From Sciscionella sediminilitoris (GTDB taxonomy: Bacteria; Actinomycetota; Actinomycetes; Mycobacteriales; Pseudonocardiaceae): a stretch of 64,000 nucleotides of DNA. Below the pieces are notes generated by a model. That model was given only the letters and a program-made list of their open reading frames with translations. It made no database searches and was not told the origin of the DNA. The stretch's first letter is position 1. Every line of letters begins with the position of its first letter. The position numbers and the translations under genes were made by a program. This document shows, piece after piece, positions 1 through 64,000 of this stretch. The DNA lies in contig NZ_JALM01000009.1 of the NCBI RefSeq assembly GCF_000737195.2, positions 124,001 through 188,000 of the forward strand, written 5' to 3'.

Positions 1-2
1 GC

Positions 3-173
3 GATTTCCCGCCGCGCACGGTCGCGACGATCGTCCGGGATCTGCTCTCCGGCGCGCTGCTGCGGCTGCTCGGCACCCCGGATCTGGATGTTCAGGAATA
101 CACCCGCGAACTGGTCGCCCTGTGCCAGAGCGCTGTTCATGGAGGCTGCGCTGTCGAAGGGAACACGGCATGA
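3..173 (+). CDS. C-terminal end of a regulator, probably TetR/AcrR family (5' end outside window)
   Basis: An open frame enters from the left edge and stops with TGA at 171-173, giving a 56-residue tail rich in leucine and alanine helix (RDLLSGALLRLLG, YTRELVALCQSAV). This looks like the last helices of a TetR ligand-binding domain, but the DNA-binding part is outside the window, so the family call is weak. The stop overlaps the next start as ATGA, suggesting co-transcription with the downstream hydrolase. Confidence 0.5.
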   Translation, partial: DFPPRTVATIVRDLLSGALLRLLGTPDLDVQEYTRELVALCQSAVHGGCAVEGNTA

Positions 174-1336
174 CCGAGATTCACGGCACGATCGCCCCCG
201 GATTCGAGGCGGTCGGCGAGGCGTTCGCGCGCAACCTCGCCGAAGGAACGGAGGTGGGCGCGGCGGTGGCCGTGTACGCCGAGGGCAGGCCGGTGGTGGA
301 CCTGTGGGCGGGGCTCGCCGATCCGGAAACCGGCCGCGCCTGGGAACGGGACACCCTGCAGCTCGTCTACTCCACCACGAAGGCCGCGACCGCCGCCTGC
401 GCGCTGCTGCTCGTGCAGCGCGGCGAACTGGACCCGGACGCGCCGGTCGCCGAATACTGGCCGGAGTTCGCCGCGGCGGGCAAACACGGCATCCCGGTCC
501 GCTGGCTGCTCACCCACCAGGCGGGATTGCCCGCCCTGGATCGCCCGCTCGCCCGCGATGCCGCACTGGAGTGGGATCCGATGGTCGAGGCGCTGGCCGC
601 GCAACGGCCGCTGTGGGAACCGGGCACCGCGCACGGGTACCACGCGCTCACCTACGGCTGGCTGGTCGGCGAGGTCGTCCGCCGGATTTCCGGGCAGAGC
701 CTGGGAACCTTCTTCCGGGAGCAGATCGCCGAACCGTTCGGGCTGGACTTTCACATCGGGCTGCCCGTGCCGGAGCTGCCCCGGGTGAGCAGGCTCGTGC
801 AGCCGCCACCGGACTTCGACCGGTCCATCGACCTGGACGCGCTCCCCGAACCGATCCGCGAGCTGGCCAGGGCGTTCGCCGATCCGGATTCGCTGACCCG
901 GCGGGCTTACGGCTGCGTGGAACCCGCGCTCGACCACGACGCGGAGGCCGAACAGTGCGCCGAAATCCCCGCCACGAACGGCATCTGCACCGCCCGCGGG
1001 CTGGCGCGGTTCTACGCCGCGCTGATCGGTGAGGTGGACGGGCGACGGCTGCTCAGCGCGGAAACCCTCGCCGCGGCCACCACCGAACACACCAGGGGAC
1101 CGGATCTGATCACGCACCTGCCGTTCCACATCGGACTCGGTCTCGGCCTGCCCACCCCGGAGACCGCCTGGTATTCGCCGAGCGCGTTCGGGTTCTCCGG
1201 GCTCGGCGGTTCGCTCGGCTGCGCCGATCCGGAGACCGGCCACGCCTTCGGGTACGTGATGAACCACATCCGCACCGGACCGGAGGCCGATCAGCCCGCG
1301 GCGAAGCTCACCGCCGCGTTGCTGAACGATTGCTGA
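170..1336 (+). CDS. Serine hydrolase of the class C beta-lactamase / EstB-type esterase fold
   Basis: A 388-residue protein with the S-x-x-K signature at residues 68-71 (STTK) after the usual 'LVYSTTKA' context, a Tyr-containing second motif near residue 156 (GYHALTYG) and a C-terminal FSGLGGS segment in the place of the third beta-lactamase box. Length and motif order fit EstB/LovD-like esterases and acyltransferases rather than secreted beta-lactamases; no signal peptide is seen, so it probably acts in the cytoplasm. ATG at 170 was chosen because it overlaps the preceding stop as ATGA and gives the family's normal N-terminus. Substrate unknown. Confidence 0.85.
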   Translation: MTEIHGTIAPGFEAVGEAFARNLAEGTEVGAAVAVYAEGRPVVDLWAGLADPETGRAWERDTLQLVYSTTKAATAACALLLVQRGELDPDAPVAEYWPEFAAAGKHGIPVRWLLTHQAGLPALDRPLARDAALEWDPMVEALAAQRPLWEPGTAHGYHALTYGWLVGEVVRRISGQSLGTFFREQIAEPFGLDFHIGLPVPELPRVSRLVQPPPDFDRSIDLDALPEPIRELARAFADPDSLTRRAYGCVEPALDHDAEAEQCAEIPATNGICTARGLARFYAALIGEVDGRRLLSAETLAAATTEHTRGPDLITHLPFHIGLGLGLPTPETAWYSPSAFGFSGLGGSLGCADPETGHAFGYVMNHIRTGPEADQPAAKLTAALLNDC

Positions 1337-1444
1337 AGATGCGCCCGGCAGGCCCCGGAAACTCAGGATTCGCACAGTTTTCCGGCTCAGCCTTGGCGTG
1401 GACGGCGGCGAACCGGTCGCCGCCGCACGCGAAGGAGGATGCAG

Positions 1445-1918
1445 ATGCAGCACAGGACGAAGCTGGTCGGCGGGATCGCCGCCGCGGTGCTCGCGATCTC
1501 CGGTGTCGGTGCCGGGGTCGCGGCCGCGGAGACCCAGCCCGCCCCGCAACCCTCGGCAGACCAGCAGCAAGCCCAGAACCAGGACCAGAAACCGCAACCG
1601 GGCAAGAAGAAGCACCGGTCCCCGCTCGCCAAGGTCTCGCACGGCGAGCTGACCATGGAGGGCAAGAAGCACCGGGTGGTCGACATCCAGCGCGGCGCGG
1701 TGACCGCGGTCAACACCTCCTCGATCACGGTGCGCAGCTCGGACGGGTTCACGAAGAGCTATGCGGTGAACGACAAGACCAAGGTGCGCGCGGTGCCCGG
1801 GAAGAAACCGGAGAAGATCACCGATGTGCACACCGGGGACGAGGTCGGGATCCGCGCGGACAAGGCGGGGAACACCTCGACCGCGACCCTGATCGCCGAC
1901 CGGGGCGCGGGCAAGTAG
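1445..1918 (+). CDS. Secreted DUF5666-like beta-strand protein
   Basis: A 157-residue protein with a signal peptide (KLVGGIAAAVLAISGVGAGVAAAE), a Pro/Gln-rich linker (about residues 30-55) and a C-terminal domain of short beta strands (GAVTAVNTSSITVRSSDG, VNDKTKVRAVPGKK, GDEVGIRADK) typical of DUF5666/OB-like repeats. Start chosen at the second ATG because AAGGAGG at 1432-1438 lies six bases upstream of it; the ATG at 1439 overlaps that site. It is convergent with the histidine kinase that follows. Role unknown; probably exported and possibly a partner or target of the adjacent two-component system (inference). Confidence 0.75.
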   Translation: MQHRTKLVGGIAAAVLAISGVGAGVAAAETQPAPQPSADQQQAQNQDQKPQPGKKKHRSPLAKVSHGELTMEGKKHRVVDIQRGAVTAVNTSSITVRSSDGFTKSYAVNDKTKVRAVPGKKPEKITDVHTGDEVGIRADKAGNTSTATLIADRGAGK

Positions 1919-1922
1919 CGGC

Positions 1923-3221
1923 TCAGCCGGAAAGCGGCAGCGTGAGCTCGAACGCGGCTCCGCTGCCGCTTTCCGGTGCCACGCAACGAAGTTCGCCGCC
2001 GTGCGCGCGGGCGTAACCGCGGGCGATGGCGAGCCCGAGCCCGCTGCCCTCCGGGCGCCGCGCCCGCGCCGGATCGAGCCGGACCAGCCGGTCGAAGATG
2101 CGTTCCCTCTCCTGTTCGGGAACCCCGCGGCCGGAGTCGGTGACCCGCAGCAGGGCGAAACCGTCGGCAGCGCGGATATCCACGTTGATCCGGCCGTCCT
2201 CCGTGCTGGCCTGCGCGGCATTGTCCAGCAGGATGGCCAGGATCTGGGTGACCCGCGCCGGATCCGCGTACACCGTGGCCGTTCCGTGGACCGAGGCGCG
2301 CATCCCGTTGTGCGCCAACCGGATCCGCTGGCATTCCGCCTCGGCGAGTCCGTGCAGCTCGAGCGGTTCGCGGTCCAGGCCGATCCCGACATCCAGCTTG
2401 GCCAGATCGAGCAGGTCCTCCACGAGCTTGGCGGCGAGCCGGGATTGCCCGCGCAGCAGGGTGAGCAGCCGCTCCCGTTGCTCCCGTTCGAGTTCGCCAC
2501 CGCCGAGCAGTACCTCGGCCACCGAGGACATTCCGGCGATCGGGGTGCGCAGCTCGTGTGCCGCGTCCGCGACGAACCGGCGGGTGCTCTGCTCCGATTC
2601 GCGCGCCTGATTCTCCGCGCCCTCCAAGGCGTTCAGCATCTCGTCGATGGCCGCGGCGGTGCGGCCGATCTCGGTGTCGGTGCGCCGCGGGGCGAGCCGG
2701 TTTCCCCGTTCACCGGCCGCGATCCGGCGCGCCATGCCCGCCATGGTGTCCAGCGGGGCGAGCGCCATCCGGACCACGAGGATGATCAGCACGGTGGTGG
2801 CGGCGAGCGCCACGATGCCGGTGATGATCAGTACCCGGATCAGCGTGCCCTGCGCCCCGGAGAGCAACCGGGTCTCCGGGGCGAGGATCAGCCGGGAGCC
2901 GTCGCGCAGCCGGACGGTCCTGCTGTCCTCGCGGTCCTCACCGGGCACCCGGCCGTAGACGCGGCCATCGGGCAGATCGAGCTCGGCGCGCACCGAACGC
3001 CGGTCGAGGCGGCGGACCAGTTGCTCCGGTGGTACCCCGCGCGCGTCGAGCTGGCGGGCGAGCCGCACCCGGTCACCGAGCACCGTGTTCACCGCTTTCG
3101 CCGATTCCGCGGAGAACAGCAGCCCGACGGCGAGCACGGTCGCGGCGAGGACCGCGAGGAACACCGCGAGCACGGCGACCAGCACCCGGCGCCGCAGCGA
3201 GGTCGTGACCAGGCCGGTCAT
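1923..3221 (-). CDS. OmpR-type sensor histidine kinase
   Basis: A 432-residue membrane kinase: first membrane helix at about residues 10-36, an extracytoplasmic segment of roughly 95 residues, second helix (LIITGIVALAATTVLIILVV), HAMP linker, HisKA box with phospho-acceptor His (ADAAHELRTPIAGM), N box (ILLDNAAQA) and G box (GSGLGLAIARGYARAHGG). Its ATG overlaps the stop of the response regulator (ATGA at 3218-3221), so the two are translationally coupled with the regulator first. Signal unknown. The neighbouring secreted protein and cutinase-like gene hint at envelope-related control, which is inference. Confidence 0.93.
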   Translation of the reverse strand: MTGLVTTSLRRRVLVAVLAVFLAVLAATVLAVGLLFSAESAKAVNTVLGDRVRLARQLDARGVPPEQLVRRLDRRSVRAELDLPDGRVYGRVPGEDREDSRTVRLRDGSRLILAPETRLLSGAQGTLIRVLIITGIVALAATTVLIILVVRMALAPLDTMAGMARRIAAGERGNRLAPRRTDTEIGRTAAAIDEMLNALEGAENQARESEQSTRRFVADAAHELRTPIAGMSSVAEVLLGGGELEREQRERLLTLLRGQSRLAAKLVEDLLDLAKLDVGIGLDREPLELHGLAEAECQRIRLAHNGMRASVHGTATVYADPARVTQILAILLDNAAQASTEDGRINVDIRAADGFALLRVTDSGRGVPEQERERIFDRLVRLDPARARRPEGSGLGLAIARGYARAHGGELRCVAPESGSGAAFELTLPLSG

Positions 3222-3889
3222 TCCGCGGCCTCGGTGCGGAAGACATATCCGTTGCCGCGCACGGTGTGTACCAGGCGAGGGCCGTGCGCCTCCAGTTTCC
3301 GGCGCAGCGCGCTGACGTGTACCTCGACCAGATTCGGGTCGTACTCCTGATAACCCCACACCGCGTCGAGCAGCTGGGTCTTGCTGAGCACCCGCCCGCG
3401 GTGCGCGGCGAGGTAGTCCAGCAGGCGCAGTTCGGTGGCGGTCAGCTCGATCCGGGCACCGCCGCGCAGCACACTGCTCGACTGCGGATCGAGCACCAGC
3501 TCGCCGGTGTCCACCACCGCGGGCAGGCTTCCCGTTCTGCGCAGCACCGAATCCACCCTGGCGAGCAGTTCCTCCAGGACGAACGGCTTCACCACGTAGT
3601 CATCGGCACCGCAGCGCAGCCCGTGCACCCGATCGCCGACCGCGTCCCGGGCGGTCATGATCACCACGCCCGCGCTGCTGTGCGCGCGGATCAGCCCCAG
3701 CAGGGCGAACCCGTCCCTGCCGGGCAACCGCAGATCGAGCAGCACCAGGTCCGGATGGAACCGCACCAGTTCCTGTTCGAGCTCCGCCCCGTCGGCGCGG
3801 GCGAGCGCCTCGTGCCCGGCCCCGGTCAGCGCCGTCTGCACGGCGACCCGGATCGCCTCGGAGTCCTCGATCACCAGTACCCGTGCCAT
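3218..3889 (-). CDS. OmpR/PhoB-family response regulator
   Basis: A 223-residue regulator with an N-terminal receiver (MARVLVIEDSEAIR; phospho-acceptor Asp in LVLLDLRLPGRDG) and a C-terminal winged helix (LSKTQLLDAVWGYQE, VHVSALRRKLE, RTVRGNGYVF). ATG at 3889 starts right at the conserved beta-1 strand; longer frames upstream add only low-quality sequence. It is the first gene of a coupled pair with the kinase. The 150-base region upstream holds an 18-bp inverted repeat (3958-3975) that could be its own operator. Confidence 0.93.
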   Translation of the reverse strand: MARVLVIEDSEAIRVAVQTALTGAGHEALARADGAELEQELVRFHPDLVLLDLRLPGRDGFALLGLIRAHSSAGVVIMTARDAVGDRVHGLRCGADDYVVKPFVLEELLARVDSVLRRTGSLPAVVDTGELVLDPQSSSVLRGGARIELTATELRLLDYLAAHRGRVLSKTQLLDAVWGYQEYDPNLVEVHVSALRRKLEAHGPRLVHTVRGNGYVFRTEAAE

Positions 3890-3957
3890 GGACACATTCT
3901 GTGCCCGGATAGGTGAAATCCGCTGAACGAGGGTGAGCGCACGCTCGCGCACACTAT

Positions 3958-3975
3958 ACGAACACGAGTGTTCGT
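3958..3975. promoter_or_regulatory. Perfect inverted repeat, probable operator
   Basis: ACGAACAC and GTGTTCGT are exact reverse complements separated by GA. The site lies between the divergent response regulator (start 3889) and cutinase-like gene (start 4041), a typical position for a shared operator. The core resembles an actinobacterial LexA box but has a six-base spacer between CGAAC and GTTCG instead of four, so LexA is not favoured. Confidence 0.55.
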
Positions 3976-4040
3976 GATACTTTCCGTGCCGGATTCGCCG
4001 CAGTCCGGAACTGCGGCACTGTGGAACGAGGGGACTCGTG

Positions 4041-4834
4041 ATGAATCTGCTACGAAAACTGCGACCGATAGTGGTCGCGGGGGGGCGGTCCTGGCCCTGT
4101 TCGGGTCGGTGAGCGGTATCGCCTCGGCCGGGACCGCGGCACCCGAGGGCGGGGCGCACTACTACATCCTCATCGGCGGGACCTGCGATGGGCAGGCCGG
4201 AGTCTACGACCAGGCCTGGCTGCAGGGCGGGATCCGCAAGGTCGTGCAGTACCCGGCGGGAGCGGCCGGACTGCCCGGCTGCGACCAGACACCGATGGAC
4301 CAGAGCGTCGCCGCGGGGCATACCGAGGGCGACCGGGTGGTGCAGGAGGCGTTCGGGGAGAACCCCGGCGCGGAATTCACCGTCGTCGGCTATTCGCAGG
4401 GCGCAGTCGTGGCCAACATGGTGCTGAACGACATCGCGGACGGGAAACTGGGCGTGGACAAATCCCGGTTCTCCGCGAAGCTCTACGCCGACCCGATGCA
4501 GCCGGTCGGCCCGCAGAGCAGGGGAATCAGCGCGGTGCTTCCCGCGGGGACCGGGGCGCCCTCACCGTTCGGCGGCTACGTCTCGTTCGGCCCGGGGCGC
4601 ACCGACTTCGGCGGGATCCCCTACATCCGGTACTGCATCGAGACCGACGGGGTGTGCAATTTCGAAACCCCGGAGGCACCGGGCGGATACTTCGCCCAGC
4701 ACCAGTGCTACCAGTGGCTGCGCCCCGACGACCACCGCTCGATCATGGGCGACACCCTGGCCGATGGCGTGTACAACAACGCGTCCACCCCGTTGCCAAG
4801 GCAGAACTGTCACCCGCCCACACCGCCCGCCTGA
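4041..4834 (+). CDS. Secreted cutinase / PE-PPE-type serine hydrolase, apparent frameshift in the signal peptide
   Basis: The mature domain is an alpha/beta hydrolase with nucleophile elbow GYSQGAVVA, an acid in YADPMQP and a His in PDDHRSIMG, plus disulfide-type cysteines, as in cutinases and the mycobacterial PE-PPE domain. ATG 4041 has an upstream GAGGGG and encodes a good signal start (MNLLRKLRPIVVAG), but the seven-G run at 4079-4085 puts it out of frame with the hydrophobic core (GAVLALFGSVSGIASAG) and body. One extra G would give an intact 264-residue secreted enzyme. As written, the body can be reached in frame only from GTG codons such as 3968, which lack a signal sequence. Sequencing error, slippage or true inactivation are all possible. 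Confidence 0.75.
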
Positions 4835-4838
4835 TCCG

Positions 4839-5477
4839 CTACCGCTCGCCGAGCCTGGCCCCGAACAGTTCGCGGGCCAGGCTCACCAGCGGTTCGCGCA
4901 GTTCCGGAAGGCTGGCGCTGTCCCCGGCACCGAGCCGGGTGGTCACCAGCGAACTGGTCGCCGCGACAAGGGCCTCGCAGGCGAACCGGTCCCGTTCGGC
5001 GGTGACCCCGAGGATCCCGATCATCGCGTCCACGAACAGCCGCTGCACCGTGGCGCGTTTGGCCAGCGCCACCGGGCCGGCCGCGTAGACCTCGATCAGG
5101 AAGGTGCGGGCCAGTTCGGGCTCCGCGGCCAGGGTTTCCAGATAGCTCGCCAGTCCCCGGCTCCATCGCTGCAGGGCGGTACCGGTATCGCCGATCGCCT
5201 GCCGGGTCGCCGTACCGAGCCGTTCGACCACCGCGTCGTAGGCGGCGAGGAAACAGTCCTGTTTGTCGGTGAACAGCTCGTAGAAGGTCTCGCGCCCCAC
5301 CCCGGAGCGCCGGAGTACCGCGGCCACCGAGGTCTTCACATAGCCCTGCTCGGCGACCACCCGCGCCATCGCATCGAGCAACCGGGCCCGCTGCACGGCG
5401 CTCACCTGTTCGCGGCTGAGCCCGTGCCGCCCGCGCGTCAGCTTGCCCTTCCCGTGCTCGCCGATCACGCTGACCAC
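4839..5477 (-). CDS. TetR/AcrR-family transcriptional regulator
   Basis: About 212 residues. The N-terminal helix-turn-helix is clear (RARLLDAMARVVAEQGYVKTSVAAVLRRSGVGRETFYELF, followed by DKQDCFLAAYDAV). The C-terminal ligand domain is all helical (LATYLETLAAEPELARTFLIEVYAAG). GTG at 5477 is the preferred start; a GTG at 5468 is possible, and neither has a strong Shine-Dalgarno. It lies just upstream of the GT2 gene's stop, is convergent with the cutinase-like gene (4-base gap), and runs in the same direction as the polysaccharide operon. Confidence 0.85.
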   Translation of the reverse strand: MVSVIGEHGKGKLTRGRHGLSREQVSAVQRARLLDAMARVVAEQGYVKTSVAAVLRRSGVGRETFYELFTDKQDCFLAAYDAVVERLGTATRQAIGDTGTALQRWSRGLASYLETLAAEPELARTFLIEVYAAGPVALAKRATVQRLFVDAMIGILGVTAERDRFACEALVAATSSLVTTRLGAGDSASLPELREPLVSLARELFGARLGER

Positions 5478-5493
5478 CGTAACAGCAACGGCT

Positions 5494-6774
5494 TCACGGC
5501 TCCGGCGCCGAGGAACCGAGTGCCGCTCGTGTCGCGTTCTCCCGCGGGTGGAACGCGGTTCTCGTCGGACTGCGCCAGCGGCCATCGGATGTGCGCAGCC
5601 AGGCCCGTGGCGCGGCGGCGAGCGCGAGCGCGGCGTCCAGCATCCGCAGCGGGAGATACAGCGGTGCCCAGAGCAGGTAGCGGAACCGCCTTTCGGCACA
5701 GGTCACGAACACGGTCAGGGCCACATCCGGGGCGAGCACCCCGATTCCGATGGTCTCCGGCGGTAGGACCGCGGCCACCGGCGGCAGCAGGAAGGACAGC
5801 ACGGCGAGCAGCGGCGCGGCGCACAGCAGCACCCCGGAGAGCACCAGCTCGAAAAGATAGGCGGCGAGCGCGAAGCTGAACACGTCCGGGCGCGGCCGAT
5901 AACGGCGCACCGCCTGCCAGAAACCGAGCGCCCAGCGGTGGGTCTGGCGGACGTATTCGCCGAACCGGTTCGGATCCTGGGTGGTGGCAACGGCATCGAG
6001 GACGAACGCGATCCGGCCGAGCCGGTTGCGGTGTACCTCGAAGGTCATGTTGAAGTCCTCGATCACCAGACCGGGTGCGTCGATTTCCAGGTAGGGCAGC
6101 ACTTTCGTGCGGTACATGCTGGCGAACCCCGGCGCGATCGAGATGGCGTTCGCGTGCCGCCAGGCCTGGCCGAACTTCATCAGCCGCTGCAACAGGGAAT
6201 AGACCCGGGCCCGGTGCGCGGTGAGCAGCTGGGCCAGCGGGGTGCGCGGGGTGGCGGACCATTCGGTGCGCGCGCAGCAGGCGACCACCACGATCTCCGG
6301 ATCGTCGAACAACGGCAGCGCGCGCTCGAAATAACTGGGCGTGAGCCGGGAATCGGCGTCCAGCAGCAGCACCACCGAATACCCCTCGATCAGGCCGAAG
6401 TGCTCGATCCCGTAGCACAGTGCCCGTGCCTTGCCGATGTTCGCCGGGGTGCGGGCGATCCGGACCCCGGCGGATTCGGCGATCTCCTCGGTGCGGTCGG
6501 TCGAACCGTCCGAGATCACGTGTACCTGCCGCGGTGGCAGGGAAGCGGTGATCGCGGCGAGCGAATCGGCGAGTACCGGTTCCTCGTTGTGCGCGGCCAT
6601 CAGCACCGCGACCTCGTCGCGCCCGACCGCACCCGCGCGCGGCCGGTGCCTGCCCGATACCGTGCGGTGCACCAGCCGCAGCCGGTCCTCGAGCAGCCGC
6701 AGCACCCCTGCGGTGGACCAGAAGGTGACGTTCGCGCCCACCACGAGCAACGCGAGCAGCCAGGCTGGGATCAC
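5494..6774 (-). CDS. Processive family 2 glycosyltransferase (membrane polysaccharide synthase)
   Basis: A 426-residue integral membrane synthase. An N-terminal membrane helix is followed by a GT-A domain with LMAAHNEE, ISDGSTD, the DAD metal motif (139-141), ED (239-240) and QTHRW (277-281), the Q-x-x-R-W signature of processive enzymes such as hyaluronan, chitin-oligosaccharide and poly-N-acetylglucosamine synthases. Several C-terminal membrane helices (VLLCAAPLLAVLSFLLPPVAAVL) would form the export channel. GTG at 6774 overlaps the preceding stop as GTGA. It is the last gene of a four-gene operon that also makes a nucleotide-sugar acid, so a uronate- or amino-uronate-containing polymer is inferred. 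Confidence 0.9.
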   Translation of the reverse strand: MIPAWLLALLVVGANVTFWSTAGVLRLLEDRLRLVHRTVSGRHRPRAGAVGRDEVAVLMAAHNEEPVLADSLAAITASLPPRQVHVISDGSTDRTEEIAESAGVRIARTPANIGKARALCYGIEHFGLIEGYSVVLLLDADSRLTPSYFERALPLFDDPEIVVVACCARTEWSATPRTPLAQLLTAHRARVYSLLQRLMKFGQAWRHANAISIAPGFASMYRTKVLPYLEIDAPGLVIEDFNMTFEVHRNRLGRIAFVLDAVATTQDPNRFGEYVRQTHRWALGFWQAVRRYRPRPDVFSFALAAYLFELVLSGVLLCAAPLLAVLSFLLPPVAAVLPPETIGIGVLAPDVALTVFVTCAERRFRYLLWAPLYLPLRMLDAALALAAAPRAWLRTSDGRWRSPTRTAFHPRENATRAALGSSAPEP

Positions 6775-7748
6775 GAAACGCTCCGCAGACTGGCGCGGTT
6801 CGCCGCGACGACCGATTCGATGATCTGCTCGAGCGAGTGCCGGGGCGCGAAACCGACCCGTTCGCGTGCCCGGGTGCAGTCCGGGATCCGGCTGGTCATG
6901 TCCTCGTATCCGGGCCCGTAGGCCGCGGAATAGGGCACCGTGACGATCTCGCTCGCCGATCCGGTCACCGCGATCACCCGCTCGGCGAGCTCGCGGATGC
7001 TGACCGGTTCCGCACTGCCGAGGTTGTACGCCGTGCCGTGCGCCGATTCCTCGGTGAGCAGGGCGTGCATCGCGGGCACCACATCGTCGACATGGCAGAA
7101 ACACCGCACCTGACTGCCGTCGCCGAACACGGTCAGCGGCTCGTTCGCCAGCGCCTGGGCGACGAATCGGGGCAGCACCATGCCGTAGTGCCCGCGCTGG
7201 CGCGGACCCACGGTGTTGAACAGCCGCACCACCACCGCGCCGAGGCCGAATTCCCGGTGATAGCAATAGGTCAGCGCCTCGTCGATCGCTTTCGCGTCCG
7301 CATAGGACCAGCGATTCCGTTGCGGCGCACCGAGAACACGGTCGTCCTCCTCGCGAAGTCCCGGCTTGTCGTTCTTCCCGTACACCTCGCTCGTCGAGGC
7401 GAGCAGCATCGGAATACCGCGCTGGCGCGCCGCCTCCAGCACGGATTCAGTGCCGTGCAGATTGGTCCGCAGGCTGCGCAGCGGGTGGTCGAGGATCGCG
7501 AACACTCCGACCGCGGCGGCGAGATGGAAGATCCCGTCCACATCCCGGGCCGCGTCCAGTACGGTGCCGAGCTCGGCGGCCGAACCGGTGCGCAGCCGCA
7601 GCCGCGGATGCCCGGTGACCGCTGCGAGGTTGTGCTCGGCGCCGGTGGACAGATCGTCCAGCACCACGACCTCGTCGCCGCGGCGCAGCAGGTGCTCGCA
7701 GAGATGGGAGCCGATGAATCCGGCCCCTCCGGTCACCAGGTATCGCAT
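6771..7748 (-). CDS. NAD-dependent sugar-nucleotide epimerase/dehydratase
   Basis: A 325-residue extended SDR: GGAGFIGSH nucleotide-binding motif at residues 7-15, catalytic YxxxK as YADAK, TSEVYG and GPRQRGHYGMVLPRF sugar-binding segments. The family epimerises, dehydrates or decarboxylates UDP-sugars; the SVSIRELAE-type C-terminus is compatible with UDP-glucose 4-epimerase or UDP-glucuronate decarboxylase, and sequence alone does not separate them. ATG 7748 is preferred because GGAG lies about six bases upstream; ATG 7769 overlapping the previous stop would add seven residues. Its position between a UDP-sugar dehydrogenase and a GT2 synthase indicates precursor supply. Confidence 0.9.
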   Translation of the reverse strand: MRYLVTGGAGFIGSHLCEHLLRRGDEVVVLDDLSTGAEHNLAAVTGHPRLRLRTGSAAELGTVLDAARDVDGIFHLAAAVGVFAILDHPLRSLRTNLHGTESVLEAARQRGIPMLLASTSEVYGKNDKPGLREEDDRVLGAPQRNRWSYADAKAIDEALTYCYHREFGLGAVVVRLFNTVGPRQRGHYGMVLPRFVAQALANEPLTVFGDGSQVRCFCHVDDVVPAMHALLTEESAHGTAYNLGSAEPVSIRELAERVIAVTGSASEIVTVPYSAAYGPGYEDMTSRIPDCTRARERVGFAPRHSLEQIIESVVAANRASLRSVS

Positions 7749-7765
7749 GGGTACTCCGTTCCGTG

Positions 7766-9058
7766 TCATACGAGCAGGCCGGTGGTGCGCGGCAGCCGGT
7801 AGCTCGCGTCCAGCACGAGCGGGCAGTCGGCGAGCCAGTCGTAGTCGATGCCCTCGTGCAGGGTGTGCACCAGGACCAGATCCCAGTTCTGTTGCTGTGG
7901 CAGGGAAACCCCGCGCAGGAGCACGCCGTCCGCGCTCGGGAAGCTGTCCACGAGCGGGTCGTGGTAGCTGACCCGCGCGCCACGCTCCACCAGGCCGCCG
8001 ATGATCTGGCGCGCCGGGGAATCCCGGATGTCGGCCACCCCGGGCTTGTAACTGACCCCGACCACGAGCACCCGCGCGCCCGCGGCCGCGTGCCCGGCAT
8101 CGGAGAGCACGGTCAGCGCGCGGGCGACCACCTGCCCGGGACGGGCGGCGATCGCTTCCATGGCGGAGTTCAGCAGCGGGGTCGGATGGCGCGCGGCCCG
8201 CAGCTGCCAGAGCAGATAGTGCGGATCACAGGGGATGCAGTGCCCGCCGACACCGGGCCCGGGATAGAAGGGCATGTAGCCGTACGGTTTCGTCGCCGCG
8301 GCCTCGGTGACCGCGATCGGGTCGATGCCGAAGGTGCCGCAGATCCCGGCGAGTTCGTTGGCCAGCGCGATGTTCACCGCACGGAAGGAGTTCTCGTACA
8401 GTTTCGTCAGCTCCGCGATCTCCGGGGAATCGACGATGTGCGGATCGGGGGAGAACAGGGCGAGCAGTTCCGCGGCCCTTCGGGTGCACTCCGGGGTGAT
8501 CCCGCCGACCACCCGCGGCGTCTCGACCTGGGTGTGCTCGGCGCGCCCGGGATCGATGCGCTCCGGGCTGAACGCGATGAACACCTCGGTTCCGGCCCGC
8601 AATCCCCGATCGCGCAAGGGGTCGGCGAGCAGTTCGCGGGTGCAGCCGAGGTAGGTTGTCGAGGTGAGCACCAGGGTCTGCCCGGGGCGTGCGGAGCGCA
8701 CGACGTCCGCGCAGACCGCGCGCAGCGGGCCGAGATCCGGGGTGCGGCAGGCGTCCACCGGGGTGGGCACGCAGATCAGTACGGTGTCCGCCTCGGCCAT
8801 CCGGTCCGGATCGGTGGTGAGCACGAATCGCGGGTCGTGCCGCGCGTTCCGGAGCAGCAGCCGGTCCGCGGGAAGCAGGTCCGCCGCGCCCTCGGCGATG
8901 ACCGCGAGCCGTTCGGGACTGGCGTCGATACCGAGGATGCGGGTGTTCTCCCGCCACAGGGCGAGTGCGGTCGGCAGGCCGACGTAGCCCATCCCGAGCA
9001 CGGCGACGGTGTGCGTGCCGGTCAGTACGGGTCTCGGTGCCGCATCGAGTGTGGTCAT
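7766..9058 (-). CDS. UDP-glucose / UDP-HexNAc 6-dehydrogenase family protein
   Basis: A 430-residue nucleotide-sugar dehydrogenase with an N-terminal Rossmann motif (VAVLGMGYVGLP, residues 18-29), ICVPTPVD, SPERIDPG, the LYENSFRAVNIALANE central helix, and catalytic Cys274 in GGHCIPCDPHYL. The C-terminal domain (VLVVGVSYKPGVADIRDSP) is complete. The SPERIDPG and GHCIPCDP wording is closest to the WecC/WbpA branch that oxidises UDP-HexNAc, so the product may be an amino-uronate; UDP-glucose cannot be excluded. Start 9058 overlaps the upstream stop (ATGA), coupling it to the LuxR-type regulator. Confidence 0.92.
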   Translation of the reverse strand: MTTLDAAPRPVLTGTHTVAVLGMGYVGLPTALALWRENTRILGIDASPERLAVIAEGAADLLPADRLLLRNARHDPRFVLTTDPDRMAEADTVLICVPTPVDACRTPDLGPLRAVCADVVRSARPGQTLVLTSTTYLGCTRELLADPLRDRGLRAGTEVFIAFSPERIDPGRAEHTQVETPRVVGGITPECTRRAAELLALFSPDPHIVDSPEIAELTKLYENSFRAVNIALANELAGICGTFGIDPIAVTEAAATKPYGYMPFYPGPGVGGHCIPCDPHYLLWQLRAARHPTPLLNSAMEAIAARPGQVVARALTVLSDAGHAAAGARVLVVGVSYKPGVADIRDSPARQIIGGLVERGARVSYHDPLVDSFPSADGVLLRGVSLPQQQNWDLVLVHTLHEGIDYDWLADCPLVLDASYRLPRTTGLLV

Positions 9059-9702
9059 CCGGTTGCCTTTCGTCCAGTGCTGATGCCGCAGGAGCGTGCG
9101 ATGTTGGCGGCCTCGAGCGCGTTGTGTACGCCGAGCTTGCGGAAGATGTGCCGCCGGTGCGTGCGAACGGTGTGTTCGGAAACCAGCAGTGTCTTCGCGA
9201 TCGTGGGGGTGCTCTCGCCGGTGCTGAGCGCGGCCAGTACCTCGTGTTCGCGACCGGTGAGGCTGGCCAGTGGTCCGGCGGGCGATCCGGCGCGCAGCCG
9301 CTCGACGAGCGCGGCGACCTGTTCCGCGGAGAACCAGCAGGCGCCGGCAAGTACCGTTTCCAGCGCCGTGGTCAGTATCCCGGGTGCGGCTTCCTTGGCG
9401 ACCCAGCCGTCGAATCCGGCGACCGCGGCGCGCACCGCGAGCTCGGTGCTCGTGCTCCCGGTCAGCGCGAGCAGCACGCAGTCGGGGATGGCGGTGGTGA
9501 TCAGCCGGGCGAACACTTCCGGTCCGTGCGCCAGTTCCGCCACCTCGACGGTGACCACATCCGGGCGGGCGGCGTGCAGCCGGTGCAGCAGATCGGCGGC
9601 ACCCGAGGCCGCGGAACCGGCGAGCACGACCCGGGCGGCGAGGCCGGGGATCTCGGTGCACGCGTGCTGCCGGTCGACGGCGAACACCCGGATGGTCTCC
9701 AT
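9055..9702 (-). CDS. LuxR/NarL-type regulator with degenerate receiver
   Basis: About 215 residues. The C-terminal GerE helix-turn-helix is typical (LTGREHEVLAALSTGESTPTIAKTLLVSEHTVRTHRRHIFRKLGV). The N-terminal half resembles a response-regulator receiver in secondary structure (RPDVVTVEVAEL, CVLLALTGS, GFDGWVAKEA), but the phospho-acceptor Asp position appears to be Glu (VTVEVAE), so it may act without phosphorylation. It heads a four-gene polysaccharide operon with overlapping junctions and is a good candidate for its regulator. ATG 9702 begins at the first beta strand; in-frame ATGs further upstream (for example 9789) are less convincing. Confidence 0.85.
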   Translation of the reverse strand: METIRVFAVDRQHACTEIPGLAARVVLAGSAASGAADLLHRLHAARPDVVTVEVAELAHGPEVFARLITTAIPDCVLLALTGSTSTELAVRAAVAGFDGWVAKEAAPGILTTALETVLAGACWFSAEQVAALVERLRAGSPAGPLASLTGREHEVLAALSTGESTPTIAKTLLVSEHTVRTHRRHIFRKLGVHNALEAANIARSCGISTGRKATG

Positions 9703-9836
9703 GGCGTCCAAGCCAATCGCTTCGAGGCGCGGTTTTCCTCCCTCCCGCGCCGGAATTCCGGGCCATGCGGATCGATGAGCCGAACTCATGCATTCGCATG
9801 AGGCGGGAACCGCGCCGATCACGCAGGCTTGCGGGT

Positions 9837-11111
9837 ATGCGCAAGCTCCTCGTGTTCGTGCTGTTGCTCGTGTTCGTCGCCGCGTTCGGCTCGGTTTCCG
9901 CCGCGTCCGCGACGAAGCCGACCGTGGTCACCCTGACCTTCGACGACGGCAACGCGGATCAGACCGCGGCGCTGCCCATCCTGCGGAAGTACGGCATGGT
10001 GGGCACCTTCTACATCATCACCGGATCGGTCGGCGAGCCGAACTACCTGACGCGCGCGGAGCTGGACAACATCGCGGCCGCGGGCAACGAGATCGGCGGG
10101 CACACGGTCACCCATCCCGATCTGACCACGCTGCCCGCCGACGAGGTCATGCGGCAGGCCTGCCTGAGCCGCTCGACGCTGGCCGGCTGGGGTTACCGGG
10201 TGACCTCCTTCGCCTATCCCTATGCCGCGGCGAACTCCGCGGCCGAGACCGCGGTCGCGAACTGCGGGTACAACAGCGCACGCGGGCTCGGGGACATCGC
10301 CTCGGCCTACGGCTGTAAGGGCTGCCCGCGCGCCGAAACGCTGCCACCGCGGGATCCCTACTGGTTGCGCGCGCTGGACGAGGTGGACCCGCGCTGGACG
10401 CTCGCGCAACTACAGGACACCGTGACCAAGGCGCGCGCGGCAGGCGGCGGACTGCTGCCGTTCACCTTCCACCACATCTGCGACGCCTGCGACGAGCTGG
10501 CCATCAGCCCGGCCCTGCTGGACCGGTTCCTCGGCTGGCTGAGTACCCAGAGCGGGGTTCAGGTGAAGACCATGGACCAGGCGATCGGCGGGCAGCTGCG
10601 CCCGATCGTGAACGCGCCGCCGGGCACGAACACCGGTCTGGTCAACGCATCCCTGGAGAACCCGGCGGGCGGCACCGGGCTGCCGGACTGCTGGATGGAA
10701 GGCGGCTGGGGCTCGAACAGCGCGACCTTCCGCAGGACCACCGACGCGCACAGCGGCAGCTCCGCCGAGGAGGTCCAGGTGACGAACTATCAGAGCGGGG
10801 ACGCGAAACTGCTGCCCACGATGGATCTCGGCAGCTGCACGCCGAACGCGGTTCCGGGGACCGCCTATCAGGTAGGCAGCTGGTACAAGTCCACGGGAAT
10901 CACCCAGTTCGCGCTGTACTACCGGAATTCCGCGGGCGGCTGGGCCTACTGGACCTCGAGCCCGTGGTTCGCGGCCGAGGGTGACTGGACCCAGGCGAGC
11001 TGGACCACCCCGCCGCTGCCCGCGGACGCCACCGCGGTCAGCTTCGGGCTCGCCCTGATCGCGAACGGAACCCTGGTCACCGACGATTATTCGTTCGGCC
11101 CGGCGCGGTGA
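9837..11111 (+). CDS. Secreted polysaccharide deacetylase with C-terminal carbohydrate-binding-like domain
   Basis: A 424-residue exported enzyme: signal peptide at residues 1-25; NodB homology domain with TFDDG (Asp36, Asp37) and H89-T-V-T-H93 metal site, then FAYPYAA. From about residue 285 a beta-rich module (GLVNASLENPAGG, DAHSGSSAEEVQV, VPGTAYQVGSWYKS, DDYSF) looks like a CBM4/9-type jelly roll. Such enzymes remove N-acetyl groups from chitin, poly-GlcNAc or peptidoglycan. It diverges from the GT2/UDP-sugar dehydrogenase operon, so modification of that operon's polymer is a reasonable inference. Its stop overlaps the next gene as GTGA. Confidence 0.9.
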   Translation: MRKLLVFVLLLVFVAAFGSVSAASATKPTVVTLTFDDGNADQTAALPILRKYGMVGTFYIITGSVGEPNYLTRAELDNIAAAGNEIGGHTVTHPDLTTLPADEVMRQACLSRSTLAGWGYRVTSFAYPYAAANSAAETAVANCGYNSARGLGDIASAYGCKGCPRAETLPPRDPYWLRALDEVDPRWTLAQLQDTVTKARAAGGGLLPFTFHHICDACDELAISPALLDRFLGWLSTQSGVQVKTMDQAIGGQLRPIVNAPPGTNTGLVNASLENPAGGTGLPDCWMEGGWGSNSATFRRTTDAHSGSSAEEVQVTNYQSGDAKLLPTMDLGSCTPNAVPGTAYQVGSWYKSTGITQFALYYRNSAGGWAYWTSSPWFAAEGDWTQASWTTPPLPADATAVSFGLALIANGTLVTDDYSFGPAR

Positions 11112-11827
11112 TCCGGCTCGCGCTGCCGGGAACGGTGCTGTTGCTGATCGTGCCCCTCGCGGGATGCTCGACCGGGATGGCCGAGTACCCGGTCCACCGC
11201 GACATCGTGGCGACGACGTTCTGGGTGGGTGAGCTCTTCGACGCGCGCGCGGCGGACGGCAGCCAGGTGTACTCGGCCTACGACTCGGCGTGGCGGCAGC
11301 ACTACGGCGGCTGTGACGGTGTGGTCACGAATGGCAACTGTGAAACCGAACGAAGGTCATCGGAAAACGGTTACTTTCCCCGAAGGATGGTGCCGAAGGA
11401 AAACCCCTTCTATCTTGATTTGCCATTTGACGATATCGGTGATCCGCAGGCCTTCGCAATGCGTGCGCGGGTGGTGCCCTGGGCCGGGGAATTCGCCGGA
11501 TCCGAAGGTGATCGCACGGTGAGCTTCATGAAGAACCGCTGGGTCCGGATCAGCAGAGGGCAGCGGGTCTGTTACGGCCAGGTGGAGGACGCGGGCCCCG
11601 GTGTTTACCACGACGCGGCCTATGTGTTCGGCACGGCGGCCCCGCTCAACAAACGGTTCAACGGCGCGGGAATGGATGTCTCACCCGCGCTCAACGGATG
11701 CCTGGGATTCACGTCGCTGAACGGACAATCCGATCAGGTGGACTGGCAATTCGTTTCCCGTGCGGAGGTCCCGGACGGACCGTGGTCACGGATCATTACC
11801 GAAAGTCCCGTCTTCCAGGGGCCTTAG
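11108..11827 (+). CDS. Lipoprotein of unknown function coupled to the deacetylase
   Basis: A 239-residue protein with a lipobox-type N-terminus (LLLIVPLAGC) and a conserved-looking body: ATTFWVGELFDARAADGSQ, YDSAWRQHYGGCDG, NPFYLDLPFDDI, WVRISRGQRVCYGQVEDAGP, and cysteines that could form disulfides. The body resembles exported beta-barrel proteins of unknown role found in actinomycetes and some fungi, with a possible double-psi barrel fold; no catalytic function can be assigned. GTG 11108 overlaps the deacetylase stop, so the two products are probably made together and may act on the same cell-surface glycan. The middle part (11350-11450) is visibly less GC-rich than its surroundings. Confidence 0.8.
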   Translation: MIRLALPGTVLLLIVPLAGCSTGMAEYPVHRDIVATTFWVGELFDARAADGSQVYSAYDSAWRQHYGGCDGVVTNGNCETERRSSENGYFPRRMVPKENPFYLDLPFDDIGDPQAFAMRARVVPWAGEFAGSEGDRTVSFMKNRWVRISRGQRVCYGQVEDAGPGVYHDAAYVFGTAAPLNKRFNGAGMDVSPALNGCLGFTSLNGQSDQVDWQFVSRAEVPDGPWSRIITESPVFQGP

Positions 11828-11928
11828 GGCCATTCTTGAGTGAGGTTTCATCACCTCGGTAACTCCTCGTCGTTGGCGCCGATAGACAAATGTGTTGGCG
11901 TCTTGGCTCGCGCACTGGGAGGTCGCCG

Positions 11929-13248
11929 ATGGTGTTGATTCCGTCCTCGCTGACGCGCTGGATGCCACCGGTCCGGATGCTGCTCTCCAGCGAGCTCGCC
12001 TGGTTGCTCGCCGTCATCGTGTTCGTGGAACTGGCGCTGCACGTGTTCCGGCTCGCCGAGGTTCCCGTGCTCGGTCTTCCCGGCACCGCGGTGGGAACCG
12101 CTCTCGCCGCCATGGGCGGAGTTCTCGCCCTGTTGTACGGGATGCTCGCCAGGGTGCACCGCGCCGATGAGCGGCTGCCCATGCTCGCGACCGCCTGGGC
12201 GGGTTTCGCGCTGATCGCACTGCCGCTCTGGGTGGTCGCCGCCGGTTCCGGGAACCGGATCGCCGAGGCAGGCAGGCTGTTCGCCACCGTACTGTTCCTC
12301 GGCCTGCTCGCCTGTGCGCTCGGTGCCCGCCGGTACCGCTGGATCTGCGGGCTGCGCGGGCTCGCGGGCACGCTGGTCCTGACCGTGGCGGTGCTCGTGC
12401 TGCTTGCGGTGACCCGGCCGGTGTGGCTGTGGCCGCTGACCGACTCGGTGATCCCGCTCGCCCTCGCGCTCGCCGCCGCGCTGGTGCTCGCGGCCGCGTT
12501 CGCCGTGCGGGGGGTGCGCGCGAAGGAACCCGCGCTGGTCCGGAACGGCCTCGGGCTGGCCCTGCTCGGCGCCGGCCAGCTGGCCGTGATCTCGGCGGGA
12601 ACCGTGGCCACCGAGGCGACCTTGCTGCGGGTGCTCGGGCTGGCGGTGCTGATCTGGGGGCCATGGCGGGAACTGTGCGCGGCGATGCGCACCGATGCGG
12701 TGCGGGACCACGAGATCGGCAACGCGCTGGCGAATCTGGCCGCGGTCCCCGAACTGCGGGTGGAGCGCGAGGAGATGGCCGGTATCCTGCGCGCCGAACT
12801 CGGCAGGCTCACCGATCTCTACTACGAGCGGGGACACGAGCCGGGACTGGCCGAGGTCTCGGTGGTGCTGCACCGGCTCGCCGCGCTGCACCGGGTGCGC
12901 GGGATGGAGGTCAGCGTCGAGGTCCCGGAACGGTTGTGTGCCGCGCTGCCCGGTGCGGTGCTGACCCAGACGGTGAGCAACGCCCTGATCAACTGCGCAC
13001 GGCACGCGGCGGGCGCTCCGGTGCGCATCGACGCCAGGGCGGACGGCGAACTGTGCCTGATCGACGTGACCGATTCCGGGCCGGGGCCGCGATCCCGGTC
13101 CGCTGCCGGTGGCCGGGGCATCGGTCTGGCGCTGAGCAGACGGCTGCTCGCCGGGCACCGCGGCAGCATCACGCTACGTCCCGCCGAGCGGGGTTTCGGC
13201 TGCACCGCACGTATCGCCGTACCACTCGCGGGCGCCCGCGCGTCATGA
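11929..13248 (+). CDS. Membrane sensor histidine kinase, NarL-partner type
   Basis: A 439-residue protein with roughly seven N-terminal membrane segments (residues 20-250), a short helical dimerisation region containing DHEIGNALANL, and a C-terminal HATPase domain (N box VSNALINCARHAA, DVTDSGPGP, G box GRGIGLALSRRLLAGHRG). The phosphorylation helix departs from the usual HisKA_3 sequence, so the His in DHEIGN is only a candidate. GGGAGG at 11917-11922 supports ATG 11929. The stop overlaps the response regulator (ATGA), making a coupled pair. Signal unknown. Confidence 0.85.
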   Translation: MVLIPSSLTRWMPPVRMLLSSELAWLLAVIVFVELALHVFRLAEVPVLGLPGTAVGTALAAMGGVLALLYGMLARVHRADERLPMLATAWAGFALIALPLWVVAAGSGNRIAEAGRLFATVLFLGLLACALGARRYRWICGLRGLAGTLVLTVAVLVLLAVTRPVWLWPLTDSVIPLALALAAALVLAAAFAVRGVRAKEPALVRNGLGLALLGAGQLAVISAGTVATEATLLRVLGLAVLIWGPWRELCAAMRTDAVRDHEIGNALANLAAVPELRVEREEMAGILRAELGRLTDLYYERGHEPGLAEVSVVLHRLAALHRVRGMEVSVEVPERLCAALPGAVLTQTVSNALINCARHAAGAPVRIDARADGELCLIDVTDSGPGPRSRSAAGGRGIGLALSRRLLAGHRGSITLRPAERGFGCTARIAVPLAGARAS

Positions 13249-13892
13249 GCGCGCCGACCGTCCTGCTCGCCGATGATCACCGGTTGTTCGCCGAGGCAGT
13301 CGGTATCGCGCTGGTGGAGCGCGGTTTCACCGTGGTGGCGCGCGCGGGCACACTGGCCGAACTCGGTTCCGCGCTCGCCGCCTACGGGCCGGATGCCTGC
13401 CTGCTGGACCGGCATCTCGCCGACGGGGACACGCTGCCCGCGCTCGAACGGCTCGCCGCGGCGCACGAGCGGACGAGGATCCTGCTGTTGACCGCCGATT
13501 CGGATCCCTCCGGGGTGACCACCGCGCTGCGTGCCGGTGCCCGCGGCTATCTGCACAAGGTGTGCGGGATCGAACGGCTCGCCGCCGCGATCGCGGATGT
13601 GCTTGCCGGGCGGATCGTGGTCGAGCTGCCCGCGGGAACCGCACCGGAACCGGCCACCGGGCCGAGTGATCCGCGCAGGCTGGCCCGGCTGCTCACGCGC
13701 AGGGAACGCGAATGCCTCGCGCTGCTGGTCGATGGGCTGGACACCAGCGCCATGGCAGCGAAATTCGGCGTCGGCCGCACCACCGTGCGCAGCCATGTGC
13801 AGTCGCTGCTCACCAAACTCGGGGTGCACTCCAGGCTCGAGGCCGTCGCGATCGCGGTGCGTTATCAGCTGCTCGAGGAACGTGGCTCGTAG
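13245..13892 (+). CDS. NarL/FixJ-family response regulator
   Basis: A 215-residue regulator: receiver domain (TVLLADDHRLFAEAVG; phospho-acceptor in DACLLDRHLADGD; ILLLTADSDPSG; GARGYLHK) and a GerE helix-turn-helix (LTRRERECLALLVDGLDTSAMAAKFGVGRTTVRSHVQSLLTKLGV). The ATG overlaps the kinase stop. Its 3' end overlaps the convergent methyltransferase gene by 28 bases. Targets are not evident; the adjacent polysaccharide genes are candidates. Confidence 0.92.
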   Translation: MSAPTVLLADDHRLFAEAVGIALVERGFTVVARAGTLAELGSALAAYGPDACLLDRHLADGDTLPALERLAAAHERTRILLLTADSDPSGVTTALRAGARGYLHKVCGIERLAAAIADVLAGRIVVELPAGTAPEPATGPSDPRRLARLLTRRERECLALLVDGLDTSAMAAKFGVGRTTVRSHVQSLLTKLGVHSRLEAVAIAVRYQLLEERGS

Positions 13893-14710
13893 TCGGCGCG
13901 GAACAGGCACAGTGTGTTCCGGAACCGGTCGAACCGCCGCGCCATCCGGAGAACGGGGTTGCGGCCGAGTTTCGTCTCGCCGATCCGGTCCAGGATGGCG
14001 ATGCGTTCACGGCAGCGCAGCCGGGGATTCCACCGCTCGATGTCCGAGCCGTCGCGGATTCCGGTCAGATACGGCGGATAAGCGTATCGGCGGCCGAGGA
14101 CTTTCTTGGTCAGCTGGGTCAGCTTGGGCACCCAGGGCAGGAATCCGTCGAAGATCAGCTCACCACGGGGGAAGTGTTCGGTGAGCCGGTGCAGCAGCTG
14201 CCGTACCTCGTGCTCGGGCAGGTACATCAGCAGACCCTCGGCGATGATCAGCACCGGCTTTCCGGCGGGGATCCCGTCCAGCCACGCCTGTTCGGTCACC
14301 GAGGCGGCGATCATGTGGTAGTTCTCGTTCTCGCTGTAGAGCATGCGGCGCAGTTCGATGACATCGGGCAGATCGACGTCGAACCAGTGCACCCCGGTGG
14401 GCAGGGTGAGCCGGAAGGCCCGGGTGTCCAGCCCGCAGGCGAGTTGCAGCACGGTCGCTTCCGGGTTGTGCCGCAGGAAATCCGCGGTCCAGTCGTCGAA
14501 CAGCTTCGGGCGCAGCGAACCGGCCGTCCGGCTGCGCCTGATGTGCGGCTTGTCGAGCTTCGCCCAGTCGTAGTCGATCCGCCGCACGGCCTCGGCCGCG
14601 AACCGGTCCCCGAGGATGGGCTCGGGATCGGCGCTGTCCAGGGCCCGCAGGTACAGCGTCACCAGCATGGTGGACTGCACACCGGTGAAATCGACCTTGT
14701 CGGTCCGCAT
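13865..14710 (-). CDS. SAM-dependent methyltransferase of the leucine carboxyl methyltransferase (PPM) family
   Basis: A 281-residue protein with the family marks: STMLVTLYLRALDS near the N-terminus, a SAM-binding loop VLQLACGLDTRAFRL, HWFDVDLPDV, and IIAEGLLMYLPEHEV. Actinomycetes carry many such O-methyltransferases with unknown small-molecule or carboxylate substrates. It follows a GbsR/MarR regulator with a three-base gap, so both are expected from one promoter carrying the palindrome at 15203-15224. Cytoplasmic. Confidence 0.9.
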   Translation of the reverse strand: MRTDKVDFTGVQSTMLVTLYLRALDSADPEPILGDRFAAEAVRRIDYDWAKLDKPHIRRSRTAGSLRPKLFDDWTADFLRHNPEATVLQLACGLDTRAFRLTLPTGVHWFDVDLPDVIELRRMLYSENENYHMIAASVTEQAWLDGIPAGKPVLIIAEGLLMYLPEHEVRQLLHRLTEHFPRGELIFDGFLPWVPKLTQLTKKVLGRRYAYPPYLTGIRDGSDIERWNPRLRCRERIAILDRIGETKLGRNPVLRMARRFDRFRNTLCLFRADYEPRSSSS

Positions 14711-14713
14711 CGC

Positions 14714-15181
14714 TCACTCCTCGTTGTTCGCGCGGTACTCCGCCCAGCGCTGCATGAAGCCCTCGGCGACCTCGGTCGCCGCGAACCGGCAGAAGTCCCG
14801 CAGGTCCGCGAGGCGCTCCCGCTGCTGGGTGCGCTGTTCACCGAGCACCGAGAGCCCGAACTCCGCGGCCTCGGCCCCGGCGTGCATGCGGGCGAGCTGT
14901 ACCTGGAGCAGCTGGGTGAATCCGCCGGGCACGACCCGGTAGTAGTGCTCCCTCGAAGCCGAAGGGAGTCGTTCCACGAGCTCGCCCTCCTGCATCGGGC
15001 GGATCATGGTGCTGATCGAAGCCTTGCTCACCCGTAGCGCCGTGGCCAGTTCGGTCAGTGACTGCTCGGGCGGATCGCAGATCATCAGCCAGCCGTAGAT
15101 CCGGCCGATGGTGCGCGGTGCGCCGACGGATTCCAGGAACAGCCCGATCCGTTCGACCAGCTCGGCCTCGCCCGAGGTCAT
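14714..15181 (-). CDS. GbsR/MarR-family transcriptional regulator
   Basis: A 155-residue protein with a GbsR-like winged helix: ERIGLFLESVGAPRTIGRIYGWLMICDPPEQSLTELATALRVSKASIST, then the wing ASREHYYRV and a helical C-terminal dimerisation region (QQRERLADLRDFCRF). GbsR-type proteins repress transport or small-molecule enzymes. The palindrome 22 bases upstream of its ATG is the likely autoregulatory operator, controlling this gene and the methyltransferase, and possibly the divergent cupin/ABC importer genes. Confidence 0.9.
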   Translation of the reverse strand: MTSGEAELVERIGLFLESVGAPRTIGRIYGWLMICDPPEQSLTELATALRVSKASISTMIRPMQEGELVERLPSASREHYYRVVPGGFTQLLQVQLARMHAGAEAAEFGLSVLGEQRTQQRERLADLRDFCRFAATEVAEGFMQRWAEYRANNEE

Positions 15182-15202
15182 CCATGCACCTGCCCGTCGT
15201 CA

Positions 15203-15224
15203 TCGTTCAGAAGATTCTGAACGA
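15203..15224. promoter_or_regulatory. Perfect 10+10 bp palindrome, probable GbsR/MarR operator
   Basis: TCGTTCAGAA and TTCTGAACGA are exact reverse complements around a GA centre. It sits 22 bases upstream of the GbsR/MarR start and about 150 bases upstream of the divergent cupin gene. Arm length and position fit a winged-helix dimer operator. Confidence 0.7.
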
Positions 15225-15376
15225 ACTGTACGACTGCGGAAGCGCGGCGGCAAGGGCTTGGCTGCCACAGAACAGCGGTTGACTGTGCGGGAATATCCGC
15301 GCTCTTCGATGGTCTGTTCGCGCCTGCGCCGCCTTACCGTGGACGACACGTTTTCCCGCTGTGCAAAGGAGCCGGC

Positions 15377-15841
15377 ATGCCAAGCAGTTATGAGCACCTG
15401 ATCGTCCGGGAGATGCGGAACTGCATCGGGGACTTCGCCAACGAGGGGGACGAGGCGGGCCTGCCGACCCCGGACAATCTGGGCGAGGGGCTGGCGCTGA
15501 TGCGGTCCGCCGATGTGCCGGAGAGCCGGATCCACATGTCGCACATCTGGATCAAGGAGCGGGACACCCCGATCCAGTGGGTCGTCGAGCACGAGCACAC
15601 CTACGACGAGGTGCTGATCTGGACCGGCAACAATCCCGATGACCCGCACGATCTGGGTGCCGAACTGTTCTTCGACATCGAGGGGGAGCGGCACATCATC
15701 AACACCAGCGGATCGGTGTACATCCCGGCTGGACTGCGGCACTGCCCGCTCGGCTTCAACCGGGTGGACCGCCCGTTCCGGTTCTCCGCGCTGTCGCTGA
15801 ATCCCACCTACGTGTCGGACGAGCACGCGCGTCCCGCGTGA
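15377..15841 (+). CDS. Cupin-fold protein
   Basis: A 154-residue single-domain protein with a metal-type cupin pattern: HEHTYDEVLIW in motif 1 and YIPAGLRHCPLGF in motif 2. The N-terminal 60 residues (YEHLIVREMRNCIGDF, SHIWIKERDTP) are additional. AAAGGAG at 15365-15371 precedes the ATG. Reaction unknown. The gene leads an operon with a complete oligopeptide importer, so it may process or sense the imported compound. No signal peptide, so cytoplasmic. Confidence 0.75.
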   Translation: MPSSYEHLIVREMRNCIGDFANEGDEAGLPTPDNLGEGLALMRSADVPESRIHMSHIWIKERDTPIQWVVEHEHTYDEVLIWTGNNPDDPHDLGAELFFDIEGERHIINTSGSVYIPAGLRHCPLGFNRVDRPFRFSALSLNPTYVSDEHARPA

Positions 15842-15848
15842 GCCCGCG

Positions 15849-17357
15849 ATGGCACCGCGACGCGGCCGCCGGTTCGCGGTGGCCGGATTCCTGTTCCTGC
15901 TGCTGGGTTCCTGCGCGCCGCCGGTGACCCATATCGGCGCGGGCGGGATGCTGACGATCGGGATCCACGGCAACAGCGCGGAAACCCTCGATCCGGACAG
16001 CTCCACCTCGGCCGAGGCCGCGCAGGTACGGCTCGCCCAGCTGTTCGACGGGCTGACCAGGCTGACCCCCTCCGGGCAGGTGGTCTGGTCGCTCGCGATC
16101 GGCATGACACCGAACGCGAGCTTCGACGAGTGGACGGTCAACCTGCGGCCGAACGTGCGCTTCCAGAACGGGAAACCGTTCGGTGCCGATGACGTGATCT
16201 ACAGCGTGCGCCGCACCCTCGATCCACGCCGGGCGGCCGCCGGCGCTTCGCTGATCGCGTTCGTGGACCCGGACGGGCTGACCAAGGTGGACGAGCACAC
16301 CGTGCGGTTCCGGTTGAAGCGCCCGTTCTCGTTGTTCAAGCAGGTGTGGACGAGCTACTACCTGGTGATGCTGCCGCGCGGGTTCGATCCACGGCATCCG
16401 GTGGGTACCGGGCCCTTCGAATACCTCTCGGCGGAACCCGGCCGTGGTTCCACGTTCACCAGATTCGACGGATACTGGGGCAGGCGGGCGAAAATCGCGC
16501 GGTTGCAGGTGATGGATCTGCCGAGCAGACAGGCCGAGATCAACGCGCTGCAGGGTGGCCAGATCGACATCGCCGCACAGGTTCCGGCTCAGCAGGCCGA
16601 TTCCGTGGCGCACACCCCCGGTCTGCGGGTGCTGGAGAGCCGCTCCAACTATCACATCTCGATCGGCATGCGCACCGATCTGCACCCCTTCGACGATGTG
16701 CGGGTGCGTACCGCGGTGCGACTGCTCGTGGACCGGGAACAGGTAGTGCGCAACGCGTTCAGCGGACGTGGCGCGATCGCCAACGATCTGGACATGCGCA
16801 CGAATTCGTGTCCGCAGCCCGGTCCGGCACAGCGCGGGCAGGACATCGCCGAAGCGAAACGGTTGCTCGCCGCGGCCGGGGTACCGAACCTGGAGTTCTC
16901 CATCGCCACCGCGGACGATGAACCGGGGATGCTGGAACTGGCCCAGGTGGTGCAGCAGAACGCGGTGCGCGCCGGAGTGCGGGTGCACATCGACAAGATC
17001 GACACGGCCGGATTTCTCGCGCGCTGGAAGGAATGGCCGGTGGCGACCGGATACGATTCCGCGCCGTACGTGGACATCCTGCAGAGCACGCTTCTTCCCG
17101 AGGGGAGCAACAATCTCTCCCGGTGGGATGACAAGGAGTTCGGCGCGCTGGCGAACCGCTTGCTCAGTACCGGGAATCCGGTGGCACAGTGCGCGATCCG
17201 GCAGCGGATGGACGCGATCCAGCACGAGCGGGGCGGCACCCTGATCGCCGCGTGGAGCGACACGCTCACCGCGCATCGCGACACGGTGCACGGCCTGCCG
17301 GAGAGCCGATACCTTTCCCCGACCTATTACCTGACCGGTGTCACGGTCGGCGACTAG
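15849..17357 (+). CDS. Oligopeptide ABC transporter substrate-binding lipoprotein (family 5)
   Basis: A 502-residue SBP_bac_5 protein. A lipobox-type N-terminus (FLFLLLGSC) is followed by the domain's signature stretches: DSSTSAEAAQVRLAQLFDGL, WTVNLRPNVRFQNGKPFGADDVIYS, VGTGPFEY, INALQGGQIDI, VRTAVRLLVDREQVV. Expected to be membrane-anchored outside the cell and to deliver peptides or similar solutes to the two permeases encoded next. It lies seven bases after the cupin gene. The ligand cannot be named from sequence. Confidence 0.93.
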   Translation: MAPRRGRRFAVAGFLFLLLGSCAPPVTHIGAGGMLTIGIHGNSAETLDPDSSTSAEAAQVRLAQLFDGLTRLTPSGQVVWSLAIGMTPNASFDEWTVNLRPNVRFQNGKPFGADDVIYSVRRTLDPRRAAAGASLIAFVDPDGLTKVDEHTVRFRLKRPFSLFKQVWTSYYLVMLPRGFDPRHPVGTGPFEYLSAEPGRGSTFTRFDGYWGRRAKIARLQVMDLPSRQAEINALQGGQIDIAAQVPAQQADSVAHTPGLRVLESRSNYHISIGMRTDLHPFDDVRVRTAVRLLVDREQVVRNAFSGRGAIANDLDMRTNSCPQPGPAQRGQDIAEAKRLLAAAGVPNLEFSIATADDEPGMLELAQVVQQNAVRAGVRVHIDKIDTAGFLARWKEWPVATGYDSAPYVDILQSTLLPEGSNNLSRWDDKEFGALANRLLSTGNPVAQCAIRQRMDAIQHERGGTLIAAWSDTLTAHRDTVHGLPESRYLSPTYYLTGVTVGD

Positions 17358-17383
17358 CTTTCCCGGCGCGAGGAGGCGCGGAC

Positions 17384-18370
17384 ATGGTGGCGAATGCGGA
17401 ACCGCTCACCGGAAGCCGCCCGGTGCCGCGCGTGCTGCGCTGGCTCGGTACGCGGGTGCTGCTCGGGGTGCTGACCCTGTTCCTCGTGTCGGTGCTGATC
17501 TTCCTGGCCACCGAGGCGCTGCCCGGGGAAGTGGCGCGGATCGTGCTCGGGACCAATGCCACCCCGGAGAAACTGGCCGCGGTGCGCGTGCAGCTCGGCC
17601 TGGACCAGCCGCTGATCGCGCAGTACTGGCACTGGTTGCACGGGGTGCTGACCGGAGATCTGGGCACCTCGCTGATCAATCACTATCCGGTCGGCGAACT
17701 GCTCGCCGGACGGTTGCTCAATTCCCTGGTGCTCGGGGTGTTCGCGCTGGTGCTCATCCTGCCGCTCTCGCTGCTGACCGGGATGCTCGCCGCGCGGCTG
17801 CGGGACCGGTTCTACGACCGGGCGTTGCTCGGTTCCTCGATGATCGCCAACGCGCTTCCGGAGTTCGTCATCGGCACGGTGCTCGCCGCGCTGTTCGGTA
17901 CCACGCTGTTCCACGTGCTGCCGCCGGTCGCGCTGATTCCGCCCGGTGACCTGCCCTGGTGGCATCCGGCGGATCTGGTGCTGCCGATCGCCGCGATGGT
18001 GATCATGGGCGTGGCCTATCTTTCCCGGCTGGTGCGGGTCGCGTTCCTCGATGTGCTGCAGAGCGAATACATCCAGCAGGCGGTGCTGAACGGGCTCTCG
18101 ACGCGGCGGATCCTGTTCCGGCACGCCTTGCCGAACGCGCTCGCCCCGATCACCCCGGCCGCGAGCCTGGTCGCCGCGTATTCGCTTGCCGGGCTGATCG
18201 TGGTGGAGAACGTGTTCTCCTATCCGGGGATCGGCACCGCGCTCGTCGACGCGGTCGGTAACCACGATCTGCCGATCGTGCAGGCCATCGTGTTGTTCAT
18301 GGCGGCGGCGTTCTATGTGCTGAACACGCTGGCCGATGTGCTGGCGAACCGGACGAGGAGGCGGCGATGA
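17384..18370 (+). CDS. ABC transporter permease, DppB/OppB type
   Basis: A 328-residue inner-membrane protein with the DppB pattern: N-terminal helix (LLGVLTLFLVSVLIFLATEALPG), LGLDQPLIAQYWHWLHGVLTGDLG, and the EAA loop (EYIQQAVLNGLSTRRILFRHALPNAL) followed by VVENVFSYPGIGTALVDAV. AGGAGG at 17371-17376 supports ATG 17384. Its stop overlaps the second permease as ATGA. Forms the translocation pore with the next product. Confidence 0.94.
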   Translation: MVANAEPLTGSRPVPRVLRWLGTRVLLGVLTLFLVSVLIFLATEALPGEVARIVLGTNATPEKLAAVRVQLGLDQPLIAQYWHWLHGVLTGDLGTSLINHYPVGELLAGRLLNSLVLGVFALVLILPLSLLTGMLAARLRDRFYDRALLGSSMIANALPEFVIGTVLAALFGTTLFHVLPPVALIPPGDLPWWHPADLVLPIAAMVIMGVAYLSRLVRVAFLDVLQSEYIQQAVLNGLSTRRILFRHALPNALAPITPAASLVAAYSLAGLIVVENVFSYPGIGTALVDAVGNHDLPIVQAIVLFMAAAFYVLNTLADVLANRTRRRR

Positions 18371-19200
18371 GCCTTGCCGCGGCAGGAAAGTATCTGCGCC
18401 CGGGTCAGGTCAAGGTCGGCCTCGTGCTGCTCGCCCTGATGCTGCTGTTCACCTTCCTCGGCCCGTTGTTCGCGCCGCACCAGCCGAACGGGATCATCGG
18501 CACCCCGTACGCGGAACCGGGTAACGGGCTCACGTTCGGCGCGGACACGGTCGGCCGGGATGTGCTCTCCCGAGTGCTGTGGGGCGGTTATCAGCTGGTG
18601 TGGATGTCGGTGCTCGCCGCGCTGCTCGGGGTCGCGGTGGGTGCGGGGATCGGGCTGCTGGCGGCGTTTCGCGGCGGGATACTGGAAACCTTGCTGATGC
18701 GGCTGATGGATGTGCTGCTCGCCTTTCCCGGGGTGCTGCTCGCGCTGCTGTTCGTCTCGATGCTCGGGCCGAGCAAACCGCTGCTCGTGCTGCTGGTCGC
18801 GGTCGGCCATCTGCCCGGGGTGGCCAGGGTGACCAGGGGCGCGGTGTTCCCGGTGCTGGAACGCGAACACGTGTCCTGGGCGCGCGCGGTCGGCCTGCCC
18901 GCGCGCACGATCCTGGCCCGGGAACTGCTGCCGAACGTGATGTCCCCGGTGCTGGTGGAATTCGGGGTGCGGCTGATGTGGTCGGTGGGCACGATCGCCT
19001 CGCTGAGTTATCTGGGCTACGGCATTCAGCCGCCGACCGCCGACTGGGGCGAGATGATCAGCAGCAACCGCAGCGCGCTCGGGATCCAGTCGCTGGCCGT
19101 GCTGGCGCCGATCGCCTGCGTGGCACTGTTCACGATCGGCGGAAACCTGGTGTCCGAAGGGGTTTCCCGGGTGATCGCCCGTTCGGAAGGGAGAGCCTGA
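18367..19200 (+). CDS. ABC transporter permease, DppC/OppC type
   Basis: A 277-residue membrane protein: VGLVLLALMLLFTFLGPLFAPHQPN, FGADTVGRDVLSRVLWGGYQLV, and an EAA loop (EREHVSWARAVGLPARTILARELLPNVMSPV), all typical of DppC. Translation is coupled to the DppB-like gene (ATGA) and it is followed one base later by the ATPase gene. Confidence 0.94.
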   Translation: MSLAAAGKYLRPGQVKVGLVLLALMLLFTFLGPLFAPHQPNGIIGTPYAEPGNGLTFGADTVGRDVLSRVLWGGYQLVWMSVLAALLGVAVGAGIGLLAAFRGGILETLLMRLMDVLLAFPGVLLALLFVSMLGPSKPLLVLLVAVGHLPGVARVTRGAVFPVLEREHVSWARAVGLPARTILARELLPNVMSPVLVEFGVRLMWSVGTIASLSYLGYGIQPPTADWGEMISSNRSALGIQSLAVLAPIACVALFTIGGNLVSEGVSRVIARSEGRA

Positions 19201-19201
19201 C

Positions 19202-20953
19202 ATGCTCGAGGTGCGGGACCTCACGGTCGGACTCAGTGGTGGCGGCGCGGAGATCGTGCGCGGTGTCTCGCTGCACGTGCGGGCGGGCGAGATCATGGGC
19301 GTTGTCGGCGAATCCGGTTCCGGGAAGAGCACCATGGCCCTGGCGCTGCTCGGCTACGCCCGCCGCGGTACCGGGATCACCGGCGGCAGCGTGCTGATCG
19401 AGGGCACCGAGCTGCTTTCGCTGACGGGGCGCGAACTGCGTGCGGCACGGCGGGACCTGGTCGCCTATGTGCCCCAGGATCCGGGTGCCGCGTTGAATCC
19501 GGCCATCCGGATCGGGAACCAGCTCGCCGAGATCGGTGACCGCTCCGGTGTGGCTGAGCTGCTGGAGTCGGTAGGGCTGCCCGGTTCGCGCGAGTTCCTG
19601 CGCCGCCGTCCCGGTGAGCTTTCCGGCGGACAGCAGCAGCGGGTGGCGATCGCGATGGCGGTCGCGGCGCGGCCACGGCTGATCGTGCTCGACGAGCCGA
19701 CGACCGGGCTCGACGTCTCCACCCAGCGCCGGGTGCTGGAACTGGTCCGGGAGCTCTGCCACGGTTCTGCGCTGGCGGGCGTGTACATCTCGCATGATCT
19801 CGCCGTGGTCGGCAATCTCGCCGACCGGGTCACCGTGTTGTACGCCGGGCAGATCATGGAGACCGGCGCGGTCGGCGCGGTGATCGGCGCACCGGCGCAT
19901 CCGTATTCGCGCGCGCTGCTCGGTTCGGTGCCGTCCACCCGTGAACGCCGCGAACTGGTGCCGATCCCGGGGCGCGCCCCGCAACCGGGGGAAGCATCCG
20001 CGGGCTGCCGGTTCGCGCCACGATGTGCGCACGCGATCGACGAATGCCGCACCCGGGAACCCGCATTGACGCCCGCGGCTGCGGGGCATGCGGCGCGCTG
20101 CCTGCGTGTCGGTGAGCGGCTCCGCCGGGCGGAAAGCCTTGTGCTGCCTGCCAAGGAGATCACCGGGGACGCCGATGCGGTGCTCACCGTTTCCGGGCTG
20201 AACGCCCGCTACGGGGCGCGACAGGTGCTGTTCGACGTGTCCTTCGCGTTGCCGAGGGGGAACTGTCTCGCCGTGGTCGGGGAATCGGGCAGCGGTAAGA
20301 CCACGATGGCCCGCTGTCTGATCGGCTTGCACGATCGCCAGGACGGGGAGCTGGGCTTCGCGGGGGACCGGCTGCCCGCTTCCGCGAGCGCGCGCGGGAA
20401 GGAGATGCAGCGCCGGATCCAGTACATATTCCAGAATTCGTACGGGGCACTGAATCCGCGGCATCCGGTCGGCGGTTCCATCGTCTTGGCGTTGCGGCAT
20501 TTCTTCGGGCTGCGCGGCAAGCAGGCGGCCGAGCGGGTGCGGGACGCGCTCGAGCGGGTGGACCTGCCGGAGCGGTTCGCGCAGCGCTATCCCGCGGAAC
20601 TGTCCGGCGGGCAACGGCAACGGGTCGCGATCGCCCGCGCGCTCGCCTGCGATCCCACGGTGCTGATCTGCGATGAGGTCACATCCGCGCTCGATGTCTC
20701 GGTGCAGGCTTCCGTGGTCGAGCTGCTGCGCTCGCTGTGCGATGACGGGCTTTCCCTGCTGTTCGTCACCCACGATCTCGGTGTCGTGCGCAGTATCGCG
20801 GACGGTGTGGTGGTGCTGAACCGGGGCCGGATCGTCGAGCACGGCCGGACCGATTCGATCCTGGGCGCCCCGGAACACGATTACACCAGGGCGCTGCTCG
20901 CGGATACCCCGGAGTTGTTCACGGCAGCCTCGCCAGGCGCCGTTCCAGGTTAG
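19202..20953 (+). CDS. Fused dipeptide/oligopeptide ABC transporter ATPase (DppD-DppF type, two nucleotide-binding domains)
   Basis: A 583-residue protein holding two full ABC ATPases: the first with Walker A GESGSGKST, signature LSGGQQQR and Walker B LIVLDEPTTG; then the oligopeptide-transporter C-terminal Cys motif (GCRFAPRCAHAIDECR); the second with GESGSGKTT, LSGGQRQR and VLICDEVTSALD. The single polypeptide replaces separate DppD and DppF, so the operon encodes a complete importer. The 3' end overlaps the convergent HNH gene by 35 bases. Confidence 0.94.
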   Translation: MLEVRDLTVGLSGGGAEIVRGVSLHVRAGEIMGVVGESGSGKSTMALALLGYARRGTGITGGSVLIEGTELLSLTGRELRAARRDLVAYVPQDPGAALNPAIRIGNQLAEIGDRSGVAELLESVGLPGSREFLRRRPGELSGGQQQRVAIAMAVAARPRLIVLDEPTTGLDVSTQRRVLELVRELCHGSALAGVYISHDLAVVGNLADRVTVLYAGQIMETGAVGAVIGAPAHPYSRALLGSVPSTRERRELVPIPGRAPQPGEASAGCRFAPRCAHAIDECRTREPALTPAAAGHAARCLRVGERLRRAESLVLPAKEITGDADAVLTVSGLNARYGARQVLFDVSFALPRGNCLAVVGESGSGKTTMARCLIGLHDRQDGELGFAGDRLPASASARGKEMQRRIQYIFQNSYGALNPRHPVGGSIVLALRHFFGLRGKQAAERVRDALERVDLPERFAQRYPAELSGGQRQRVAIARALACDPTVLICDEVTSALDVSVQASVVELLRSLCDDGLSLLFVTHDLGVVRSIADGVVVLNRGRIVEHGRTDSILGAPEHDYTRALLADTPELFTAASPGAVPG

Positions 20954-22151
20954 TCGGCCGGTATTCGGGTGGGGTGAATTCCGGTTTGCCGTTGTGGATG
21001 CGGACTTGCCATTCGGTGTGGTGGATGAGGGTGTGGTGGTGGGCGCAGAGCAGCACCATGTTTTCTTCGGTGGTGAGTCCGCCGTTGGCGTGGTGCTGGA
21101 TGTGATGCGCTTGGGTGAGCGCCGGTGGTTTATCGCAGTCGGGGTGCGCACAGCCCTTGTCGCGGGCGATGAGTCGTCGTCGGAGTTTCGGTGGTGCGGT
21201 GCGATCCCGGCAGCCCATATCCAGCACTTCGCCTTCGCTGCCGAGGATGGTGGGGATAATTCCGGCGTCGCAGGCGATTCTGCGTAGTTGGGTGGCGGGG
21301 ATAATGGTGCCGTCCATGGTTGTCGCGGTCCCGATGCCTTCGCGGAGTGCTTGTTCGGTCATGGTGACCATGATCGTGAACGGTTCCCCGCCGTTTTCGG
21401 GAAGACTCTCCGGGTTCGCCGCGAGCTGGACGATCTCGGCGAGGGCGTCGGCGTCGCGTTCGGCTGGGGTGCGGGTGTCGGGGGTGCCGCCGTTGGCTTC
21501 GCTGCTGCGGGGTTTCCCGAGCGCGTCGAGCACACTGCGGAGTTTCAACCCGGTTTCGTAGTCCAGGGTTCCATGTATGGTCCAGTTGTTGTGGCGCTGC
21601 TCGAGCCACAACTGTCGATCGGGCCGCGCCAGCTCGCGATCATCGGGTGCTTGCCCATCAGGGTCGAGGCGGGCACGCAGTTCCCGAATGGGTCGGCTCA
21701 ACCCGCGTGGCCCGGCGTCACCGGCGATCTCGGCGAGCGCCTTTTCCGCGATCGGCCACGATTCACCGGTCAACACGTCCGCGGGAAGTTCGGCGGCAAA
21801 TCTTCGTATCCGGTCCACATGCTCCACACCGACTTCACCACGGGAATACGCTTCCGCGGTGTTCGGCAAATCCGGCGCCAAAGGTTCGCCACTGATCCCG
21901 ATCGTACCAAACAACACCCGCGCACGTTCGGCGATCCGGCGTGCTTCAGCACGGCTCACCCGCCCGATATCTTCCACCATCAAGGCAGGCGAACCGCGAT
22001 ACCCGAACTCCACCGAAGCGCCATGTTTGTCAAGCCACGCAACAAGATCCAGAACTGCGACCTCGGCGCGCCGCAATTCTGCGAACCGCTCACCAAGCTC
22101 GACAAGCATCTCCCGATTCGAGAGTGCCACTTCCATTTCCCCAGTGCTCAT
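20919..22151 (-). CDS. DUF222-type HNH endonuclease-domain protein
   Basis: A 410-residue protein with an N-terminal helical DUF222 region (ELRRAEVAVLDLVAWLDKHG, GRVSRAEARRIAERARVL) and a C-terminal HNH domain: RLIARDKGCAHPDCDKP, then AHHIQHHANGGLTTEENMVLLCAHHHTLIHH. This family is multi-copy in actinomycetes, where copies sometimes carry selfish elements; no intron or intein is seen here. ATG 22151 follows the family N-terminus. The gene overlaps the ABC ATPase tail by 35 bases. Codon use is a little less GC-rich than in neighbours, consistent with a mobile history. Confidence 0.88.
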   Translation of the reverse strand: MSTGEMEVALSNREMLVELGERFAELRRAEVAVLDLVAWLDKHGASVEFGYRGSPALMVEDIGRVSRAEARRIAERARVLFGTIGISGEPLAPDLPNTAEAYSRGEVGVEHVDRIRRFAAELPADVLTGESWPIAEKALAEIAGDAGPRGLSRPIRELRARLDPDGQAPDDRELARPDRQLWLEQRHNNWTIHGTLDYETGLKLRSVLDALGKPRSSEANGGTPDTRTPAERDADALAEIVQLAANPESLPENGGEPFTIMVTMTEQALREGIGTATTMDGTIIPATQLRRIACDAGIIPTILGSEGEVLDMGCRDRTAPPKLRRRLIARDKGCAHPDCDKPPALTQAHHIQHHANGGLTTEENMVLLCAHHHTLIHHTEWQVRIHNGKPEFTPPEYRPTNLERRLARLP

Positions 22152-22214
22152 GACACCGATAATACCAGGAAAGCAGCGGCTATTCCGCAATCCCGGCGAA
22201 ATAGCTCGAGTGGG

Positions 22215-23174
22215 TTAATTATGCGCGCTCAGCCATTCGATCACCGATCGCGCGGACCGATCGGGAGGAAAGATCGGATAGAAAACGTGCTCGATGGCGG
22301 CGTTACGGACGAGGAGTGCGCAGCGCCGGAACAGCCGCAGCCCGGCCGCGGTGAACGTGGGCAGTCCGGGGTCCCCGGCAAGGGCGAGGTCCGGGTCCGT
22401 CAGCAAGGGGTACGGCAGCCGCAGTGTTTCGGCGAGCGCGGATTGGTAGGCAAGGGGCTGACTGGAAAGCCCGTAGACCCGCTCGACGCCGAGCTGCACC
22501 AGTTCGGCGTAGTGAGCGCGCACATCGCAGTTGTGCGCGCTGCATCCGCGCGCCCCGGGAATACTGTCCCAGCCCTCGGGCATGTCCCGGCCCGGTTCCC
22601 CGGTCATGGGGAAGACATAGATCAGCGCGCGCCGTTCGCCGGAGCCGAGCCCGGCGAGGTCGACGGCGCGGTCGTCGGTCGAGGGCAGCGCGATCGCCGG
22701 GAGGCGGCGCCCCACGAGCCCGTTCGCCGCGCCGTCGTCGACCGGCCGCGGCAGGTCCGCGGGAAGGGTGAGTTTCGGGTTCCGCGCATCGAGCGGGCGC
22801 ATGGTCTCGATCATGCGTTCGCTGGCCACGGTCAGCTGCGCGGTCAGCGCCTCGCGACGATCCAGAAGTGCGCGGACGGTGTCGTCCAGCCGCTCGATCG
22901 CACGCCGGTATTCGCCCAGCGTGGCCGGGCAGGAGTCCGCATGCTCGCTGCCCTCGTTGAGGCAGTCGACGAAGGGCCGGACGCAGTCGAGGGGGATCCC
23001 GAGCTCGTTGAGCTTGCGGATCTCGCCAACCAGGGCGAGCTGATGCTCGTCGTAGGTGCGATACCCGTTCGCGTCCCGTCCGGGAACCACGAGCCCGAGC
23101 GCCTCGTAACCGAGCAGCGCCTTGCGGCTCACACCCGAACGCTGCGAAATGGCGCCAATCCGAAAGCCAGTCAC
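22215..23174 (-). CDS. MerR-family regulator fused to a peroxiredoxin-like (AhpC/TSA) domain
   Basis: A 319-residue protein starting at GTG 23174. Residues 1-75 are a MerR winged helix (FRIGAISQRSGVSRKALLGYE, RTYDEHQLALVGEIRKLNELG), followed by a Cys-containing segment (Cys64, Cys71, Cys82) and a dimerisation helix (about 85-125). From about residue 140 the chain is peroxiredoxin-like: GRRLPAIALPSTDD, LIYVFPMTGEP, IPGARGCSAHNCDVRAHY with Cys211 at the usual peroxidatic place and Cys216 beside it, and LPYPLLTDPDLALA. The arrangement suggests a peroxide or redox sensor that regulates its own promoter (palindrome at 23188-23211). It follows an AhpD-like gene, which supports a redox role. Confidence 0.85.
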   Translation of the reverse strand: MTGFRIGAISQRSGVSRKALLGYEALGLVVPGRDANGYRTYDEHQLALVGEIRKLNELGIPLDCVRPFVDCLNEGSEHADSCPATLGEYRRAIERLDDTVRALLDRREALTAQLTVASERMIETMRPLDARNPKLTLPADLPRPVDDGAANGLVGRRLPAIALPSTDDRAVDLAGLGSGERRALIYVFPMTGEPGRDMPEGWDSIPGARGCSAHNCDVRAHYAELVQLGVERVYGLSSQPLAYQSALAETLRLPYPLLTDPDLALAGDPGLPTFTAAGLRLFRRCALLVRNAAIEHVFYPIFPPDRSARSVIEWLSAHN

Positions 23175-23183
23175 GGTCCGGAC

Positions 23184-23213
23184 GTTAGACCTGTCCCCTG
23201 GGGGACAGGTCAA
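23184..23213 (-). promoter_or_regulatory. MerR-type promoter with 11+11 bp palindromic operator
   Basis: GACCTGTCCCC (23188-23198) and GGGGACAGGTC (23201-23211) are perfect reverse complements around TG. Read on the minus strand the palindrome lies between a TTGACC -35 (23213-23208) and a TCTAAC -10 (23189-23184), with a long 18-base spacer, the layout MerR proteins untwist for activation. The GTG start at 23174 is only about ten bases past the -10, so the transcript is probably leaderless or nearly so. Confidence 0.75.
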
Positions 23214-23224
23214 CCGCGCGCTGC

Positions 23225-23698
23225 TCAGCCGAACTGGCCCGGCTGGTAGTCACCGGCGGGCAACTGAACGATGACGTTCATCCGGTTGTAGGTGTTGATG
23301 CAGGCGATCAGCGCAACCAGGGCACCGAGCTGTTCCTCGTCATAGTGTTCGGCGGCCCGCGCCCACACCTGGTCGGGAACCCCGCCGGCGGCGTCGGCGA
23401 TCCGGGTGCCCTGTTCGGTCAGCTCGAGGGCGGCGCGCTCGGCCTCGGTGAACACCGTGGCCTCACGCCAGGCCGCGACCATGTTGAGCCGGGTCTGGGT
23501 CTCCCCGGCGTGCGCGGCGTCCTTGGTGTGCATATCGGTACAGAACCCGCAGCCGTTGATCTGGCTGGCGCGGATCTTCACCAGCTCCTGGGTGGCCGCG
23601 GGCAGTGCCGAGTCGTCGATTACCTTGCCGGCCGCCATGAGGTGCTTGATGAACTTGCGCATCGGGGCGTTCCCGAACGGGTTGAGGCGGGCTTCCAT
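23225..23698 (-). CDS. Carboxymuconolactone decarboxylase / AhpD-like protein
   Basis: A 157-residue protein with the AhpD-like redox signature: Glu in ELVKIRASQ, then the CxxC and His in NGCGFCTDMH. Flanking helices (MVAAWREATVFTEAERAALELTE, YDEEQLGALVALIACINTYNRMNV) are those of the CMD family. Such proteins act as alkylhydroperoxidases or thiol-disulfide adaptors in the cytoplasm. GAGGAG upstream supports ATG 23698. It precedes the MerR-peroxiredoxin gene in the same direction, and it is the kind of gene often controlled by ECF41 sigma factors, one of which is encoded 3.5 kb away. Confidence 0.92.
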   Translation of the reverse strand: MEARLNPFGNAPMRKFIKHLMAAGKVIDDSALPAATQELVKIRASQINGCGFCTDMHTKDAAHAGETQTRLNMVAAWREATVFTEAERAALELTEQGTRIADAAGGVPDQVWARAAEHYDEEQLGALVALIACINTYNRMNVIVQLPAGDYQPGQFG

Positions 23699-23799
23699 GC
23701 TGGGCTCCTCGGTCGTCTTCGATGGGACCCCCATGGGACAAGACGGTGAGCCCGAACGTGACAGGGAACCGAGGTGACCCGGATCGCGTCACAACTTTC

Positions 23800-25146
23800 A
23801 TGATTCGCGATATAGGACGGTGTGGTCTTGTCGGGCTCGGGCTGTGCACGGTGCTCTCACTGACCGCATGCGGTTCGTCACCGCTTCCGCCGCCACCACC
23901 CGCGCCGAGTACCTCGGCCGAGGCCGACCCCGCCGTGGCGGACCAGCAGATCCCGGACGCGTTCGACAAGGCACGCGGCTGGAAAGCCGAGGATCACGGC
24001 ACCGGGCTGGAGCGTCCGGTCGTGGCCGCGCGGTCCGGGTTGGTGCTGTTCACGAAATCGTTGAACGACGGGCGTATCCGCGTGCTCGCGAAGGACATGC
24101 GAACCGGAGCGACCCGGTGGACCAGCCGGCCGCTGAAGCTGCCGGACACCGGGCAGAACTATCACAGCGTGTCCACGAGCCTGTTCGGGACGACGAAGAA
24201 CGGCAAGGAGTACGCGGTGCTCGCGGCCCCGGGGACTGAGGGTGGGGACACGGTGAACAAGCCGAAGGAGGTCACCACCCTGCAGATCTTCGATGTGGCC
24301 GATATGCGTGATCAGGGGACACCGGCCAGGGTGGTGACCGTGCCGGAGAGCGCGCAGGAGTTCATCCCGCAGAACGACGGGAACCTGCTGGTCCGGCTGG
24401 GTTCCTCCACCGCGGTCGTCGATGTGAGCAGTGGCCGGGACACCGGCTACCGGCATCAGGATGCCGCGCTGCACGCGCCGAAGGCCTGCGACTACGAGAT
24501 CGGGGACTGCAATCAGGGCATCACGGTGTCCGGGATGACTCCGAAAGGCCCGCTGGTGCAGGGATTCGGCGCGTTCTGGGTACCCGGCGGCTGGTTCAGC
24601 GGGGATGTGCCGCCGCCCGGTGTGCATCCGGGTTCCGGCCTCGAAGAGGAAGTGCGGGCGATCGGAACCCCCGATGGGCGCTCGGTGGTGGCTGCCTGGC
24701 CGGGCGCGAACGATTCCTCGGACGACCGGGTCTGGGCGGTGCACGATGCGGCGACCGGGAAGGTCGAGGCCTCCGTCCCTTGTGCACAGTCCGATCTGGA
24801 CGATTCCGGTTCGGGACGGCGCGGTGTTCCGGTGCTCTCCGGGGACGGCAGGTACCTGATCGCCGGCGAAGTGGTGTTCGATCTCGCCGCCAAGAAGGGA
24901 ATCTGCCTTGCGGAGAACGAATCCCGCGAGGCGGTCACGGTTTCCGCGGTCGACAGGGACGGCACCGGCTACGGTACGGCGGGCAGTTCCCAGGCCACCG
25001 AGGGCGCGGTCCGGGTCTCGGTGGCGACCGGGAAGGCCACGGCACTGCCGGAGGGAACCAAGGCGCCGACCGAGATCACCGGACCTGTCGCGGTATTCGA
25101 CGAGGAATCCGACGGCGTGTTCGTCTATCCACGGAAGCCGCGCTGA
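23800..25146 (+). CDS. Secreted lipoprotein, probable beta-propeller
   Basis: A 448-residue protein with a lipobox-type N-terminus (LCTVLSLTACGSS) and a Pro-rich linker. The body has repeated strand motifs as in WD/PQQ-like propellers (GLVLFTKSLNDGRIRVLAKD, YAVLAAPG, GNLLVRLGSSTAVVDVSSGRD, VRAIGTPDGRSVVAAWPG, VPVLSGDGRYLIAGEVVFDLAAK). No catalytic motif is recognised and the function is unknown. ATG 23800 gives the best signal sequence; an upstream in-frame start would bury it. Stop codons of this gene and the convergent flavoprotein are adjacent. Confidence 0.8.
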   Translation: MIRDIGRCGLVGLGLCTVLSLTACGSSPLPPPPPAPSTSAEADPAVADQQIPDAFDKARGWKAEDHGTGLERPVVAARSGLVLFTKSLNDGRIRVLAKDMRTGATRWTSRPLKLPDTGQNYHSVSTSLFGTTKNGKEYAVLAAPGTEGGDTVNKPKEVTTLQIFDVADMRDQGTPARVVTVPESAQEFIPQNDGNLLVRLGSSTAVVDVSSGRDTGYRHQDAALHAPKACDYEIGDCNQGITVSGMTPKGPLVQGFGAFWVPGGWFSGDVPPPGVHPGSGLEEEVRAIGTPDGRSVVAAWPGANDSSDDRVWAVHDAATGKVEASVPCAQSDLDDSGSGRRGVPVLSGDGRYLIAGEVVFDLAAKKGICLAENESREAVTVSAVDRDGTGYGTAGSSQATEGAVRVSVATGKATALPEGTKAPTEITGPVAVFDEESDGVFVYPRKPR

Positions 25147-26229
25147 TCAGCGCAGCCAGGGGCGTTTGCTCACCGCCATTCCGCCGCTGGTGACCAGTTC
25201 CTTCCACTTCGCCGCCACGCGCCCGGTCAGCACGGTCCGGTGTGGACGGTCGTCCGGGTAGACGAACTGGACGACGCCATCCCGGCGGCCGAGGCTGATG
25301 TTCTGCGCGAAGAACCGGAACCAGAGCGGTTTCGGCTGCTTCCCGCGCAGCGTATTGGCCAGCGCGTTGGCGGCGTAGAAGGCATTGGGTACACCGGCAC
25401 CGCAGGCCATGCGGACCGTGGTACCGCGGGACTGCACCGCCGCGGCGTCCCCGACCACGGTGATCTCCGGGTAGTCGTGACTGCGCAGGAACTCGTCCAC
25501 GGGAACCCGGCCGCTTCCGTCCACCGGGAGCCCACCGGAGGCGGCGATGTCCGGCGCGGCGAACCCGCCCGCCCAGACGGTCAGCTCGGCGGGCAGCGTG
25601 CCGGATCCCTCGAGCGCGGGACCGGCCGTGGTCACCCCGGTGCACTTCCGGCCGGTGTGCACCTGCACCCCGAGCCGGTCGAAGGCGGCACCCAAGTGGC
25701 GCCGCGCGGCGGGGGAGAGCCGGTGCCCCGGTTCGAACTCGTCGACGAGGTGCACCCGCAGCCCGGGATGGCACTCGGCCAGCTCGCTCGCGATCTCCAT
25801 ACCGGTGAGCCCGGCGCCGATCACCGCGACGCTTTCCTTGCCGGGCAAGGCATCCCGCAGCTGCAGCGCCTGGTCGTAGCCGGCGATGCCGTAGGTGTGC
25901 TCCGGTTCCGCGGCCGCGTGGCTGCCCAGCGCGTACACCAGACGGTCGTAACCGAGCATCTCCTCGTCCACGCGAATCTTCCGCGCGTCCGGGCGGATCT
26001 CGCCGACCCGGCCGATCCGCAACCGCACCCCGGGAGCAAGCAGGGTCTCCAAGGGGTGCACGCCGATGTCCTGGCCCGCCGCGATCTGGTGCAGCCGCAC
26101 CCGTTCCACGAACACCTCACGGTCGTTGACCAGGGTGATCTCCGCCGCCGCACCGAGCAGCTTGGCCAGCCGGTTTGCCATGAACAGCCCGGCGTAACCT
26201 GCGCCGAGCACCAGGATTCGTGTCGTCAT
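25147..26229 (-). CDS. NAD(P)/FAD-dependent oxidoreductase, NDH-2-like
   Basis: A 360-residue flavoprotein: FAD-binding GAGYAGLFMANRL near the N-terminus, a second Rossmann motif VAVIGAGLTGMEIASELAE for NAD(P)H, and a late FAD motif (EITVVGDAAAVQ). Similar to type II NADH dehydrogenases and related disulfide reductases without redox-active cysteines. It lies downstream of the ECF41 sigma factor in the same direction with a 49-base gap that carries a possible ECF41 promoter. This is the oxidoreductase class commonly found as an ECF41 target. Confidence 0.9.
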   Translation of the reverse strand: MTTRILVLGAGYAGLFMANRLAKLLGAAAEITLVNDREVFVERVRLHQIAAGQDIGVHPLETLLAPGVRLRIGRVGEIRPDARKIRVDEEMLGYDRLVYALGSHAAAEPEHTYGIAGYDQALQLRDALPGKESVAVIGAGLTGMEIASELAECHPGLRVHLVDEFEPGHRLSPAARRHLGAAFDRLGVQVHTGRKCTGVTTAGPALEGSGTLPAELTVWAGGFAAPDIAASGGLPVDGSGRVPVDEFLRSHDYPEITVVGDAAAVQSRGTTVRMACGAGVPNAFYAANALANTLRGKQPKPLWFRFFAQNISLGRRDGVVQFVYPDDRPHRTVLTGRVAAKWKELVTSGGMAVSKRPWLR

Positions 26230-26237
26230 ACCGAACA

Positions 26238-26264
26238 GACCGGGCAGCCCGCGCGGATCTGACA
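26238..26264 (-). promoter_or_regulatory. Possible ECF41-type promoter
   Basis: On the minus strand, TGTCAGA (26264-26258) resembles the ECF41 -35 element TGTCACA and is followed 15 bases later by CGGTC (26242-26238), close to the CGTC -10 element. It ends nine bases before the start of the NDH-2-like gene. One mismatch in each element makes this tentative. Confidence 0.4.
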
Positions 26265-26278
26265 GAGTGTGCGCTGGA

Positions 26279-27217
26279 TCACCGAAACCGGGCGACGAAC
26301 TGTTGCAGCTCGGCGGGTTCGAACGCGGTCATACCGAGCTGACCGGCCAGGTAGCCGAGCTTTTCCGGGTTGAGCTGGATGTGCAGCTCGGTGATGCGCC
26401 CGTCGAGCACGCTGAGCCCGAGCGTGCCGAGCAACCGGTTCCCGGTGCCGATCAGCAGGGTGATCTCGCCGTTGGTCTCGATGAACCGCAGGAACGGGTC
26501 CGGCAGTTCGCCCAGCCTGCCGAAGGTGCCGCGCAGATACCGGGTGACCATGTCCCGGCCGGTGATCCGCTTGCGCGCGGCGGGCAGGTAACCGCCCGCG
26601 TCCGCGGTGGAGTTCGCGTCCTCGGCGAGCAGCCGGGTCAGGCCGTCCACATCGCCCTCGCGGGCCGCGTCCAGGAAGCGTTCCGCGATCGCGCGGGCCT
26701 GTTCGTCACAGGGTTCGAAGCGCGTCCGCTGATCCCGGACCAGTTGCTGAGCCCTGCGGTAGAGCTGCGCGGAATTGGCTTCGGAAATGCCGAGCAGTTC
26801 GGCGATCTCCGCATGCGGATAACCGAAAGCCGCGCGGAGCACGAACACCGCGCGCTGGGACGGGGTCAGCCGCTCGAGCAGGGTGAGCATCGCGATGCTG
26901 ACCGCTTCGGAACGTTCGACCGTGCCCGGCACATCGCCGTCCGGTCCGGTGAGCACCGGCTCGGGCAGCCACTGGCCGACGTAGCTCTCCCGCTTCGCGG
27001 CCGCCGAGGTCAGCCGGTTCAGGCACAGATTGGTCAGGGTCTTCACCAGCCACGCTTCCGGTCGCTCGATCTCCGCGTGCGGCGCGCCCGCCCAGCGCAG
27101 ATAGGCGTCCTGCACCGCGTCCTGCGCATCGGCCGCGGACCCGAGCATCCGGTAGGCGTGCGTGAACAACCGGGGCCGGGCCTGTTCGAACACCGCAACC
27201 GAATCCACGTCGCTCAC
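26279..27217 (-). CDS. ECF41-group (SigJ-like) RNA polymerase sigma factor
   Basis: A 312-residue ECF sigma factor with sigma2 (QARPRLFTHAYRMLGSAADAQDAVQDAYLRW), sigma4 (LTPSQRAVFVLRAAFGYPHAEIAELLGISEANSAQLYRRAQQLV) and a C-terminal SnoaL-like extension. The group marks are all present: WLPEP between the sigma domains (residues 83-87), DAGGYLPAARKRI in place of the DGGGK motif, and NPEKL near the C-terminus. In this group the extension modulates activity in place of an anti-sigma factor. The adjacent NDH-2-like gene is the expected kind of target. Confidence 0.95.
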   Translation of the reverse strand: MSDVDSVAVFEQARPRLFTHAYRMLGSAADAQDAVQDAYLRWAGAPHAEIERPEAWLVKTLTNLCLNRLTSAAAKRESYVGQWLPEPVLTGPDGDVPGTVERSEAVSIAMLTLLERLTPSQRAVFVLRAAFGYPHAEIAELLGISEANSAQLYRRAQQLVRDQRTRFEPCDEQARAIAERFLDAAREGDVDGLTRLLAEDANSTADAGGYLPAARKRITGRDMVTRYLRGTFGRLGELPDPFLRFIETNGEITLLIGTGNRLLGTLGLSVLDGRITELHIQLNPEKLGYLAGQLGMTAFEPAELQQFVARFR

Positions 27218-27355
27218 CGTAGGTGCCCGGCAGCCTCCTGTCGAATAGCTCGCAGGGTTCCGGGCCGCGGAACCGGTGGTTGATCGGGTTCGAAACGCGG
27301 GTCTAGCGTCGATCCCGTCCTTACTCGGGGGCCGATTCTGCTACGGAGTGCGATC

Positions 27356-27583
27356 ATGAACGGTAGTCAGAGCTTTGTCCGGCTGGACGCGGCGGTGTTG
27401 AACGGTGGCCCCTTCGCGGTTCCCCGGGTGTATCGCTTCGATCATTCCAGAGAACCCTCCCGGGTGGTCGTCGATTACCACGGTGGCCGGGAACATTTCG
27501 AGGAGACCGCGGAGACGATGCTGGTCGACGGCGACCGGCTGCCCGTGTACCGGTGGATCTACCGGACACGGACAGCCGAGTAG
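27356..27583 (+). CDS. Small DUF5988-like protein
   Basis: A 75-residue protein: LDAAVLNGGPFAVPRVYRF, VVVDYHGGREHFEET, DGDRLPVYRWIYRTRTAE. The pattern of a Gly-rich turn, a GG-x-EHFE core and a final VYRW-x-x-RT segment resembles the actinomycete DUF5988 family, usually found near specialised-metabolism genes. Function unknown. ACGGAG upstream of ATG 27356 (about 9 bases) acts as a weak ribosome site. It is convergent with the lipase gene, three bases away. Confidence 0.75.
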   Translation: MNGSQSFVRLDAAVLNGGPFAVPRVYRFDHSREPSRVVVDYHGGREHFEETAETMLVDGDRLPVYRWIYRTRTAE

Positions 27584-27586
27584 CCG

Positions 27587-28984
27587 TCATCCCTTGGCCG
27601 GGGGCTCGTACTTGATCGGATCGAGCGAGTTTCCTGGTGCGATCGAGGCGCAGTTGCTCTTCGGTTTCTCGCCGCGGAAGGCCTCCGGCAGTTTCAGTAC
27701 CGTGTCCACGGCCCAGGGAATCGCGTCCCCACCGTGTTCGAGGGGACTTTCCTTGTACTCGACCGGGGTTCCCGCCGCGCAGTATTTCCGCGCGACACTG
27801 CGCACATCCCCGGCGACCATCACACCGTCGCCCCGGCCGATACCGGGTTTGTCGTTGTCGATGGTGCCGTTGAGCTCGCCGAAGGTGCCCTCGTGGAACA
27901 GCATCGGAACCGTCGGTGTGCCGTGACTGCTCATGATCACGTCATTGAGCACCTTGACCACCTCCGGAATGTTCTCCGGCTTCGGGTACCGCGGCTTGGT
28001 CAGGTCCGAGAACCTGAGATTGTGATGGACCTTGAGGAACGCGGTGAGTATCCCGTCCGCCATGGTGCCGACGATGCAGCCGTTCTGCGTCTTGGCGAAC
28101 AGTTCCTTGCCGAGCGGGCTCAGGTACTTCTGGATGTCGATGCCGTAGGAGCGGGCGAGTCCGACGAAGGCCATCGGCAGTACGGCGGGCCAGACGAACT
28201 CGCCGTCGATGTACTTCGCGTTGTGGATCGGATTGGCGAAGACTCCGCCCGCGGAAGCGAGAACCAGGCGGGCATTGACATCCGGGGCGTACTTCGGTGC
28301 TTGTTCGGCGGCCCATTCGGTACCGATGGCCCCACCGGAATATCCGCCGAGCGCGACTTTCGCATCCTTGGTCAGCCCGGTGTCCGGGGAATTGACCGCG
28401 GCGCGCACGCTGTCCAGGACCTTCTTCCCGTTCTCCGGTCCGGCGGTGAAATGCAGTTTGGTGCCCTCGAAATCGGGAATGGCGACCGTGTAGCCACGGT
28501 TGAGGAATTTGAACAGCAGCGGTACGCCGATGGTTTCCCCGGTCGCGAGGAAACCCGGATCGAATCCGCCCGCGATCGCGTACGAGGGCTGGCAGTCCGG
28601 GCTCAGCGCGTCATAGGCGCTCTGATAGGAAACGAGCTTGTTCGAGGGTTTTCCGTTCGGTTCGTACACCGAGGTCACCGCGATATCGGGATTTCCCTTG
28701 GTGTCCACCGTCCGGTACTGCAGCTGAACGACCCGCACCGGAAGCGGAATCGTCTCCAGATGCAGATCGGTCGTCCGGGTCCGCAATACCGTTCCCGGCC
28801 GATAACTGCCCAGCGGTTTGTCCCCGGTGTACTTGTAGAACGGATCGTCCTGCGGTTTCGGCACCTTGCCGATTCCGAAAGTGGAGCTGTGCTGTGCGGC
28901 GCCGGTCCCCGCAGCCGCCGAGCCCACGCTGAAAACCGAGAGAGCGGCCACGCAGGCGGCCAGTATCCGAACCCGAAGACGCAT
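27587..28984 (-). CDS. Secreted lipase (CAL-A / secretory lipase family)
   Basis: A 465-residue exported enzyme: signal peptide (ILAACVAALSVFSVGSAAAG), then the LIP domain with PDFEGTKLHFTAG, nucleophile elbow GGYSGGAIGTEWAAE, cap region with ANPIHNAKYIDG, a probable acid and a late His (SPLEHGGDAIPWA). Family members hydrolyse triglycerides or esters. GGAGG lies just before the ATG (minus strand, 28988-28992). A related but shorter enzyme is encoded at 57296-58507. Confidence 0.9.
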   Translation of the reverse strand: MRLRVRILAACVAALSVFSVGSAAAGTGAAQHSSTFGIGKVPKPQDDPFYKYTGDKPLGSYRPGTVLRTRTTDLHLETIPLPVRVVQLQYRTVDTKGNPDIAVTSVYEPNGKPSNKLVSYQSAYDALSPDCQPSYAIAGGFDPGFLATGETIGVPLLFKFLNRGYTVAIPDFEGTKLHFTAGPENGKKVLDSVRAAVNSPDTGLTKDAKVALGGYSGGAIGTEWAAEQAPKYAPDVNARLVLASAGGVFANPIHNAKYIDGEFVWPAVLPMAFVGLARSYGIDIQKYLSPLGKELFAKTQNGCIVGTMADGILTAFLKVHHNLRFSDLTKPRYPKPENIPEVVKVLNDVIMSSHGTPTVPMLFHEGTFGELNGTIDNDKPGIGRGDGVMVAGDVRSVARKYCAAGTPVEYKESPLEHGGDAIPWAVDTVLKLPEAFRGEKPKSNCASIAPGNSLDPIKYEPPAKG

Positions 28985-29164
28985 CGTGCCTCCTAGAGTG
29001 CTGCCGGTGAGCAGTCAAACAAAGAGCCGATGATCTGACAAGACGCCTCACCAGTTTCGGGGAGGCATACGTGTGCCGATATCCGTTGCGCGGCAAGAGA
29101 AGTGGATCGTCAATCCGGAATTCCTCAAGAAGAGTCGAACGGTTGAACCGCCCGGAGCGATAGG

Positions 29165-29178
29165 CTACTCTCGAGTAG
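29165..29178. promoter_or_regulatory. Short perfect inverted repeat upstream of the epoxide-hydrolase-like gene
   Basis: CTACTC and GAGTAG flank a TC centre, 35 bases before the ATG at 29213. Position and symmetry fit a repressor operator, but the arms are only six bases and no adjacent regulator identifies it. Confidence 0.3.
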
Positions 29179-29212
29179 GTTCCGTGTCGAGCGCCAGGAA
29201 GCAGGCCTGATC

Positions 29213-30139
29213 ATGACCGAGACCCTCGCGAAACCGGGGCGAGCCCGCCGGGACACGACCGAACCGCCCGCCATTCCCGGAGTGCGGCGCTCCTTCGTCA
29301 CCGCGCGCTCGGTCGACTTCCACGTCACCGAATCCGGGCCGGAGGACGGGCGGCCGGTGCTCGCGCTGCACGGCTGGCCCGAGCACCACTACACCTATCG
29401 CGATCTGCTGGCGGATCCGCAGGAGGGGTTGCGGATCATCGCGCCGGACCTGCCCGGTTACGGCTGGTCGGGGATCCCGGCGCACCGGTGGAGCAAGGAG
29501 GACGTCGCCGCCGATGTGCTCGCCCTGATCGAGGCCATGGGGTTGCGGGACATCGTGCTGATCGGGCACGACTGGGGCGGAGTCATCGGCTACAAGCTGA
29601 TTCTGAGCGCGCCGGAACACTTCGACGCCTTTCTCGCGCTGAACATCGCCCATCCCTGGCAGCGACTGCGCACCACGGTCCCTAAACTGTGGCGCTTCGC
29701 CAGCTACCAGGTTCCGATGGCCACGATCGGCGCGTTCCTCCAGCGCCGCACCAAGTTCCTGGAACGGGTGCTGTTCCCGCTCAGCGGCGGGGACGCGAAG
29801 GCACTCGATCCGGTCGCGGTACACAGCTTCTGCGAACGGTTCACGGTCCCCGAGCGCGCGAAGGTCGGCCAGGACACCTATCGGACCTTCCTGCGGCACG
29901 AGGCGGGGAAACTGGCCCGCGGTGCCGAGCAGCGCCGGGCGACGGTACCGATCAAGGCGCTGTTCGGCATCGAGGACTTCGCCATCCACCACGCGCTCGC
30001 CGATCCGCGCACCGCGAAGGCCGGGGAATACTCCCTCGAGCTGGTCGCCGGGTGCGGGCATTTCATCACCGAGCAGCGTCCCGATCTGGTGCGGGCGAGC
30101 CTTGCCGAGCTGGCGCGGCGGTATCCGGCGCCGCGCTGA
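29213..30139 (+). CDS. Alpha/beta hydrolase, epoxide hydrolase-like
   Basis: A 308-residue protein with HGWPEHHYTYRDLL (oxyanion loop), DLPGYGWS, and the nucleophile elbow GHDWGG, where Asp replaces Ser as in epoxide hydrolases and haloalkane dehalogenases. A late GCGHFITEQRPDLV supplies the catalytic His. The HGWPE wording favours epoxide hydrolase; substrate unknown. No signal peptide, so cytoplasmic. Confidence 0.88.
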   Translation: MTETLAKPGRARRDTTEPPAIPGVRRSFVTARSVDFHVTESGPEDGRPVLALHGWPEHHYTYRDLLADPQEGLRIIAPDLPGYGWSGIPAHRWSKEDVAADVLALIEAMGLRDIVLIGHDWGGVIGYKLILSAPEHFDAFLALNIAHPWQRLRTTVPKLWRFASYQVPMATIGAFLQRRTKFLERVLFPLSGGDAKALDPVAVHSFCERFTVPERAKVGQDTYRTFLRHEAGKLARGAEQRRATVPIKALFGIEDFAIHHALADPRTAKAGEYSLELVAGCGHFITEQRPDLVRASLAELARRYPAPR

Positions 30140-30222
30140 CCGCCTGCCACCGTGGTCGGGCAGCCATGCCGGATCTACTTTGGTCTATGGGCACACCGGC
30201 GGCGCTGACCTAGCCTTGTCGG

Positions 30223-31365
30223 GTGTCTGTGCCCCGCATGCCCGCGCTGCGCCGGTTCGCGCCCGTCCTGTTCCCGGTGTACGGCGCGCTGATGTCGATC
30301 ACGCAGATCGTGGCGGAGGTCAGTTCGGGGACACCGCAGGGGGAACTGCTCGCGGACCTCGCCGTGCTGCTGCTCGCCTGTGCGTTGCTCGCCGGGCTGC
30401 CGCGCTGGCCGGTTCCGGTCGTGCTCACGCTGATCGTACTGACCGGGTTCGCGTTCACCGCGACCATTCCGGCCGCGATCGCGACCCTGGAGGTGGCTTC
30501 CCGGCAGCGTCCGAGGGTGAGCTGTCTCGTCGGTGTCGCCGGGATCCTCGCGCAGGCGATCTTCGGGCTGTGGCGGCCGATGCCGGGGCTGCCTTACGGC
30601 TGGTGGCTGGTCATCGTCGTGCTCGCGTTCATCGCCTTCATCGGTGTCGGGATGCTGATCCGGACCAGGCGGGCACTGATCGATTCGCTCGCCGAGCGGG
30701 CCAAACGCGCGGAGGCGGAACAGGGCAGACGGGTCGCGGAGGCGCGCATCGCCGAACGGGCCGCGCTGGCCAGGGAGATGCACGATGTGCTCGCGCACCG
30801 ACTGTCCCTTGTGGCCACCTATGCCGGTGCGCTCGAGTACCGCGCGGACGCCGAACCGGCCAAGCTCGTCAGCGCGGCCGGGGTGGTCCGGGAAGGGGTT
30901 TACCAGGCCCTCGGTGAACTGCGCGAGGTGATCAGCGTGCTGCGCGAGGACACCGATGCGAGCGACCGGCCGCGGCCCGGGCTGGCCGAGCTGAACGAAC
31001 TGGTGGCGGAGGCGCGCGCCGCCGGGACCCCGGTCCGGTTCGACTACCGGATCCGGGACGGGGAAACGCTTCCGCCCGCGACCGGGCACACCGGTTACCG
31101 GGTGGTGCAGGAGGGCCTGACCAATGCGCGCAAGCACGCCGCGGGGCAGGAGGTTCGGGTCCGGGTGACAGGGGAACCGGGAACCGGGGTGCGGATCGAG
31201 GTCAGCAACCCGGTAACCGGTGCCGATAGCTCGGATGGCCGGGGGACCGGGCTGATCGGGCTCACCGAACGCGCCCGGCTCACCGGCGGGAAACTCGATC
31301 ACCAATTGACCGGTTCCGGGGAATTCCACCTCGATGCCTGGTTACCATGGGGCGGTGAGTCGTGA
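30223..31365 (+). CDS. NarL-type sensor histidine kinase
   Basis: A 380-residue membrane kinase: about five N-terminal membrane segments (residues 10-150), a coiled linker (ERAKRAEAEQGRRVAEARIAE), HisKA_3 box with phospho-acceptor His (AREMHDVLAHRLSLV) and an HATPase domain (VVQEGLTNARKHA, GTGLIGLTERARLTGG). GTG 30223 is taken as start; an in-frame ATG at 30238 would shorten it by five residues. The stop overlaps the response regulator gene by eleven bases. Signal unknown. Confidence 0.92.
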   Translation: MSVPRMPALRRFAPVLFPVYGALMSITQIVAEVSSGTPQGELLADLAVLLLACALLAGLPRWPVPVVLTLIVLTGFAFTATIPAAIATLEVASRQRPRVSCLVGVAGILAQAIFGLWRPMPGLPYGWWLVIVVLAFIAFIGVGMLIRTRRALIDSLAERAKRAEAEQGRRVAEARIAERAALAREMHDVLAHRLSLVATYAGALEYRADAEPAKLVSAAGVVREGVYQALGELREVISVLREDTDASDRPRPGLAELNELVAEARAAGTPVRFDYRIRDGETLPPATGHTGYRVVQEGLTNARKHAAGQEVRVRVTGEPGTGVRIEVSNPVTGADSSDGRGTGLIGLTERARLTGGKLDHQLTGSGEFHLDAWLPWGGES

Positions 31366-32008
31366 AATCCGCGTCCTGATCGTCGATGACGACGCTCTCG
31401 TTCGCTCCGGATTGACCTTCATGCTCGAAGGTGCGGACGGGATCTCGGTGGTCGGCGAGGCACCGGACGGCAATGCCGCGCTCGGCGCGGTCGACGCGCA
31501 CGCACCGGACATCGTGCTGATGGACATCCGGATGCCTTCCGTGGACGGGCTCACCGCTACCCGAAGACTGCGCGCCAACCCGCAGCCGCCCGAGGTGATC
31601 GTGCTGACCACGTTCGACACCGATGAGAACATCCTGCGCGCGCTGCGGGCCGGTGCGGGCGGATTCCTGCTCAAGGACACCCCGCCCGCGCAGATCGTGG
31701 ACGCGATCCACCGGGTGGCCACCGGGGACCCGATGCTCTCGCCCGCGGTCACCCGGAAGCTGATGGACAAGGTGGCCACCGATGCGAGCAGCTACGACCG
31801 GGCTCGCGCCGGGTTCGAGCGGCTCAGCGAGCGCGAACACGAGGTGGCACTCGCCGTGGCCCGGGGCAGGACCAACGCGGAGATCGCCACCGAGCTGCTG
31901 ATGAGCGTGGCCACGGTGAAGGCGCACGTCTCGCGCGTGCTCACCAAACTCGAGCTGGGCAACCGGACCCAGATCGCGCTGCTCGCGCACGACGCAGGGC
32001 TGGCCTGA
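31355..32008 (+). CDS. NarL/FixJ-family response regulator
   Basis: A 217-residue regulator with receiver (VLIVDDDALVRSGL; phospho-acceptor in DIVLMDIRMPSVDG; VLTTFDTDE; GFLLKDTPP) and GerE helix-turn-helix (LSEREHEVALAVARGRTNAEIATELLMSVATVKAHVSRVLTKLEL). GTG 31355 gives the usual N-terminus and overlaps the kinase stop by eleven bases, so both are coupled. An ATG at 31334 would add seven residues not typical of the family. Confidence 0.93.
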   Translation: MSREIRVLIVDDDALVRSGLTFMLEGADGISVVGEAPDGNAALGAVDAHAPDIVLMDIRMPSVDGLTATRRLRANPQPPEVIVLTTFDTDENILRALRAGAGGFLLKDTPPAQIVDAIHRVATGDPMLSPAVTRKLMDKVATDASSYDRARAGFERLSEREHEVALAVARGRTNAEIATELLMSVATVKAHVSRVLTKLELGNRTQIALLAHDAGLA

Positions 32009-32089
32009 GACACCCGCCTCAGCCGCCCGGCTACCGGGCATCGACCGAAGGCTGATGTGCCCGCCCGGCGCGGGCTCTACCTTTCGTGG

Positions 32090-32115
32090 CAACCGAATGC
32101 GCTTGTCACGAAAGG
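32090..32115 (+). promoter_or_regulatory. Inverted repeat covering the carboxylesterase ribosome-binding site
   Basis: CCTTTCGTG (32090-32098) and CACGAAAGG (32107-32115) are exact reverse complements with an eight-base loop. The right arm runs into AAAGGGAAAG, the ribosome-binding site for ATG 32123. In RNA the hairpin could mask the site; in DNA it could be an operator. Only the symmetry is observed. Confidence 0.45.
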
Positions 32116-32122
32116 GAAAGTC

Positions 32123-33715
32123 ATGGTGCTGAGTCGCTGGGCCGTGATCTGCGGGATGCTGTCGGTGCTGTTCGGCAGCACGGCCTGTGCCGCCGAACCA
32201 CCGCCGACGAAACCGGCGGATCCCGCGGTGGTGCACACCGATGCGGGATCGGTCCGCGGCACCGTGCGGGACGGAACCCGGGTGTTCCAACGGATTCCGT
32301 ACGCCGCGCCCCCGGTCGGCAAGCTGCGCTGGCGGGATCCGCGCCCGGTCACCCCGTGGCCGGGGGTTCGCGATGCGACGAAGCCCGCCCCGTCCTGCGC
32401 GCAGAGCCCCGGGGCGATGGCGCAGCCCAGTGACAACGAGGACTGTCTCTACCTCAACGTCACCACGCCGTCGAAAAACCCGGGAAAGCCGAAACCGGTG
32501 ATCGTGTGGATCCACGGCGGGGTCTTCATGAGCGGGACCAGCAACGGTTTCGACGCGAAGCGCTGGGCGAACCGCGGGGACGCGGTCGTGGTGACGATCA
32601 ACTACCGGCTCGGCATGCTCGGCAACTTCGGGATCAAGGGGCTGCCCGGTTCCGGTACCTTCGCGCTGCGCGATCAGCAGGCCGCGCTGAAGTGGGTGCA
32701 GCGCAACGCGGCCGCGTTCGGCGGAAACCCCGGCAACGTCACCATCGCGGGCCAGTCCGCGGGTGCGATGAGCAACTGCGCGCACCTGACCTCGCCGACG
32801 GCCGCGGGCCTGTTCGGCAAGGTGATCATGCAGAGCGGATCCTGCGGGACGAACTGGCTGCGGAACTTCGACACCCCGCACAAGAAGGCGGGCGCGGTGT
32901 TCGAGCCGGTCACCGAGGTGCAACAGGAAGGAGCGCAGGCGGCGGCCGAACTCGGCTGTGCCGAACCGGATCCGCGTGCCACGATCGACTGCCTGCGCGC
33001 GCTCCCGGTCAAGCGGTTGCAACCGGTGCTGAGCCGTTTCGTGCATCCGGCCTACCACACCGCGGTGCTGCCGGAGAAACCCGCCGATGCCTTGCGGGAG
33101 GGCCACTTCCGCCGGGTTCCGGTGATCTCCGGGAACGTGCACGACGAGGGAACCATGTCCGCGGCAGGGTACGAGAACGGCGGGCCGATCAGCGAGCAGG
33201 CCTACGATTCCGTGCTCGGCGAGACCTTCGGTGCGGATCGGGCGAAGGTGGCGGCCGAATATCCGCGCGCCGCTTACGGTTCCGCGGCCGAGGCCTTCGC
33301 GGCGATCATCACCGATCGCAAGTGGAGCTGCACGCAGTACGCGGACTCGCGGAACATGGCCCGCTATACCCCGGTCCACCAGTACGAGTTCGCCGATCCC
33401 GCGCCGCCGCCGATGTGGGCCAAGCCGAAGATGCCGATGGGCAGCTACCACTCCTCGGACATCTGGTCCCTGTTCGATCTCGGCGGCTACCCACCGCCGT
33501 TCTCCGAGGACCAGCAGCGGCTCGCCGGGCGGATCGTGGACTACTGGAGCAGTTTCGCGCACAACGGCAAGCCAGTCGGCCCCGCGTGGCAGGCATTCCG
33601 CCCGGACACGAAGACGCCGTACGTGCAGTCGCTCGCCCCGGGCAAGGGCGGTATCCATCCGGTCGATCTGGCTGCCGAGCATCACTGCGCCTTCTGGAAC
33701 AAGCTGGGGAAATAA
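32123..33715 (+). CDS. Secreted type B carboxylesterase
   Basis: A 530-residue alpha/beta hydrolase of the carboxylesterase/para-nitrobenzyl esterase family: FQRIPYAAPPVGKLRWRDP, EDCLYLNV, VWIHGG oxyanion loop, nucleophile elbow GQSAGAMS, and the catalytic His region (GSYHSSDIWSLF). An N-terminal signal with Cys near residue 19 (SVLFGSTACAAE) makes it exported, possibly as a lipoprotein although the lipobox is imperfect. It ends two bases before a WXG100-like gene, so it appears to share a transcript with the type VII-like cassette. Confidence 0.9.
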   Translation: MVLSRWAVICGMLSVLFGSTACAAEPPPTKPADPAVVHTDAGSVRGTVRDGTRVFQRIPYAAPPVGKLRWRDPRPVTPWPGVRDATKPAPSCAQSPGAMAQPSDNEDCLYLNVTTPSKNPGKPKPVIVWIHGGVFMSGTSNGFDAKRWANRGDAVVVTINYRLGMLGNFGIKGLPGSGTFALRDQQAALKWVQRNAAAFGGNPGNVTIAGQSAGAMSNCAHLTSPTAAGLFGKVIMQSGSCGTNWLRNFDTPHKKAGAVFEPVTEVQQEGAQAAAELGCAEPDPRATIDCLRALPVKRLQPVLSRFVHPAYHTAVLPEKPADALREGHFRRVPVISGNVHDEGTMSAAGYENGGPISEQAYDSVLGETFGADRAKVAAEYPRAAYGSAAEAFAAIITDRKWSCTQYADSRNMARYTPVHQYEFADPAPPPMWAKPKMPMGSYHSSDIWSLFDLGGYPPPFSEDQQRLAGRIVDYWSSFAHNGKPVGPAWQAFRPDTKTPYVQSLAPGKGGIHPVDLAAEHHCAFWNKLGK

Positions 33716-33717
33716 CC

Positions 33718-34035
33718 ATGGACAACGGATTCACCGTCGACACGGACGCCTTGCGGGACGCGGCGAAGAAGACCGCCGCACTCGGCAAGGATCTCGAGGA
33801 GACCAGGCATCTGATCGTCAAGGCCGCCGATCATCCCGAAGCGTTCTCCGGAGGCGAGGGGCCGGGGCGCTTGTTCGAGGAACTCAAGCCGCGGTTCGAG
33901 GAGGTCTGCCACTACCTCGGGCGGGCACTCTCGGACAACGCGGAGAACCTCGAGCTCTCCGCGAAAGCGCTGCGCGAGGTCGCACACCGCTACGAGGAGA
34001 ACGAGCACCGATCGGCCAGGGAGCTGGGCGCATGA
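33718..34035 (+). CDS. Small helical protein, ESX/WXG100-like (EspC type)
   Basis: A 105-residue, all-helical protein: FTVDTDALRDAAKKTAALGKDLEE, then GEGPGRLFEELKPRFEEVCHYLGRALSDNAENLELSAKALREVAHRYEENE. Length, the N-terminal 'VDTDALR' start and the heptad-rich two-helix layout match type VII-associated EspC/DUF2580-like proteins, although no WXG is present. Its stop overlaps the next start (ATGA). Inferred to partner with the larger protein that follows. Confidence 0.7.
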   Translation: MDNGFTVDTDALRDAAKKTAALGKDLEETRHLIVKAADHPEAFSGGEGPGRLFEELKPRFEEVCHYLGRALSDNAENLELSAKALREVAHRYEENEHRSARELGA

Positions 34036-35108
34036 TCTTTCCAGGAGGAAGCTGGGCGGAGAAGATGGCCTATCACCGCGATACCTTTCTGCACGAGCTC
34101 CACGAAGGCCGGTCGGGGGATCCGCTCTTTCCCGATCCGGATGAGGAATGGGTGGCCTGGTGCGACGAGAAGCTGCGGTTCCTCTTCGACACCTTCGCCT
34201 CCGGGGATGCGGACGAGGCGGTGGTGATCGTGGAAAAGCTCGATCAGGCCGTGCTGCGGATCAAGGCGAACGTCCACAAGCATCTGGACCGGGCCAAGAG
34301 CGACACCGTCGACTGGCGGGGGGATACGGCCGACGATTTCCGGGACAGACTCGACGAGATGAACGATGCGATCAACAGCCTGCACGACTGCATCGACGGA
34401 ACCAAGCGCGCCATGACGGGATATCGCGACCTGCAGAACAAGTTCCAGGATGGTGTGCTCGACTACATCGAGAGCAGTCACGATCAGCTCGACGCGGTCG
34501 AACAGGAGCAGCAGGAGAAGGCGGAGGAGGAGCAGCTCAACATGATCAGCGCGGTCGTCGACGTCGGCGAGGCGGCGAGCTCCGGAGACCTCCTCGGGGT
34601 CGGAGCCGCCATGGCGCACGCGGCGATCGACGACAAAACGCTGAATATCGGTGGATCGAGCAAGAAGGACGTTTTCGACTCCATGGTGGAGGAGGGGAAC
34701 AAGATCCTCGATGACGCGGTCGATTCCCGGTACCGGATCGATCGCGGGCTGTACACCGTGCTGACCTATCTCACCGATATCGACAAGAAAAAGACCGGCG
34801 GAGTCGAGCAGGTGCGCCCGAAGCGGCCCAAGCTGATCACCGATGATTCCTTCGACCCGGACGAGTTCAGGCCGCAAGGACAACCACCGAAGGAGCGCGG
34901 CAAAGTGGACCGGGACGATCTCGTCGCCGCCCCGAAACCGGAGCGCGATGACCGCGAGGACCACCACGTCGACGTGCCGAGTCAGCCGCAGCCGCGCATG
35001 CCCGAGATTCCGCCTGGTGAATCGGGTTTCCTCATTCCGGAGGAGCGGCCGGACTACGAACCCTTGCCCACACCCGAACACGGCGCGGACATCTACCCCG
35101 AACAGTAG
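34032..35108 (+). CDS. Large WXG-like helical protein, probable type VII secretion substrate or partner
   Basis: A 358-residue protein: residues about 40-170 are long helices with a WRGDTADDFRDRLDEM turn equivalent to the WXG motif, followed by a coiled coil (SHDQLDAVEQEQQEKAEEEQ), a less helical middle region and an acidic Pro-rich tail (residues 255-358). No enzymatic domain is recognised. The fold and its neighbours (EspC-like before, YbaB-like after) suggest an ESX-type cassette lacking the core secretion genes in this window. Function unknown. Confidence 0.7.
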   Translation: MIFPGGSWAEKMAYHRDTFLHELHEGRSGDPLFPDPDEEWVAWCDEKLRFLFDTFASGDADEAVVIVEKLDQAVLRIKANVHKHLDRAKSDTVDWRGDTADDFRDRLDEMNDAINSLHDCIDGTKRAMTGYRDLQNKFQDGVLDYIESSHDQLDAVEQEQQEKAEEEQLNMISAVVDVGEAASSGDLLGVGAAMAHAAIDDKTLNIGGSSKKDVFDSMVEEGNKILDDAVDSRYRIDRGLYTVLTYLTDIDKKKTGGVEQVRPKRPKLITDDSFDPDEFRPQGQPPKERGKVDRDDLVAAPKPERDDREDHHVDVPSQPQPRMPEIPPGESGFLIPEERPDYEPLPTPEHGADIYPEQ

Positions 35109-35117
35109 GAGCCTGCC

Positions 35118-35588
35118 ATGCCCGATTCTGAGCTGGACGAGAAAGCGGCCCGGGTACTCAACCGCGCGGAACAGGCCAACCAGAAGCTGATCCGCAGGCG
35201 GGCCGCGCTGGAGTGGGCGGAAAAGCGGAGCGCGGCCATCGAGGGCACCGCGACCTCGGCGGACGGCCGGATCCGGGCGACCGTGGACAGCACCGGGCTG
35301 CTCACCGCGCTCGAACTGCCCGTGCCGTTGTCGACCCCGCCGAGCGCACTCGGCCCGGTCATCACCGCCACCGTCCGCAAGGCGGCGGCGCAGGCGCGGG
35401 ATCAGGTACGCGCGACCTACACCGGGCTGCGTAACGAGGGAACGATCCCCGCCCTTCCCGGGCATCTGCTGCCCGCCCCCGCGGTGGCGGAGGCGCCGCA
35501 GCCCGCCCGGTGTGTGCGGCAGCGCCCGGTCGAGGCCGACCCAGGGGAGGGGCCGCCGGAAAGCTGGCTGGAACGCCGCCCCTGGTGA
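35118..35588 (+). CDS. YbaB/EbfC-family protein
   Basis: A 156-residue protein with the YbaB-like strand-helix pattern: EGTATSADGRIRATVDSTGLLTALELP, then PVITATVRKAAAQARDQVR. The last 45 residues are a Pro/Ala-rich tail. YbaB proteins bind nucleoid DNA, but actinomycete copies beside WXG100 genes may serve secretion cassettes instead. AGGAG at 35107-35111 supports ATG 35118. Confidence 0.8.
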   Translation: MPDSELDEKAARVLNRAEQANQKLIRRRAALEWAEKRSAAIEGTATSADGRIRATVDSTGLLTALELPVPLSTPPSALGPVITATVRKAAAQARDQVRATYTGLRNEGTIPALPGHLLPAPAVAEAPQPARCVRQRPVEADPGEGPPESWLERRPW

Positions 35589-35594
35589 TCGGGG

Positions 35595-36136
35595 TCAAGC
35601 GCCGACCGGCTCGCCGTGGCCCTGCCAAGGCCGGGCCAGAACGAGCAACGCCACCACGGAGAGCAGCACGAAACCGAGCACTACGACGGCCGTGGACAGC
35701 ACGGTGGTGTTGCCGAAGGCGCCGGGCAGCGGTGCGGCGACCGCACTGAGCACGAACTGCGCGCCGCCCGCGATGCCCTGCAGCGGACGGGCGATATCGA
35801 ACACGAGGATGTCCGGGGCGGCGGCGCACACCACGGAGAACACCGTGAACAGCGCGGAACCGGCGAGCAGCAGGCGCCGCCTGCCGAGGGCGTCGCTGAC
35901 CGCGCCGAGCACGAGCTGACCGCGCCGAGCACGAGCTGACCGGCGGCGAGCCCGAGCAGGGCGGCGGTGAGGGAGAGCTGGACCGCCGTCTTCGAGGTCG
36001 CCAGCGAGGACACGATCTCCGGGAAGGCGGGCGCGTACATATCGGTGGCGAACGGGGAGATCGCGCAGAGCCCGCCGAGGACGAGGATCAGCCGTCCCGG
36101 GCCGGTCCGCGCGGACGCGGAAACAGTGCCAGAGCT
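35595..36136 (-). pseudogene. Decayed MFS drug/siderophore exporter (Bcr/CflA-like)
   Basis: Three lesions are visible. The first membrane segment (RLILVLGGLCAISPFATDMYAPAFPEIV) has no usable ATG/GTG/TTG start before the internal Met at 36040, because the frame opens directly after a TAG at 36149-36151. A 20-bp tandem duplication at 35901-35940 shifts frame in the GQLVLGAVSDALGRRR loop; removing one copy restores it. Finally RPLQGIAGG is joined directly to FVLSAVAAPLPGAFG, the start of the last two helices, so about half of a normal 400-residue transporter is missing. The gene lies beside a DtxR-type iron box, so the ancestor was probably iron-regulated. Confidence 0.8.
35901..35940. repeat. 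20-bp perfect tandem duplication
   Basis: Two identical copies of CGCGCCGAGCACGAGCTGAC lie head to tail at 35901-35920 and 35921-35940 inside the MFS remnant. The unit is not a multiple of three and explains the frameshift there. A GCTGAC flank on the left suggests slippage between short repeats. Confidence 0.95.
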
Positions 36137-36138
36137 AA

Positions 36139-36157
36139 TTAGGTAAGGCTAGCCTAT
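36139..36157. promoter_or_regulatory. DtxR/IdeR/DmdR-type iron box
   Basis: TTAGGTAAGGCTAGCCTAT matches the actinobacterial iron-regulator consensus TTAGGTTAGGCTAACCTAA at 16 of 19 positions, including both half-sites. It lies between the divergent MFS remnant and the alpha/beta hydrolase (start 36244), 86 bases from the latter. Expected to bring Fe2+-dependent repression. Confidence 0.8.
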
Positions 36158-36161
36158 ACAG

Positions 36162-36183
36162 TAATGCAGTAAAACTTGCATTA
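36162..36183. promoter_or_regulatory. AT-rich inverted repeat next to the iron box
   Basis: TAATGCA and TGCATTA are perfect reverse complements with an eight-base spacer, immediately downstream of the iron box. It may be a second operator for the hydrolase promoter, for example for the TetR regulator encoded at 37457-38050. Confidence 0.4.
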
Positions 36184-36243
36184 ATGCGCTCAGTGGTGGC
36201 AGGCTTGCTCGTGCAGTTCCGATTACCTGAGGAGTGATTGACC

Positions 36244-37467
36244 GTGCAGCAGCTGCTTTTCCCGGACAACGCGAACTTCTGGTTCGAGACCCTGCGCTCG
36301 CTGGGCCACGTCGCCTACGGCGGGGCCGATATCGGCGAGGTGCTCTACACCGCGGGCCGGATCTCCGCCGGTGACTACGACGGCTGGTACGCCGAGTGGT
36401 CGGCGACCGCGGACCGGCTGTGGCAGGTGGCCGAGCAGGCGCGGCGCGAGGAGCGCACCGTCACCGCGCGGGACACCTATCTGCGGGCCTCGAACTACTA
36501 CCGCACCGCGGAGTTCTTCCTGCACGGCAACAAGGAGGACCCGCGCATCCGGCAGTCCTACGACAGCGCGATCGCTGCCTTCCACCGCTTCGTGGAACTG
36601 GCCGACCCGGGGAGCATCGAGCGGGTGGAGATCCCGTACGAGGGCACCACGCTTCCCGGCTACTTCTACCCGAGTCCGCTGCCGGGGAAGCAGCCGCTCG
36701 TGGTGATGCACAACGGATTCGACGGCACCGCGGAGGAACTGCGGTTCATGGGCGCGCTCGCGGCGCAGGAGCGCGGTTACAACGTGCTGTGTTTCGACGG
36801 GCCGGGGCAGGCGGGTGTGCTGTACCCGCAGGGCCTGCTTTTCCGGCCGGACTGGGAGAAGGTCGTCGGCCCGGTGATCGACTACGGGATCGGCAGGCAG
36901 GAGGTCGATCCCGGCAAGATCAGCCTGTACGGGGTGAGCCTCGGCGGGGAACTGTGTGTCCGGGCGGCCGCCTTCGAGCCGCGGCTGGCCGCGGTCATCG
37001 CCAACGACGGGGTGTACGACCTCGGTGCCTTCGCGGCGAACTTCCTGGACGGTGACCGGGCCGAGATCGAACGGGCGCTGCGCGCGGAATCGGCCCCGGA
37101 GATCGATGCGGCACTGGAAGCCGCGATGCGCGCCAATCCCAGTGCCCGCTGGGCTTTGGAACACGGCCAGTTCGTGATGGGCGGGGACACCCCGCGGGAG
37201 TTCGCCTCCCGGGCACTGGACTACCACCTGCGGGACGGGATCGCGGAACGCGTCTCCTGCGCGGTGCTGGTGTGCGAGGCCGAGGAGGATCTGTTCTTCA
37301 AGGGGCAGCCCGAGCAGGTCTACAATGCACTGTCCACTTCGGACAAGACCTGGATGCGGTTCACCGAGGCCGAAGGCGCCGACGCGCACTGCCATCTCGG
37401 CGGGCAGCGCTACGCCTACGGCCGGATCCTCGACTGGCTCGAGGAGCGCACCCCGGTCAATCGCTGA
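36244..37467 (+). CDS. Alpha/beta hydrolase with N-terminal cap (FrsA/DUF1100-like)
   Basis: A 407-residue protein. The first 140 residues are a helical cap (TLRSLGHVAYGGADIGEVLY, YLRASNYYRTAEFFLHGN); the hydrolase core has VVMHNGFDGTAEEL, FDGPGQAG, nucleophile elbow YGVSLGGELCVRAA, acid in CEAEEDLF and His in GADAHCHLGGQR. This layout is that of 2,6-dihydroxypseudooxynicotine hydrolase-like C-C bond or ester hydrolases. GTG 36244 is preferred (GGAG nine bases upstream); TTG 36238 is too close to it. Promoter region carries an iron box, so iron control is likely; a role in siderophore turnover is speculative. Confidence 0.85.
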   Translation: MQQLLFPDNANFWFETLRSLGHVAYGGADIGEVLYTAGRISAGDYDGWYAEWSATADRLWQVAEQARREERTVTARDTYLRASNYYRTAEFFLHGNKEDPRIRQSYDSAIAAFHRFVELADPGSIERVEIPYEGTTLPGYFYPSPLPGKQPLVVMHNGFDGTAEELRFMGALAAQERGYNVLCFDGPGQAGVLYPQGLLFRPDWEKVVGPVIDYGIGRQEVDPGKISLYGVSLGGELCVRAAAFEPRLAAVIANDGVYDLGAFAANFLDGDRAEIERALRAESAPEIDAALEAAMRANPSARWALEHGQFVMGGDTPREFASRALDYHLRDGIAERVSCAVLVCEAEEDLFFKGQPEQVYNALSTSDKTWMRFTEAEGADAHCHLGGQRYAYGRILDWLEERTPVNR

Positions 37468-38050
37468 CCGGCTGGGCCGCCCGCAGTGCCCGGTCCACGA
37501 ACACCTCGACGTGGGTTTCGGGCTCGTAGTTCCACATCGCGCGGAGATAGAGCGGCGCGAGGACCAGATCGAACACCATGTCCACCGTCGGCGGGTGCCC
37601 GCCGTTCGCGGCCTCCCGGTCCAGGGCGCGCTGGATCTGGGCGGCCCGGCTGCGCATGGAAGCCTCCGCCTGCTCGCGGAGTTCCGCGGAAACGGTGCCG
37701 GAGGCCGGGGACATCGCATTGGCCACCGCGTGGAAGAAGGCGAAGCCCTCCGGGCGGCGCAGTTGCTCGGCGACGGATCCGGCCCAGGCGAGCAGATCGG
37801 CGCGCAGATCCCCGGTGTCCGGGAACGGCCATTCCTCGACCAGTTGTGCGGTGGCCACATCGAGGAGCAGTGCCTCGATCGAACCCCAGCGGCGGTAGAT
37901 CGTGACCTCGTGCACCCCGGAAAGCTCGGCGACCTCGCGCACGCTCGGTTCGGCTCCGCCCGCGGCGAGCAGTTCGCGCACGGCCGCGTGTACCGCGGCG
38001 CGGGTGCGTGCGGTGCGCCCGCCGGGACGTCGCTGCGGAGTGGAAGCCAT
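37457..38050 (-). CDS. TetR/AcrR-family regulator
   Basis: A 197-residue regulator. The helix-turn-helix is RAAVHAAVRELLAAGGAEPSVREVAELSGVHEVTIYRRWGSIEALL, followed by a C-terminal helical ligand domain (TetR_C_11-like: FFHAVANAMSPASG, VFDLVLAPLYLRAMWN). Its 3' end overlaps the convergent hydrolase gene by eleven bases. ATG 38050 sits five bases after the end of the LysR gene in the same direction. Confidence 0.9.
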   Translation of the reverse strand: MASTPQRRPGGRTARTRAAVHAAVRELLAAGGAEPSVREVAELSGVHEVTIYRRWGSIEALLLDVATAQLVEEWPFPDTGDLRADLLAWAGSVAEQLRRPEGFAFFHAVANAMSPASGTVSAELREQAEASMRSRAAQIQRALDREAANGGHPPTVDMVFDLVLAPLYLRAMWNYEPETHVEVFVDRALRAAQPVSD

Positions 38051-38054
38051 GGCC

Positions 38055-38912
38055 TTACCGTATCTCCGTTCCGCGCTCGCTCGCTTCGAGCGCGGCCGCA
38101 ACGAAGGAAGCGATGCGGGCTCGCTGCTCGCGCCGGGACCACGCGAGCACGAGGCGGCTGCCGGGCGCGTCGGTCACCGGGACACACACCACCCCCGGTG
38201 GCAGGGGTTCGACCAGCGAGCGGGGCAGCATCCCGATCACCCGGCGCGCCGTGACCATGTGCAGTAACTGGACCACATCGGCGACCTCAGGGCCGGTTCC
38301 CTCACCACCGGGCACCCCTTTCCAGCGCGGCCAGGTCTCCCCGGCCAGCTCGGCGCGGCGCACCGATTTCCGCCTGGCGAGCCGATGCCCGGACGGGAGG
38401 ATGGCCACCCGGTCCTCGGTGCGCAGCGTCTCGCAGGCGAGGCCGTCGAGCTCGTCGAACGGCGCGTAGAGCAGGCCGACATCCGCCCGGCCGTCGTGCA
38501 GGAAATCGGCGCGATCGGCCGGGCCACTGAACAGGATGTCCACCTGGCGGGCATCGGGACGGCGGGCGTACGCGGCAAGGATCGGGGACAGCAGTCCGGC
38601 ATCGCCGCCGGGCTTGAGCACGAACCGCAGTGGGGACTGGGCAGCACCTGCCTGGCGCGCGGCCCGCGCGGCGGCGCCGATCGCGTTCAGCGCGTGCCGC
38701 CCGTGCTCCTGCAGCGCCTCGCCCGCGGGGGTCAGTGCCACGTTCCGGCTGGAGCGGACGAACAGGGTGACGCCGAGCCGGTTCTCGATCCGCCGGATCG
38801 CCTTGGACAGTGCGGGCTGGGCGATCGAGAGGCGCACGGCGGCCCGGCCGAAGTGCAGCTCCTCGGCCACCGCGAGGAAATACCCGAGCTCGCGAGTCTC
38901 CAAGTCATCCAT
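38055..38912 (-). CDS. LysR-family transcriptional regulator
   Basis: A 285-residue protein with a canonical LysR helix-turn-helix (LGYFLAVAEELHFGRAAVRLSIAQPALSKAIRRIENRLGVTLFVR) and a periplasmic-binding-protein-like effector domain (VDILFSGPADRADFLHDGRADVGLLYAPFDE; RVIGMLPRSLVEPL). It diverges from the small operon 38983-41035, the normal arrangement for a LysR regulator and its catabolic targets. The inducer is probably a substrate or product of that pathway. Confidence 0.93.
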   Translation of the reverse strand: MDDLETRELGYFLAVAEELHFGRAAVRLSIAQPALSKAIRRIENRLGVTLFVRSSRNVALTPAGEALQEHGRHALNAIGAAARAARQAGAAQSPLRFVLKPGGDAGLLSPILAAYARRPDARQVDILFSGPADRADFLHDGRADVGLLYAPFDELDGLACETLRTEDRVAILPSGHRLARRKSVRRAELAGETWPRWKGVPGGEGTGPEVADVVQLLHMVTARRVIGMLPRSLVEPLPPGVVCVPVTDAPGSRLVLAWSRREQRARIASFVAAALEASERGTEIR

Positions 38913-38929
38913 TCCTGTAGGTTATCGCA

Positions 38930-38947
38930 ACAGAACCGATCGATCTT
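38930..38947. promoter_or_regulatory. Possible LysR binding site
   Basis: GGTT and AACC flank a ten-base spacer in the 70-base region between the divergent LysR gene and the catabolic operon. Interrupted dyads of this kind are typical LysR sites, but the arms are short. Confidence 0.35.
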
Positions 38948-38982
38948 GGACACCACCGTCGTACCCGGGTTCAATCGGTGTC

Positions 38983-39300
38983 ATGATCAACCATACGATG
39001 ATTGTTTCGTTCAGCGAGCCCATTCCGGACGCCGAGCTCAATCAGTTCCTGAGCGGAATGAAAAAACTCATGCTCGATTCGGGGCACGTGCGCAGCGCGG
39101 CGGCCCACCGGCACATCCCCTTCCCCGGCGACGAACACGGTCCGGTGTTCCGCGCCAGCGCGATCGTGCGGTTCGAGTTCACCGACCTGGACGCGCTCAA
39201 CGCCTCGTTCGCCATCCCGGATGTCGGCGCCTTCATCAAGCACTGGCAATCCCGGTACCCGTATCAGGTCGTCTGGGCGAACCACGAGGAGCAGGCATGA
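38983..39300 (+). CDS. Small protein, ferredoxin-like alpha/beta barrel type
   Basis: A 105-residue protein: NHTMIVSFSEPIPDAELNQFLSGMKKLM, then SAIVRFEFTDLDALNASFAIPDVGAFIKHW. The strand-helix-strand pattern and size resemble dimeric alpha+beta barrel (EthD/Dabb-like) proteins, which often assist aromatic or polyketide pathways. Function unknown. It is the first gene of a three-gene operon and its stop overlaps the SDR start (ATGA). Confidence 0.7.
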   Translation: MINHTMIVSFSEPIPDAELNQFLSGMKKLMLDSGHVRSAAAHRHIPFPGDEHGPVFRASAIVRFEFTDLDALNASFAIPDVGAFIKHWQSRYPYQVVWANHEEQA

Positions 39301-40040
39301 CCGAGTTCGCGGGCAAGTCCGGTCTGGTGACCGGCGCGGGAAGCGGAATCGGCCGCGCCGCCGCGCTGGAGTTCGCCCGGCGCGGCGCCTCGGTCGGCGT
39401 GCTCGATCGCGATGCGCGCGCCGCGGCGGAAACCGTGGCACTGATCGTCGAACAGGGTGGCACCGCCGAGGCGATCACCGCCGACATCGCCGAGGAGGAC
39501 TCCGTGCGCGCGGCCGTCGAACGGACCGCCGCGGCCTACGGCGGTCTCGACTTCGCCGTGAACAACGCCGGAACCTCCGCGCGCGGGCGGCTCGACGAGA
39601 TGACCGTCGGCGAATTCGAGCGCGTGCTCCAGGTCAACCTGACCGGGACCTTCCTGTGTATGAAGCACGAGCTGCCGCTGCTCGGCACCGGCGGGGCGAT
39701 CGTCAACCTCGCCTCCAACGGCGGCCTGTACGCGATTCCGAACGCTCCCGCCTATGTGGCCTCCAAGCACGGAATCGTCGGGCTCACCAAGGTCGCCGCG
39801 GTGGACTATGCCCCGCAAGGCATCCGGGTCAACGCCGTCTGCCCCGGCCCGACCCACACTCCCGGATTCGACGCGTGGGCCGCGGGCACCGACACGATCG
39901 CGATGCAGGAGGCGAGCACGCCGTTCGGCAGGCTGGGCACGTCCGAAGAGGTCGCTTCGGCGGCGGTGTGGCTCTGCTCGCCGCAGTCCTCCTATGTCAC
40001 CGGGATCGCCCTCTCCGTCGACGGTGGGCGGCGGGCCTGA
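39297..40040 (+). CDS. Short-chain dehydrogenase/reductase
   Basis: A 247-residue classical SDR: TGAGSGIG cofactor motif (residues 13-20), DRDARAAAE after beta-2 favouring NAD(H), NNAG, catalytic Ser region (NLASNGGLY) and YVASK, then the VDGGRR end. ATG overlaps the previous stop and its own stop overlaps the amidohydrolase start by one base (TGATG). Probably oxidises or reduces a hydroxylated intermediate of the pathway controlled by the LysR regulator. Confidence 0.93.
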   Translation: MTEFAGKSGLVTGAGSGIGRAAALEFARRGASVGVLDRDARAAAETVALIVEQGGTAEAITADIAEEDSVRAAVERTAAAYGGLDFAVNNAGTSARGRLDEMTVGEFERVLQVNLTGTFLCMKHELPLLGTGGAIVNLASNGGLYAIPNAPAYVASKHGIVGLTKVAAVDYAPQGIRVNAVCPGPTHTPGFDAWAAGTDTIAMQEASTPFGRLGTSEEVASAAVWLCSPQSSYVTGIALSVDGGRRA

Positions 40041-41035
40041 TGCGGATCATCGCCGTCGAGGAACACATCAGCACCGAAGCCGTGCTGCGCAAGGCACACA
40101 CGCTGGCGCTGCCGCCTGGCGAGGAGACCGAGGTCGAGCTGATGCGCACCGTCGAGCGCGCCGGGCCGCTGCGATCCCGGCTGCTCGATCTGGACGCGCG
40201 CCTGGCCGAGATGGACGCGCTCGGCCAGGATTTCGCAGTGCTGAGCCTGAATCCGCCCGGAGTGCAGCCGTATCAGCCCGCCGATGCGGTTGCCCTTGCC
40301 GGGGAGTTCAATGCGGAACTGGCCGCGATCGTGCGCGCGCATCCCGGCCGGTTCGCCGGGCTCGGCACCGTCGCCCCACAGGAACCGGAGGCGGCCGCGC
40401 GGGAGATCGCCCGGATCATGGGCCCGCTCGGGCTGAACGGAATCATGATCAACTCGCACACCCGGGGGCACTATCTGGACGAGCCGCGGTTCGCCCCGTT
40501 ACTCGCCGCCGCCGAGGCCGAACGGGCGCCGATCTATCTGCATCCACGGGTACCGGGAATGGCGGCCGGGTACACCGACTACGGATTGTCCGGGGCGATC
40601 TGGGGCTATCAGGCCGAAGCCGGGCTGCACGCCATGCGGCTGATCTTGAGCGGAACCCTTGACCGGTACCCGGAACTGACCATCGTGCTCGGTCATCTCG
40701 GCGAGGGCATCCCGTTCTGGTTGCGGCGCATCGACAATCGGCACGCCTTCGCGCGCCGGGTGGCCGGTGCCGCGACCCCGATGCCCCGGCTCGAACTCAC
40801 CCCGAGCGAGTACTTCCGGCGCAACTTCGTACTCACCACGAGCGGTATCGAGGATCCGGACGTGCTCGGGCTCGGCCTGCGCGCGGTCGGCGCGGACAAC
40901 ATCCTGTTCGCCATCGACACGCCCTACGAGGATCCGGAACGCGCCATCGCCTTCCTGCGCGAGGCCCCGCTCACCGCGGACCAGCGGGAGGACATCGCGC
41001 ACCGCACCGCGGAACGGGTGTTCGCGCTGCGGTGA
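40040..41035 (+). CDS. Amidohydrolase-2 family protein, probable aromatic-acid decarboxylase or hydrolase
   Basis: A 331-residue TIM-barrel protein: MRIIAVEEHIST at the N-terminus (E-E-H in place of the usual H-x-H/E-x-H), RLAEMDALGQDFAVLSLNPPGVQ, GLNGIMINSHTRGHYLD, metal/active-site His in YLHPRVPG, IVLGHLGEG and a late FAIDTPYED Asp. These are the marks of gamma-resorcylate and 2,3-dihydroxybenzoate decarboxylases and ACMSD-type enzymes. Non-oxidative decarboxylation of an aromatic acid is the best guess; hydrolysis is not excluded. Confidence 0.88.
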   Translation: MRIIAVEEHISTEAVLRKAHTLALPPGEETEVELMRTVERAGPLRSRLLDLDARLAEMDALGQDFAVLSLNPPGVQPYQPADAVALAGEFNAELAAIVRAHPGRFAGLGTVAPQEPEAAAREIARIMGPLGLNGIMINSHTRGHYLDEPRFAPLLAAAEAERAPIYLHPRVPGMAAGYTDYGLSGAIWGYQAEAGLHAMRLILSGTLDRYPELTIVLGHLGEGIPFWLRRIDNRHAFARRVAGAATPMPRLELTPSEYFRRNFVLTTSGIEDPDVLGLGLRAVGADNILFAIDTPYEDPERAIAFLREAPLTADQREDIAHRTAERVFALR

Positions 41036-41036
41036 C

Positions 41037-42383
41037 TCATCCGGCGTGCTCCAGCTCGAGCTTCGGTGCGGGTCTGCGGAATCCACGGGTCAGCACGGAC
41101 AGCCAGGCGATCCCGATGGCCACCCAGATCCCGCCGATGACGAAGGTGATACCGGAAAGCGAGGTCCACAGCCAGCCGGTCAGCGCCACACCGATCGCCG
41201 GAACCAGGCCATACCGCAGCCAGGCGAGCGCATCCTTGTTGCGGCCGTCGAGCAGGTAGTGCTTGATCACACTCAGATTGACGAAGGAGAACGCGGCGAG
41301 CGCACCGAAGCTGATCACCGCGGAGGCCAGGTCGAGGGTGATCCCCAGTGCCACACAGGAGACCAGCCCGACGAGCAGGATCGCGACCGCCGGGGTCTTG
41401 AAGCGGGCACTGAGCCTGCCGAACAACCGCGGCGGCAGTACCCCGTCGCGGCCCATGGCGTACAGGATCCGCGAAACGCTTGCCTGCGAGGCCATCGCCG
41501 AGGCGAACGCGCCCGCGACATAGGCGGCGGTGAAGAACGAGGTCAGCAGGCCGCCACCGATATGGCGCAGCACATCGAGCGAAGCGGAGTCCACATTGGA
41601 GAACCGTTGCCAGTGCGGGAAAGCGAGGCTGCCCGCATAGGAGATCAGGATGAACAGGGCGCCGCCGATCAGCGTGGTCGCCATGATCGCGCGCGGAATC
41701 AGGCGACGCGGCTCGCGGGTTTCCTCGGCCAGGGTGGAAATCGCGTCGAAACCGAGGAACGAAAGGCACAGAATCGCGGCCCCGCCGAGGATCCGGCTCA
41801 GCGAGGTGTCCCCGCCGAAGAACGGTTCCGTCAGCGAGGGAGTGCCGTCCCCGGCGATCACCCGGAACGCCTGAACCAGGAACACCACGACGAAAACCGC
41901 CTGCGCACCGATCAGCACCAGATTCATCCGGGTCACCATCCGGATGCCGATCACGTTCAGCCCGGTCACCAGCACGATGGCCGCGAGCAGGAAAACCCAG
42001 CCCGGAACGGCGGGAAACTGCGCGTTCAGATAAATGCCGACGACCAGATAATTGATCATCGGGAGGAACACGTAATCCAGCAACAGCGCCCAGCCGACCA
42101 GGAAACCCGCATGCCTGCCGAACGACTGCTGTGTGTAGGTGTACGCCGAGCCCGCGAACGGATGGACTCGTGCCATGCGGCCATAACTGCTCGCCGTGAA
42201 CAGCATCGCCACCAGTGTCACCACATAGGCGCCCGGCAGATGCCCGTCCGTGCTCTCGGTGACGACTCCGTAGGTGGTGAACACCGTCAGCGGCACCATG
42301 TAGGCGAGGCCGAAAACCACCAGCGCCGGCATACCGAGCACGCGCCGCATTCCCGTGGCGGTTCCGCTGGTCTGTTCGGCCAC
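41037..42383 (-). CDS. APC-family amino acid / amine permease
   Basis: A 448-residue transporter with about twelve membrane helices. N-terminal GMPALVVFGLAYMVPLTVF, the AYVVTLVAMLFTASSYGRMARVHPFAGSAYTYTQ segment and LLDYVFLPMINYLV are typical of APC superfamily permeases related to putrescine/amino acid importers. GTG 42383 has GGAGG about five bases upstream. It is convergent with the decarboxylase-like gene (one-base gap). Substrate not predictable. Confidence 0.9.
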   Translation of the reverse strand: MAEQTSGTATGMRRVLGMPALVVFGLAYMVPLTVFTTYGVVTESTDGHLPGAYVVTLVAMLFTASSYGRMARVHPFAGSAYTYTQQSFGRHAGFLVGWALLLDYVFLPMINYLVVGIYLNAQFPAVPGWVFLLAAIVLVTGLNVIGIRMVTRMNLVLIGAQAVFVVVFLVQAFRVIAGDGTPSLTEPFFGGDTSLSRILGGAAILCLSFLGFDAISTLAEETREPRRLIPRAIMATTLIGGALFILISYAGSLAFPHWQRFSNVDSASLDVLRHIGGGLLTSFFTAAYVAGAFASAMASQASVSRILYAMGRDGVLPPRLFGRLSARFKTPAVAILLVGLVSCVALGITLDLASAVISFGALAAFSFVNLSVIKHYLLDGRNKDALAWLRYGLVPAIGVALTGWLWTSLSGITFVIGGIWVAIGIAWLSVLTRGFRRPAPKLELEHAG

Positions 42384-42486
42384 GCCTACCTCCCGGCTCT
42401 GGGACAGCGGGCCACATTCTGGCACTGACTGAAAATTCGGTCAATGCTCTGATCGGGAGCAAGTATCCGGCCGGAGTGGCGGTGGC

Positions 42487-42987
42487 CTATCGCGGGTGTT
42501 CCGCCGTGCTGCCGCCGAGCGGCATCTCGGGCAGGCCCAGCTTGCGGTGGTCCCAGGAACGCATGCGCTCGGCGTCCACGCGCACGGCGACCCGCTTGTG
42601 CAACATGGTCTCCACCAGCGGCTTGACTTCCTCGCTGTACGGGCCGTGGTAGCGCTCCCAGATGTCCACCCCGACCGCCCAGAGCGCGTCGGCGTCCTCG
42701 ATGACCTCGGCATGGCCCTCGATGGAGACCCCGCGCAGCTTGTCGTAGGTGAGCCCGTCCTCGACGAGCACGGTGACCCGCGGATCGCGCCGGAGGTTGA
42801 CGGCTTTCTGTGCCTTCGCCTTGGTTTCGAACCAGAGGACGCCGTCGAGGAGGGCGAACCACATCGCGACGGCGTGCGGGTGCCCGCTCGGGCCGAGCGT
42901 GATCAGGGTGGCGGTCCGCTTGCTCGCCAGGAATGCCGCGATCTCCTCCTGGCTCATCTCGATCTGCGAACGCTGATTAGTTCCCAT
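42487..42987 (-). CDS. Pyridoxamine-5'-phosphate-oxidase-fold, FMN/F420-binding protein
   Basis: A 166-residue split-barrel protein: TATLITLGPSGHPHAVAMWFALLDGVLWFET, KAVNLRRDPRVTVLVEDG, GVSIEGHAEV. This is the PPOX class F420/FMN-dependent family common in actinomycetes. It overlaps the upstream TetR gene by eleven bases, so regulator and enzyme form one unit. Reaction unknown. Confidence 0.88.
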   Translation of the reverse strand: MGTNQRSQIEMSQEEIAAFLASKRTATLITLGPSGHPHAVAMWFALLDGVLWFETKAKAQKAVNLRRDPRVTVLVEDGLTYDKLRGVSIEGHAEVIEDADALWAVGVDIWERYHGPYSEEVKPLVETMLHKRVAVRVDAERMRSWDHRKLGLPEMPLGGSTAEHPR

Positions 42988-43621
42988 TTCTTGTCCTCCT
43001 CGGTTGGCGTTGTCCCGGCGGCCCCGCGAAGATTCCGGTGACGACCTCGGTGAGCTGTTCTACGACGTCCTCGGTGCTCCAGCCGTGTTCGCCGAGCAGC
43101 CGCCGGGTGTGCCCGATATCGCCGAGCACGTTCAGGGTCAGGCGCATCGCCTGGATGAGCCGGAAATGCAGGGTGCGTGTCTCGATGCCGGGATTTCCGC
43201 GCCCCAGCAGTTCGAGGAAGGCCGCATTGCGTTCGAGAAAGGATTCCGCGACCGGGGCCAATTCCCCGTCCCCCGCGGCGAGCAGTCTGCCGACAAGGCG
43301 AATCCAGAATTCCCCTCCGGAGCCGAGCACCGTCACCAGGGGCCGCACATAGGCCTCGGCGAGAACCTCCACGGTGACCTCGGCGCCGGACAGTTCACGC
43401 AGCAGGGCTTCGCGTTCCCTGGCGACCTGGTCGATCCGGGCGCGCAGCACCGCGTCGAGCAGTGCCTGTTTCGATCCGAAGTGGTAGTGCACCGCGGCCA
43501 CATTGGTGCCCGCCGCCTGCATGATCGCGCGCAGTGAGACCGCGCCGACACCGTGCTCGGCGAACAGGCGCTCGGCGGCCCCGATCAGCCGCCCCTCGGT
43601 GCTGTCCACGGTGACCACCAC
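42977..43621 (-). CDS. TetR-family regulator
   Basis: A 214-residue regulator: helix-turn-helix GRLIGAAERLFAEHGVGAVSLRAIMQAAGTNVAAVHYHFGSKQALLDAV, followed by a helical C-terminal domain (TetR_C-like, RLVGRLLAAGDGELAPVAESFLE). It precedes and overlaps the PPOX-fold gene and diverges from fur; the AT-rich 80-base gap between them carries inverted repeats that could serve either regulator. Confidence 0.92.
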   Translation of the reverse strand: MVVTVDSTEGRLIGAAERLFAEHGVGAVSLRAIMQAAGTNVAAVHYHFGSKQALLDAVLRARIDQVAREREALLRELSGAEVTVEVLAEAYVRPLVTVLGSGGEFWIRLVGRLLAAGDGELAPVAESFLERNAAFLELLGRGNPGIETRTLHFRLIQAMRLTLNVLGDIGHTRRLLGEHGWSTEDVVEQLTEVVTGIFAGPPGQRQPRRTRNGN

Positions 43622-43658
43622 CGGAGGCTATCAACCGATTGAATCAGATGATAGAAAT

Positions 43659-43685
43659 ACTCAATCTTGATTGATTCCAATGAGT
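43659..43685. promoter_or_regulatory. AT-rich dyads in the TetR-fur intergenic region
   Basis: TCAATC and GATTGA (43661-43674, TT centre) form a perfect dyad, enclosed by ACTCA (43659-43663) and TGAGT (43681-43685). The region is strikingly AT-rich for this genome and lies just upstream of fur GTG 43703, as expected for an autoregulatory Fur box or a TetR operator. Confidence 0.5.
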
Positions 43686-43702
43686 GCGGCATACTCCGGA
43701 GC

Positions 43703-44137
43703 GTGTCGACGACTGTGGACCACGAACACGCACTGCGCGGGGCCGCGCTACGGGTGACGCGCCCTCGGCTCGCGGTGTTGTCCGCGGTGCACACGCATCC
43801 GCACGCCGACACGGAGTCGATCATCAACCTCGTGCGCGCGGAGCTCGGCGGGGTTTCCCATCAGGCGGTCTACGACGTGCTGCGCGCCCTGACCGCCGCG
43901 GGACTCGTGCGGCGCATCGATCCACCGGGTTCGGTGGCCCGATACGAAGCACGGGTCGGCGACAACCATCATCACGTGGTGTGCCGCTCGTGTGGTGCAA
44001 TCGCCGATGTCGACTGCGCGATCGGTGCGGCACCCTGTTTGACCGCTTCCGAGGACCACGGTTTCGTGATCGACGAGGCCGAGGTCGTCTACCGGGGCCT
44101 GTGCCCCGAATGCAGTTCCGCTACCACCCGTTCCTGA
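43703..44137 (+). CDS. furA: Fur-family regulator, FurA type
   Basis: A 144-residue Fur protein: winged helix (LRVTRPRLAVLSAVHTHPHADTESIINLV, GVSHQAVYDVLRALTAAGLVRRI), the His-rich metal site (DNHHHVVCRSCGAI) with CxxC, and a second CPEC near the C-terminus. Actinobacterial FurA represses itself and the downstream catalase-peroxidase in a peroxide- and iron-dependent way; the 33-base gap to katG supports that here. GTG 43703 has CGGAG upstream. Confidence 0.93.
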   Translation: MSTTVDHEHALRGAALRVTRPRLAVLSAVHTHPHADTESIINLVRAELGGVSHQAVYDVLRALTAAGLVRRIDPPGSVARYEARVGDNHHHVVCRSCGAIADVDCAIGAAPCLTASEDHGFVIDEAEVVYRGLCPECSSATTRS

Positions 44138-44155
44138 CCACTCTGTACGTCCTGA

Positions 44156-46363
<2,208 letters not shown>

Positions 46364-46377
46364 TTCTTCCAGCGCGG

Positions 46378-46412
46378 AAACCGGCCCGGCAGCACTGCTG
46401 CCGGGCCGGTTT
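46378..46412 (+). terminator. Intrinsic terminator after katG
   Basis: A perfect inverted repeat with 15-base arms (AAACCGGCCCGGCAG and its complement) plus one inner C-G pair closes a three-base ACT loop, 15 bases after the katG stop. A short T-run follows (TTTC). The stem is nearly all G-C. Confidence 0.9.
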
Positions 46413-46503
46413 CTCGTATCCCCACATTCGGTGACTGGTGTGCCGCCGCGCAGGTGCGTAACGTTGAAGATCTCGCGCCAGCATCACGCATTCCGGGGTT
46501 GCC

Positions 46504-46758
46504 ATGAGCCGATTCGGTCTTCGATTCCGCGAAACCCGCCAGGTTCCCGTGCCTTCGCTGCTCGGGCTCACCGGCAGCGAGGCCAGATCCCGCGCGAGCA
46601 AGGAAGGCCTGCGGCTGATCGAATTCGGCGAGGGCGCCCGGGTGGTCAGCCAGGACCCGATGGCCGAGATCTGGGCACCGCCCGGCGCCGCGGTCACGGT
46701 GTGGCTGGACGGGCTGGATGTGGATGCCCCGCCCATTCCCGAACCACGGTCGCGCTGA
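46504..46758 (+). CDS. Small orphan PASTA-domain protein
   Basis: An 84-residue protein consisting almost wholly of one PASTA-like unit: VPSLLGLTGSEARSRASKEGLRL, VVSQDPMAEIWAPPGAAVTVWL. It has no kinase, penicillin-binding or membrane domain and no signal peptide. PASTA domains normally sense muropeptides outside the cell; a free cytoplasmic unit is unusual and its role is unknown. ATG 46504 lacks a strong ribosome site (GGGGTTGCC upstream). Confidence 0.7.
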   Translation: MSRFGLRFRETRQVPVPSLLGLTGSEARSRASKEGLRLIEFGEGARVVSQDPMAEIWAPPGAAVTVWLDGLDVDAPPIPEPRSR

Positions 46759-46765
46759 GCGGGGT

Positions 46766-48316
46766 TCAGCGGCGGCGCCTGCTGGTGCCGAACACGCTGC
46801 GGGTGATCTCCCGGCCGAGGCTGCTCGCGGTCGAGCGCAGGAAGGACCGCACCGCGGGGTTCGCCATGGCCTGGGCGACGAGTCCCGGTTCTTCCTTCTC
46901 GGCTTTCCCGTCCGGTTTTTCGCCGTCCCCGGAAGGCTTTTCCGGTCCGGCGGAGGAATCCGGTGCCGCGGGCGTTTCCTCGTCCTGCAGTTTCTCGTAG
47001 GCGGATTCGCTGTCGACGGTCTCGGCGTATTTCGCGGACAGTGGGCTGGCGTTGGCGGCCTCGGTGACGGCGGCGGCCCCGATGCTGCCCATCAGGGAGC
47101 GTGGGGCGCGCAGTTTGGTCCAGGCTACCGGGGTGGGCGCACCGGTTTCGGAGAGCACGGTGACGATGGCTTCTCCGGTGCCGAGTGAGGTCAGCGCCCG
47201 TTCGATGTCGTAGACCTCGGAGACGGGGTAGGTTTTCGCGGTCTGGCGCAAGGCTTTCTGGTCGTCCGGGGTGAACGCGCGGATGACGTGCTGGACGCGG
47301 GCGCCGAGCTGAGAGAGCACGGTGTTGGGGATGTCGGTGGGCAGCTGGGTGCAGAACAGGACCCCCACTCCCTTGGAGCGGATGAGTTTCACGGTCTGCT
47401 CGACCTGTTCGAGGAAGGCCTTGGAGGCGTCGGCGAAGATCAGGTGTGCCTCGTCGAGGATGAACACCAGCTCGGGTTTCTCGGCGTCGCCGACCTCGGG
47501 CAGTTCGTGGAACAGTTCGGCGAGCAGCCACATCAGGAAGGTGGAGAACAGCGCGGGTTTCCCGGCGAGCTCGTCGAGTTCGAGCAGCGAGATGACCCCT
47601 TGTTCGCCCTCGCGCCGGATGAGGTCGGCGATCTCGATCTCCGGTTCCCCGAAGAAGGTGTCCGCTCCCTGAGCCTCCAGGTTGACCAGGGCGCGCAGGA
47701 TGACGCCCGCGGTCGAGGTGGACACCCCGCCGATGCCCTTGAGGTCGGCCTTGCCCTCATCGGAGAGCAGGTGCTGGATCACCGCGCGCAGGTCCTTGGT
47801 GTCCAGTAGTTCGAGTCCTTTCGAGTCGGCCCAGTGGAAGATCAGGCCGAGGGTGGACTCCTGGGTGTCGTTGAGCCCGAGCACCTTGGACAGCAGCACC
47901 GGGCCGAAGCTGGTGATGGTGGCGCGCACCGGAACGGCCTTGCCGCCCGCGCCGAGCGAGAGGAACTGCACCGGGAACCCGGCCGCGGACCAGTCATCGC
48001 CGACCTGGCGGGCCCGCTCCTCGATCTTCTCGCCCGGTTCCCCGGGTTTCGCGAGCCCGGAAAGGTCACCCTTGACGTCCGCCATCACCACCGGAACCCC
48101 GGCCCCGGAGAGCTGTTCGGCGAGCAGCTGCAGCGTCTTCGTCTTGCCGCTTCCGGTGGCTCCGGCGACGAGCCCGTGCCGGTTCAGCATCGCGAGCGGA
48201 ACCCGGACCTGTTGCCCGGTCGCGACCTCCCCGTCGATCTGCACGGCCCCGAGTTCGAGGGCGGCACCCTCGAAACGGTACCCGTCCGCGATGGCCTTGG
48301 CGGCGTCCTCGCTCAT
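46766..48316 (-). CDS. HerA/DUF853-type ATPase
   Basis: A 516-residue P-loop ATPase: Walker A GATGSGKTKTLQLL, LIFHWADSKGLELLDTKDLR, Walker B LVFILDEAHLIFADASKAFLEQVEQTVKLIRSKGVGV, and an arginine-rich C-terminal end (GTSRRRR). Matches the DUF853/HerA-like helicase family whose members are putative DNA translocases; the exact role is unknown. GAGGAG six bases upstream supports ATG 48316; ATG 48319, three bases from it, is an alternative. Convergent with the PASTA gene. Confidence 0.92.
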   Translation of the reverse strand: MSEDAAKAIADGYRFEGAALELGAVQIDGEVATGQQVRVPLAMLNRHGLVAGATGSGKTKTLQLLAEQLSGAGVPVVMADVKGDLSGLAKPGEPGEKIEERARQVGDDWSAAGFPVQFLSLGAGGKAVPVRATITSFGPVLLSKVLGLNDTQESTLGLIFHWADSKGLELLDTKDLRAVIQHLLSDEGKADLKGIGGVSTSTAGVILRALVNLEAQGADTFFGEPEIEIADLIRREGEQGVISLLELDELAGKPALFSTFLMWLLAELFHELPEVGDAEKPELVFILDEAHLIFADASKAFLEQVEQTVKLIRSKGVGVLFCTQLPTDIPNTVLSQLGARVQHVIRAFTPDDQKALRQTAKTYPVSEVYDIERALTSLGTGEAIVTVLSETGAPTPVAWTKLRAPRSLMGSIGAAAVTEAANASPLSAKYAETVDSESAYEKLQDEETPAAPDSSAGPEKPSGDGEKPDGKAEKEEPGLVAQAMANPAVRSFLRSTASSLGREITRSVFGTSRRRR

Positions 48317-48398
48317 CATGCACTCCTCGTGTGGCTGCACCGGACAGACCGTGACAACCTACATTGAGGCGCTGAACAGGGCAAACGCGGCGAAGGGA

Positions 48399-49055
48399 TC
48401 AGCTGAGGATCAGCGGCAACCGGGTGCCGAACGCACCGAGCCCGTCCCGCTCCGCCGCGCTGGGTTCCCGCCTTCCGGTGCCGATGAGCAGCGCGTCCGT
48501 GTCCGAGAACGCGGCGGGGAACGCGGCCCCGGCGAGCTGCTCCAGCATGGCCCGGGACCGGGCGAGACCGTCCGCGGGCGGTGCCGTGCCCTCCGGCAGG
48601 TGCGCGATCAGGTCGAGGTGGTGCAGCGTCGACTCGAGCACGTAGGCGGTGAGGTAGTCGCCCGCGGTGAGCACCTGGCCCTTGGTGGCGACCCGCAGGT
48701 CCGGATCGGCGAGTCCGGCCGCGCGGCCCGCGGCGGAACCGACATCGTCGAGGTGGAACTTCAGCAGCCCGGGCTGTTCGTAGGCCGCGGCGAGCCGGAC
48801 GATCAGCGCGTCGAGCGGATCCTGCCCGCTCGGCGGGGTCTCGGCGAGCTCCCAGTAGCTCAGCGCGTCCCTCGTCGGTTCCGTCTCGGCGGGCGTGGCC
48901 AGGGTGATCAGCACATCCTGGGCGTCGATGACCAGGTGACACACCAGATCGCGGACGAGCCAGCCGGTGCAGCCCGAGGGCCGGGTGAAGTCCGCGTCGC
49001 GGAGTTCGGCGACCGCGGCGCACAGCGCCGACCAGGAGCGGGCGAAGGGTTCCAC
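48399..49055 (-). CDS. DinB/mycothiol-dependent maleylpyruvate isomerase-fold protein
   Basis: A 218-residue helical protein: SALCAAVAELRDADFTRPSGCTGWLVRDLVCHLVIDAQDVL with the metal His of the family, followed by ESTLHHLDLIAHLP providing further His ligands. Resembles the actinobacterial MDMPI N-terminal domain proteins that use mycothiol or other thiols. Substrate unknown. Stands alone between the HerA-like and Lrp genes. Confidence 0.85.
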   Translation of the reverse strand: MEPFARSWSALCAAVAELRDADFTRPSGCTGWLVRDLVCHLVIDAQDVLITLATPAETEPTRDALSYWELAETPPSGQDPLDALIVRLAAAYEQPGLLKFHLDDVGSAAGRAAGLADPDLRVATKGQVLTAGDYLTAYVLESTLHHLDLIAHLPEGTAPPADGLARSRAMLEQLAGAAFPAAFSDTDALLIGTGRREPSAAERDGLGAFGTRLPLILS

Positions 49056-49098
49056 GGCGGCAAACTAGCAGCGGGCGAGTGCGGCGGCGAGAGAGTTT

Positions 49099-50119
49099 CT
49101 AGAGCTCCAGCGCGACGGTGCCCGCGCGGCGTCCGAACTCGTCGAGCAGCTGGCCCATCCGCTTCCGGTGGCCGCAGCGCGATCGAACGGTCCAGGATCC
49201 GCAGCCCGGGAACCCGGCCGGTCAGCTCGGATTCGAACCGCTGCAGTTCGGCCGGGGTGCGCAGCCACAGCGCGCACAGCATGGTGGCCTGCCCTCCGGT
49301 GATGCCGGCGACCAGCCTGCTGTGCCGCATCCCGGCGACCAGTCGCGCGGTCTCCCCGGCCCGGTCCGGGGGCGCGCTGACCCAGACGACCGCGGAGACC
49401 GGCCAGCCGGACCATTCCTTGGACAGCTCGCAGCGCAGGGTCAGCTTTCCCTGGCCGAGCAGGGTTTCCATGGTGCGGCGCACGGTGTTCACACTGGTGC
49501 CGAGCACCCCGGCCAGTTCGGTGTAGCTGCGCCGCCCGTCCTTGCTCAGCTCGCGGATCAGCACCCGTTCCGCCTCGGTGTACGGGCGGCTTTCCACCGG
49601 GGTCACCGCGCGCGGTTCGAGCAGGGCCTGTTGCTGAGCGGTGGTGAGCGAGGACAACCGCCAGCGGCTGCCGTCCTGGTGCAGCGTGGACACCACCTGG
49701 CTCTGGGTGCGCGCGAGCTCGAGCGGCCCCAGCTCCTCGAGGAACCGGGAGAGCCCGTCGGTGCTCCCGGTCAGCACGGTGAGCAGCAGATCCCGGCTGC
49801 CGCTCGTGTACTCCACGGTCAGGACGCGCGGATCCCCGGCGAGCACATCCGCGACCTCGCCGATCCGGCCGGGTGTGCAGCGCACTTCGACGAAGCTGAA
49901 ACAGAGCCGTTCGAGATCGCGCTTGCCCGGATAGGCGGTCACCCAGGCCTGACCGGAGTCGCGCAGCCGGGCCCACCGGCGGCCGACGGTACCGGGATCG
50001 AGCCCGATGGTCCGCGCGATCCGGTTCCAGGTGGCGCGCGGATTCACCTGGAGTGCGTGCAGGATCGCCAGGTCCGCCTCGTCATAGGCGGAAACTTCTG
50101 GCAAACCGGGCTCGCTCAT
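49099..50119 (-). CDS. Two-module Lrp/AsnC-family regulator with an apparent frameshift near the 3' end
   Basis: Two full Lrp units in one chain: helix-turn-helix (DLAILHALQVNPRATWNRIARTIGLDPGTVGRRWARL) and RAM domain, then a second pair (EAERVLIRELSKDGRRSYTELAGVLGTSVNTVRRTMETLLGQGKL). In the written frame the C-terminus runs on into nonsense to 48908. Dropping one base near 49168-49175 instead gives LRHRKRMGQLLDEFGRR-AGTVALEL and a TAG at 49099-49101, a natural end for this family (about 339 residues). Probably a sequencing error or a recent mutation. It diverges from the M20 amidohydrolase and likely regulates it. Confidence 0.8.
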
Positions 50120-50210
50120 GGAAATTCCTCGCCCCCTCCGCCATTCCGGACCGGCCGGTCCCGCATCATCGAATCACCATCGAGGATGTGACCGAGGAAA
50201 GGGTGCGTGG

Positions 50211-51413
50211 ATGAGTCTGTCCGGAATCGCCGAGGATGCCCGCGAACTGTCCGGGGAACTGGCCCGGCTGCGGCATCGGCTGCACCGCAGCCCGGAGACG
50301 GGACTGAACCTGCCGCGTACCCAGGAGGCGGTGCTCGCGGAACTGGACGGGCTGCCGCTGGAGATCAGCACCGGGGAGGCGCTTTCCTCGGTGGTCGGCG
50401 TGCTCCGTGGCGCGCGGAAGGGGCCCGCCGTGCTGCTGCGCGGGGACATGGACGCCCTTCCGGTCGCCGAGCGCAGCGGGGTGGAGTTCGCCGCGACCAG
50501 CGGTTCCATGCACGCCTGCGGGCACGATCTGCACACCACGATGCTCGTCGGCGCGGCCCGGCTGCTCGCCGACCGCCGCGCCGAACTCGACGGCGACGTG
50601 GTGTTCATGTTCCAGCCGGGAGAGGAAGGCCATGACGGCGCGAGCCACATGATCAGCGAGGGCGTGCTGGAGGCGAGCGGTGCCCGTCCGGTGGCCGCCT
50701 ACGGGCTGCACGTGATGGCCTCGGTGGTGCCGCACGGCGTGTTCACCACCCGGCCCGGGCCGATGATGGCCGCCTCGGACACCGTCACCGTCACGGTCAC
50801 CGGAGCGGGCGGGCACGGTTCGGCACCGCATCGCGGACTGGACCCCATTCCGGCCGCCTGCAGCATGGTCGGCGAGCTGCAGACGATGGTGACCCGCCGG
50901 TTCGACGTGTTCGATCCCGTCGTGGTGACCGTGGGTTCCTTCCACGCGGGTACCCAGCACAACATCATTCCCGAGCAGGTCCGCTTCGAGGCCACCGTGC
51001 GCTCGCTCTCGGCCGAATCGCACGCCAGGGTCAAGGACGCCTTCGTGACCGTGTGCGAGGGGATCGCGAGCGCGCACGGGCTCGCCGTGGACATCGACTA
51101 CCGGCGGCTCTACCCGGTCACCGAGAACGACGCCGAGCAGGCCCGGTTCGCCGCCGATACGGTGCGCGAGCTGCACGGGGAACAGAGCATCGAACCGGCG
51201 AGGAATCCGTTCACCTGCTCCGAGGACTTCTCCCGGGTGCTGCACAACGTTCCCGGCGCCTTCCTCGCACTCGGGGCCTGCCCGGAAGGGGCCGATCCGG
51301 CGAGCATGCCGAACAACCACTCACCGCAGGCCCTGTTCGCCGATGAGGTGCTGGACCGGGGCGCGGCCGCCTATGCCGGGCTCGCCCATCGCAGGCTCGC
51401 CGCGGCCGGGTAG
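50211..51413 (+). CDS. M20-family metallo-amidohydrolase (hippurate hydrolase / IAA-amino acid hydrolase type)
   Basis: A 400-residue zinc- or manganese-dependent enzyme: RGDMDALPV, metal site HACGHDLHTT, GEEGHDGA, the dimerisation-domain segment GAGGHGSAPHRGLDPI and a late metal residue in SEDFSRVL. Family members cleave N-acyl amino acids and related amides in the cytoplasm. GAGGAAAGG upstream supports ATG 50211. Its promoter region is shared with the divergent two-module Lrp gene, the classic arrangement for control by an amino acid-responsive regulator. Confidence 0.93.
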   Translation: MSLSGIAEDARELSGELARLRHRLHRSPETGLNLPRTQEAVLAELDGLPLEISTGEALSSVVGVLRGARKGPAVLLRGDMDALPVAERSGVEFAATSGSMHACGHDLHTTMLVGAARLLADRRAELDGDVVFMFQPGEEGHDGASHMISEGVLEASGARPVAAYGLHVMASVVPHGVFTTRPGPMMAASDTVTVTVTGAGGHGSAPHRGLDPIPAACSMVGELQTMVTRRFDVFDPVVVTVGSFHAGTQHNIIPEQVRFEATVRSLSAESHARVKDAFVTVCEGIASAHGLAVDIDYRRLYPVTENDAEQARFAADTVRELHGEQSIEPARNPFTCSEDFSRVLHNVPGAFLALGACPEGADPASMPNNHSPQALFADEVLDRGAAAYAGLAHRRLAAAG

Positions 51414-51414
51414 C

Positions 51415-51762
51415 TCATGCGGCGTGCCTGCAGGTGGGACAGGTGCAGTCGGCGCAGGCACAGTTGACGCAGGCGCAGTCCCCCGCGCAGTTGCCGCACC
51501 GACAGTGCGCGTGATTGCAGGTCGGGCACTGACAGTCCGCGCAGTCGCACACGGCGCAGGAGTCCGTGCAGTGCGGGCACTGGCAGGTCACGCATTCGTC
51601 GTAGTGCATGCCCTCGGTTTCCTGATGCTCCCGGTGCACGTGCCCGTCGTGCAGGTAGTCCACGTGGTCGTGGTGGATCACCGCGTCGTGGCCGCACCGG
51701 GGGCCGTGGGTGTGCGCGTGCCGTTCCGCCGGTTGATGTGCTGTGTTCGCAGTCATGGCCAT
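51415..51762 (-). CDS. Cys/His-rich metal-binding protein, His-rich head plus metallothionein-like tail
   Basis: A 115-residue protein with 21 cysteines and 17 histidines. Residues 1-53 are His-rich (HAHTHGPRCGHDAVIHHDH, YLHDGHVHREH), like small actinomycete proteins annotated near zinc transport. Residues 57-111 hold 20 Cys spaced as CxC and CxxC, with an internal repeat CADCQCPTC / CADCTCPTC at 74-82 and 103-111. No signal peptide or catalytic domain, so a cytoplasmic metal buffer is inferred. The start may be ATG 51762 or 51756. An imperfect dyad (TTCA...TGAA, 51762-51787) lies over the start region, perhaps a metalloregulator site. Confidence 0.85.
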   Translation of the reverse strand: MAMTANTAHQPAERHAHTHGPRCGHDAVIHHDHVDYLHDGHVHREHQETEGMHYDECVTCQCPHCTDSCAVCDCADCQCPTCNHAHCRCGNCAGDCACVNCACADCTCPTCRHAA

Positions 51763-51872
51763 TCATGATGATATGCGCATTCGTGAACGCAAGTCGGCCG
51801 CGAGGTTTCACCCGGCAGAGTGGCCCCGCGAGACCGTCCGGGGCGTGCTCCGCCGGACCCGGCCGTCGGGAC

Positions 51873-52898
51873 TCAGGACGGCCCGATCCGGCGTAGATGT
51901 GCCTGAAGCGGGCTGGACGTAAATCCGTACCGGCGTTTGAAGTCCGGATTGCGGCGGCCGAGGTAGAGCCATTCTCGTTGTTTGCGGATGGTTTCCAGTA
52001 CCACATTGGCGGCGAGCACGTAGAACGGGCTGAAGTTGGGGCAGGCGTCCAGATCGAATCCGCAGAACGGGAAATGCGTCCGGGTGGTGTCGGAAAGCAG
52101 CACGGCCGAGCCGACGAGTTCACCTCGCGATCCGCGCAGTTCGAGGACGTCCACGTACTCGCCGAGATGACGCAGGAACTCGGGAAAGATGCCTTGTTGG
52201 TAATAGTCCGCGTTATCGTGTTTGGTCGCGGTGTGCCGGGCCAGCCGCATGAACCCGTCGATATCGGCGTCCTGGACGGACAACCGGCGAGTGGTGAAGC
52301 CGGTCTCGGCGGCGCGGCGCAGTTCGGCGCGCATGATCCGGCGCGGGTTGTGGCGTAGCGTGGCCAGCCAGCCTTCCACATCCTTGAACCCGTCCATCCG
52401 CATCCGCCAGCCGGTCTCGATGGTGGCGCCCGGATAGTCCTGCTCGGCGAGGACCGTGGACAGTGGGTCGATCTGGTCGACGTTCACCAGCCCGCACACT
52501 GCCGCTTTCCAGTCGGCGGCGAGGTCCCCGAGTGCGCGCAGTGCCGCGTGTACCGCGCCAGGATCATGCTCCGGACAGGTGGGCAGGGTCGATTCGTACG
52601 AGTGCCAGATGTGGCTGAGCAGCGCCGGACGGTTCAGCTCTTCGGGAAAATGCGTGGCGAGTACCCGCATCGGGTCGGTGCCGCACTGGAGATAAGCGGG
52701 AAGCACGGCGACCGCGGTTCCGTTCGGTGCCCGGACGGTCAGGTAGGCGGCACGCTCCAGCGGATGGATCGGGTGTTTTTCGAATGCCTCGAGGAACTGC
52801 CGGTAGTAGAAGACGGGTGCGTCGGTATCCCGGACGACCACGTCCCATTCATGGTCGACCTCGGCTATGTGTTCGGCGATCTGCACCGTATAGGCCAT
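51873..52898 (-). CDS. FemAB/GNAT-like peptidogalycan-type transferase
   Basis: A 341-residue protein with the FemAB-like acyltransferase pattern in its C-terminal half: RHNPRRIMRAELRRAAETGFT, DGFMRLARHTATKHDN, VGSAVLLSDTTRTHFPFCGFDLDACPNFSPFYVL and YLGRRNPDFKRRYGFTSSP. The N-terminal half is a second, more diverged GNAT-like fold. Related proteins transfer amino acids from aminoacyl-tRNA or acyl groups to an amine. It is the last gene of the prenyltransferase operon, 26 bases after the dehydrogenase, and may attach an amino acid to the pathway product (inference). Confidence 0.8.
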   Translation of the reverse strand: MAYTVQIAEHIAEVDHEWDVVVRDTDAPVFYYRQFLEAFEKHPIHPLERAAYLTVRAPNGTAVAVLPAYLQCGTDPMRVLATHFPEELNRPALLSHIWHSYESTLPTCPEHDPGAVHAALRALGDLAADWKAAVCGLVNVDQIDPLSTVLAEQDYPGATIETGWRMRMDGFKDVEGWLATLRHNPRRIMRAELRRAAETGFTTRRLSVQDADIDGFMRLARHTATKHDNADYYQQGIFPEFLRHLGEYVDVLELRGSRGELVGSAVLLSDTTRTHFPFCGFDLDACPNFSPFYVLAANVVLETIRKQREWLYLGRRNPDFKRRYGFTSSPLQAHLRRIGPS

Positions 52899-52924
52899 GC
52901 GGGTTCCCTTCGGCTGCGCGGGGA

Positions 52925-53986
52925 TCAGGAAAGACGGGGCTCGCTCCAGGTGAGGACGAGCTTTCCGGTTTCGGTCGAGCAAGCGCGGTCGAAGGCGGCC
53001 GCGTGCTCGGTGTAGGGGAAGTGCTCGGTCACCACCGATGCGGGACGTGCGCCGCTGTCGAGCAATGCCGTCACCTGTTGCCAGGTCTGGAAGATCCGTC
53101 GCCCCGAGACACCCTGGACGGTGAGCATCCGGACCGAGATGTTCGCCCAGTCGGTGTCCACCGGCCGGGCAGGCAGACCGAGCACCGCGACCTGACCACC
53201 GAAGGCCATGTTCCCGAGGAGCGCGTCCAGCGCGTCGGGGTGCCCGGACATCTCCAGGCCGATGTCGAACCCTTCGGTGCAGCCGAGTTCTTTGGCCGAG
53301 GAAGCGAGCGGTTCGTGCCCGGCCTCGCAGACAGCCGTGGCGCCCAGCCGGGTGGCGAGCTGGCGGCGGAACTCGCTCGGCTCGGCGACCACGACCGCAC
53401 GTGCGCCGAGCTCGCGCAGTACCGGAATGGTCATCAGGCCGATCGGACCGGCTCCGGTGAGGGCCACGATCTTGTCGAGAACCGGGAACTGGGAAGCGGT
53501 GTGCACCGCGTTGCCGAACGGGTCGAACAGAGTCGCGGTGTCCAGGTCGATATCGGGAGGATGCCGCCAGACGGCGGTGACCGGCAGGGTGGCGTACTCG
53601 GCGAACACCCCGTCGATGTCCACTCCGAGCCTGCGGGCCTTGGTGCACAGATGACCGTGCGCGGAGCGGCAGTGGCGGCATTTCCCGCACACCAGGTGGC
53701 CTTCGGCGCCGACGAGTTGTCCCGGAACGAAACCGCCGACCTCCGGTCCGCTCGCGACGATCTCGCCGACGAACTCGTGGCCCGGGATCAGCGGTGCCGC
53801 GATGGTCCGCTGCGCCCACTCCGACCAGCGGGCGATCTGAAGATCGGTGCCGCAGATGCCGGTGCGCAGTACCCTGACCAGTACCTCGCCGTTGCCCGGC
53901 CGCGGAACGGGCACTTCCTCGAGCTCCAGTCCGGGTCCGCTGTTCCGCCGTACGAGTGCCGCCATGGTGGCGGGAACCGCGTTCAC
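52925..53986 (-). CDS. Zinc-dependent dehydrogenase, threonine/sorbitol dehydrogenase-like
   Basis: A 353-residue medium-chain dehydrogenase: catalytic zinc ligands in GICGTDLQ and PGHEFVGEIV, structural zinc cysteines CGKCRHCRSAHGHLC, and the Rossmann motif GAGPIGLMTI. Overall closest in style to L-threonine 3-dehydrogenase. GTG 53986 overlaps the preceding stop as GTGA, giving tight coupling; an ATG at 53965 would be seven residues shorter. Presumably oxidises an alcohol or amino alcohol of the operon's product or precursor. Confidence 0.9.
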   Translation of the reverse strand: MNAVPATMAALVRRNSGPGLELEEVPVPRPGNGEVLVRVLRTGICGTDLQIARWSEWAQRTIAAPLIPGHEFVGEIVASGPEVGGFVPGQLVGAEGHLVCGKCRHCRSAHGHLCTKARRLGVDIDGVFAEYATLPVTAVWRHPPDIDLDTATLFDPFGNAVHTASQFPVLDKIVALTGAGPIGLMTIPVLRELGARAVVVAEPSEFRRQLATRLGATAVCEAGHEPLASSAKELGCTEGFDIGLEMSGHPDALDALLGNMAFGGQVAVLGLPARPVDTDWANISVRMLTVQGVSGRRIFQTWQQVTALLDSGARPASVVTEHFPYTEHAAAFDRACSTETGKLVLTWSEPRLS

Positions 53987-54519
53987 CGGACCGGCTCTTT
54001 CGGCGCCTGCTGCAAGGCCGCGAGGTCCACGTCGATGCGCTGGTCGTTCATCGTGGCCAGCCAGTGGCCGACGTCCAGCAGCCACCATCCGTTGACCGTC
54101 ACCTCATAGAAGCGGCGGTGTCCTTCGCCGTGGAACTCGGAAAGCGGTCGCCGCCACTGCTCGCGGACCTGCTCGTCCGGGAAGTTGCGGGTGTAGTAGA
54201 AATCCGCGTATTCGGCCAGTTCGGCCGCTTCCTCGATGGCCCGCGCGATCCCGGTGAACTGTGCGCCGTCGAGGCCCAGTTCGTTGGCCGCATCGGTGCG
54301 GAAGATGCTACCGGCGATCTCGGGGGCCACGTCGATATTGCGGGAATGCCGTACGTGCCGCTGCGAATACCACAGGAACCGCAACGGTCCCCGGAGCGGC
54401 ACGAAGTTCACGGTGCTCGCCCACGCATTCTCCGGGCTGTGCGTGGCGAGCGTGACGAACTGGCCGGTCTCGATCAGTACATTGCTGCGGTCGATCAGCG
54501 AATCAGAGGAAACCATCAT
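53983..54519 (-). CDS. PPOX-fold FMN-binding protein
   Basis: A 178-residue split-barrel flavin-binding type protein: SNVLIETGQFVTLATHSPENAWASTVNFVPLRGPLRFLWYSQRHVRHSRNI, GIARAIEEAAELAEYADFYYTRNF, and GHRRFYEVTVNGWWLLD. Its start overlaps the prenyltransferase stop as ATGA and its stop overlaps the dehydrogenase start as GTGA. Probably a flavin-dependent oxidoreductase in the same pathway; exact reaction unknown. Confidence 0.82.
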   Translation of the reverse strand: MMVSSDSLIDRSNVLIETGQFVTLATHSPENAWASTVNFVPLRGPLRFLWYSQRHVRHSRNIDVAPEIAGSIFRTDAANELGLDGAQFTGIARAIEEAAELAEYADFYYTRNFPDEQVREQWRRPLSEFHGEGHRRFYEVTVNGWWLLDVGHWLATMNDQRIDVDLAALQQAPKEPVR

Positions 54520-55430
54520 GCCTCCATCAGGTTGTCGAGTCTCGGCCGGCGGCCGGACGGGATCGAAGGTGGACTGCCGGTGTAGTCGGCCTCCACGGCC
54601 AGACAGCGGCCGCGCGGTCCATAGGTGGTGGAGAAGACCAAGTCCCGGTCCCCGGCGGGCAATCGCGCTTCTTCGGTGAAGGTCCTGGCGAGAACGCGCC
54701 AGCGCGCCGGGGAGTGGTCTTTCCGGGTGTGCACGGGAAAACGAAGCCGGAGAACACCGGGCTGGTCCCAGTGGAACGTGTAGCACACGGCGAACGCTTC
54801 GGTGTTTCGAAGCAGTTCGTGTTCGGAGGGAACCCGGAAGGAAAGTTCGGTTGTCAGCTCGAGTATGTCCTTTTTGGTGAACCGATGCGGCCGGAACGGG
54901 CCGAAGCAAAGCGTTGTCGAACGTTCTCGGAAGTCGAGGAGGAAGCCATAGATCCGATCCATCGAGTATCGGGTGAAATGGGAGTGGTACCCGACCGCGG
55001 TATCCGGCATGTTCGGAAGCTCGAGGACTTCTTCGAGAGGAATGCTGTCCAGTAGGAGCATGCGGACCCCGGCGAAACCGTTCGTCACTGTCGCATCCAC
55101 GCCCCATCGCCCGGTGAAGCCGGTTGCGATATCGGAAAGCAGACCCTCGATGGGGTGACCGCTCGACGTGAGTATGCCCTCCTCGCGCAGCGTCCGGGCC
55201 GGATTGTGTTCCGTCGATTGGGTCAGGTAGCGGAATTCGACATCTCGCCCCCTCGTTGGTTGTACCGTCGTGCCGATGCTCAGCCAGGAATCGGAATATG
55301 CGGCACCGAAGGTGGTCAGCATTCGATCAACGGCTGTTTCGTTGAAGTCCACCCCGCAGGCCTTGGCGTAGTGTTCGAGGGCAGCGCGCAGCTTCGGGAC
55401 GTCCTCGACCGGGATGGCAACCCTGGTCAA
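54516..55430 (-). CDS. ABBA-type aromatic prenyltransferase (CloQ/NphB family)
   Basis: A 304-residue soluble protein of the family's normal length. Segments that follow the NphB/CloQ order are LREEGILTSSGHPIEGLLSDI, GFAGVRMLLLDS, ELPNMPDTAVGYHSHFTRYSMDRIYGFLLDF, ELSFRVPSEHELL and CYTFHWDQPGVLRLRFPV. These enzymes transfer a dimethylallyl or geranyl group to an aromatic ring without a metal-binding DDxxD motif, which is absent here. TTG 55430 is the start, overlapping the methyltransferase stop as TTGA; the rare start suggests translational coupling. Acceptor unknown. Confidence 0.85.
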   Translation of the reverse strand: MTRVAIPVEDVPKLRAALEHYAKACGVDFNETAVDRMLTTFGAAYSDSWLSIGTTVQPTRGRDVEFRYLTQSTEHNPARTLREEGILTSSGHPIEGLLSDIATGFTGRWGVDATVTNGFAGVRMLLLDSIPLEEVLELPNMPDTAVGYHSHFTRYSMDRIYGFLLDFRERSTTLCFGPFRPHRFTKKDILELTTELSFRVPSEHELLRNTEAFAVCYTFHWDQPGVLRLRFPVHTRKDHSPARWRVLARTFTEEARLPAGDRDLVFSTTYGPRGRCLAVEADYTGSPPSIPSGRRPRLDNLMEA

Positions 55431-56161
55431 GACTTACGGCAATCGATCAGCGCGGCGTGCGGGCAGTCGAGATACGGCCGCCAGTACTGTTCGCCGCGAT
55501 CGGAGATTCCCTGTGCGGACACGCGGTACGGCGGCCAGTCGATCGAATCGAAACCGGCAGCGTGGAGCGCGCGCTCGAGGGTCGGTCTGGTCCAGTACCT
55601 GGCGATCACGTCCTCCTGGTAGCGGCCGAAGCGCAATTCGAGCCGTACCCGCGAGGCGTCGGCGCGCGGTTCGGTGTCGAGCATGCGAAGGCCGTAGGGC
55701 GTGTAGTACTCGGCGCGTGGGTCGTAGTCCGGGTTTATCGGCAGCGTGAGGAAACGGCCCCCGGGGCGCAGTGTCCTGCCCGCGATGGAGCACAAATCAA
55801 CCAGCTCGGAGTAGTTCTCAGCATAGGGCAGCACGTATACCCCGATGGCCAGATCGAAGCTGCCCGGATCGCTGAGTGGTGGTTCGTCGACGTATTCGAT
55901 GCCTTGGCGCTTCGTTTCTTCGATCCGGGACGCGTGAGCAAGCATCTGCTCGGATGCGTCGAATCCGACGACCCGATCGGCGCCCAGTTCGTTGAGCCGT
56001 CTGCTGTAGACACCAGATCCGCAGCCGATGTCGAGAACCGACTTTCCGGTGACGTCACCGATGAGGCTCAGGACACTGTGCATCTCCAGCTGAACACGCC
56101 AATCGAGATCGAACATGTCCTCGTAGACCTGTGGCAGCTCGTCGAACTGACTGCGTGACAT
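55427..56161 (-). CDS. SAM-dependent methyltransferase, class I
   Basis: A 244-residue methyltransferase with SAM motif I in SVLDIGCGSGVYSRRLNELG, motif II VVGFDASEQMLAHA, and FDLAIGVYVLPYAEN and LRPGGRFLTLPINP later. First gene of the five-gene operon; its stop overlaps the prenyltransferase start. ATG 56161 has a GAAGGGAG upstream at a slightly long distance; the frame stays open to 56356 but the extra 65 residues look non-coding. A role as C-, N- or O-methyltransferase on the pathway intermediate is inferred. Confidence 0.88.
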   Translation of the reverse strand: MSRSQFDELPQVYEDMFDLDWRVQLEMHSVLSLIGDVTGKSVLDIGCGSGVYSRRLNELGADRVVGFDASEQMLAHASRIEETKRQGIEYVDEPPLSDPGSFDLAIGVYVLPYAENYSELVDLCSIAGRTLRPGGRFLTLPINPDYDPRAEYYTPYGLRMLDTEPRADASRVRLELRFGRYQEDVIARYWTRPTLERALHAAGFDSIDWPPYRVSAQGISDRGEQYWRPYLDCPHAALIDCRKS

Positions 56162-56666
56162 GACCGAGCGGCTCCCTTCTCCGCGAACCTTGCCGAGCTC
56201 CGAAGATTTCAGCGCGCGAATGAGGTCGTCAACGCGCGGTTCCGGGCGGCGGAACCCGCGGACGGTGGATGGATTCAGGCGGGTCGGACGTTCAGGGCGC
56301 GCCCGGCTCCGGTGTTCAGTGGCGGGACCCACTCGCTGTAGCCTTTTTTCGGGCATAGCTGAATTCCCAAATGGGCATAACCTCGATTCGGGCCGTTTTG
56401 TGCTGCGCCGCCCGGGATGGCGGCTCGGTTCGGATCGGAGAAACCGCAGGTCGTGGCGTGCTTGTCGGTGCCGAGCTCACCCGCGGTGGGGGTAATTTCA
56501 CGCCCTGCTTGCGAATGCCGCGAGGGCGGAACTACTGTTCATTTCGTCCATTAATTGTTTTCTTGCCACGGGTGAAATGTAGTCGGCCGGCGATCCCGCG
56601 CCGGGAATTGATTTTCAGCTGAACGGGTCTCCGTGTTCGGTGGCCCGCATGGAAAAGGAGAAATGT
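56162..56666. other. 505-base intergenic region between divergent operons
   Basis: No convincing gene is present. It must hold promoters for the prenyltransferase operon (minus strand) and the secreted protein (plus strand). The part from about 56335 to 56400 and the part from 56530 to 56620 are AT-richer than the flanks (for example CCTTTTTTCG, CATTAATTG), which fits promoter positions. A short dyad CCCA-AA-TGGG lies at 56366-56375. No strong terminator or known operator was recognised. Confidence 0.6.
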
Positions 56667-57275
56667 ATGAAGGCTCGTCTCGGTCGGAAATCGCTCATGG
56701 CCACCGCGGCCGCGTTCGCGCTGGCCGCCGGTTTCGCGGGCACCGCCTCGGGTGCGACCGCCGCGGATGAACCGGTGAGATCCACCGATCTCGTTCAGGT
56801 GAGCGCGGACAGCGGCTCGATCGCCAATCCGTCCAAGTTCGTGATCACGAACGTCGCGGACCATTCCGGTAAGGTGGAGAACATCCCGGCGGGGACCAAG
56901 TTCCTGCTGAACGGTAACTCGCTCGCCCGGCTTTCCGGGCCGAGCAACGACCTGAACTGGAATCTCCAGATTCTGGAGATCAACAACAAGCAGTACACCC
57001 AGGTCACGCTGAAGAACGATCTGCAGCCCGGTGAATCGCACACGGTCGAACTCGGCCATTTCAACGTGTCCATCGGCTCGAACGATGTGCTCGGCCTCGC
57101 GCCGTACGATTCGCAGCCGATCCGCACCAAGCAGGAGCTGAACAGCACCGAGTGGGCCAATCCCGGTGACTCCTCGGCCCGGTTCAACAACGCCGCGCAG
57201 ATCAAGTGCATCGCCACCGCCTTCCCGATCGCGGGCTGGTGCGATGGCTCCAACAGCGTGCCGACTCCGTGGTGA
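56667..57275 (+). CDS. Small secreted protein of unknown function
   Basis: A 202-residue protein with a clear signal peptide (RKSLMATAAAFALAAGFAGTASGATAAD). The mature part has beta-rich segments (IANPSKFVITNVADHSG, VENIPAGTKFLLNGNSLARL, YTQVTLKNDLQPGESHTVEL) and two late cysteines (IKCIATAFPIAGWCDG) that could form a disulfide. No family recognised. AAGGAG at 56655-56660 supports ATG 56667. It is followed immediately by a secreted lipase, so the two may be exported together. Confidence 0.8.
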   Translation: MKARLGRKSLMATAAAFALAAGFAGTASGATAADEPVRSTDLVQVSADSGSIANPSKFVITNVADHSGKVENIPAGTKFLLNGNSLARLSGPSNDLNWNLQILEINNKQYTQVTLKNDLQPGESHTVELGHFNVSIGSNDVLGLAPYDSQPIRTKQELNSTEWANPGDSSARFNNAAQIKCIATAFPIAGWCDGSNSVPTPW

Positions 57276-57295
57276 TACTCGGCCCGGTCGCAGCG

Positions 57296-58507
57296 ATGCG
57301 GCCGGGCATCCCGGTACCGAAACCCAGGTGGTTCGCCATTCTGGCTGCCGTGCTGCTCACCCTGTGCGGGGTGCCGAGCATTCCCGCCCCGGCCCAGCCC
57401 GTGCGGGCCGGGGATGTGCTCGGTGCCGAACCGAGCCGATTCAGCCTCGACCCGTTCGGGAAAACCCCGGTGCCCGGGGTGCGCGCCACGAAGATCACCT
57501 ACCGATCGCGGGACGCGCTGAACCGGCCGATCGAGGTCACCGGAACCGTTCTGGTGCCCGAAAAACCCTGGCGCGGCACGGGTCCGCGTCCGCTGATCGG
57601 TTATGCCTCGGGCACCAAGGGCTGGGTGGATCGCTGCGCCCCCTCCCGGCAGCTTCCCCAGGGAATCGACTACAACGGCCCGCAGCTGGCGGCGCTGCTC
57701 GCGCACGGCTGGGCGGTGACCATGACCGACTACGAGGGGTTGGGTCACGGTGGCGAACACACCTGGCAGGTGGCCGATTCCGAGGCGCACACCGTGCTGG
57801 ACTCCGTGCGCGCCGCGCAGCGCCTTCCCGGAAGCGGGCTCGGTTGGCAGACGCCGGTCGGCATCTACGGCTATTCGCAGGGCGGCGGTGCGGCCGCCGC
57901 GGTCGCGGAACAGGCTGCGAGCTACGCGCCCGAGCTGGTCATCAAGGGCGTCTCGGCCGGGGGTGTGCCCTCCGACTGGAACGTGCACCTCAACACGTAC
58001 CAGGCGGGCCGGTTGACCACGGGCACCGCGGTCATGGTCGGCGCCGGTTTCGCGCATGCCTATCCCGAACTGAAATTCGGCCGATACCTCAGCGAACGCG
58101 GGAGGAAACTGTACGACTTCCTGCGTTCGCGCTGTCTGGCCCAGCCGGACTCGTTTCTCGCGCTGCTCGGCACCGCCGACGGGAAGGTGAACCGGTTCTT
58201 CGGCGCGGTCGACCCGTTCCGCACCGGTCCCTGGCTGCGCCGGTTCGCCGAGAACCGGATCGGTGACCGCAGACCCCCGATGCCGGTGCTGCTCTTCCAT
58301 GGCGCACAGGACGAGATCGTGCCCGTCGACATGGCCAGGACGCTGCGCCGGGACTGGTGCGCCCGCGGCGCGAACATCACCTGGCAGGAGTATCCGATGG
58401 TGGAACACATCCTCGCTTTCGAACTGAACACGCCCGCCTCGATCGATTTTCTCGACCGGCGCTTCCGGAACGTTGCCACGGGCGGGAACTGCGGCACCGG
58501 GCGGTGA
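57296..58507 (+). CDS. Secreted lipase, CAL-A / secretory lipase family
   Basis: A 403-residue enzyme: signal peptide (RWFAILAAVLLTLCGVPSIPAPAQ), PLIGYASGTKGWVDRCAPS, MTDYEGLGHGGEH, nucleophile elbow YGYSQGGGAAAAVAE, acid in LFHGAQDEIVP and His in EYPMVEHILAFE. Family hydrolyses lipid esters outside the cell. ATG 57296 gives the best signal sequence; a GTG at 57272 overlapping the preceding stop (GTGA) is an alternative start by coupling. Related to, but shorter than, the lipase at 27587-28984. Confidence 0.9.
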   Translation: MRPGIPVPKPRWFAILAAVLLTLCGVPSIPAPAQPVRAGDVLGAEPSRFSLDPFGKTPVPGVRATKITYRSRDALNRPIEVTGTVLVPEKPWRGTGPRPLIGYASGTKGWVDRCAPSRQLPQGIDYNGPQLAALLAHGWAVTMTDYEGLGHGGEHTWQVADSEAHTVLDSVRAAQRLPGSGLGWQTPVGIYGYSQGGGAAAAVAEQAASYAPELVIKGVSAGGVPSDWNVHLNTYQAGRLTTGTAVMVGAGFAHAYPELKFGRYLSERGRKLYDFLRSRCLAQPDSFLALLGTADGKVNRFFGAVDPFRTGPWLRRFAENRIGDRRPPMPVLLFHGAQDEIVPVDMARTLRRDWCARGANITWQEYPMVEHILAFELNTPASIDFLDRRFRNVATGGNCGTGR

Positions 58508-58513
58508 ACCGGC

Positions 58514-59287
58514 TCAGGCCGTGAAGTACTGACTCGGTGCCACACCGAGGGTTTTGCGGAACATGGCGGTGAACGCGCTCGGGCTGTGGTAACCGAGCTG
58601 GCTCGCGGTCATCCCGATCGTGTTCCCGCCCGCCAGCAGCTGCACGGCGGTGAGCAGCCGGGCCTGCTGGCGCCAGCGGCCGAGGCTCCATCCGGTCTCG
58701 GCGCGGAACCGCCTGGCGAGGGTGCGCTCGCTCAGGTGCGCGATCCGCGCCGACTCGGCGAAGGTCCACTCCTGCTCGGGCTCGGCCATGATCCGGGTGC
58801 ACAACCGGGCGAGGCCGGGATTGTGCGGCATCGGCAGGTGCAGCGGGAGCACGGGAGCGGGCACGAGCTCGTCCAGCAGCAGGGAGACCACTTTCCCGTC
58901 CCGCCCGCTCTCCTCGTATTCGGTGGGCATCCTGGTGCACGCGATGATGAGTTCGCGGGCAAGCGGGGAGACCGAGATCACCATGCACCGGGTCGGCGGG
59001 GTGGCCTGCGCGCTCGGCTCGATGTAGAGCGTGCGCATGGGCACCGGTCCGCAGGTCCGGGTGGCGTGTTCCACCCCGGCGGGCACCCATACCGCGCGCT
59101 GCGGCGGTACCACCCAGGTCCCCTCGGTGGTGATCACGGTGATGGCCCCGCTCGCGCCGTAGATGAGCTGGTCCCTGCGGTGCGCGTGGGGCGGGATGTA
59201 GTGCCGGTCGGGCAGATCCCGCGCCATGCCGCCGACCGGGCGGGGAATGTCCTGGTAGTCGTCCCGGTCCTCGCTCTTCCCGTACAT
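58514..59287 (-). CDS. AraC-family transcriptional regulator
   Basis: A 257-residue regulator with an N-terminal cupin-like sensor (RHYIPPHAHRRDQLIYGASGAITVITTEGTWVVPPQRAVWVPAGVEHA) and a C-terminal double helix-turn-helix (WTFAESARIAHLSERTLARRFRAETGWSLGRWRQQARLL; TASQLGYHSPSAFTAMFRKTLGVAPSQYF). It diverges from the formamidase-like operon at 59393 and is the likely regulator of it. Convergent with the lipase gene (six-base gap). Confidence 0.93.
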   Translation of the reverse strand: MYGKSEDRDDYQDIPRPVGGMARDLPDRHYIPPHAHRRDQLIYGASGAITVITTEGTWVVPPQRAVWVPAGVEHATRTCGPVPMRTLYIEPSAQATPPTRCMVISVSPLARELIIACTRMPTEYEESGRDGKVVSLLLDELVPAPVLPLHLPMPHNPGLARLCTRIMAEPEQEWTFAESARIAHLSERTLARRFRAETGWSLGRWRQQARLLTAVQLLAGGNTIGMTASQLGYHSPSAFTAMFRKTLGVAPSQYFTA

Positions 59288-59392
59288 TTTGGCAGCTTCC
59301 CGACGATAGTTGGCTCAGATGCGGCCCTCGGCCAGTTCGGTTCCTCGTAGGTTTATAGACAGATCGGCGATGACTCGCAACAACCAAGGAGA

Positions 59393-60253
59393 ATGGCTGA
59401 CCGCATGAACGACCGGGCTTGGCTGGACGCGCAATACAATGTCCGCGCGGGTATCGATGACTATCTCTCGGTGTTCTCCCGTTTCTCGCGGGTGAGCGCC
59501 CCGGTGCGGGCCCGTAGGGACGCGGTGCTGGAGGTGTTCTACGGGGACAACGCGCTGCAGTCGGTGGACGTGTTCCCCGCGCGGGAATCGACCGGGGCGG
59601 ACCCGGTGCTGGTGTTCCTGCACGGCGGGTACTGGCAGTCGCTGGACAAGTCCATGTTCGCGTTCCTCGCCCAGTCCTACATCGAGCGCGGGGTCTGCTT
59701 CGCCGCGGTGAACTACCGGCTCGCCCCCGCGGTCGGCATGGACGAGATCGTGGCCGATGTCCGGGACGCCATCGGACTGGTGCACGACAAGGCCGCGGAC
59801 TTCGGTGCCGATCCGAACCGGCTCTATGTCGCGGGCCACTCGGCGGGCGGGCACCTCACCGCGCGGATGCTGGCCACCCGGTGGGCGGAGCTCGGCAGGC
59901 CCGCGGACCTGATCAAGGGCGGCTGCGCGATCAGCGGGCTCTACGACCTGGACCCGATCCAGCGCTGCTACCTCAATGATGTGGTCGGGATGGACGAGGC
60001 GACCGCGCAGCGGCACAGCCCGGTGCACGCCGAGCCCGCGGTCCCGACCCCGCTCATCCTCTCGGTCGGCGGGGACGAGTCCGCCGAATTCCACCGCCAG
60101 CAACGGGAATTCGCCGCTGCCTGGCGTGGCCGCGGGCACGACTGCCGGGTCGTCGACCAGCCGGACGGACACCATTTCCGTGCCGTGGAACGACTTTCCG
60201 AACAGGGCGACCCGCTCTTCGAGGCTACCCTCGGCATGGTGCGCGATGAATGA
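59393..60253 (+). CDS. Alpha/beta hydrolase, kynurenine formamidase-like
   Basis: A 286-residue protein with LVFLHGGYWQSLDKSMF (oxyanion loop HGGYW), VNYRLAPA, nucleophile elbow VAGHSAGGHLTARM, acid in LSVGGDESAEF and His in QPDGHHFRAVE. The HGG(Y/F)W plus GHSAGGH pattern is typical of kynurenine formamidases and related arylformamidases. AAGGAG at 59386-59391 lies one base before ATG 59393, so ATG 59405 may be the true start. Its stop overlaps the MOSC-reductase gene by eight bases. Confidence 0.85.
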   Translation: MADRMNDRAWLDAQYNVRAGIDDYLSVFSRFSRVSAPVRARRDAVLEVFYGDNALQSVDVFPARESTGADPVLVFLHGGYWQSLDKSMFAFLAQSYIERGVCFAAVNYRLAPAVGMDEIVADVRDAIGLVHDKAADFGADPNRLYVAGHSAGGHLTARMLATRWAELGRPADLIKGGCAISGLYDLDPIQRCYLNDVVGMDEATAQRHSPVHAEPAVPTPLILSVGGDESAEFHRQQREFAAAWRGRGHDCRVVDQPDGHHFRAVERLSEQGDPLFEATLGMVRDE

Positions 60254-62021
60254 CGACCAGGCTCGCCTTGCCCGGATCTACCGCTATCCGGTCAAGGGGC
60301 TGCACGGCCAGCGGCTGACCGGTACCGAGACCGCGGTGGGGCAGGGCCTGCCGTACGACCGGCGGTGGGCGATCGCCACCGGAGCGGAACCGGTCCCCGA
60401 AGGCGGTGCGTGGGTGCCACGCACCGCCTTCCTGCATCTGGCCAAGAACGCGGAGCTGACCCGGTTCGGCTCCGCGGTGCGGGACGGAGAACTGGCGTTG
60501 CGCGGGCCGGAAGGGATCGCAGCGGCACCCGAGCGCTGGTTCGACGCCCCGGTGGAGCTCGTCGAGGCCGCGAAAGCGTACTGGGACCAGGAGGACGCCA
60601 CCCTCTCGCTGATCAATCTGGAGACCGTCGCCGAGCTCGGTGAACTGGCCGAGACACCGCTGGATCCGTTGCGGTTCCGCGGCAATCTGTATCTCTCCGG
60701 GCTGCCCGCCTGGCGGGAACTGGGCCTGATCGGGCGGCGGCTGCGGATCGGCGAGGTCGAACTGGAGGTGCTGCGCCCGATCGCGCGCTGCCGGGCGACC
60801 TCGGTCAATCCGGCGACCGGGGAGGACGATGTGAACCTGCCCGCGCTGCTCGGCGCCCGGCACGGGCACATCTTCTGCGGGGTGTACGCCAGGGTGTGCC
60901 GTGCGGGAACGCTGCGCGAGGGCGCCACCGTGCTGGAGACCGGTGCCGCGGCCGCCGCGCTGCGTTCCGGGGCGGCCGCACCGTCCGCCCCGGATCTGCC
61001 GCGCTGGCCGCGCCCAGCCGAACTGGTGCGCAGAACCGAGGAAAGCGGTGCGGTGACCAGCTTCTGGCTTCGTGATCCACTGTGGACACTCGGCCTGGAA
61101 CCGAGTTCCGGCCAGCATCTGCGGGTGCATCTGCACGATGCGGAAGGCCCGCTGTGGCGCTCCTACACGATTTCCGGGGCCCGCGAAGGGCTGCTCCGGA
61201 TCAGCGTCAAACGCGAATCGGACGGCCGGGGATCCCGGCTGCTGCACGATTCGCTGCGGACCGGCTCGGATGTGCTGATCTCCGGGCCGTTCGGGGAACC
61301 CGCGCTGCCGGAGCCGGTGACCCGCCCGGTCGTGCTGGCCAGCGCGGGCATCGGGATCACGCCGATGCTGCCGATCCTGGCCGGGCTCGCCCGGATCGGG
61401 TTCACCGGTCCGGTGCTGTTCTGCCACACCGCCCGCGACGGCGGCCAGCTCGCCCTGTGGCAGGAGGCGAAGCGGCTCGCCGAACGGCTGCCCGGTGCGT
61501 GCCTCCGGCTGTACCTGACCAGGCCGGGCGCCCACGAGTGCGCGGAACTCGGTGCCACGGCAGGCCGCCCCTCGGTCGCCGCGCTGGCCGCCGAGCAGCT
61601 CTCGCTGCCGGACGCGGTGGCCCACCTCTGCGGCCCGGTGGAGTTCCAGAAGGAGTGCGGCACCGAACTGCGGGATGCGGGCCTGGTCGCGGATCGCCTG
61701 CATTACGAGGTGTTCCAGTCTCCGCGGATGACCGTCGGGCAGCGCAGCCCGGCACCGCGCCCCGGCCCGTTCCGGGTCCGGTTCGGCGTGAGCGGGGTGG
61801 AGCAGCAGTGGGATCCGGAAAGCGGCAGCCTGCTCGATCTCGCCGACCGGGCCGGGCTGCGGCTGCGGTCCGGTTGCCGGGAAGGCGCCTGCCAGAGCTG
61901 CGTGCAACAGGTCAGCTCGGGCGATACCGCGTACACCCTGGAACCGGTGCTGCAGCCGAGCGGGGACGCCGTGCTGTTGTGCTGTGCGGTGCCCACGAGC
62001 GACCTCACGATCGACGCCTGA
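60246..62021 (+). CDS. Three-domain fusion: MOSC domain, ferredoxin-NAD(P)+ reductase domain and 2Fe-2S ferredoxin
   Basis: A 591-residue protein. Residues 1-105 are MOSC_N (ARIYRYPVKGLHGQRL), 105-235 the MOSC domain with RFRGNLYL and RPIARCRATSVNP (the conserved Cys). About 255-490 is an FAD/NAD(P)-binding reductase (PLWRSYTISGA, GIGITPMLPIL, HLCGPVEF). Residues 510-591 are a plant-type ferredoxin with SGCREGACQSC and a fourth cysteine near CCAV. The molybdenum-cofactor-related MOSC unit fed by its own electron chain suggests a self-contained reductase, possibly for N-hydroxylated compounds as in mARC proteins. It overlaps both neighbours. Confidence 0.9.
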   Translation: MNDDQARLARIYRYPVKGLHGQRLTGTETAVGQGLPYDRRWAIATGAEPVPEGGAWVPRTAFLHLAKNAELTRFGSAVRDGELALRGPEGIAAAPERWFDAPVELVEAAKAYWDQEDATLSLINLETVAELGELAETPLDPLRFRGNLYLSGLPAWRELGLIGRRLRIGEVELEVLRPIARCRATSVNPATGEDDVNLPALLGARHGHIFCGVYARVCRAGTLREGATVLETGAAAAALRSGAAAPSAPDLPRWPRPAELVRRTEESGAVTSFWLRDPLWTLGLEPSSGQHLRVHLHDAEGPLWRSYTISGAREGLLRISVKRESDGRGSRLLHDSLRTGSDVLISGPFGEPALPEPVTRPVVLASAGIGITPMLPILAGLARIGFTGPVLFCHTARDGGQLALWQEAKRLAERLPGACLRLYLTRPGAHECAELGATAGRPSVAALAAEQLSLPDAVAHLCGPVEFQKECGTELRDAGLVADRLHYEVFQSPRMTVGQRSPAPRPGPFRVRFGVSGVEQQWDPESGSLLDLADRAGLRLRSGCREGACQSCVQQVSSGDTAYTLEPVLQPSGDAVLLCCAVPTSDLTIDA

Positions 62022-63312
62022 GCGAGACCGGGGCGGGCACTTCCGCGCTCGTACTGCTGGAGCCGGTGCGCAGCAGCAGCGCGGCGCCCGCCCCGATCAG
62101 TGAGCACAGCACCAGATAACCGGCGATCGCGAGCCCGGAACCGGTCCAGCCGTAGAGCGCGGTCGCGATGATCGGCGCGGGCCCGCCCGAGATGATCGAG
62201 GCGAGCTGGGAGCCGAGCGCGGTACCGCTGTAGCGCACCTCGGGCGGGAAGCTCTCCGCGATCAGCGCAGCCTGCGGGCCGTACTGGATGTCGTGCAGCA
62301 CAAGCGAAACGGTGACCGCGACCGCGATGAGCGCGGTGGTTCCGGTGTCCAGAAGGGGAAAGTAGGCCAGGCTCCACACCGCGGTGAGCAGTGCGCCGAC
62401 GACATAGACGCGTTTGCGCCGCCAGCGATCGGAGAGGTGCCCGAACAGCGGAATCGTCACCAGGGAGAGCACCGAGGCGAACAGCACGATGTTCAGCACG
62501 CGATTTTCCGGTAGCCCGAGGAAGTTCTTCCCATAGGTGATGACGAAAGTCGTGAATATGTAGAACGGCGCCATTTCGGATGTGCGGGTGAGCGCGGCGA
62601 GCAGCACCTGACGCCAGTGCCCGCGCAGCAGCACCAGCAGCGGATTCGCGGTACTCTTCGGCGCTTCGGCCCGCGGTTCCTCGACCTTGGCCCGGATGTA
62701 GAGGGTCGCCCCGATCAGTACCGCGCTCGCGATGAACGGAATCCGCCAGGACCATTCGGCGAACTGGTCCGAACCGGTTACCCCGAGCGTGGCGATGATG
62801 GCGAGGTTGGCCAGGATCAGTCCCAGCGGGGAACCGACCTGCGCCCAGGAGGCGAAGAACCCGCGTCGTTTGGCCTGCCCCGTTTCCATGGAGACCAGCA
62901 CCGCGCCCGCCCACTGCCCGCCGAGCCCGATGCCCTGCACCACGCGGAGCACGACGAGGATGATCGCGCCCGCGAGCCCCGCGGTCTCGTAGCCGGGAAC
63001 GAGCGCGACGGCGAAGGTGGGTATTCCCATGCAGAGCGTGCTGGAGATGAGCGCGGTGCGGCGGCTGAGCCGGTCGCCGAAATGGCCGAACAGCATCGCG
63101 CCCGCGGGCCGGGCGATGAATCCGACGGCGAAGATCGCGAAGGACTGCAGTGTTCCGGATGTGGCGCTGGAGGCCGGAAAGAAGACGTGTCCGAAGACAA
63201 GTCCGGAGACCAGGCCGTACAGATAATAGTCGTACCACTCGATCGCGGTGGTCAGAACGCTGGTGGCGGTGGCGCGCCGATTCCTGCGCGCTTGGTCCGG
63301 GGAGTTCGGCAC
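62005..63312 (-). CDS. MFS transporter, metabolite:H+ symporter (MHS) type
   Basis: A 435-residue twelve-helix transporter. Family marks are SVLTTAIEWYDYYLYGLVSGLVF, FAVGFIARPAGAMLFGHFGDRLSRR, VLRVVQGIGLGGQWAGAVL and PLFGHLSDRWRRKRV. MHS proteins import organic acids, amino acids or betaine-like compounds with protons. Its 3' end overlaps the MOSC-fusion gene by 17 bases (convergent). Substrate unknown. Confidence 0.93.
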   Translation of the reverse strand: MPNSPDQARRNRRATATSVLTTAIEWYDYYLYGLVSGLVFGHVFFPASSATSGTLQSFAIFAVGFIARPAGAMLFGHFGDRLSRRTALISSTLCMGIPTFAVALVPGYETAGLAGAIILVVLRVVQGIGLGGQWAGAVLVSMETGQAKRRGFFASWAQVGSPLGLILANLAIIATLGVTGSDQFAEWSWRIPFIASAVLIGATLYIRAKVEEPRAEAPKSTANPLLVLLRGHWRQVLLAALTRTSEMAPFYIFTTFVITYGKNFLGLPENRVLNIVLFASVLSLVTIPLFGHLSDRWRRKRVYVVGALLTAVWSLAYFPLLDTGTTALIAVAVTVSLVLHDIQYGPQAALIAESFPPEVRYSGTALGSQLASIISGGPAPIIATALYGWTGSGLAIAGYLVLCSLIGAGAALLLRTGSSSTSAEVPAPVSLRRRS

Positions 63313-63500
63313 ATCATCTCCTGACGAACAATCGCTGGTCGTGAAGAGGGTGTTCCGCTCAGCCTCTCACCGGATGAGCCGACGGACTGTCGCATGCCGG
63401 TCGATGAGCATCGGAGACCGGCCAAAAACGGCGAGGGCGACTTCCGGTGTCACCCGAATTGCCCTTACGGGCGCGATCGGGGCGGCGTTAGGCTGCGCCG

Positions 63501-64000
63501 GTGCCCGAACTGCGTATCGGGGTCGTCGGCCTCGGCCAGCGCGCGGAACTGGCCACCCATGCCCAGCGTCGTGGTGTGGCCAGGGTGGTCGCGTGTGCCG
63601 ATCCGGCCGCGCGGGGCCGTGCCGATGCCCGGGCCCTTTTCGGTCCCGAGGCCGAGGTGTACGAGGACTACGAGCGGCTTTTCGACCGCGATCTCGACGC
63701 GGTTTTCCTGCTCACCCCCGATTATCTGCACACCGCGCCCGCGCTGCGGTTCCTGGAGCGGGGAATCGCGGTGTTCGTGGAGAAACCGCTCGCCATCGAG
63801 CTCGTGGAGTGCGACCGGATTCTCGCCACCGCGGCGCAGACCGGGACCCGGTTGTTCGTCGGGCACAACCTGCGGCATCTCCCGGTACTGCGCGAGATGC
63901 GCCGGTTGATCGACAGCGGCGCGATCGGTTCGGTCCGCTCGATCTGGTGCCGGCATTTCGTCGGCCACGGCGGGGACTACTACTTCAAGGACTGGCACGC
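63501..64000 (+). CDS. Gfo/Idh/MocA-family oxidoreductase, 5' part (continues past window)
   Basis: An open frame starting at GTG 63501 reads VPELRIGVVGLGQRAEL, a Rossmann motif, followed by CADPAARGRADARALFG, LDAVFLLTPDYLHTAPALRFLERG and VFVEKPLAIEL with the EKP signature, then GHNLRHLPVLREMRRLIDSGAIG. This is the NAD(P)-binding half of a Gfo/Idh/MocA sugar or inositol dehydrogenase-type enzyme. The catalytic C-terminal domain lies outside the window. A GTTAGGC stretch precedes the GTG but no strong ribosome site is seen. Confidence 0.88.
   Translation, partial: MPELRIGVVGLGQRAELATHAQRRGVARVVACADPAARGRADARALFGPEAEVYEDYERLFDRDLDAVFLLTPDYLHTAPALRFLERGIAVFVEKPLAIELVECDRILATAAQTGTRLFVGHNLRHLPVLREMRRLIDSGAIGSVRSIWCRHFVGHGGDYYFKDWH

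Follow-up and report, generated by a model that had tools for sequence, protein, structure and literature searches.

The window, a 64,000-nucleotide stretch of the Sciscionella sediminilitoris genome, contains five minus-strand genes that fill positions 51873-56161 exactly (Table 1). Their number, positions and junctions agreed with the original prediction: MT and PT overlap in TTGA, PT and FMN in ATGA, and FMN and TDH in GTGA, all frames are intact, and a gap of 26 bases separates TDH from FemAB. A sigma-70 scan found no promoter-like site (0.6 expected). The predicted tightly coupled small-molecule operon without PKS or NRPS was supported, as a Pfam scan of the neighbouring genes (48.4-60.3 kb) returned neither. 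These scanned neighbours also contained no NRPS with a terminal reductase (AusA type) and no aromatic-precursor gene, and the longest called gene of the window encodes 730 aa. No description of the operon was found in the open-licence PMC literature.

Table 1. The five genes of the operon, with positions in the window
Gene	Product	Length (aa)	Noted start	Position	Strand	Match
MT	SAM methyltransferase, ToxA-like	244		55427-56161	-	Pfam Methyltransf_23/25
PT (P0002)	ABBA-fold aromatic prenyltransferase homologue	304	TTG	54516-55430	-	PF11468 1.6e-31
FMN	PNPOx-like split-barrel flavin protein (predicted)	178		53983-54519	-	PNPOx_N 2.5e-6
TDH (P0004)	L-threonine 3-dehydrogenase-like Zn enzyme	353	GTG	52925-53986	-	NCBIfam, Pfam
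FemAB	FemAB/GNAT-fold transferase (predicted)	341		51873-52898	-	Acetyltransf_6 + FemAB_like

The operon had been described as less GC-biased than its flanks, hinting at transfer. The GC3 values of PT (0.744), MT (0.771) and FemAB (0.787) lie below those of all 55 other called genes of the window (mean 0.878, sd 0.028), a background biased by a gene caller that favours high GC3 and missed PT itself. FMN (0.849) and TDH (0.839) fall inside the range of the other genes, so the reduced GC bias is true of PT, MT and FemAB only. In G040, the second species sampled from the genus, the corresponding locus is mostly deleted; a broken remnant of FMN survives there, with flanks 93-94% identical. The operon is therefore older than the split of the two species, and we rejected the recent transfer raised by the low GC3.

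A four-gene core and the prenyltransferase gene

In Actinocrispum wychmicini, MT, FMN, TDH and FemAB occur in the same order at 47%, 69%, 77% and 71% identity, respectively, without PT. The intact TDH-type operon was present in two genomes only, and all five genes together in the window's genome alone, in searches that score part of their first-look candidates. The scan of genome contigs for further operons relied on just two patterns from the N-terminus of FemAB and had Actinocrispum as its sole match, so absence elsewhere is weakly tested. Judged by sequence comparison, the conserved unit is MT-FMN-TDH-FemAB and not the prenyltransferase, the gene for which was probably inserted between MT and FMN. 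Thus, conservation of the order MT-PT-FMN-TDH-FemAB held in a second genus for four genes and failed for the five-gene set, and the view of an operon organised around the prenyltransferase is at odds with its only other intact copy. The low GC3 of three genes, the changed PT residues described below and the deletion in G040 would also suit a decaying or chance assembly of leftover genes with no joint product. We consider this highly improbable, given the gene order kept at 47-77% identity in another genus, the intact frames and the three overlapping junctions.

PT clearly belongs to the PF11468 family (110 bits against a Pfam cut-off of 22) and is the only protein to match it in the draft assembly, which is 96.87% complete. 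A PT scan of all genome contigs returned no relative, plasmid searches returned ABBA relatives of at most 28% identity, and ABBA genes were rare, occurring in 6/297 genomes of the family and 9/394 of the class (window's own included). AmbP3, AmbP1 and NphB share PF11468 with PT at about 24-26% identity. In a tree of 26 rows, without CloQ, Fnq26, PpzP and SCO7190 and with NphB as a fragment, PT branches separately and falls in neither the NphB nor the AmbP clade, bearing out the expected separate branch with respect to these two clades. It groups there with its nearest relatives, the tandem prenyltransferases of G604 (31-38%).

Unlike NphB, AmbP1 and AmbP3, PT lacks the conserved Lys/Asn/Tyr/Lys set, with three near-invariant residues and one common lysine replaced. 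The 26-row alignment, PT included, places G121 at a column that is K in 25 rows, T173 at one that is N in 23, C175 at one that is Y in 25, and A278 at one that is K in 19 and N in three; R170 and R228 are kept. We take the four columns to be the prenyl-diphosphate site; literature passages gave nothing usable on the site residues of NphB. With these residues missing, prenylation by PT is doubtful, and the protein may not work as a prenyltransferase. This bears directly on the original prediction of a prenylated, methylated, aminoacylated small aromatic, in which an ordinary ABBA enzyme would act on an aromatic supplied from outside the operon. The PF11468 match, the intact overlapping frame and the location of the G604 tandem genes near a gene read by eye as isopentenyl-diphosphate isomerase speak for such a product. 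We find it quite unlikely in view of the G/T/C/A replacements, the absence of PT from the only other intact operon and the lack of an aromatic-precursor gene among the scanned neighbours.

Enzyme families and neighbours of the flavin protein

TDH matches ADH_N (2e-25) and ADH_zinc_N in Pfam and L-threonine 3-dehydrogenase in NCBIfam (1.2e-125). It passes PRK05396 (418.9 bits, cut-off 380) and scores 366.8 bits against TIGR00692, under the cut-off of 458.35; the Actinocrispum operon TDH scores 368, and the housekeeping copy of the window's genome passes with 470.7. A separate tdh-kbl pair is kept elsewhere in both genomes, which makes the TDH of the operon an additional copy; its having no Kbl partner fits a need to release aminoacetone. 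Residues C45, H70, E71, C100, C103, C106 and C114, at what we assume to be the zinc sites, align with the solved threonine dehydrogenase 5kia and the housekeeping copies. Both operon TDHs differ from the housekeeping enzymes in two motifs, with GTDLHI changed to GTDLQI and GIYGRE to GVSGRR. Because of these changes and the score below the TIGR00692 cut-off, which the genome's own housekeeping copy exceeds, the enzyme may use something other than free threonine. With another beta-hydroxy amino acid or aminoacyl-threonine as substrate, the product would carry another 5-substituent, or FemAB would come before TDH; the proposed dipeptidyl beta-keto acid of CorA, in the passages describing it, decarboxylates and cyclises to 5-methylpyrazinones (PMC10979478). 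Set against the PRK05396 score and the aligned Cys/His/Glu positions, we regard this as possible, if on the unlikely side. It is a variant of the pyrazinone route proposed below, not its opposite.

FemAB matches Acetyltransf_6 (5.5e-10) and FemAB_like in Pfam. Searched as a single sequence, it retrieved no solved structure with an E-value of 1 or below. A profile of 15 sequences gave weak and partial matches (profile 147-308) to 9wqy (4e-5) and 9wqw (8e-5), both named 'aminoacyl-tRNA-dependent peptide synthase' by their depositors, with FemX next, weakly; no paper on either structure was found in the open-licence PMC literature. K321, in a C-terminal FKRRYGF motif, is nearly invariant among the 15 sequences and is a candidate counterpart of FemX Lys305. 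The AlphaFold model (mean pLDDT 38) was too poor to use for the two-GNAT-domain fold. FemAB relatives at 25-38% identity in other genomes sit in other clusters; we set them aside as pathway evidence and used them for profile building only. Plasmid searches gave one relative, at 30%. A review, in the passages available, describes FemX-like transferases as aminoacyl-tRNA-dependent and places the GNAT/FemAB fold in a natural-product gene set, as predicted here, whereas neither aminoacetone nor threonine, the acceptors we propose, is among those it lists there (PMC12945691).

MT matches Methyltransf_23 (1.8e-13), and its best solved relatives are structures of the toxoflavin N-methyltransferase ToxA (8rdl, 2e-26; 5jdy, 4e-26). 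The similarity goes no further than about 2e-26. A toxoflavin-type pathway was considered and rejected, as the scanned neighbours contain no such genes. Methyltransferases 46-53% identical to MT lie within 1.6 kb of an FMN gene in four of ten further genomes; in the other six the best one reaches 29-40%. FMN loci of the oxoamine-synthase and A-T-R types lack a ToxA-like MT.

FMN itself matches PNPOx_N barely above the cut-off (28.3 against 28.1 bits), retrieved no solved structure even at an E-value of 1 and gave an AlphaFold model with a mean pLDDT of 33. Its neighbours recur. Among the 20 close FMN loci, the window's own included, 17 encode an enzyme producing an aminoketone or aminoaldehyde at most about 8 kb away; the loci are not independent of one another, and two of them supplied search probes. 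The enzymes are TDH (2), oxoamine synthase with FemAB (7) and, in eight loci, one of them with only a fragment, an NRPS reductase domain. No such enzyme accompanies FMN at L142, at L143 or at L155, which is a remnant. The window's genome has a second locus, in which an alpha-oxoamine-synthase-like enzyme accompanies paralogues of FMN (30%, 6e-20) and FemAB (25%, 1e-4), and six more loci join FMN, FemAB and such an enzyme to a different methyltransferase. Alpha-oxoamine-synthase-like enzymes are another kind of alpha-aminoketone maker. In G109, homologues of MT (47%) and FMN (48%) form a pair separated by some 1.8 kb from an NRPS of 2073 aa with the domains A-T-C-A-T-R, the set given for the aureusimine pyrazinone synthetase AusA in passages of PMC12153313. 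Behind the MT-FMN pair of G027 comes a fragment of 142 aa that shares 76% identity with the reductase end of the G109 NRPS. In six further loci, an FMN relative and an NRPS reductase domain are at most 8.2 kb apart (7-8 kb in L153, L154, L156 and L158).

Among weak FMN relatives, used as a first control, a reductase domain occurred in 1/30 loci and oxoamine synthase, FemAB and TDH in 0/30, with 27 of these loci only 1.8-3.5 kb long. Because the loci were short and the one positive, L161, is a close FMN relative by its full reading frame (2e-34), we added 20 size-matched stretches of 19.9 kb from ten of the same genomes, picked by round position and not at random. These contained no reductase-domain or FemAB match and one tdh-kbl pair (1/20). 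Going by these gene neighbourhoods, the FMN protein is the key marker.

A proposed route to a methylated pyrazinone

The best explanation, to which we assign a rough probability of 0.58, is a dedicated NRPS-free operon for a methylated 5-methylpyrazin-2-one; we infer all of its chemistry, that is, every reaction, the amino acid used and the order of steps. The TDH-like enzyme would act on free threonine or on threonine that already bears an aminoacyl group, oxidising the beta-hydroxyl, and loss of the carboxyl group would give aminoacetone or N-acyl-aminoacetone. The FemAB-fold enzyme would transfer an amino acid from aminoacyl-tRNA to the amine of aminoacetone or threonine, and the resulting N-aminoacyl-aminoacetone would cyclise to a dihydropyrazinone. 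The FMN protein, as a dihydropyrazin(on)e oxidase, would aromatise the ring to a 3-substituted 5-methylpyrazin-2(1H)-one, which the ToxA-like MT would methylate on the nitrogen or oxygen of the lactam. The ABBA protein would be accessory, its reaction uncertain. TDH and the FemAB transferase thus form a plausible core, where no core synthase had been recognised. The pyrazinone is also better supported than the generic aminoacylated aromatic first suggested, because FMN relatives adjoin aminoketone and aminoaldehyde makers. Counting against the proposal, the final oxidation is thought to be spontaneous in the pathways described in passages of PMC10979478 and PMC12153313, and an oxidase is therefore not strictly needed. 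Also on this side stand the two-genome distribution of the intact operon, the TDH score and motif changes, the marginal FMN and weak FemAB matches, the three FMN loci with no aminoketone or aminoaldehyde enzyme, the 7-8 kb distances in four others and the missing ToxA-like MT in the other locus types. In a fuller version, aminoacyl-tRNA replaces the NRPS, TDH and FemAB make the ring precursor, and a new family of split-barrel flavin proteins, common to the TDH, oxoamine-synthase and NRPS-reductase clusters, aromatises it; the ABBA protein, with its altered site, would have been re-purposed to modify the pyrazinone by using a different donor or a different reaction. This version is speculative and rather unlikely.

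The logic of TDH and FemAB would suit any N-acyl-alpha-aminoketone, and MT could act on several rings. The product could therefore be an oxazole or an open-chain amide, with N-acyl-aminoacetone closing to a 5-methyloxazole or staying linear and FMN acting elsewhere. This is unlikely, since relatives of MT and FMN occur close to an NRPS that shares its domain set with AusA, a type whose known members make dihydropyrazinones according to passages of PMC12153313, and since an aminoacyl donor would leave a free amine favouring ring closure.

The proposed pyrazinone route resembles known systems in part. As partly described in PMC12930378, Tdh-derived aminoacetone and activated alanine give the autoinducer DPO (3,5-dimethylpyrazin-2-ol) by way of an N-aminoacyl-aminoacetone that becomes a 5-methyl pyrazinone. 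DPO formation is proposed there to proceed without a dedicated synthase, from Tdh and alanyl-adenylate of various enzymes, whereas the window's operon combines an extra TDH with FemAB, FMN and MT. AusA-type NRPSs with a terminal reductase (aureusimine/phevalin), of the kind adjoining the G109 pair, make the same predicted ring (PMC12153313, in part); the operon has no NRPS, and its precursor would come from TDH and aminoacyl-tRNA. The NRPS/PKS CorA (coralinone) likewise passes through a peptidyl beta-keto acid, decarboxylation and cyclisation to a 5-methyl product, but as one megasynthase with no tRNA-dependent step in the passages describing it (PMC10979478), whereas the route proposed here would use separate proteins.

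Passages of PMC10979478 and PMC12153313 describe pyrazinones as signals of bacteria and their aldehyde precursors as protease inhibitors. The operon is a candidate dedicated four-protein, NRPS-free pyrazinone route, testable in one heterologous host. Its FMN marker links three kinds of cluster, built on TDH with FemAB, on oxoamine synthase with FemAB and on reductase-terminated NRPSs, and, if our reading is true, would expose pyrazinone clusters that NRPS-based searches miss.

Operon content, history and conserved core

The original prediction described five same-strand genes with overlapping junctions. All five are present on the minus strand, with their coordinates and overlaps confirmed, in the window (G000:C9:124001-188000; draft genome of 7.4 Mb in 215 contigs): a ToxA-like methyltransferase (MT), an ABBA prenyltransferase homologue (PT, protein P0002), a PNPOx-like flavin protein (FMN), an L-threonine 3-dehydrogenase-like protein (TDH) and a FemAB-like transferase (FemAB). 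A FemAB search of 294 genomes of the family gave matches in 40, the closest besides the window's own being Actinocrispum wychmicini of the same family (71%; runner-up 39%), and among 394 class-level genomes eight matched, none above 38% with the window's own set aside. Actinocrispum carries MT (47%), FMN (69%), TDH (77%) and FemAB (71%) on one strand in the window's order, between flanking genes that differ by eye from those of the window, and the 19 kb read there gave no match to a prenyltransferase. The conserved core is the four genes MT-FMN-TDH-FemAB, and the proposal of an operon built around the prenyltransferase is not supported, PT being absent there. MT adjoins FMN with no PT between them at three loci (L048, L144 and L145), an arrangement that points to insertion of PT here, rather than its loss elsewhere, as the likelier event.

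The lower GC bias suggested for the operon was seen for PT, MT and FemAB, and not for TDH and FMN; GC3 of the former three lies below that of all 55 other called window genes, a background biased by a gene caller that prefers high GC3 and overlooked PT. Recent transfer into this species, which that bias had hinted at, is not supported. The other sampled species of the genus (G040) matches the window at 93–94% identity on both sides, with a net 6 kb absent between. It keeps at the same place 59 bases from the region directly 5' of MT, together with a disrupted FMN remnant whose aligned parts of 244 and 90 bases are each 88% identical. The remnant and matching flanks indicate that the operon stood at this place in the common ancestor of the two species and was lost in G040; an older transfer may have taken place. 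The deletion in G040 also takes nearly all of two plus-strand genes. Immediately 3' of FemAB lies a 115-aa protein that looks by eye like a metallothionein, with numerous CxxC and His residues in motifs, and has no match in Pfam or NCBIfam.

In a 26-row tree, P0002 grouped with two tandem prenyltransferases of genome G604 (38% and 31%; support 97/96). This branch stands outside the NphB and AmbP clades, in a tree without CloQ, Fnq26, PpzP and SCO7190. P0002 has G121, T173, C175 and A278 where the alignment has K (25/26), N (23/26), Y (25/26) and K (19/26), positions that we take from NphB structures to be diphosphate-site and shield residues, and it retains R170 and R228. Judging from these residues, P0002 may lack prenyltransferase activity, or its activity may be changed; an arginine two residues past G121 could compensate. 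The tandem pair of G604 has, by eye, proC and isopentenyl-diphosphate isomerase nearby, and no FemAB or FMN relative, PKS or NRPS in the 14 kb read.

Coordinates of the operon and related features
Feature	Sequence	Position	Strand
Five-gene operon	window	51873-56161	-
CxxC/His protein	window	51415-51762	-
Short protein without family match and secretory-lipase-family gene	window	56640-58507	+
Flanks matching G040	window	49980-51828; 58451-63478	
G040 remnant (against window 51828-58451)	L155	9740-10416	
Second candidate aminoketone/pyrazinone locus	L094 (G000:C20:249510-256284)	7511-14285	
MT, FMN, HTH regulator and NRPS	L144	9375-18719	
Reductase-end fragment	L145	10278-10706	
Two tandem ABBA prenyltransferases	L111 (G604)	8970-10825	

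The FMN protein as a marker of candidate aminoketone loci

With the paralogue from L094 included, an FMN profile matched 37 of 210 family genomes. Of 21 places that reached a score of about 110 bits or more, we examined 20, counting the window and omitting a contig-edge fragment in G201. Ring closure to dihydropyrazinones and dihydropyrazines takes place through an alpha-aminoketone or aminoaldehyde group. An enzyme expected to make such a group occurs at 17 of these 20 loci, which are not independent, several lying within one genus, and were read with reductase, oxoamine-synthase and one FemAB probe derived from L144 and L094. TDH with FemAB occurs at two (the window and Actinocrispum), an alpha-oxoamine-synthase-like enzyme with FemAB at seven (L094, L146-L150 and L152; five from one genus) and an NRPS reductase domain (R) at eight (L144, L145, L151, L153, L154, L156, L157 and L158). 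The remaining three are L142, L143 and the remnant L155; L142 and L143 each have a weak FemAB-like protein and a 116-aa protein, with MT alongside in L143. As a control, 20 stretches of 19.9 kb were drawn from ten of these genomes at round positions; neither the reductase domain nor either FemAB matched in any of them, and one contained a tdh-kbl pair (with TDH at 48% and the oxoamine synthase at 26%).

Pfam domains read A-T-C-A-T-R in L144, A-T-R in L151 and L157, and T-R together with an incompletely called A in L156 and L158; L153 and L154, the latter with a PKS gene also present, are assigned solely by similarity to the L144 reductase domain (40–41%). FMN has the reductase gene directly next to it in L151, at about 1.8 kb in L144, at 2.8 kb in L157 and at 7–8 kb in L153, L154, L156 and L158. 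L161, a lower-scoring match of the FMN search, has A-T-R too. L144 is a candidate methylated pyrazinone cluster. In L145, a 142-aa fragment (76% to an NRPS reductase end) directly follows an MT-FMN pair, apparently the relic of a lost NRPS. The window's own genome holds L094, with an FMN paralogue (30%), a FemAB paralogue (25%, 1e-4) and a methyltransferase on one side, and on the divergent side an oxoamine-synthase-like enzyme, a methyltransferase, an acyl-AMP-ligase-type enzyme and a carrier protein.

FemAB, TDH and methyltransferase

A FemAB profile of 15 sequences matched the solved structures 9wqy (4e-5) and 9wqw (8e-5), both deposited under the name aminoacyl-tRNA-dependent peptide synthases, and FemX 6snr (0.11); a single-sequence search found no solved relatives, and AlphaFold models were of unusable quality. 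According to the review PMC12945691, the biosynthesis of valanimycin, dehydrophos, pacidamycin and BD-12 involves FemX-like transferases. Other FemAB relatives (31–38%) lie within other gene clusters (L049-L053, L056 and L065). By eye, the one in L052 has as neighbours a ThiS-like/PP-loop fusion, an MT-aminotransferase fusion, an M28-like protein and a second FemAB-like protein, and homologues of these occur in several of the other clusters.

Both the window's genome and Actinocrispum have a second TDH (48–49%) with a glycine C-acetyltransferase/Kbl gene (over cut-off) directly after it, so the operon TDH is an extra copy without Kbl. Relative to the housekeeping copies, the two operon TDHs share the changes HI to QI and IYGRE to VSGRR, and they score 366.8 and 368 against TIGR00692, below its cut-off of 458.35, which the window genome's housekeeping copy passes. 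These motifs and scores suggest that the substrate may be shifted, for example to aminoacyl-threonine.

MT (METHYLTRANSFERASE) finds its best match (46–53%) at most 1.6 kb from an FMN gene in four genomes (G109, G027, G153 and G201, in the last on the contig whose edge carries the FMN fragment) and at 29–40% in six others. In G016 and G065, two of these six, the FMN loci are of the oxoamine-synthase and A-T-R types and carry other methyltransferases, so the ToxA-like MT accompanies only some members of the FMN family. Among solved structures MT is closest to ToxA, whose methylated substrate is a lactam-bearing heterocycle.

A putative NRPS-free route to a pyrazinone

Reading every catalytic step from gene content, we infer a route in which TDH would yield aminoacetone, or an N-acyl form, and FemAB would acylate it with an amino acid taken from tRNA. 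Ring closure would give a dihydropyrazinone, which the FMN protein would aromatise and MT would methylate. DPO (PMC12930378), AusA (PMC12153313) and CorA (PMC10979478) offer precedent for a pyrazinone route. The operon joins known parts in a combination that we did not find described in open-licence PMC papers; it is conserved, and its predicted product is probably a pyrazinone.
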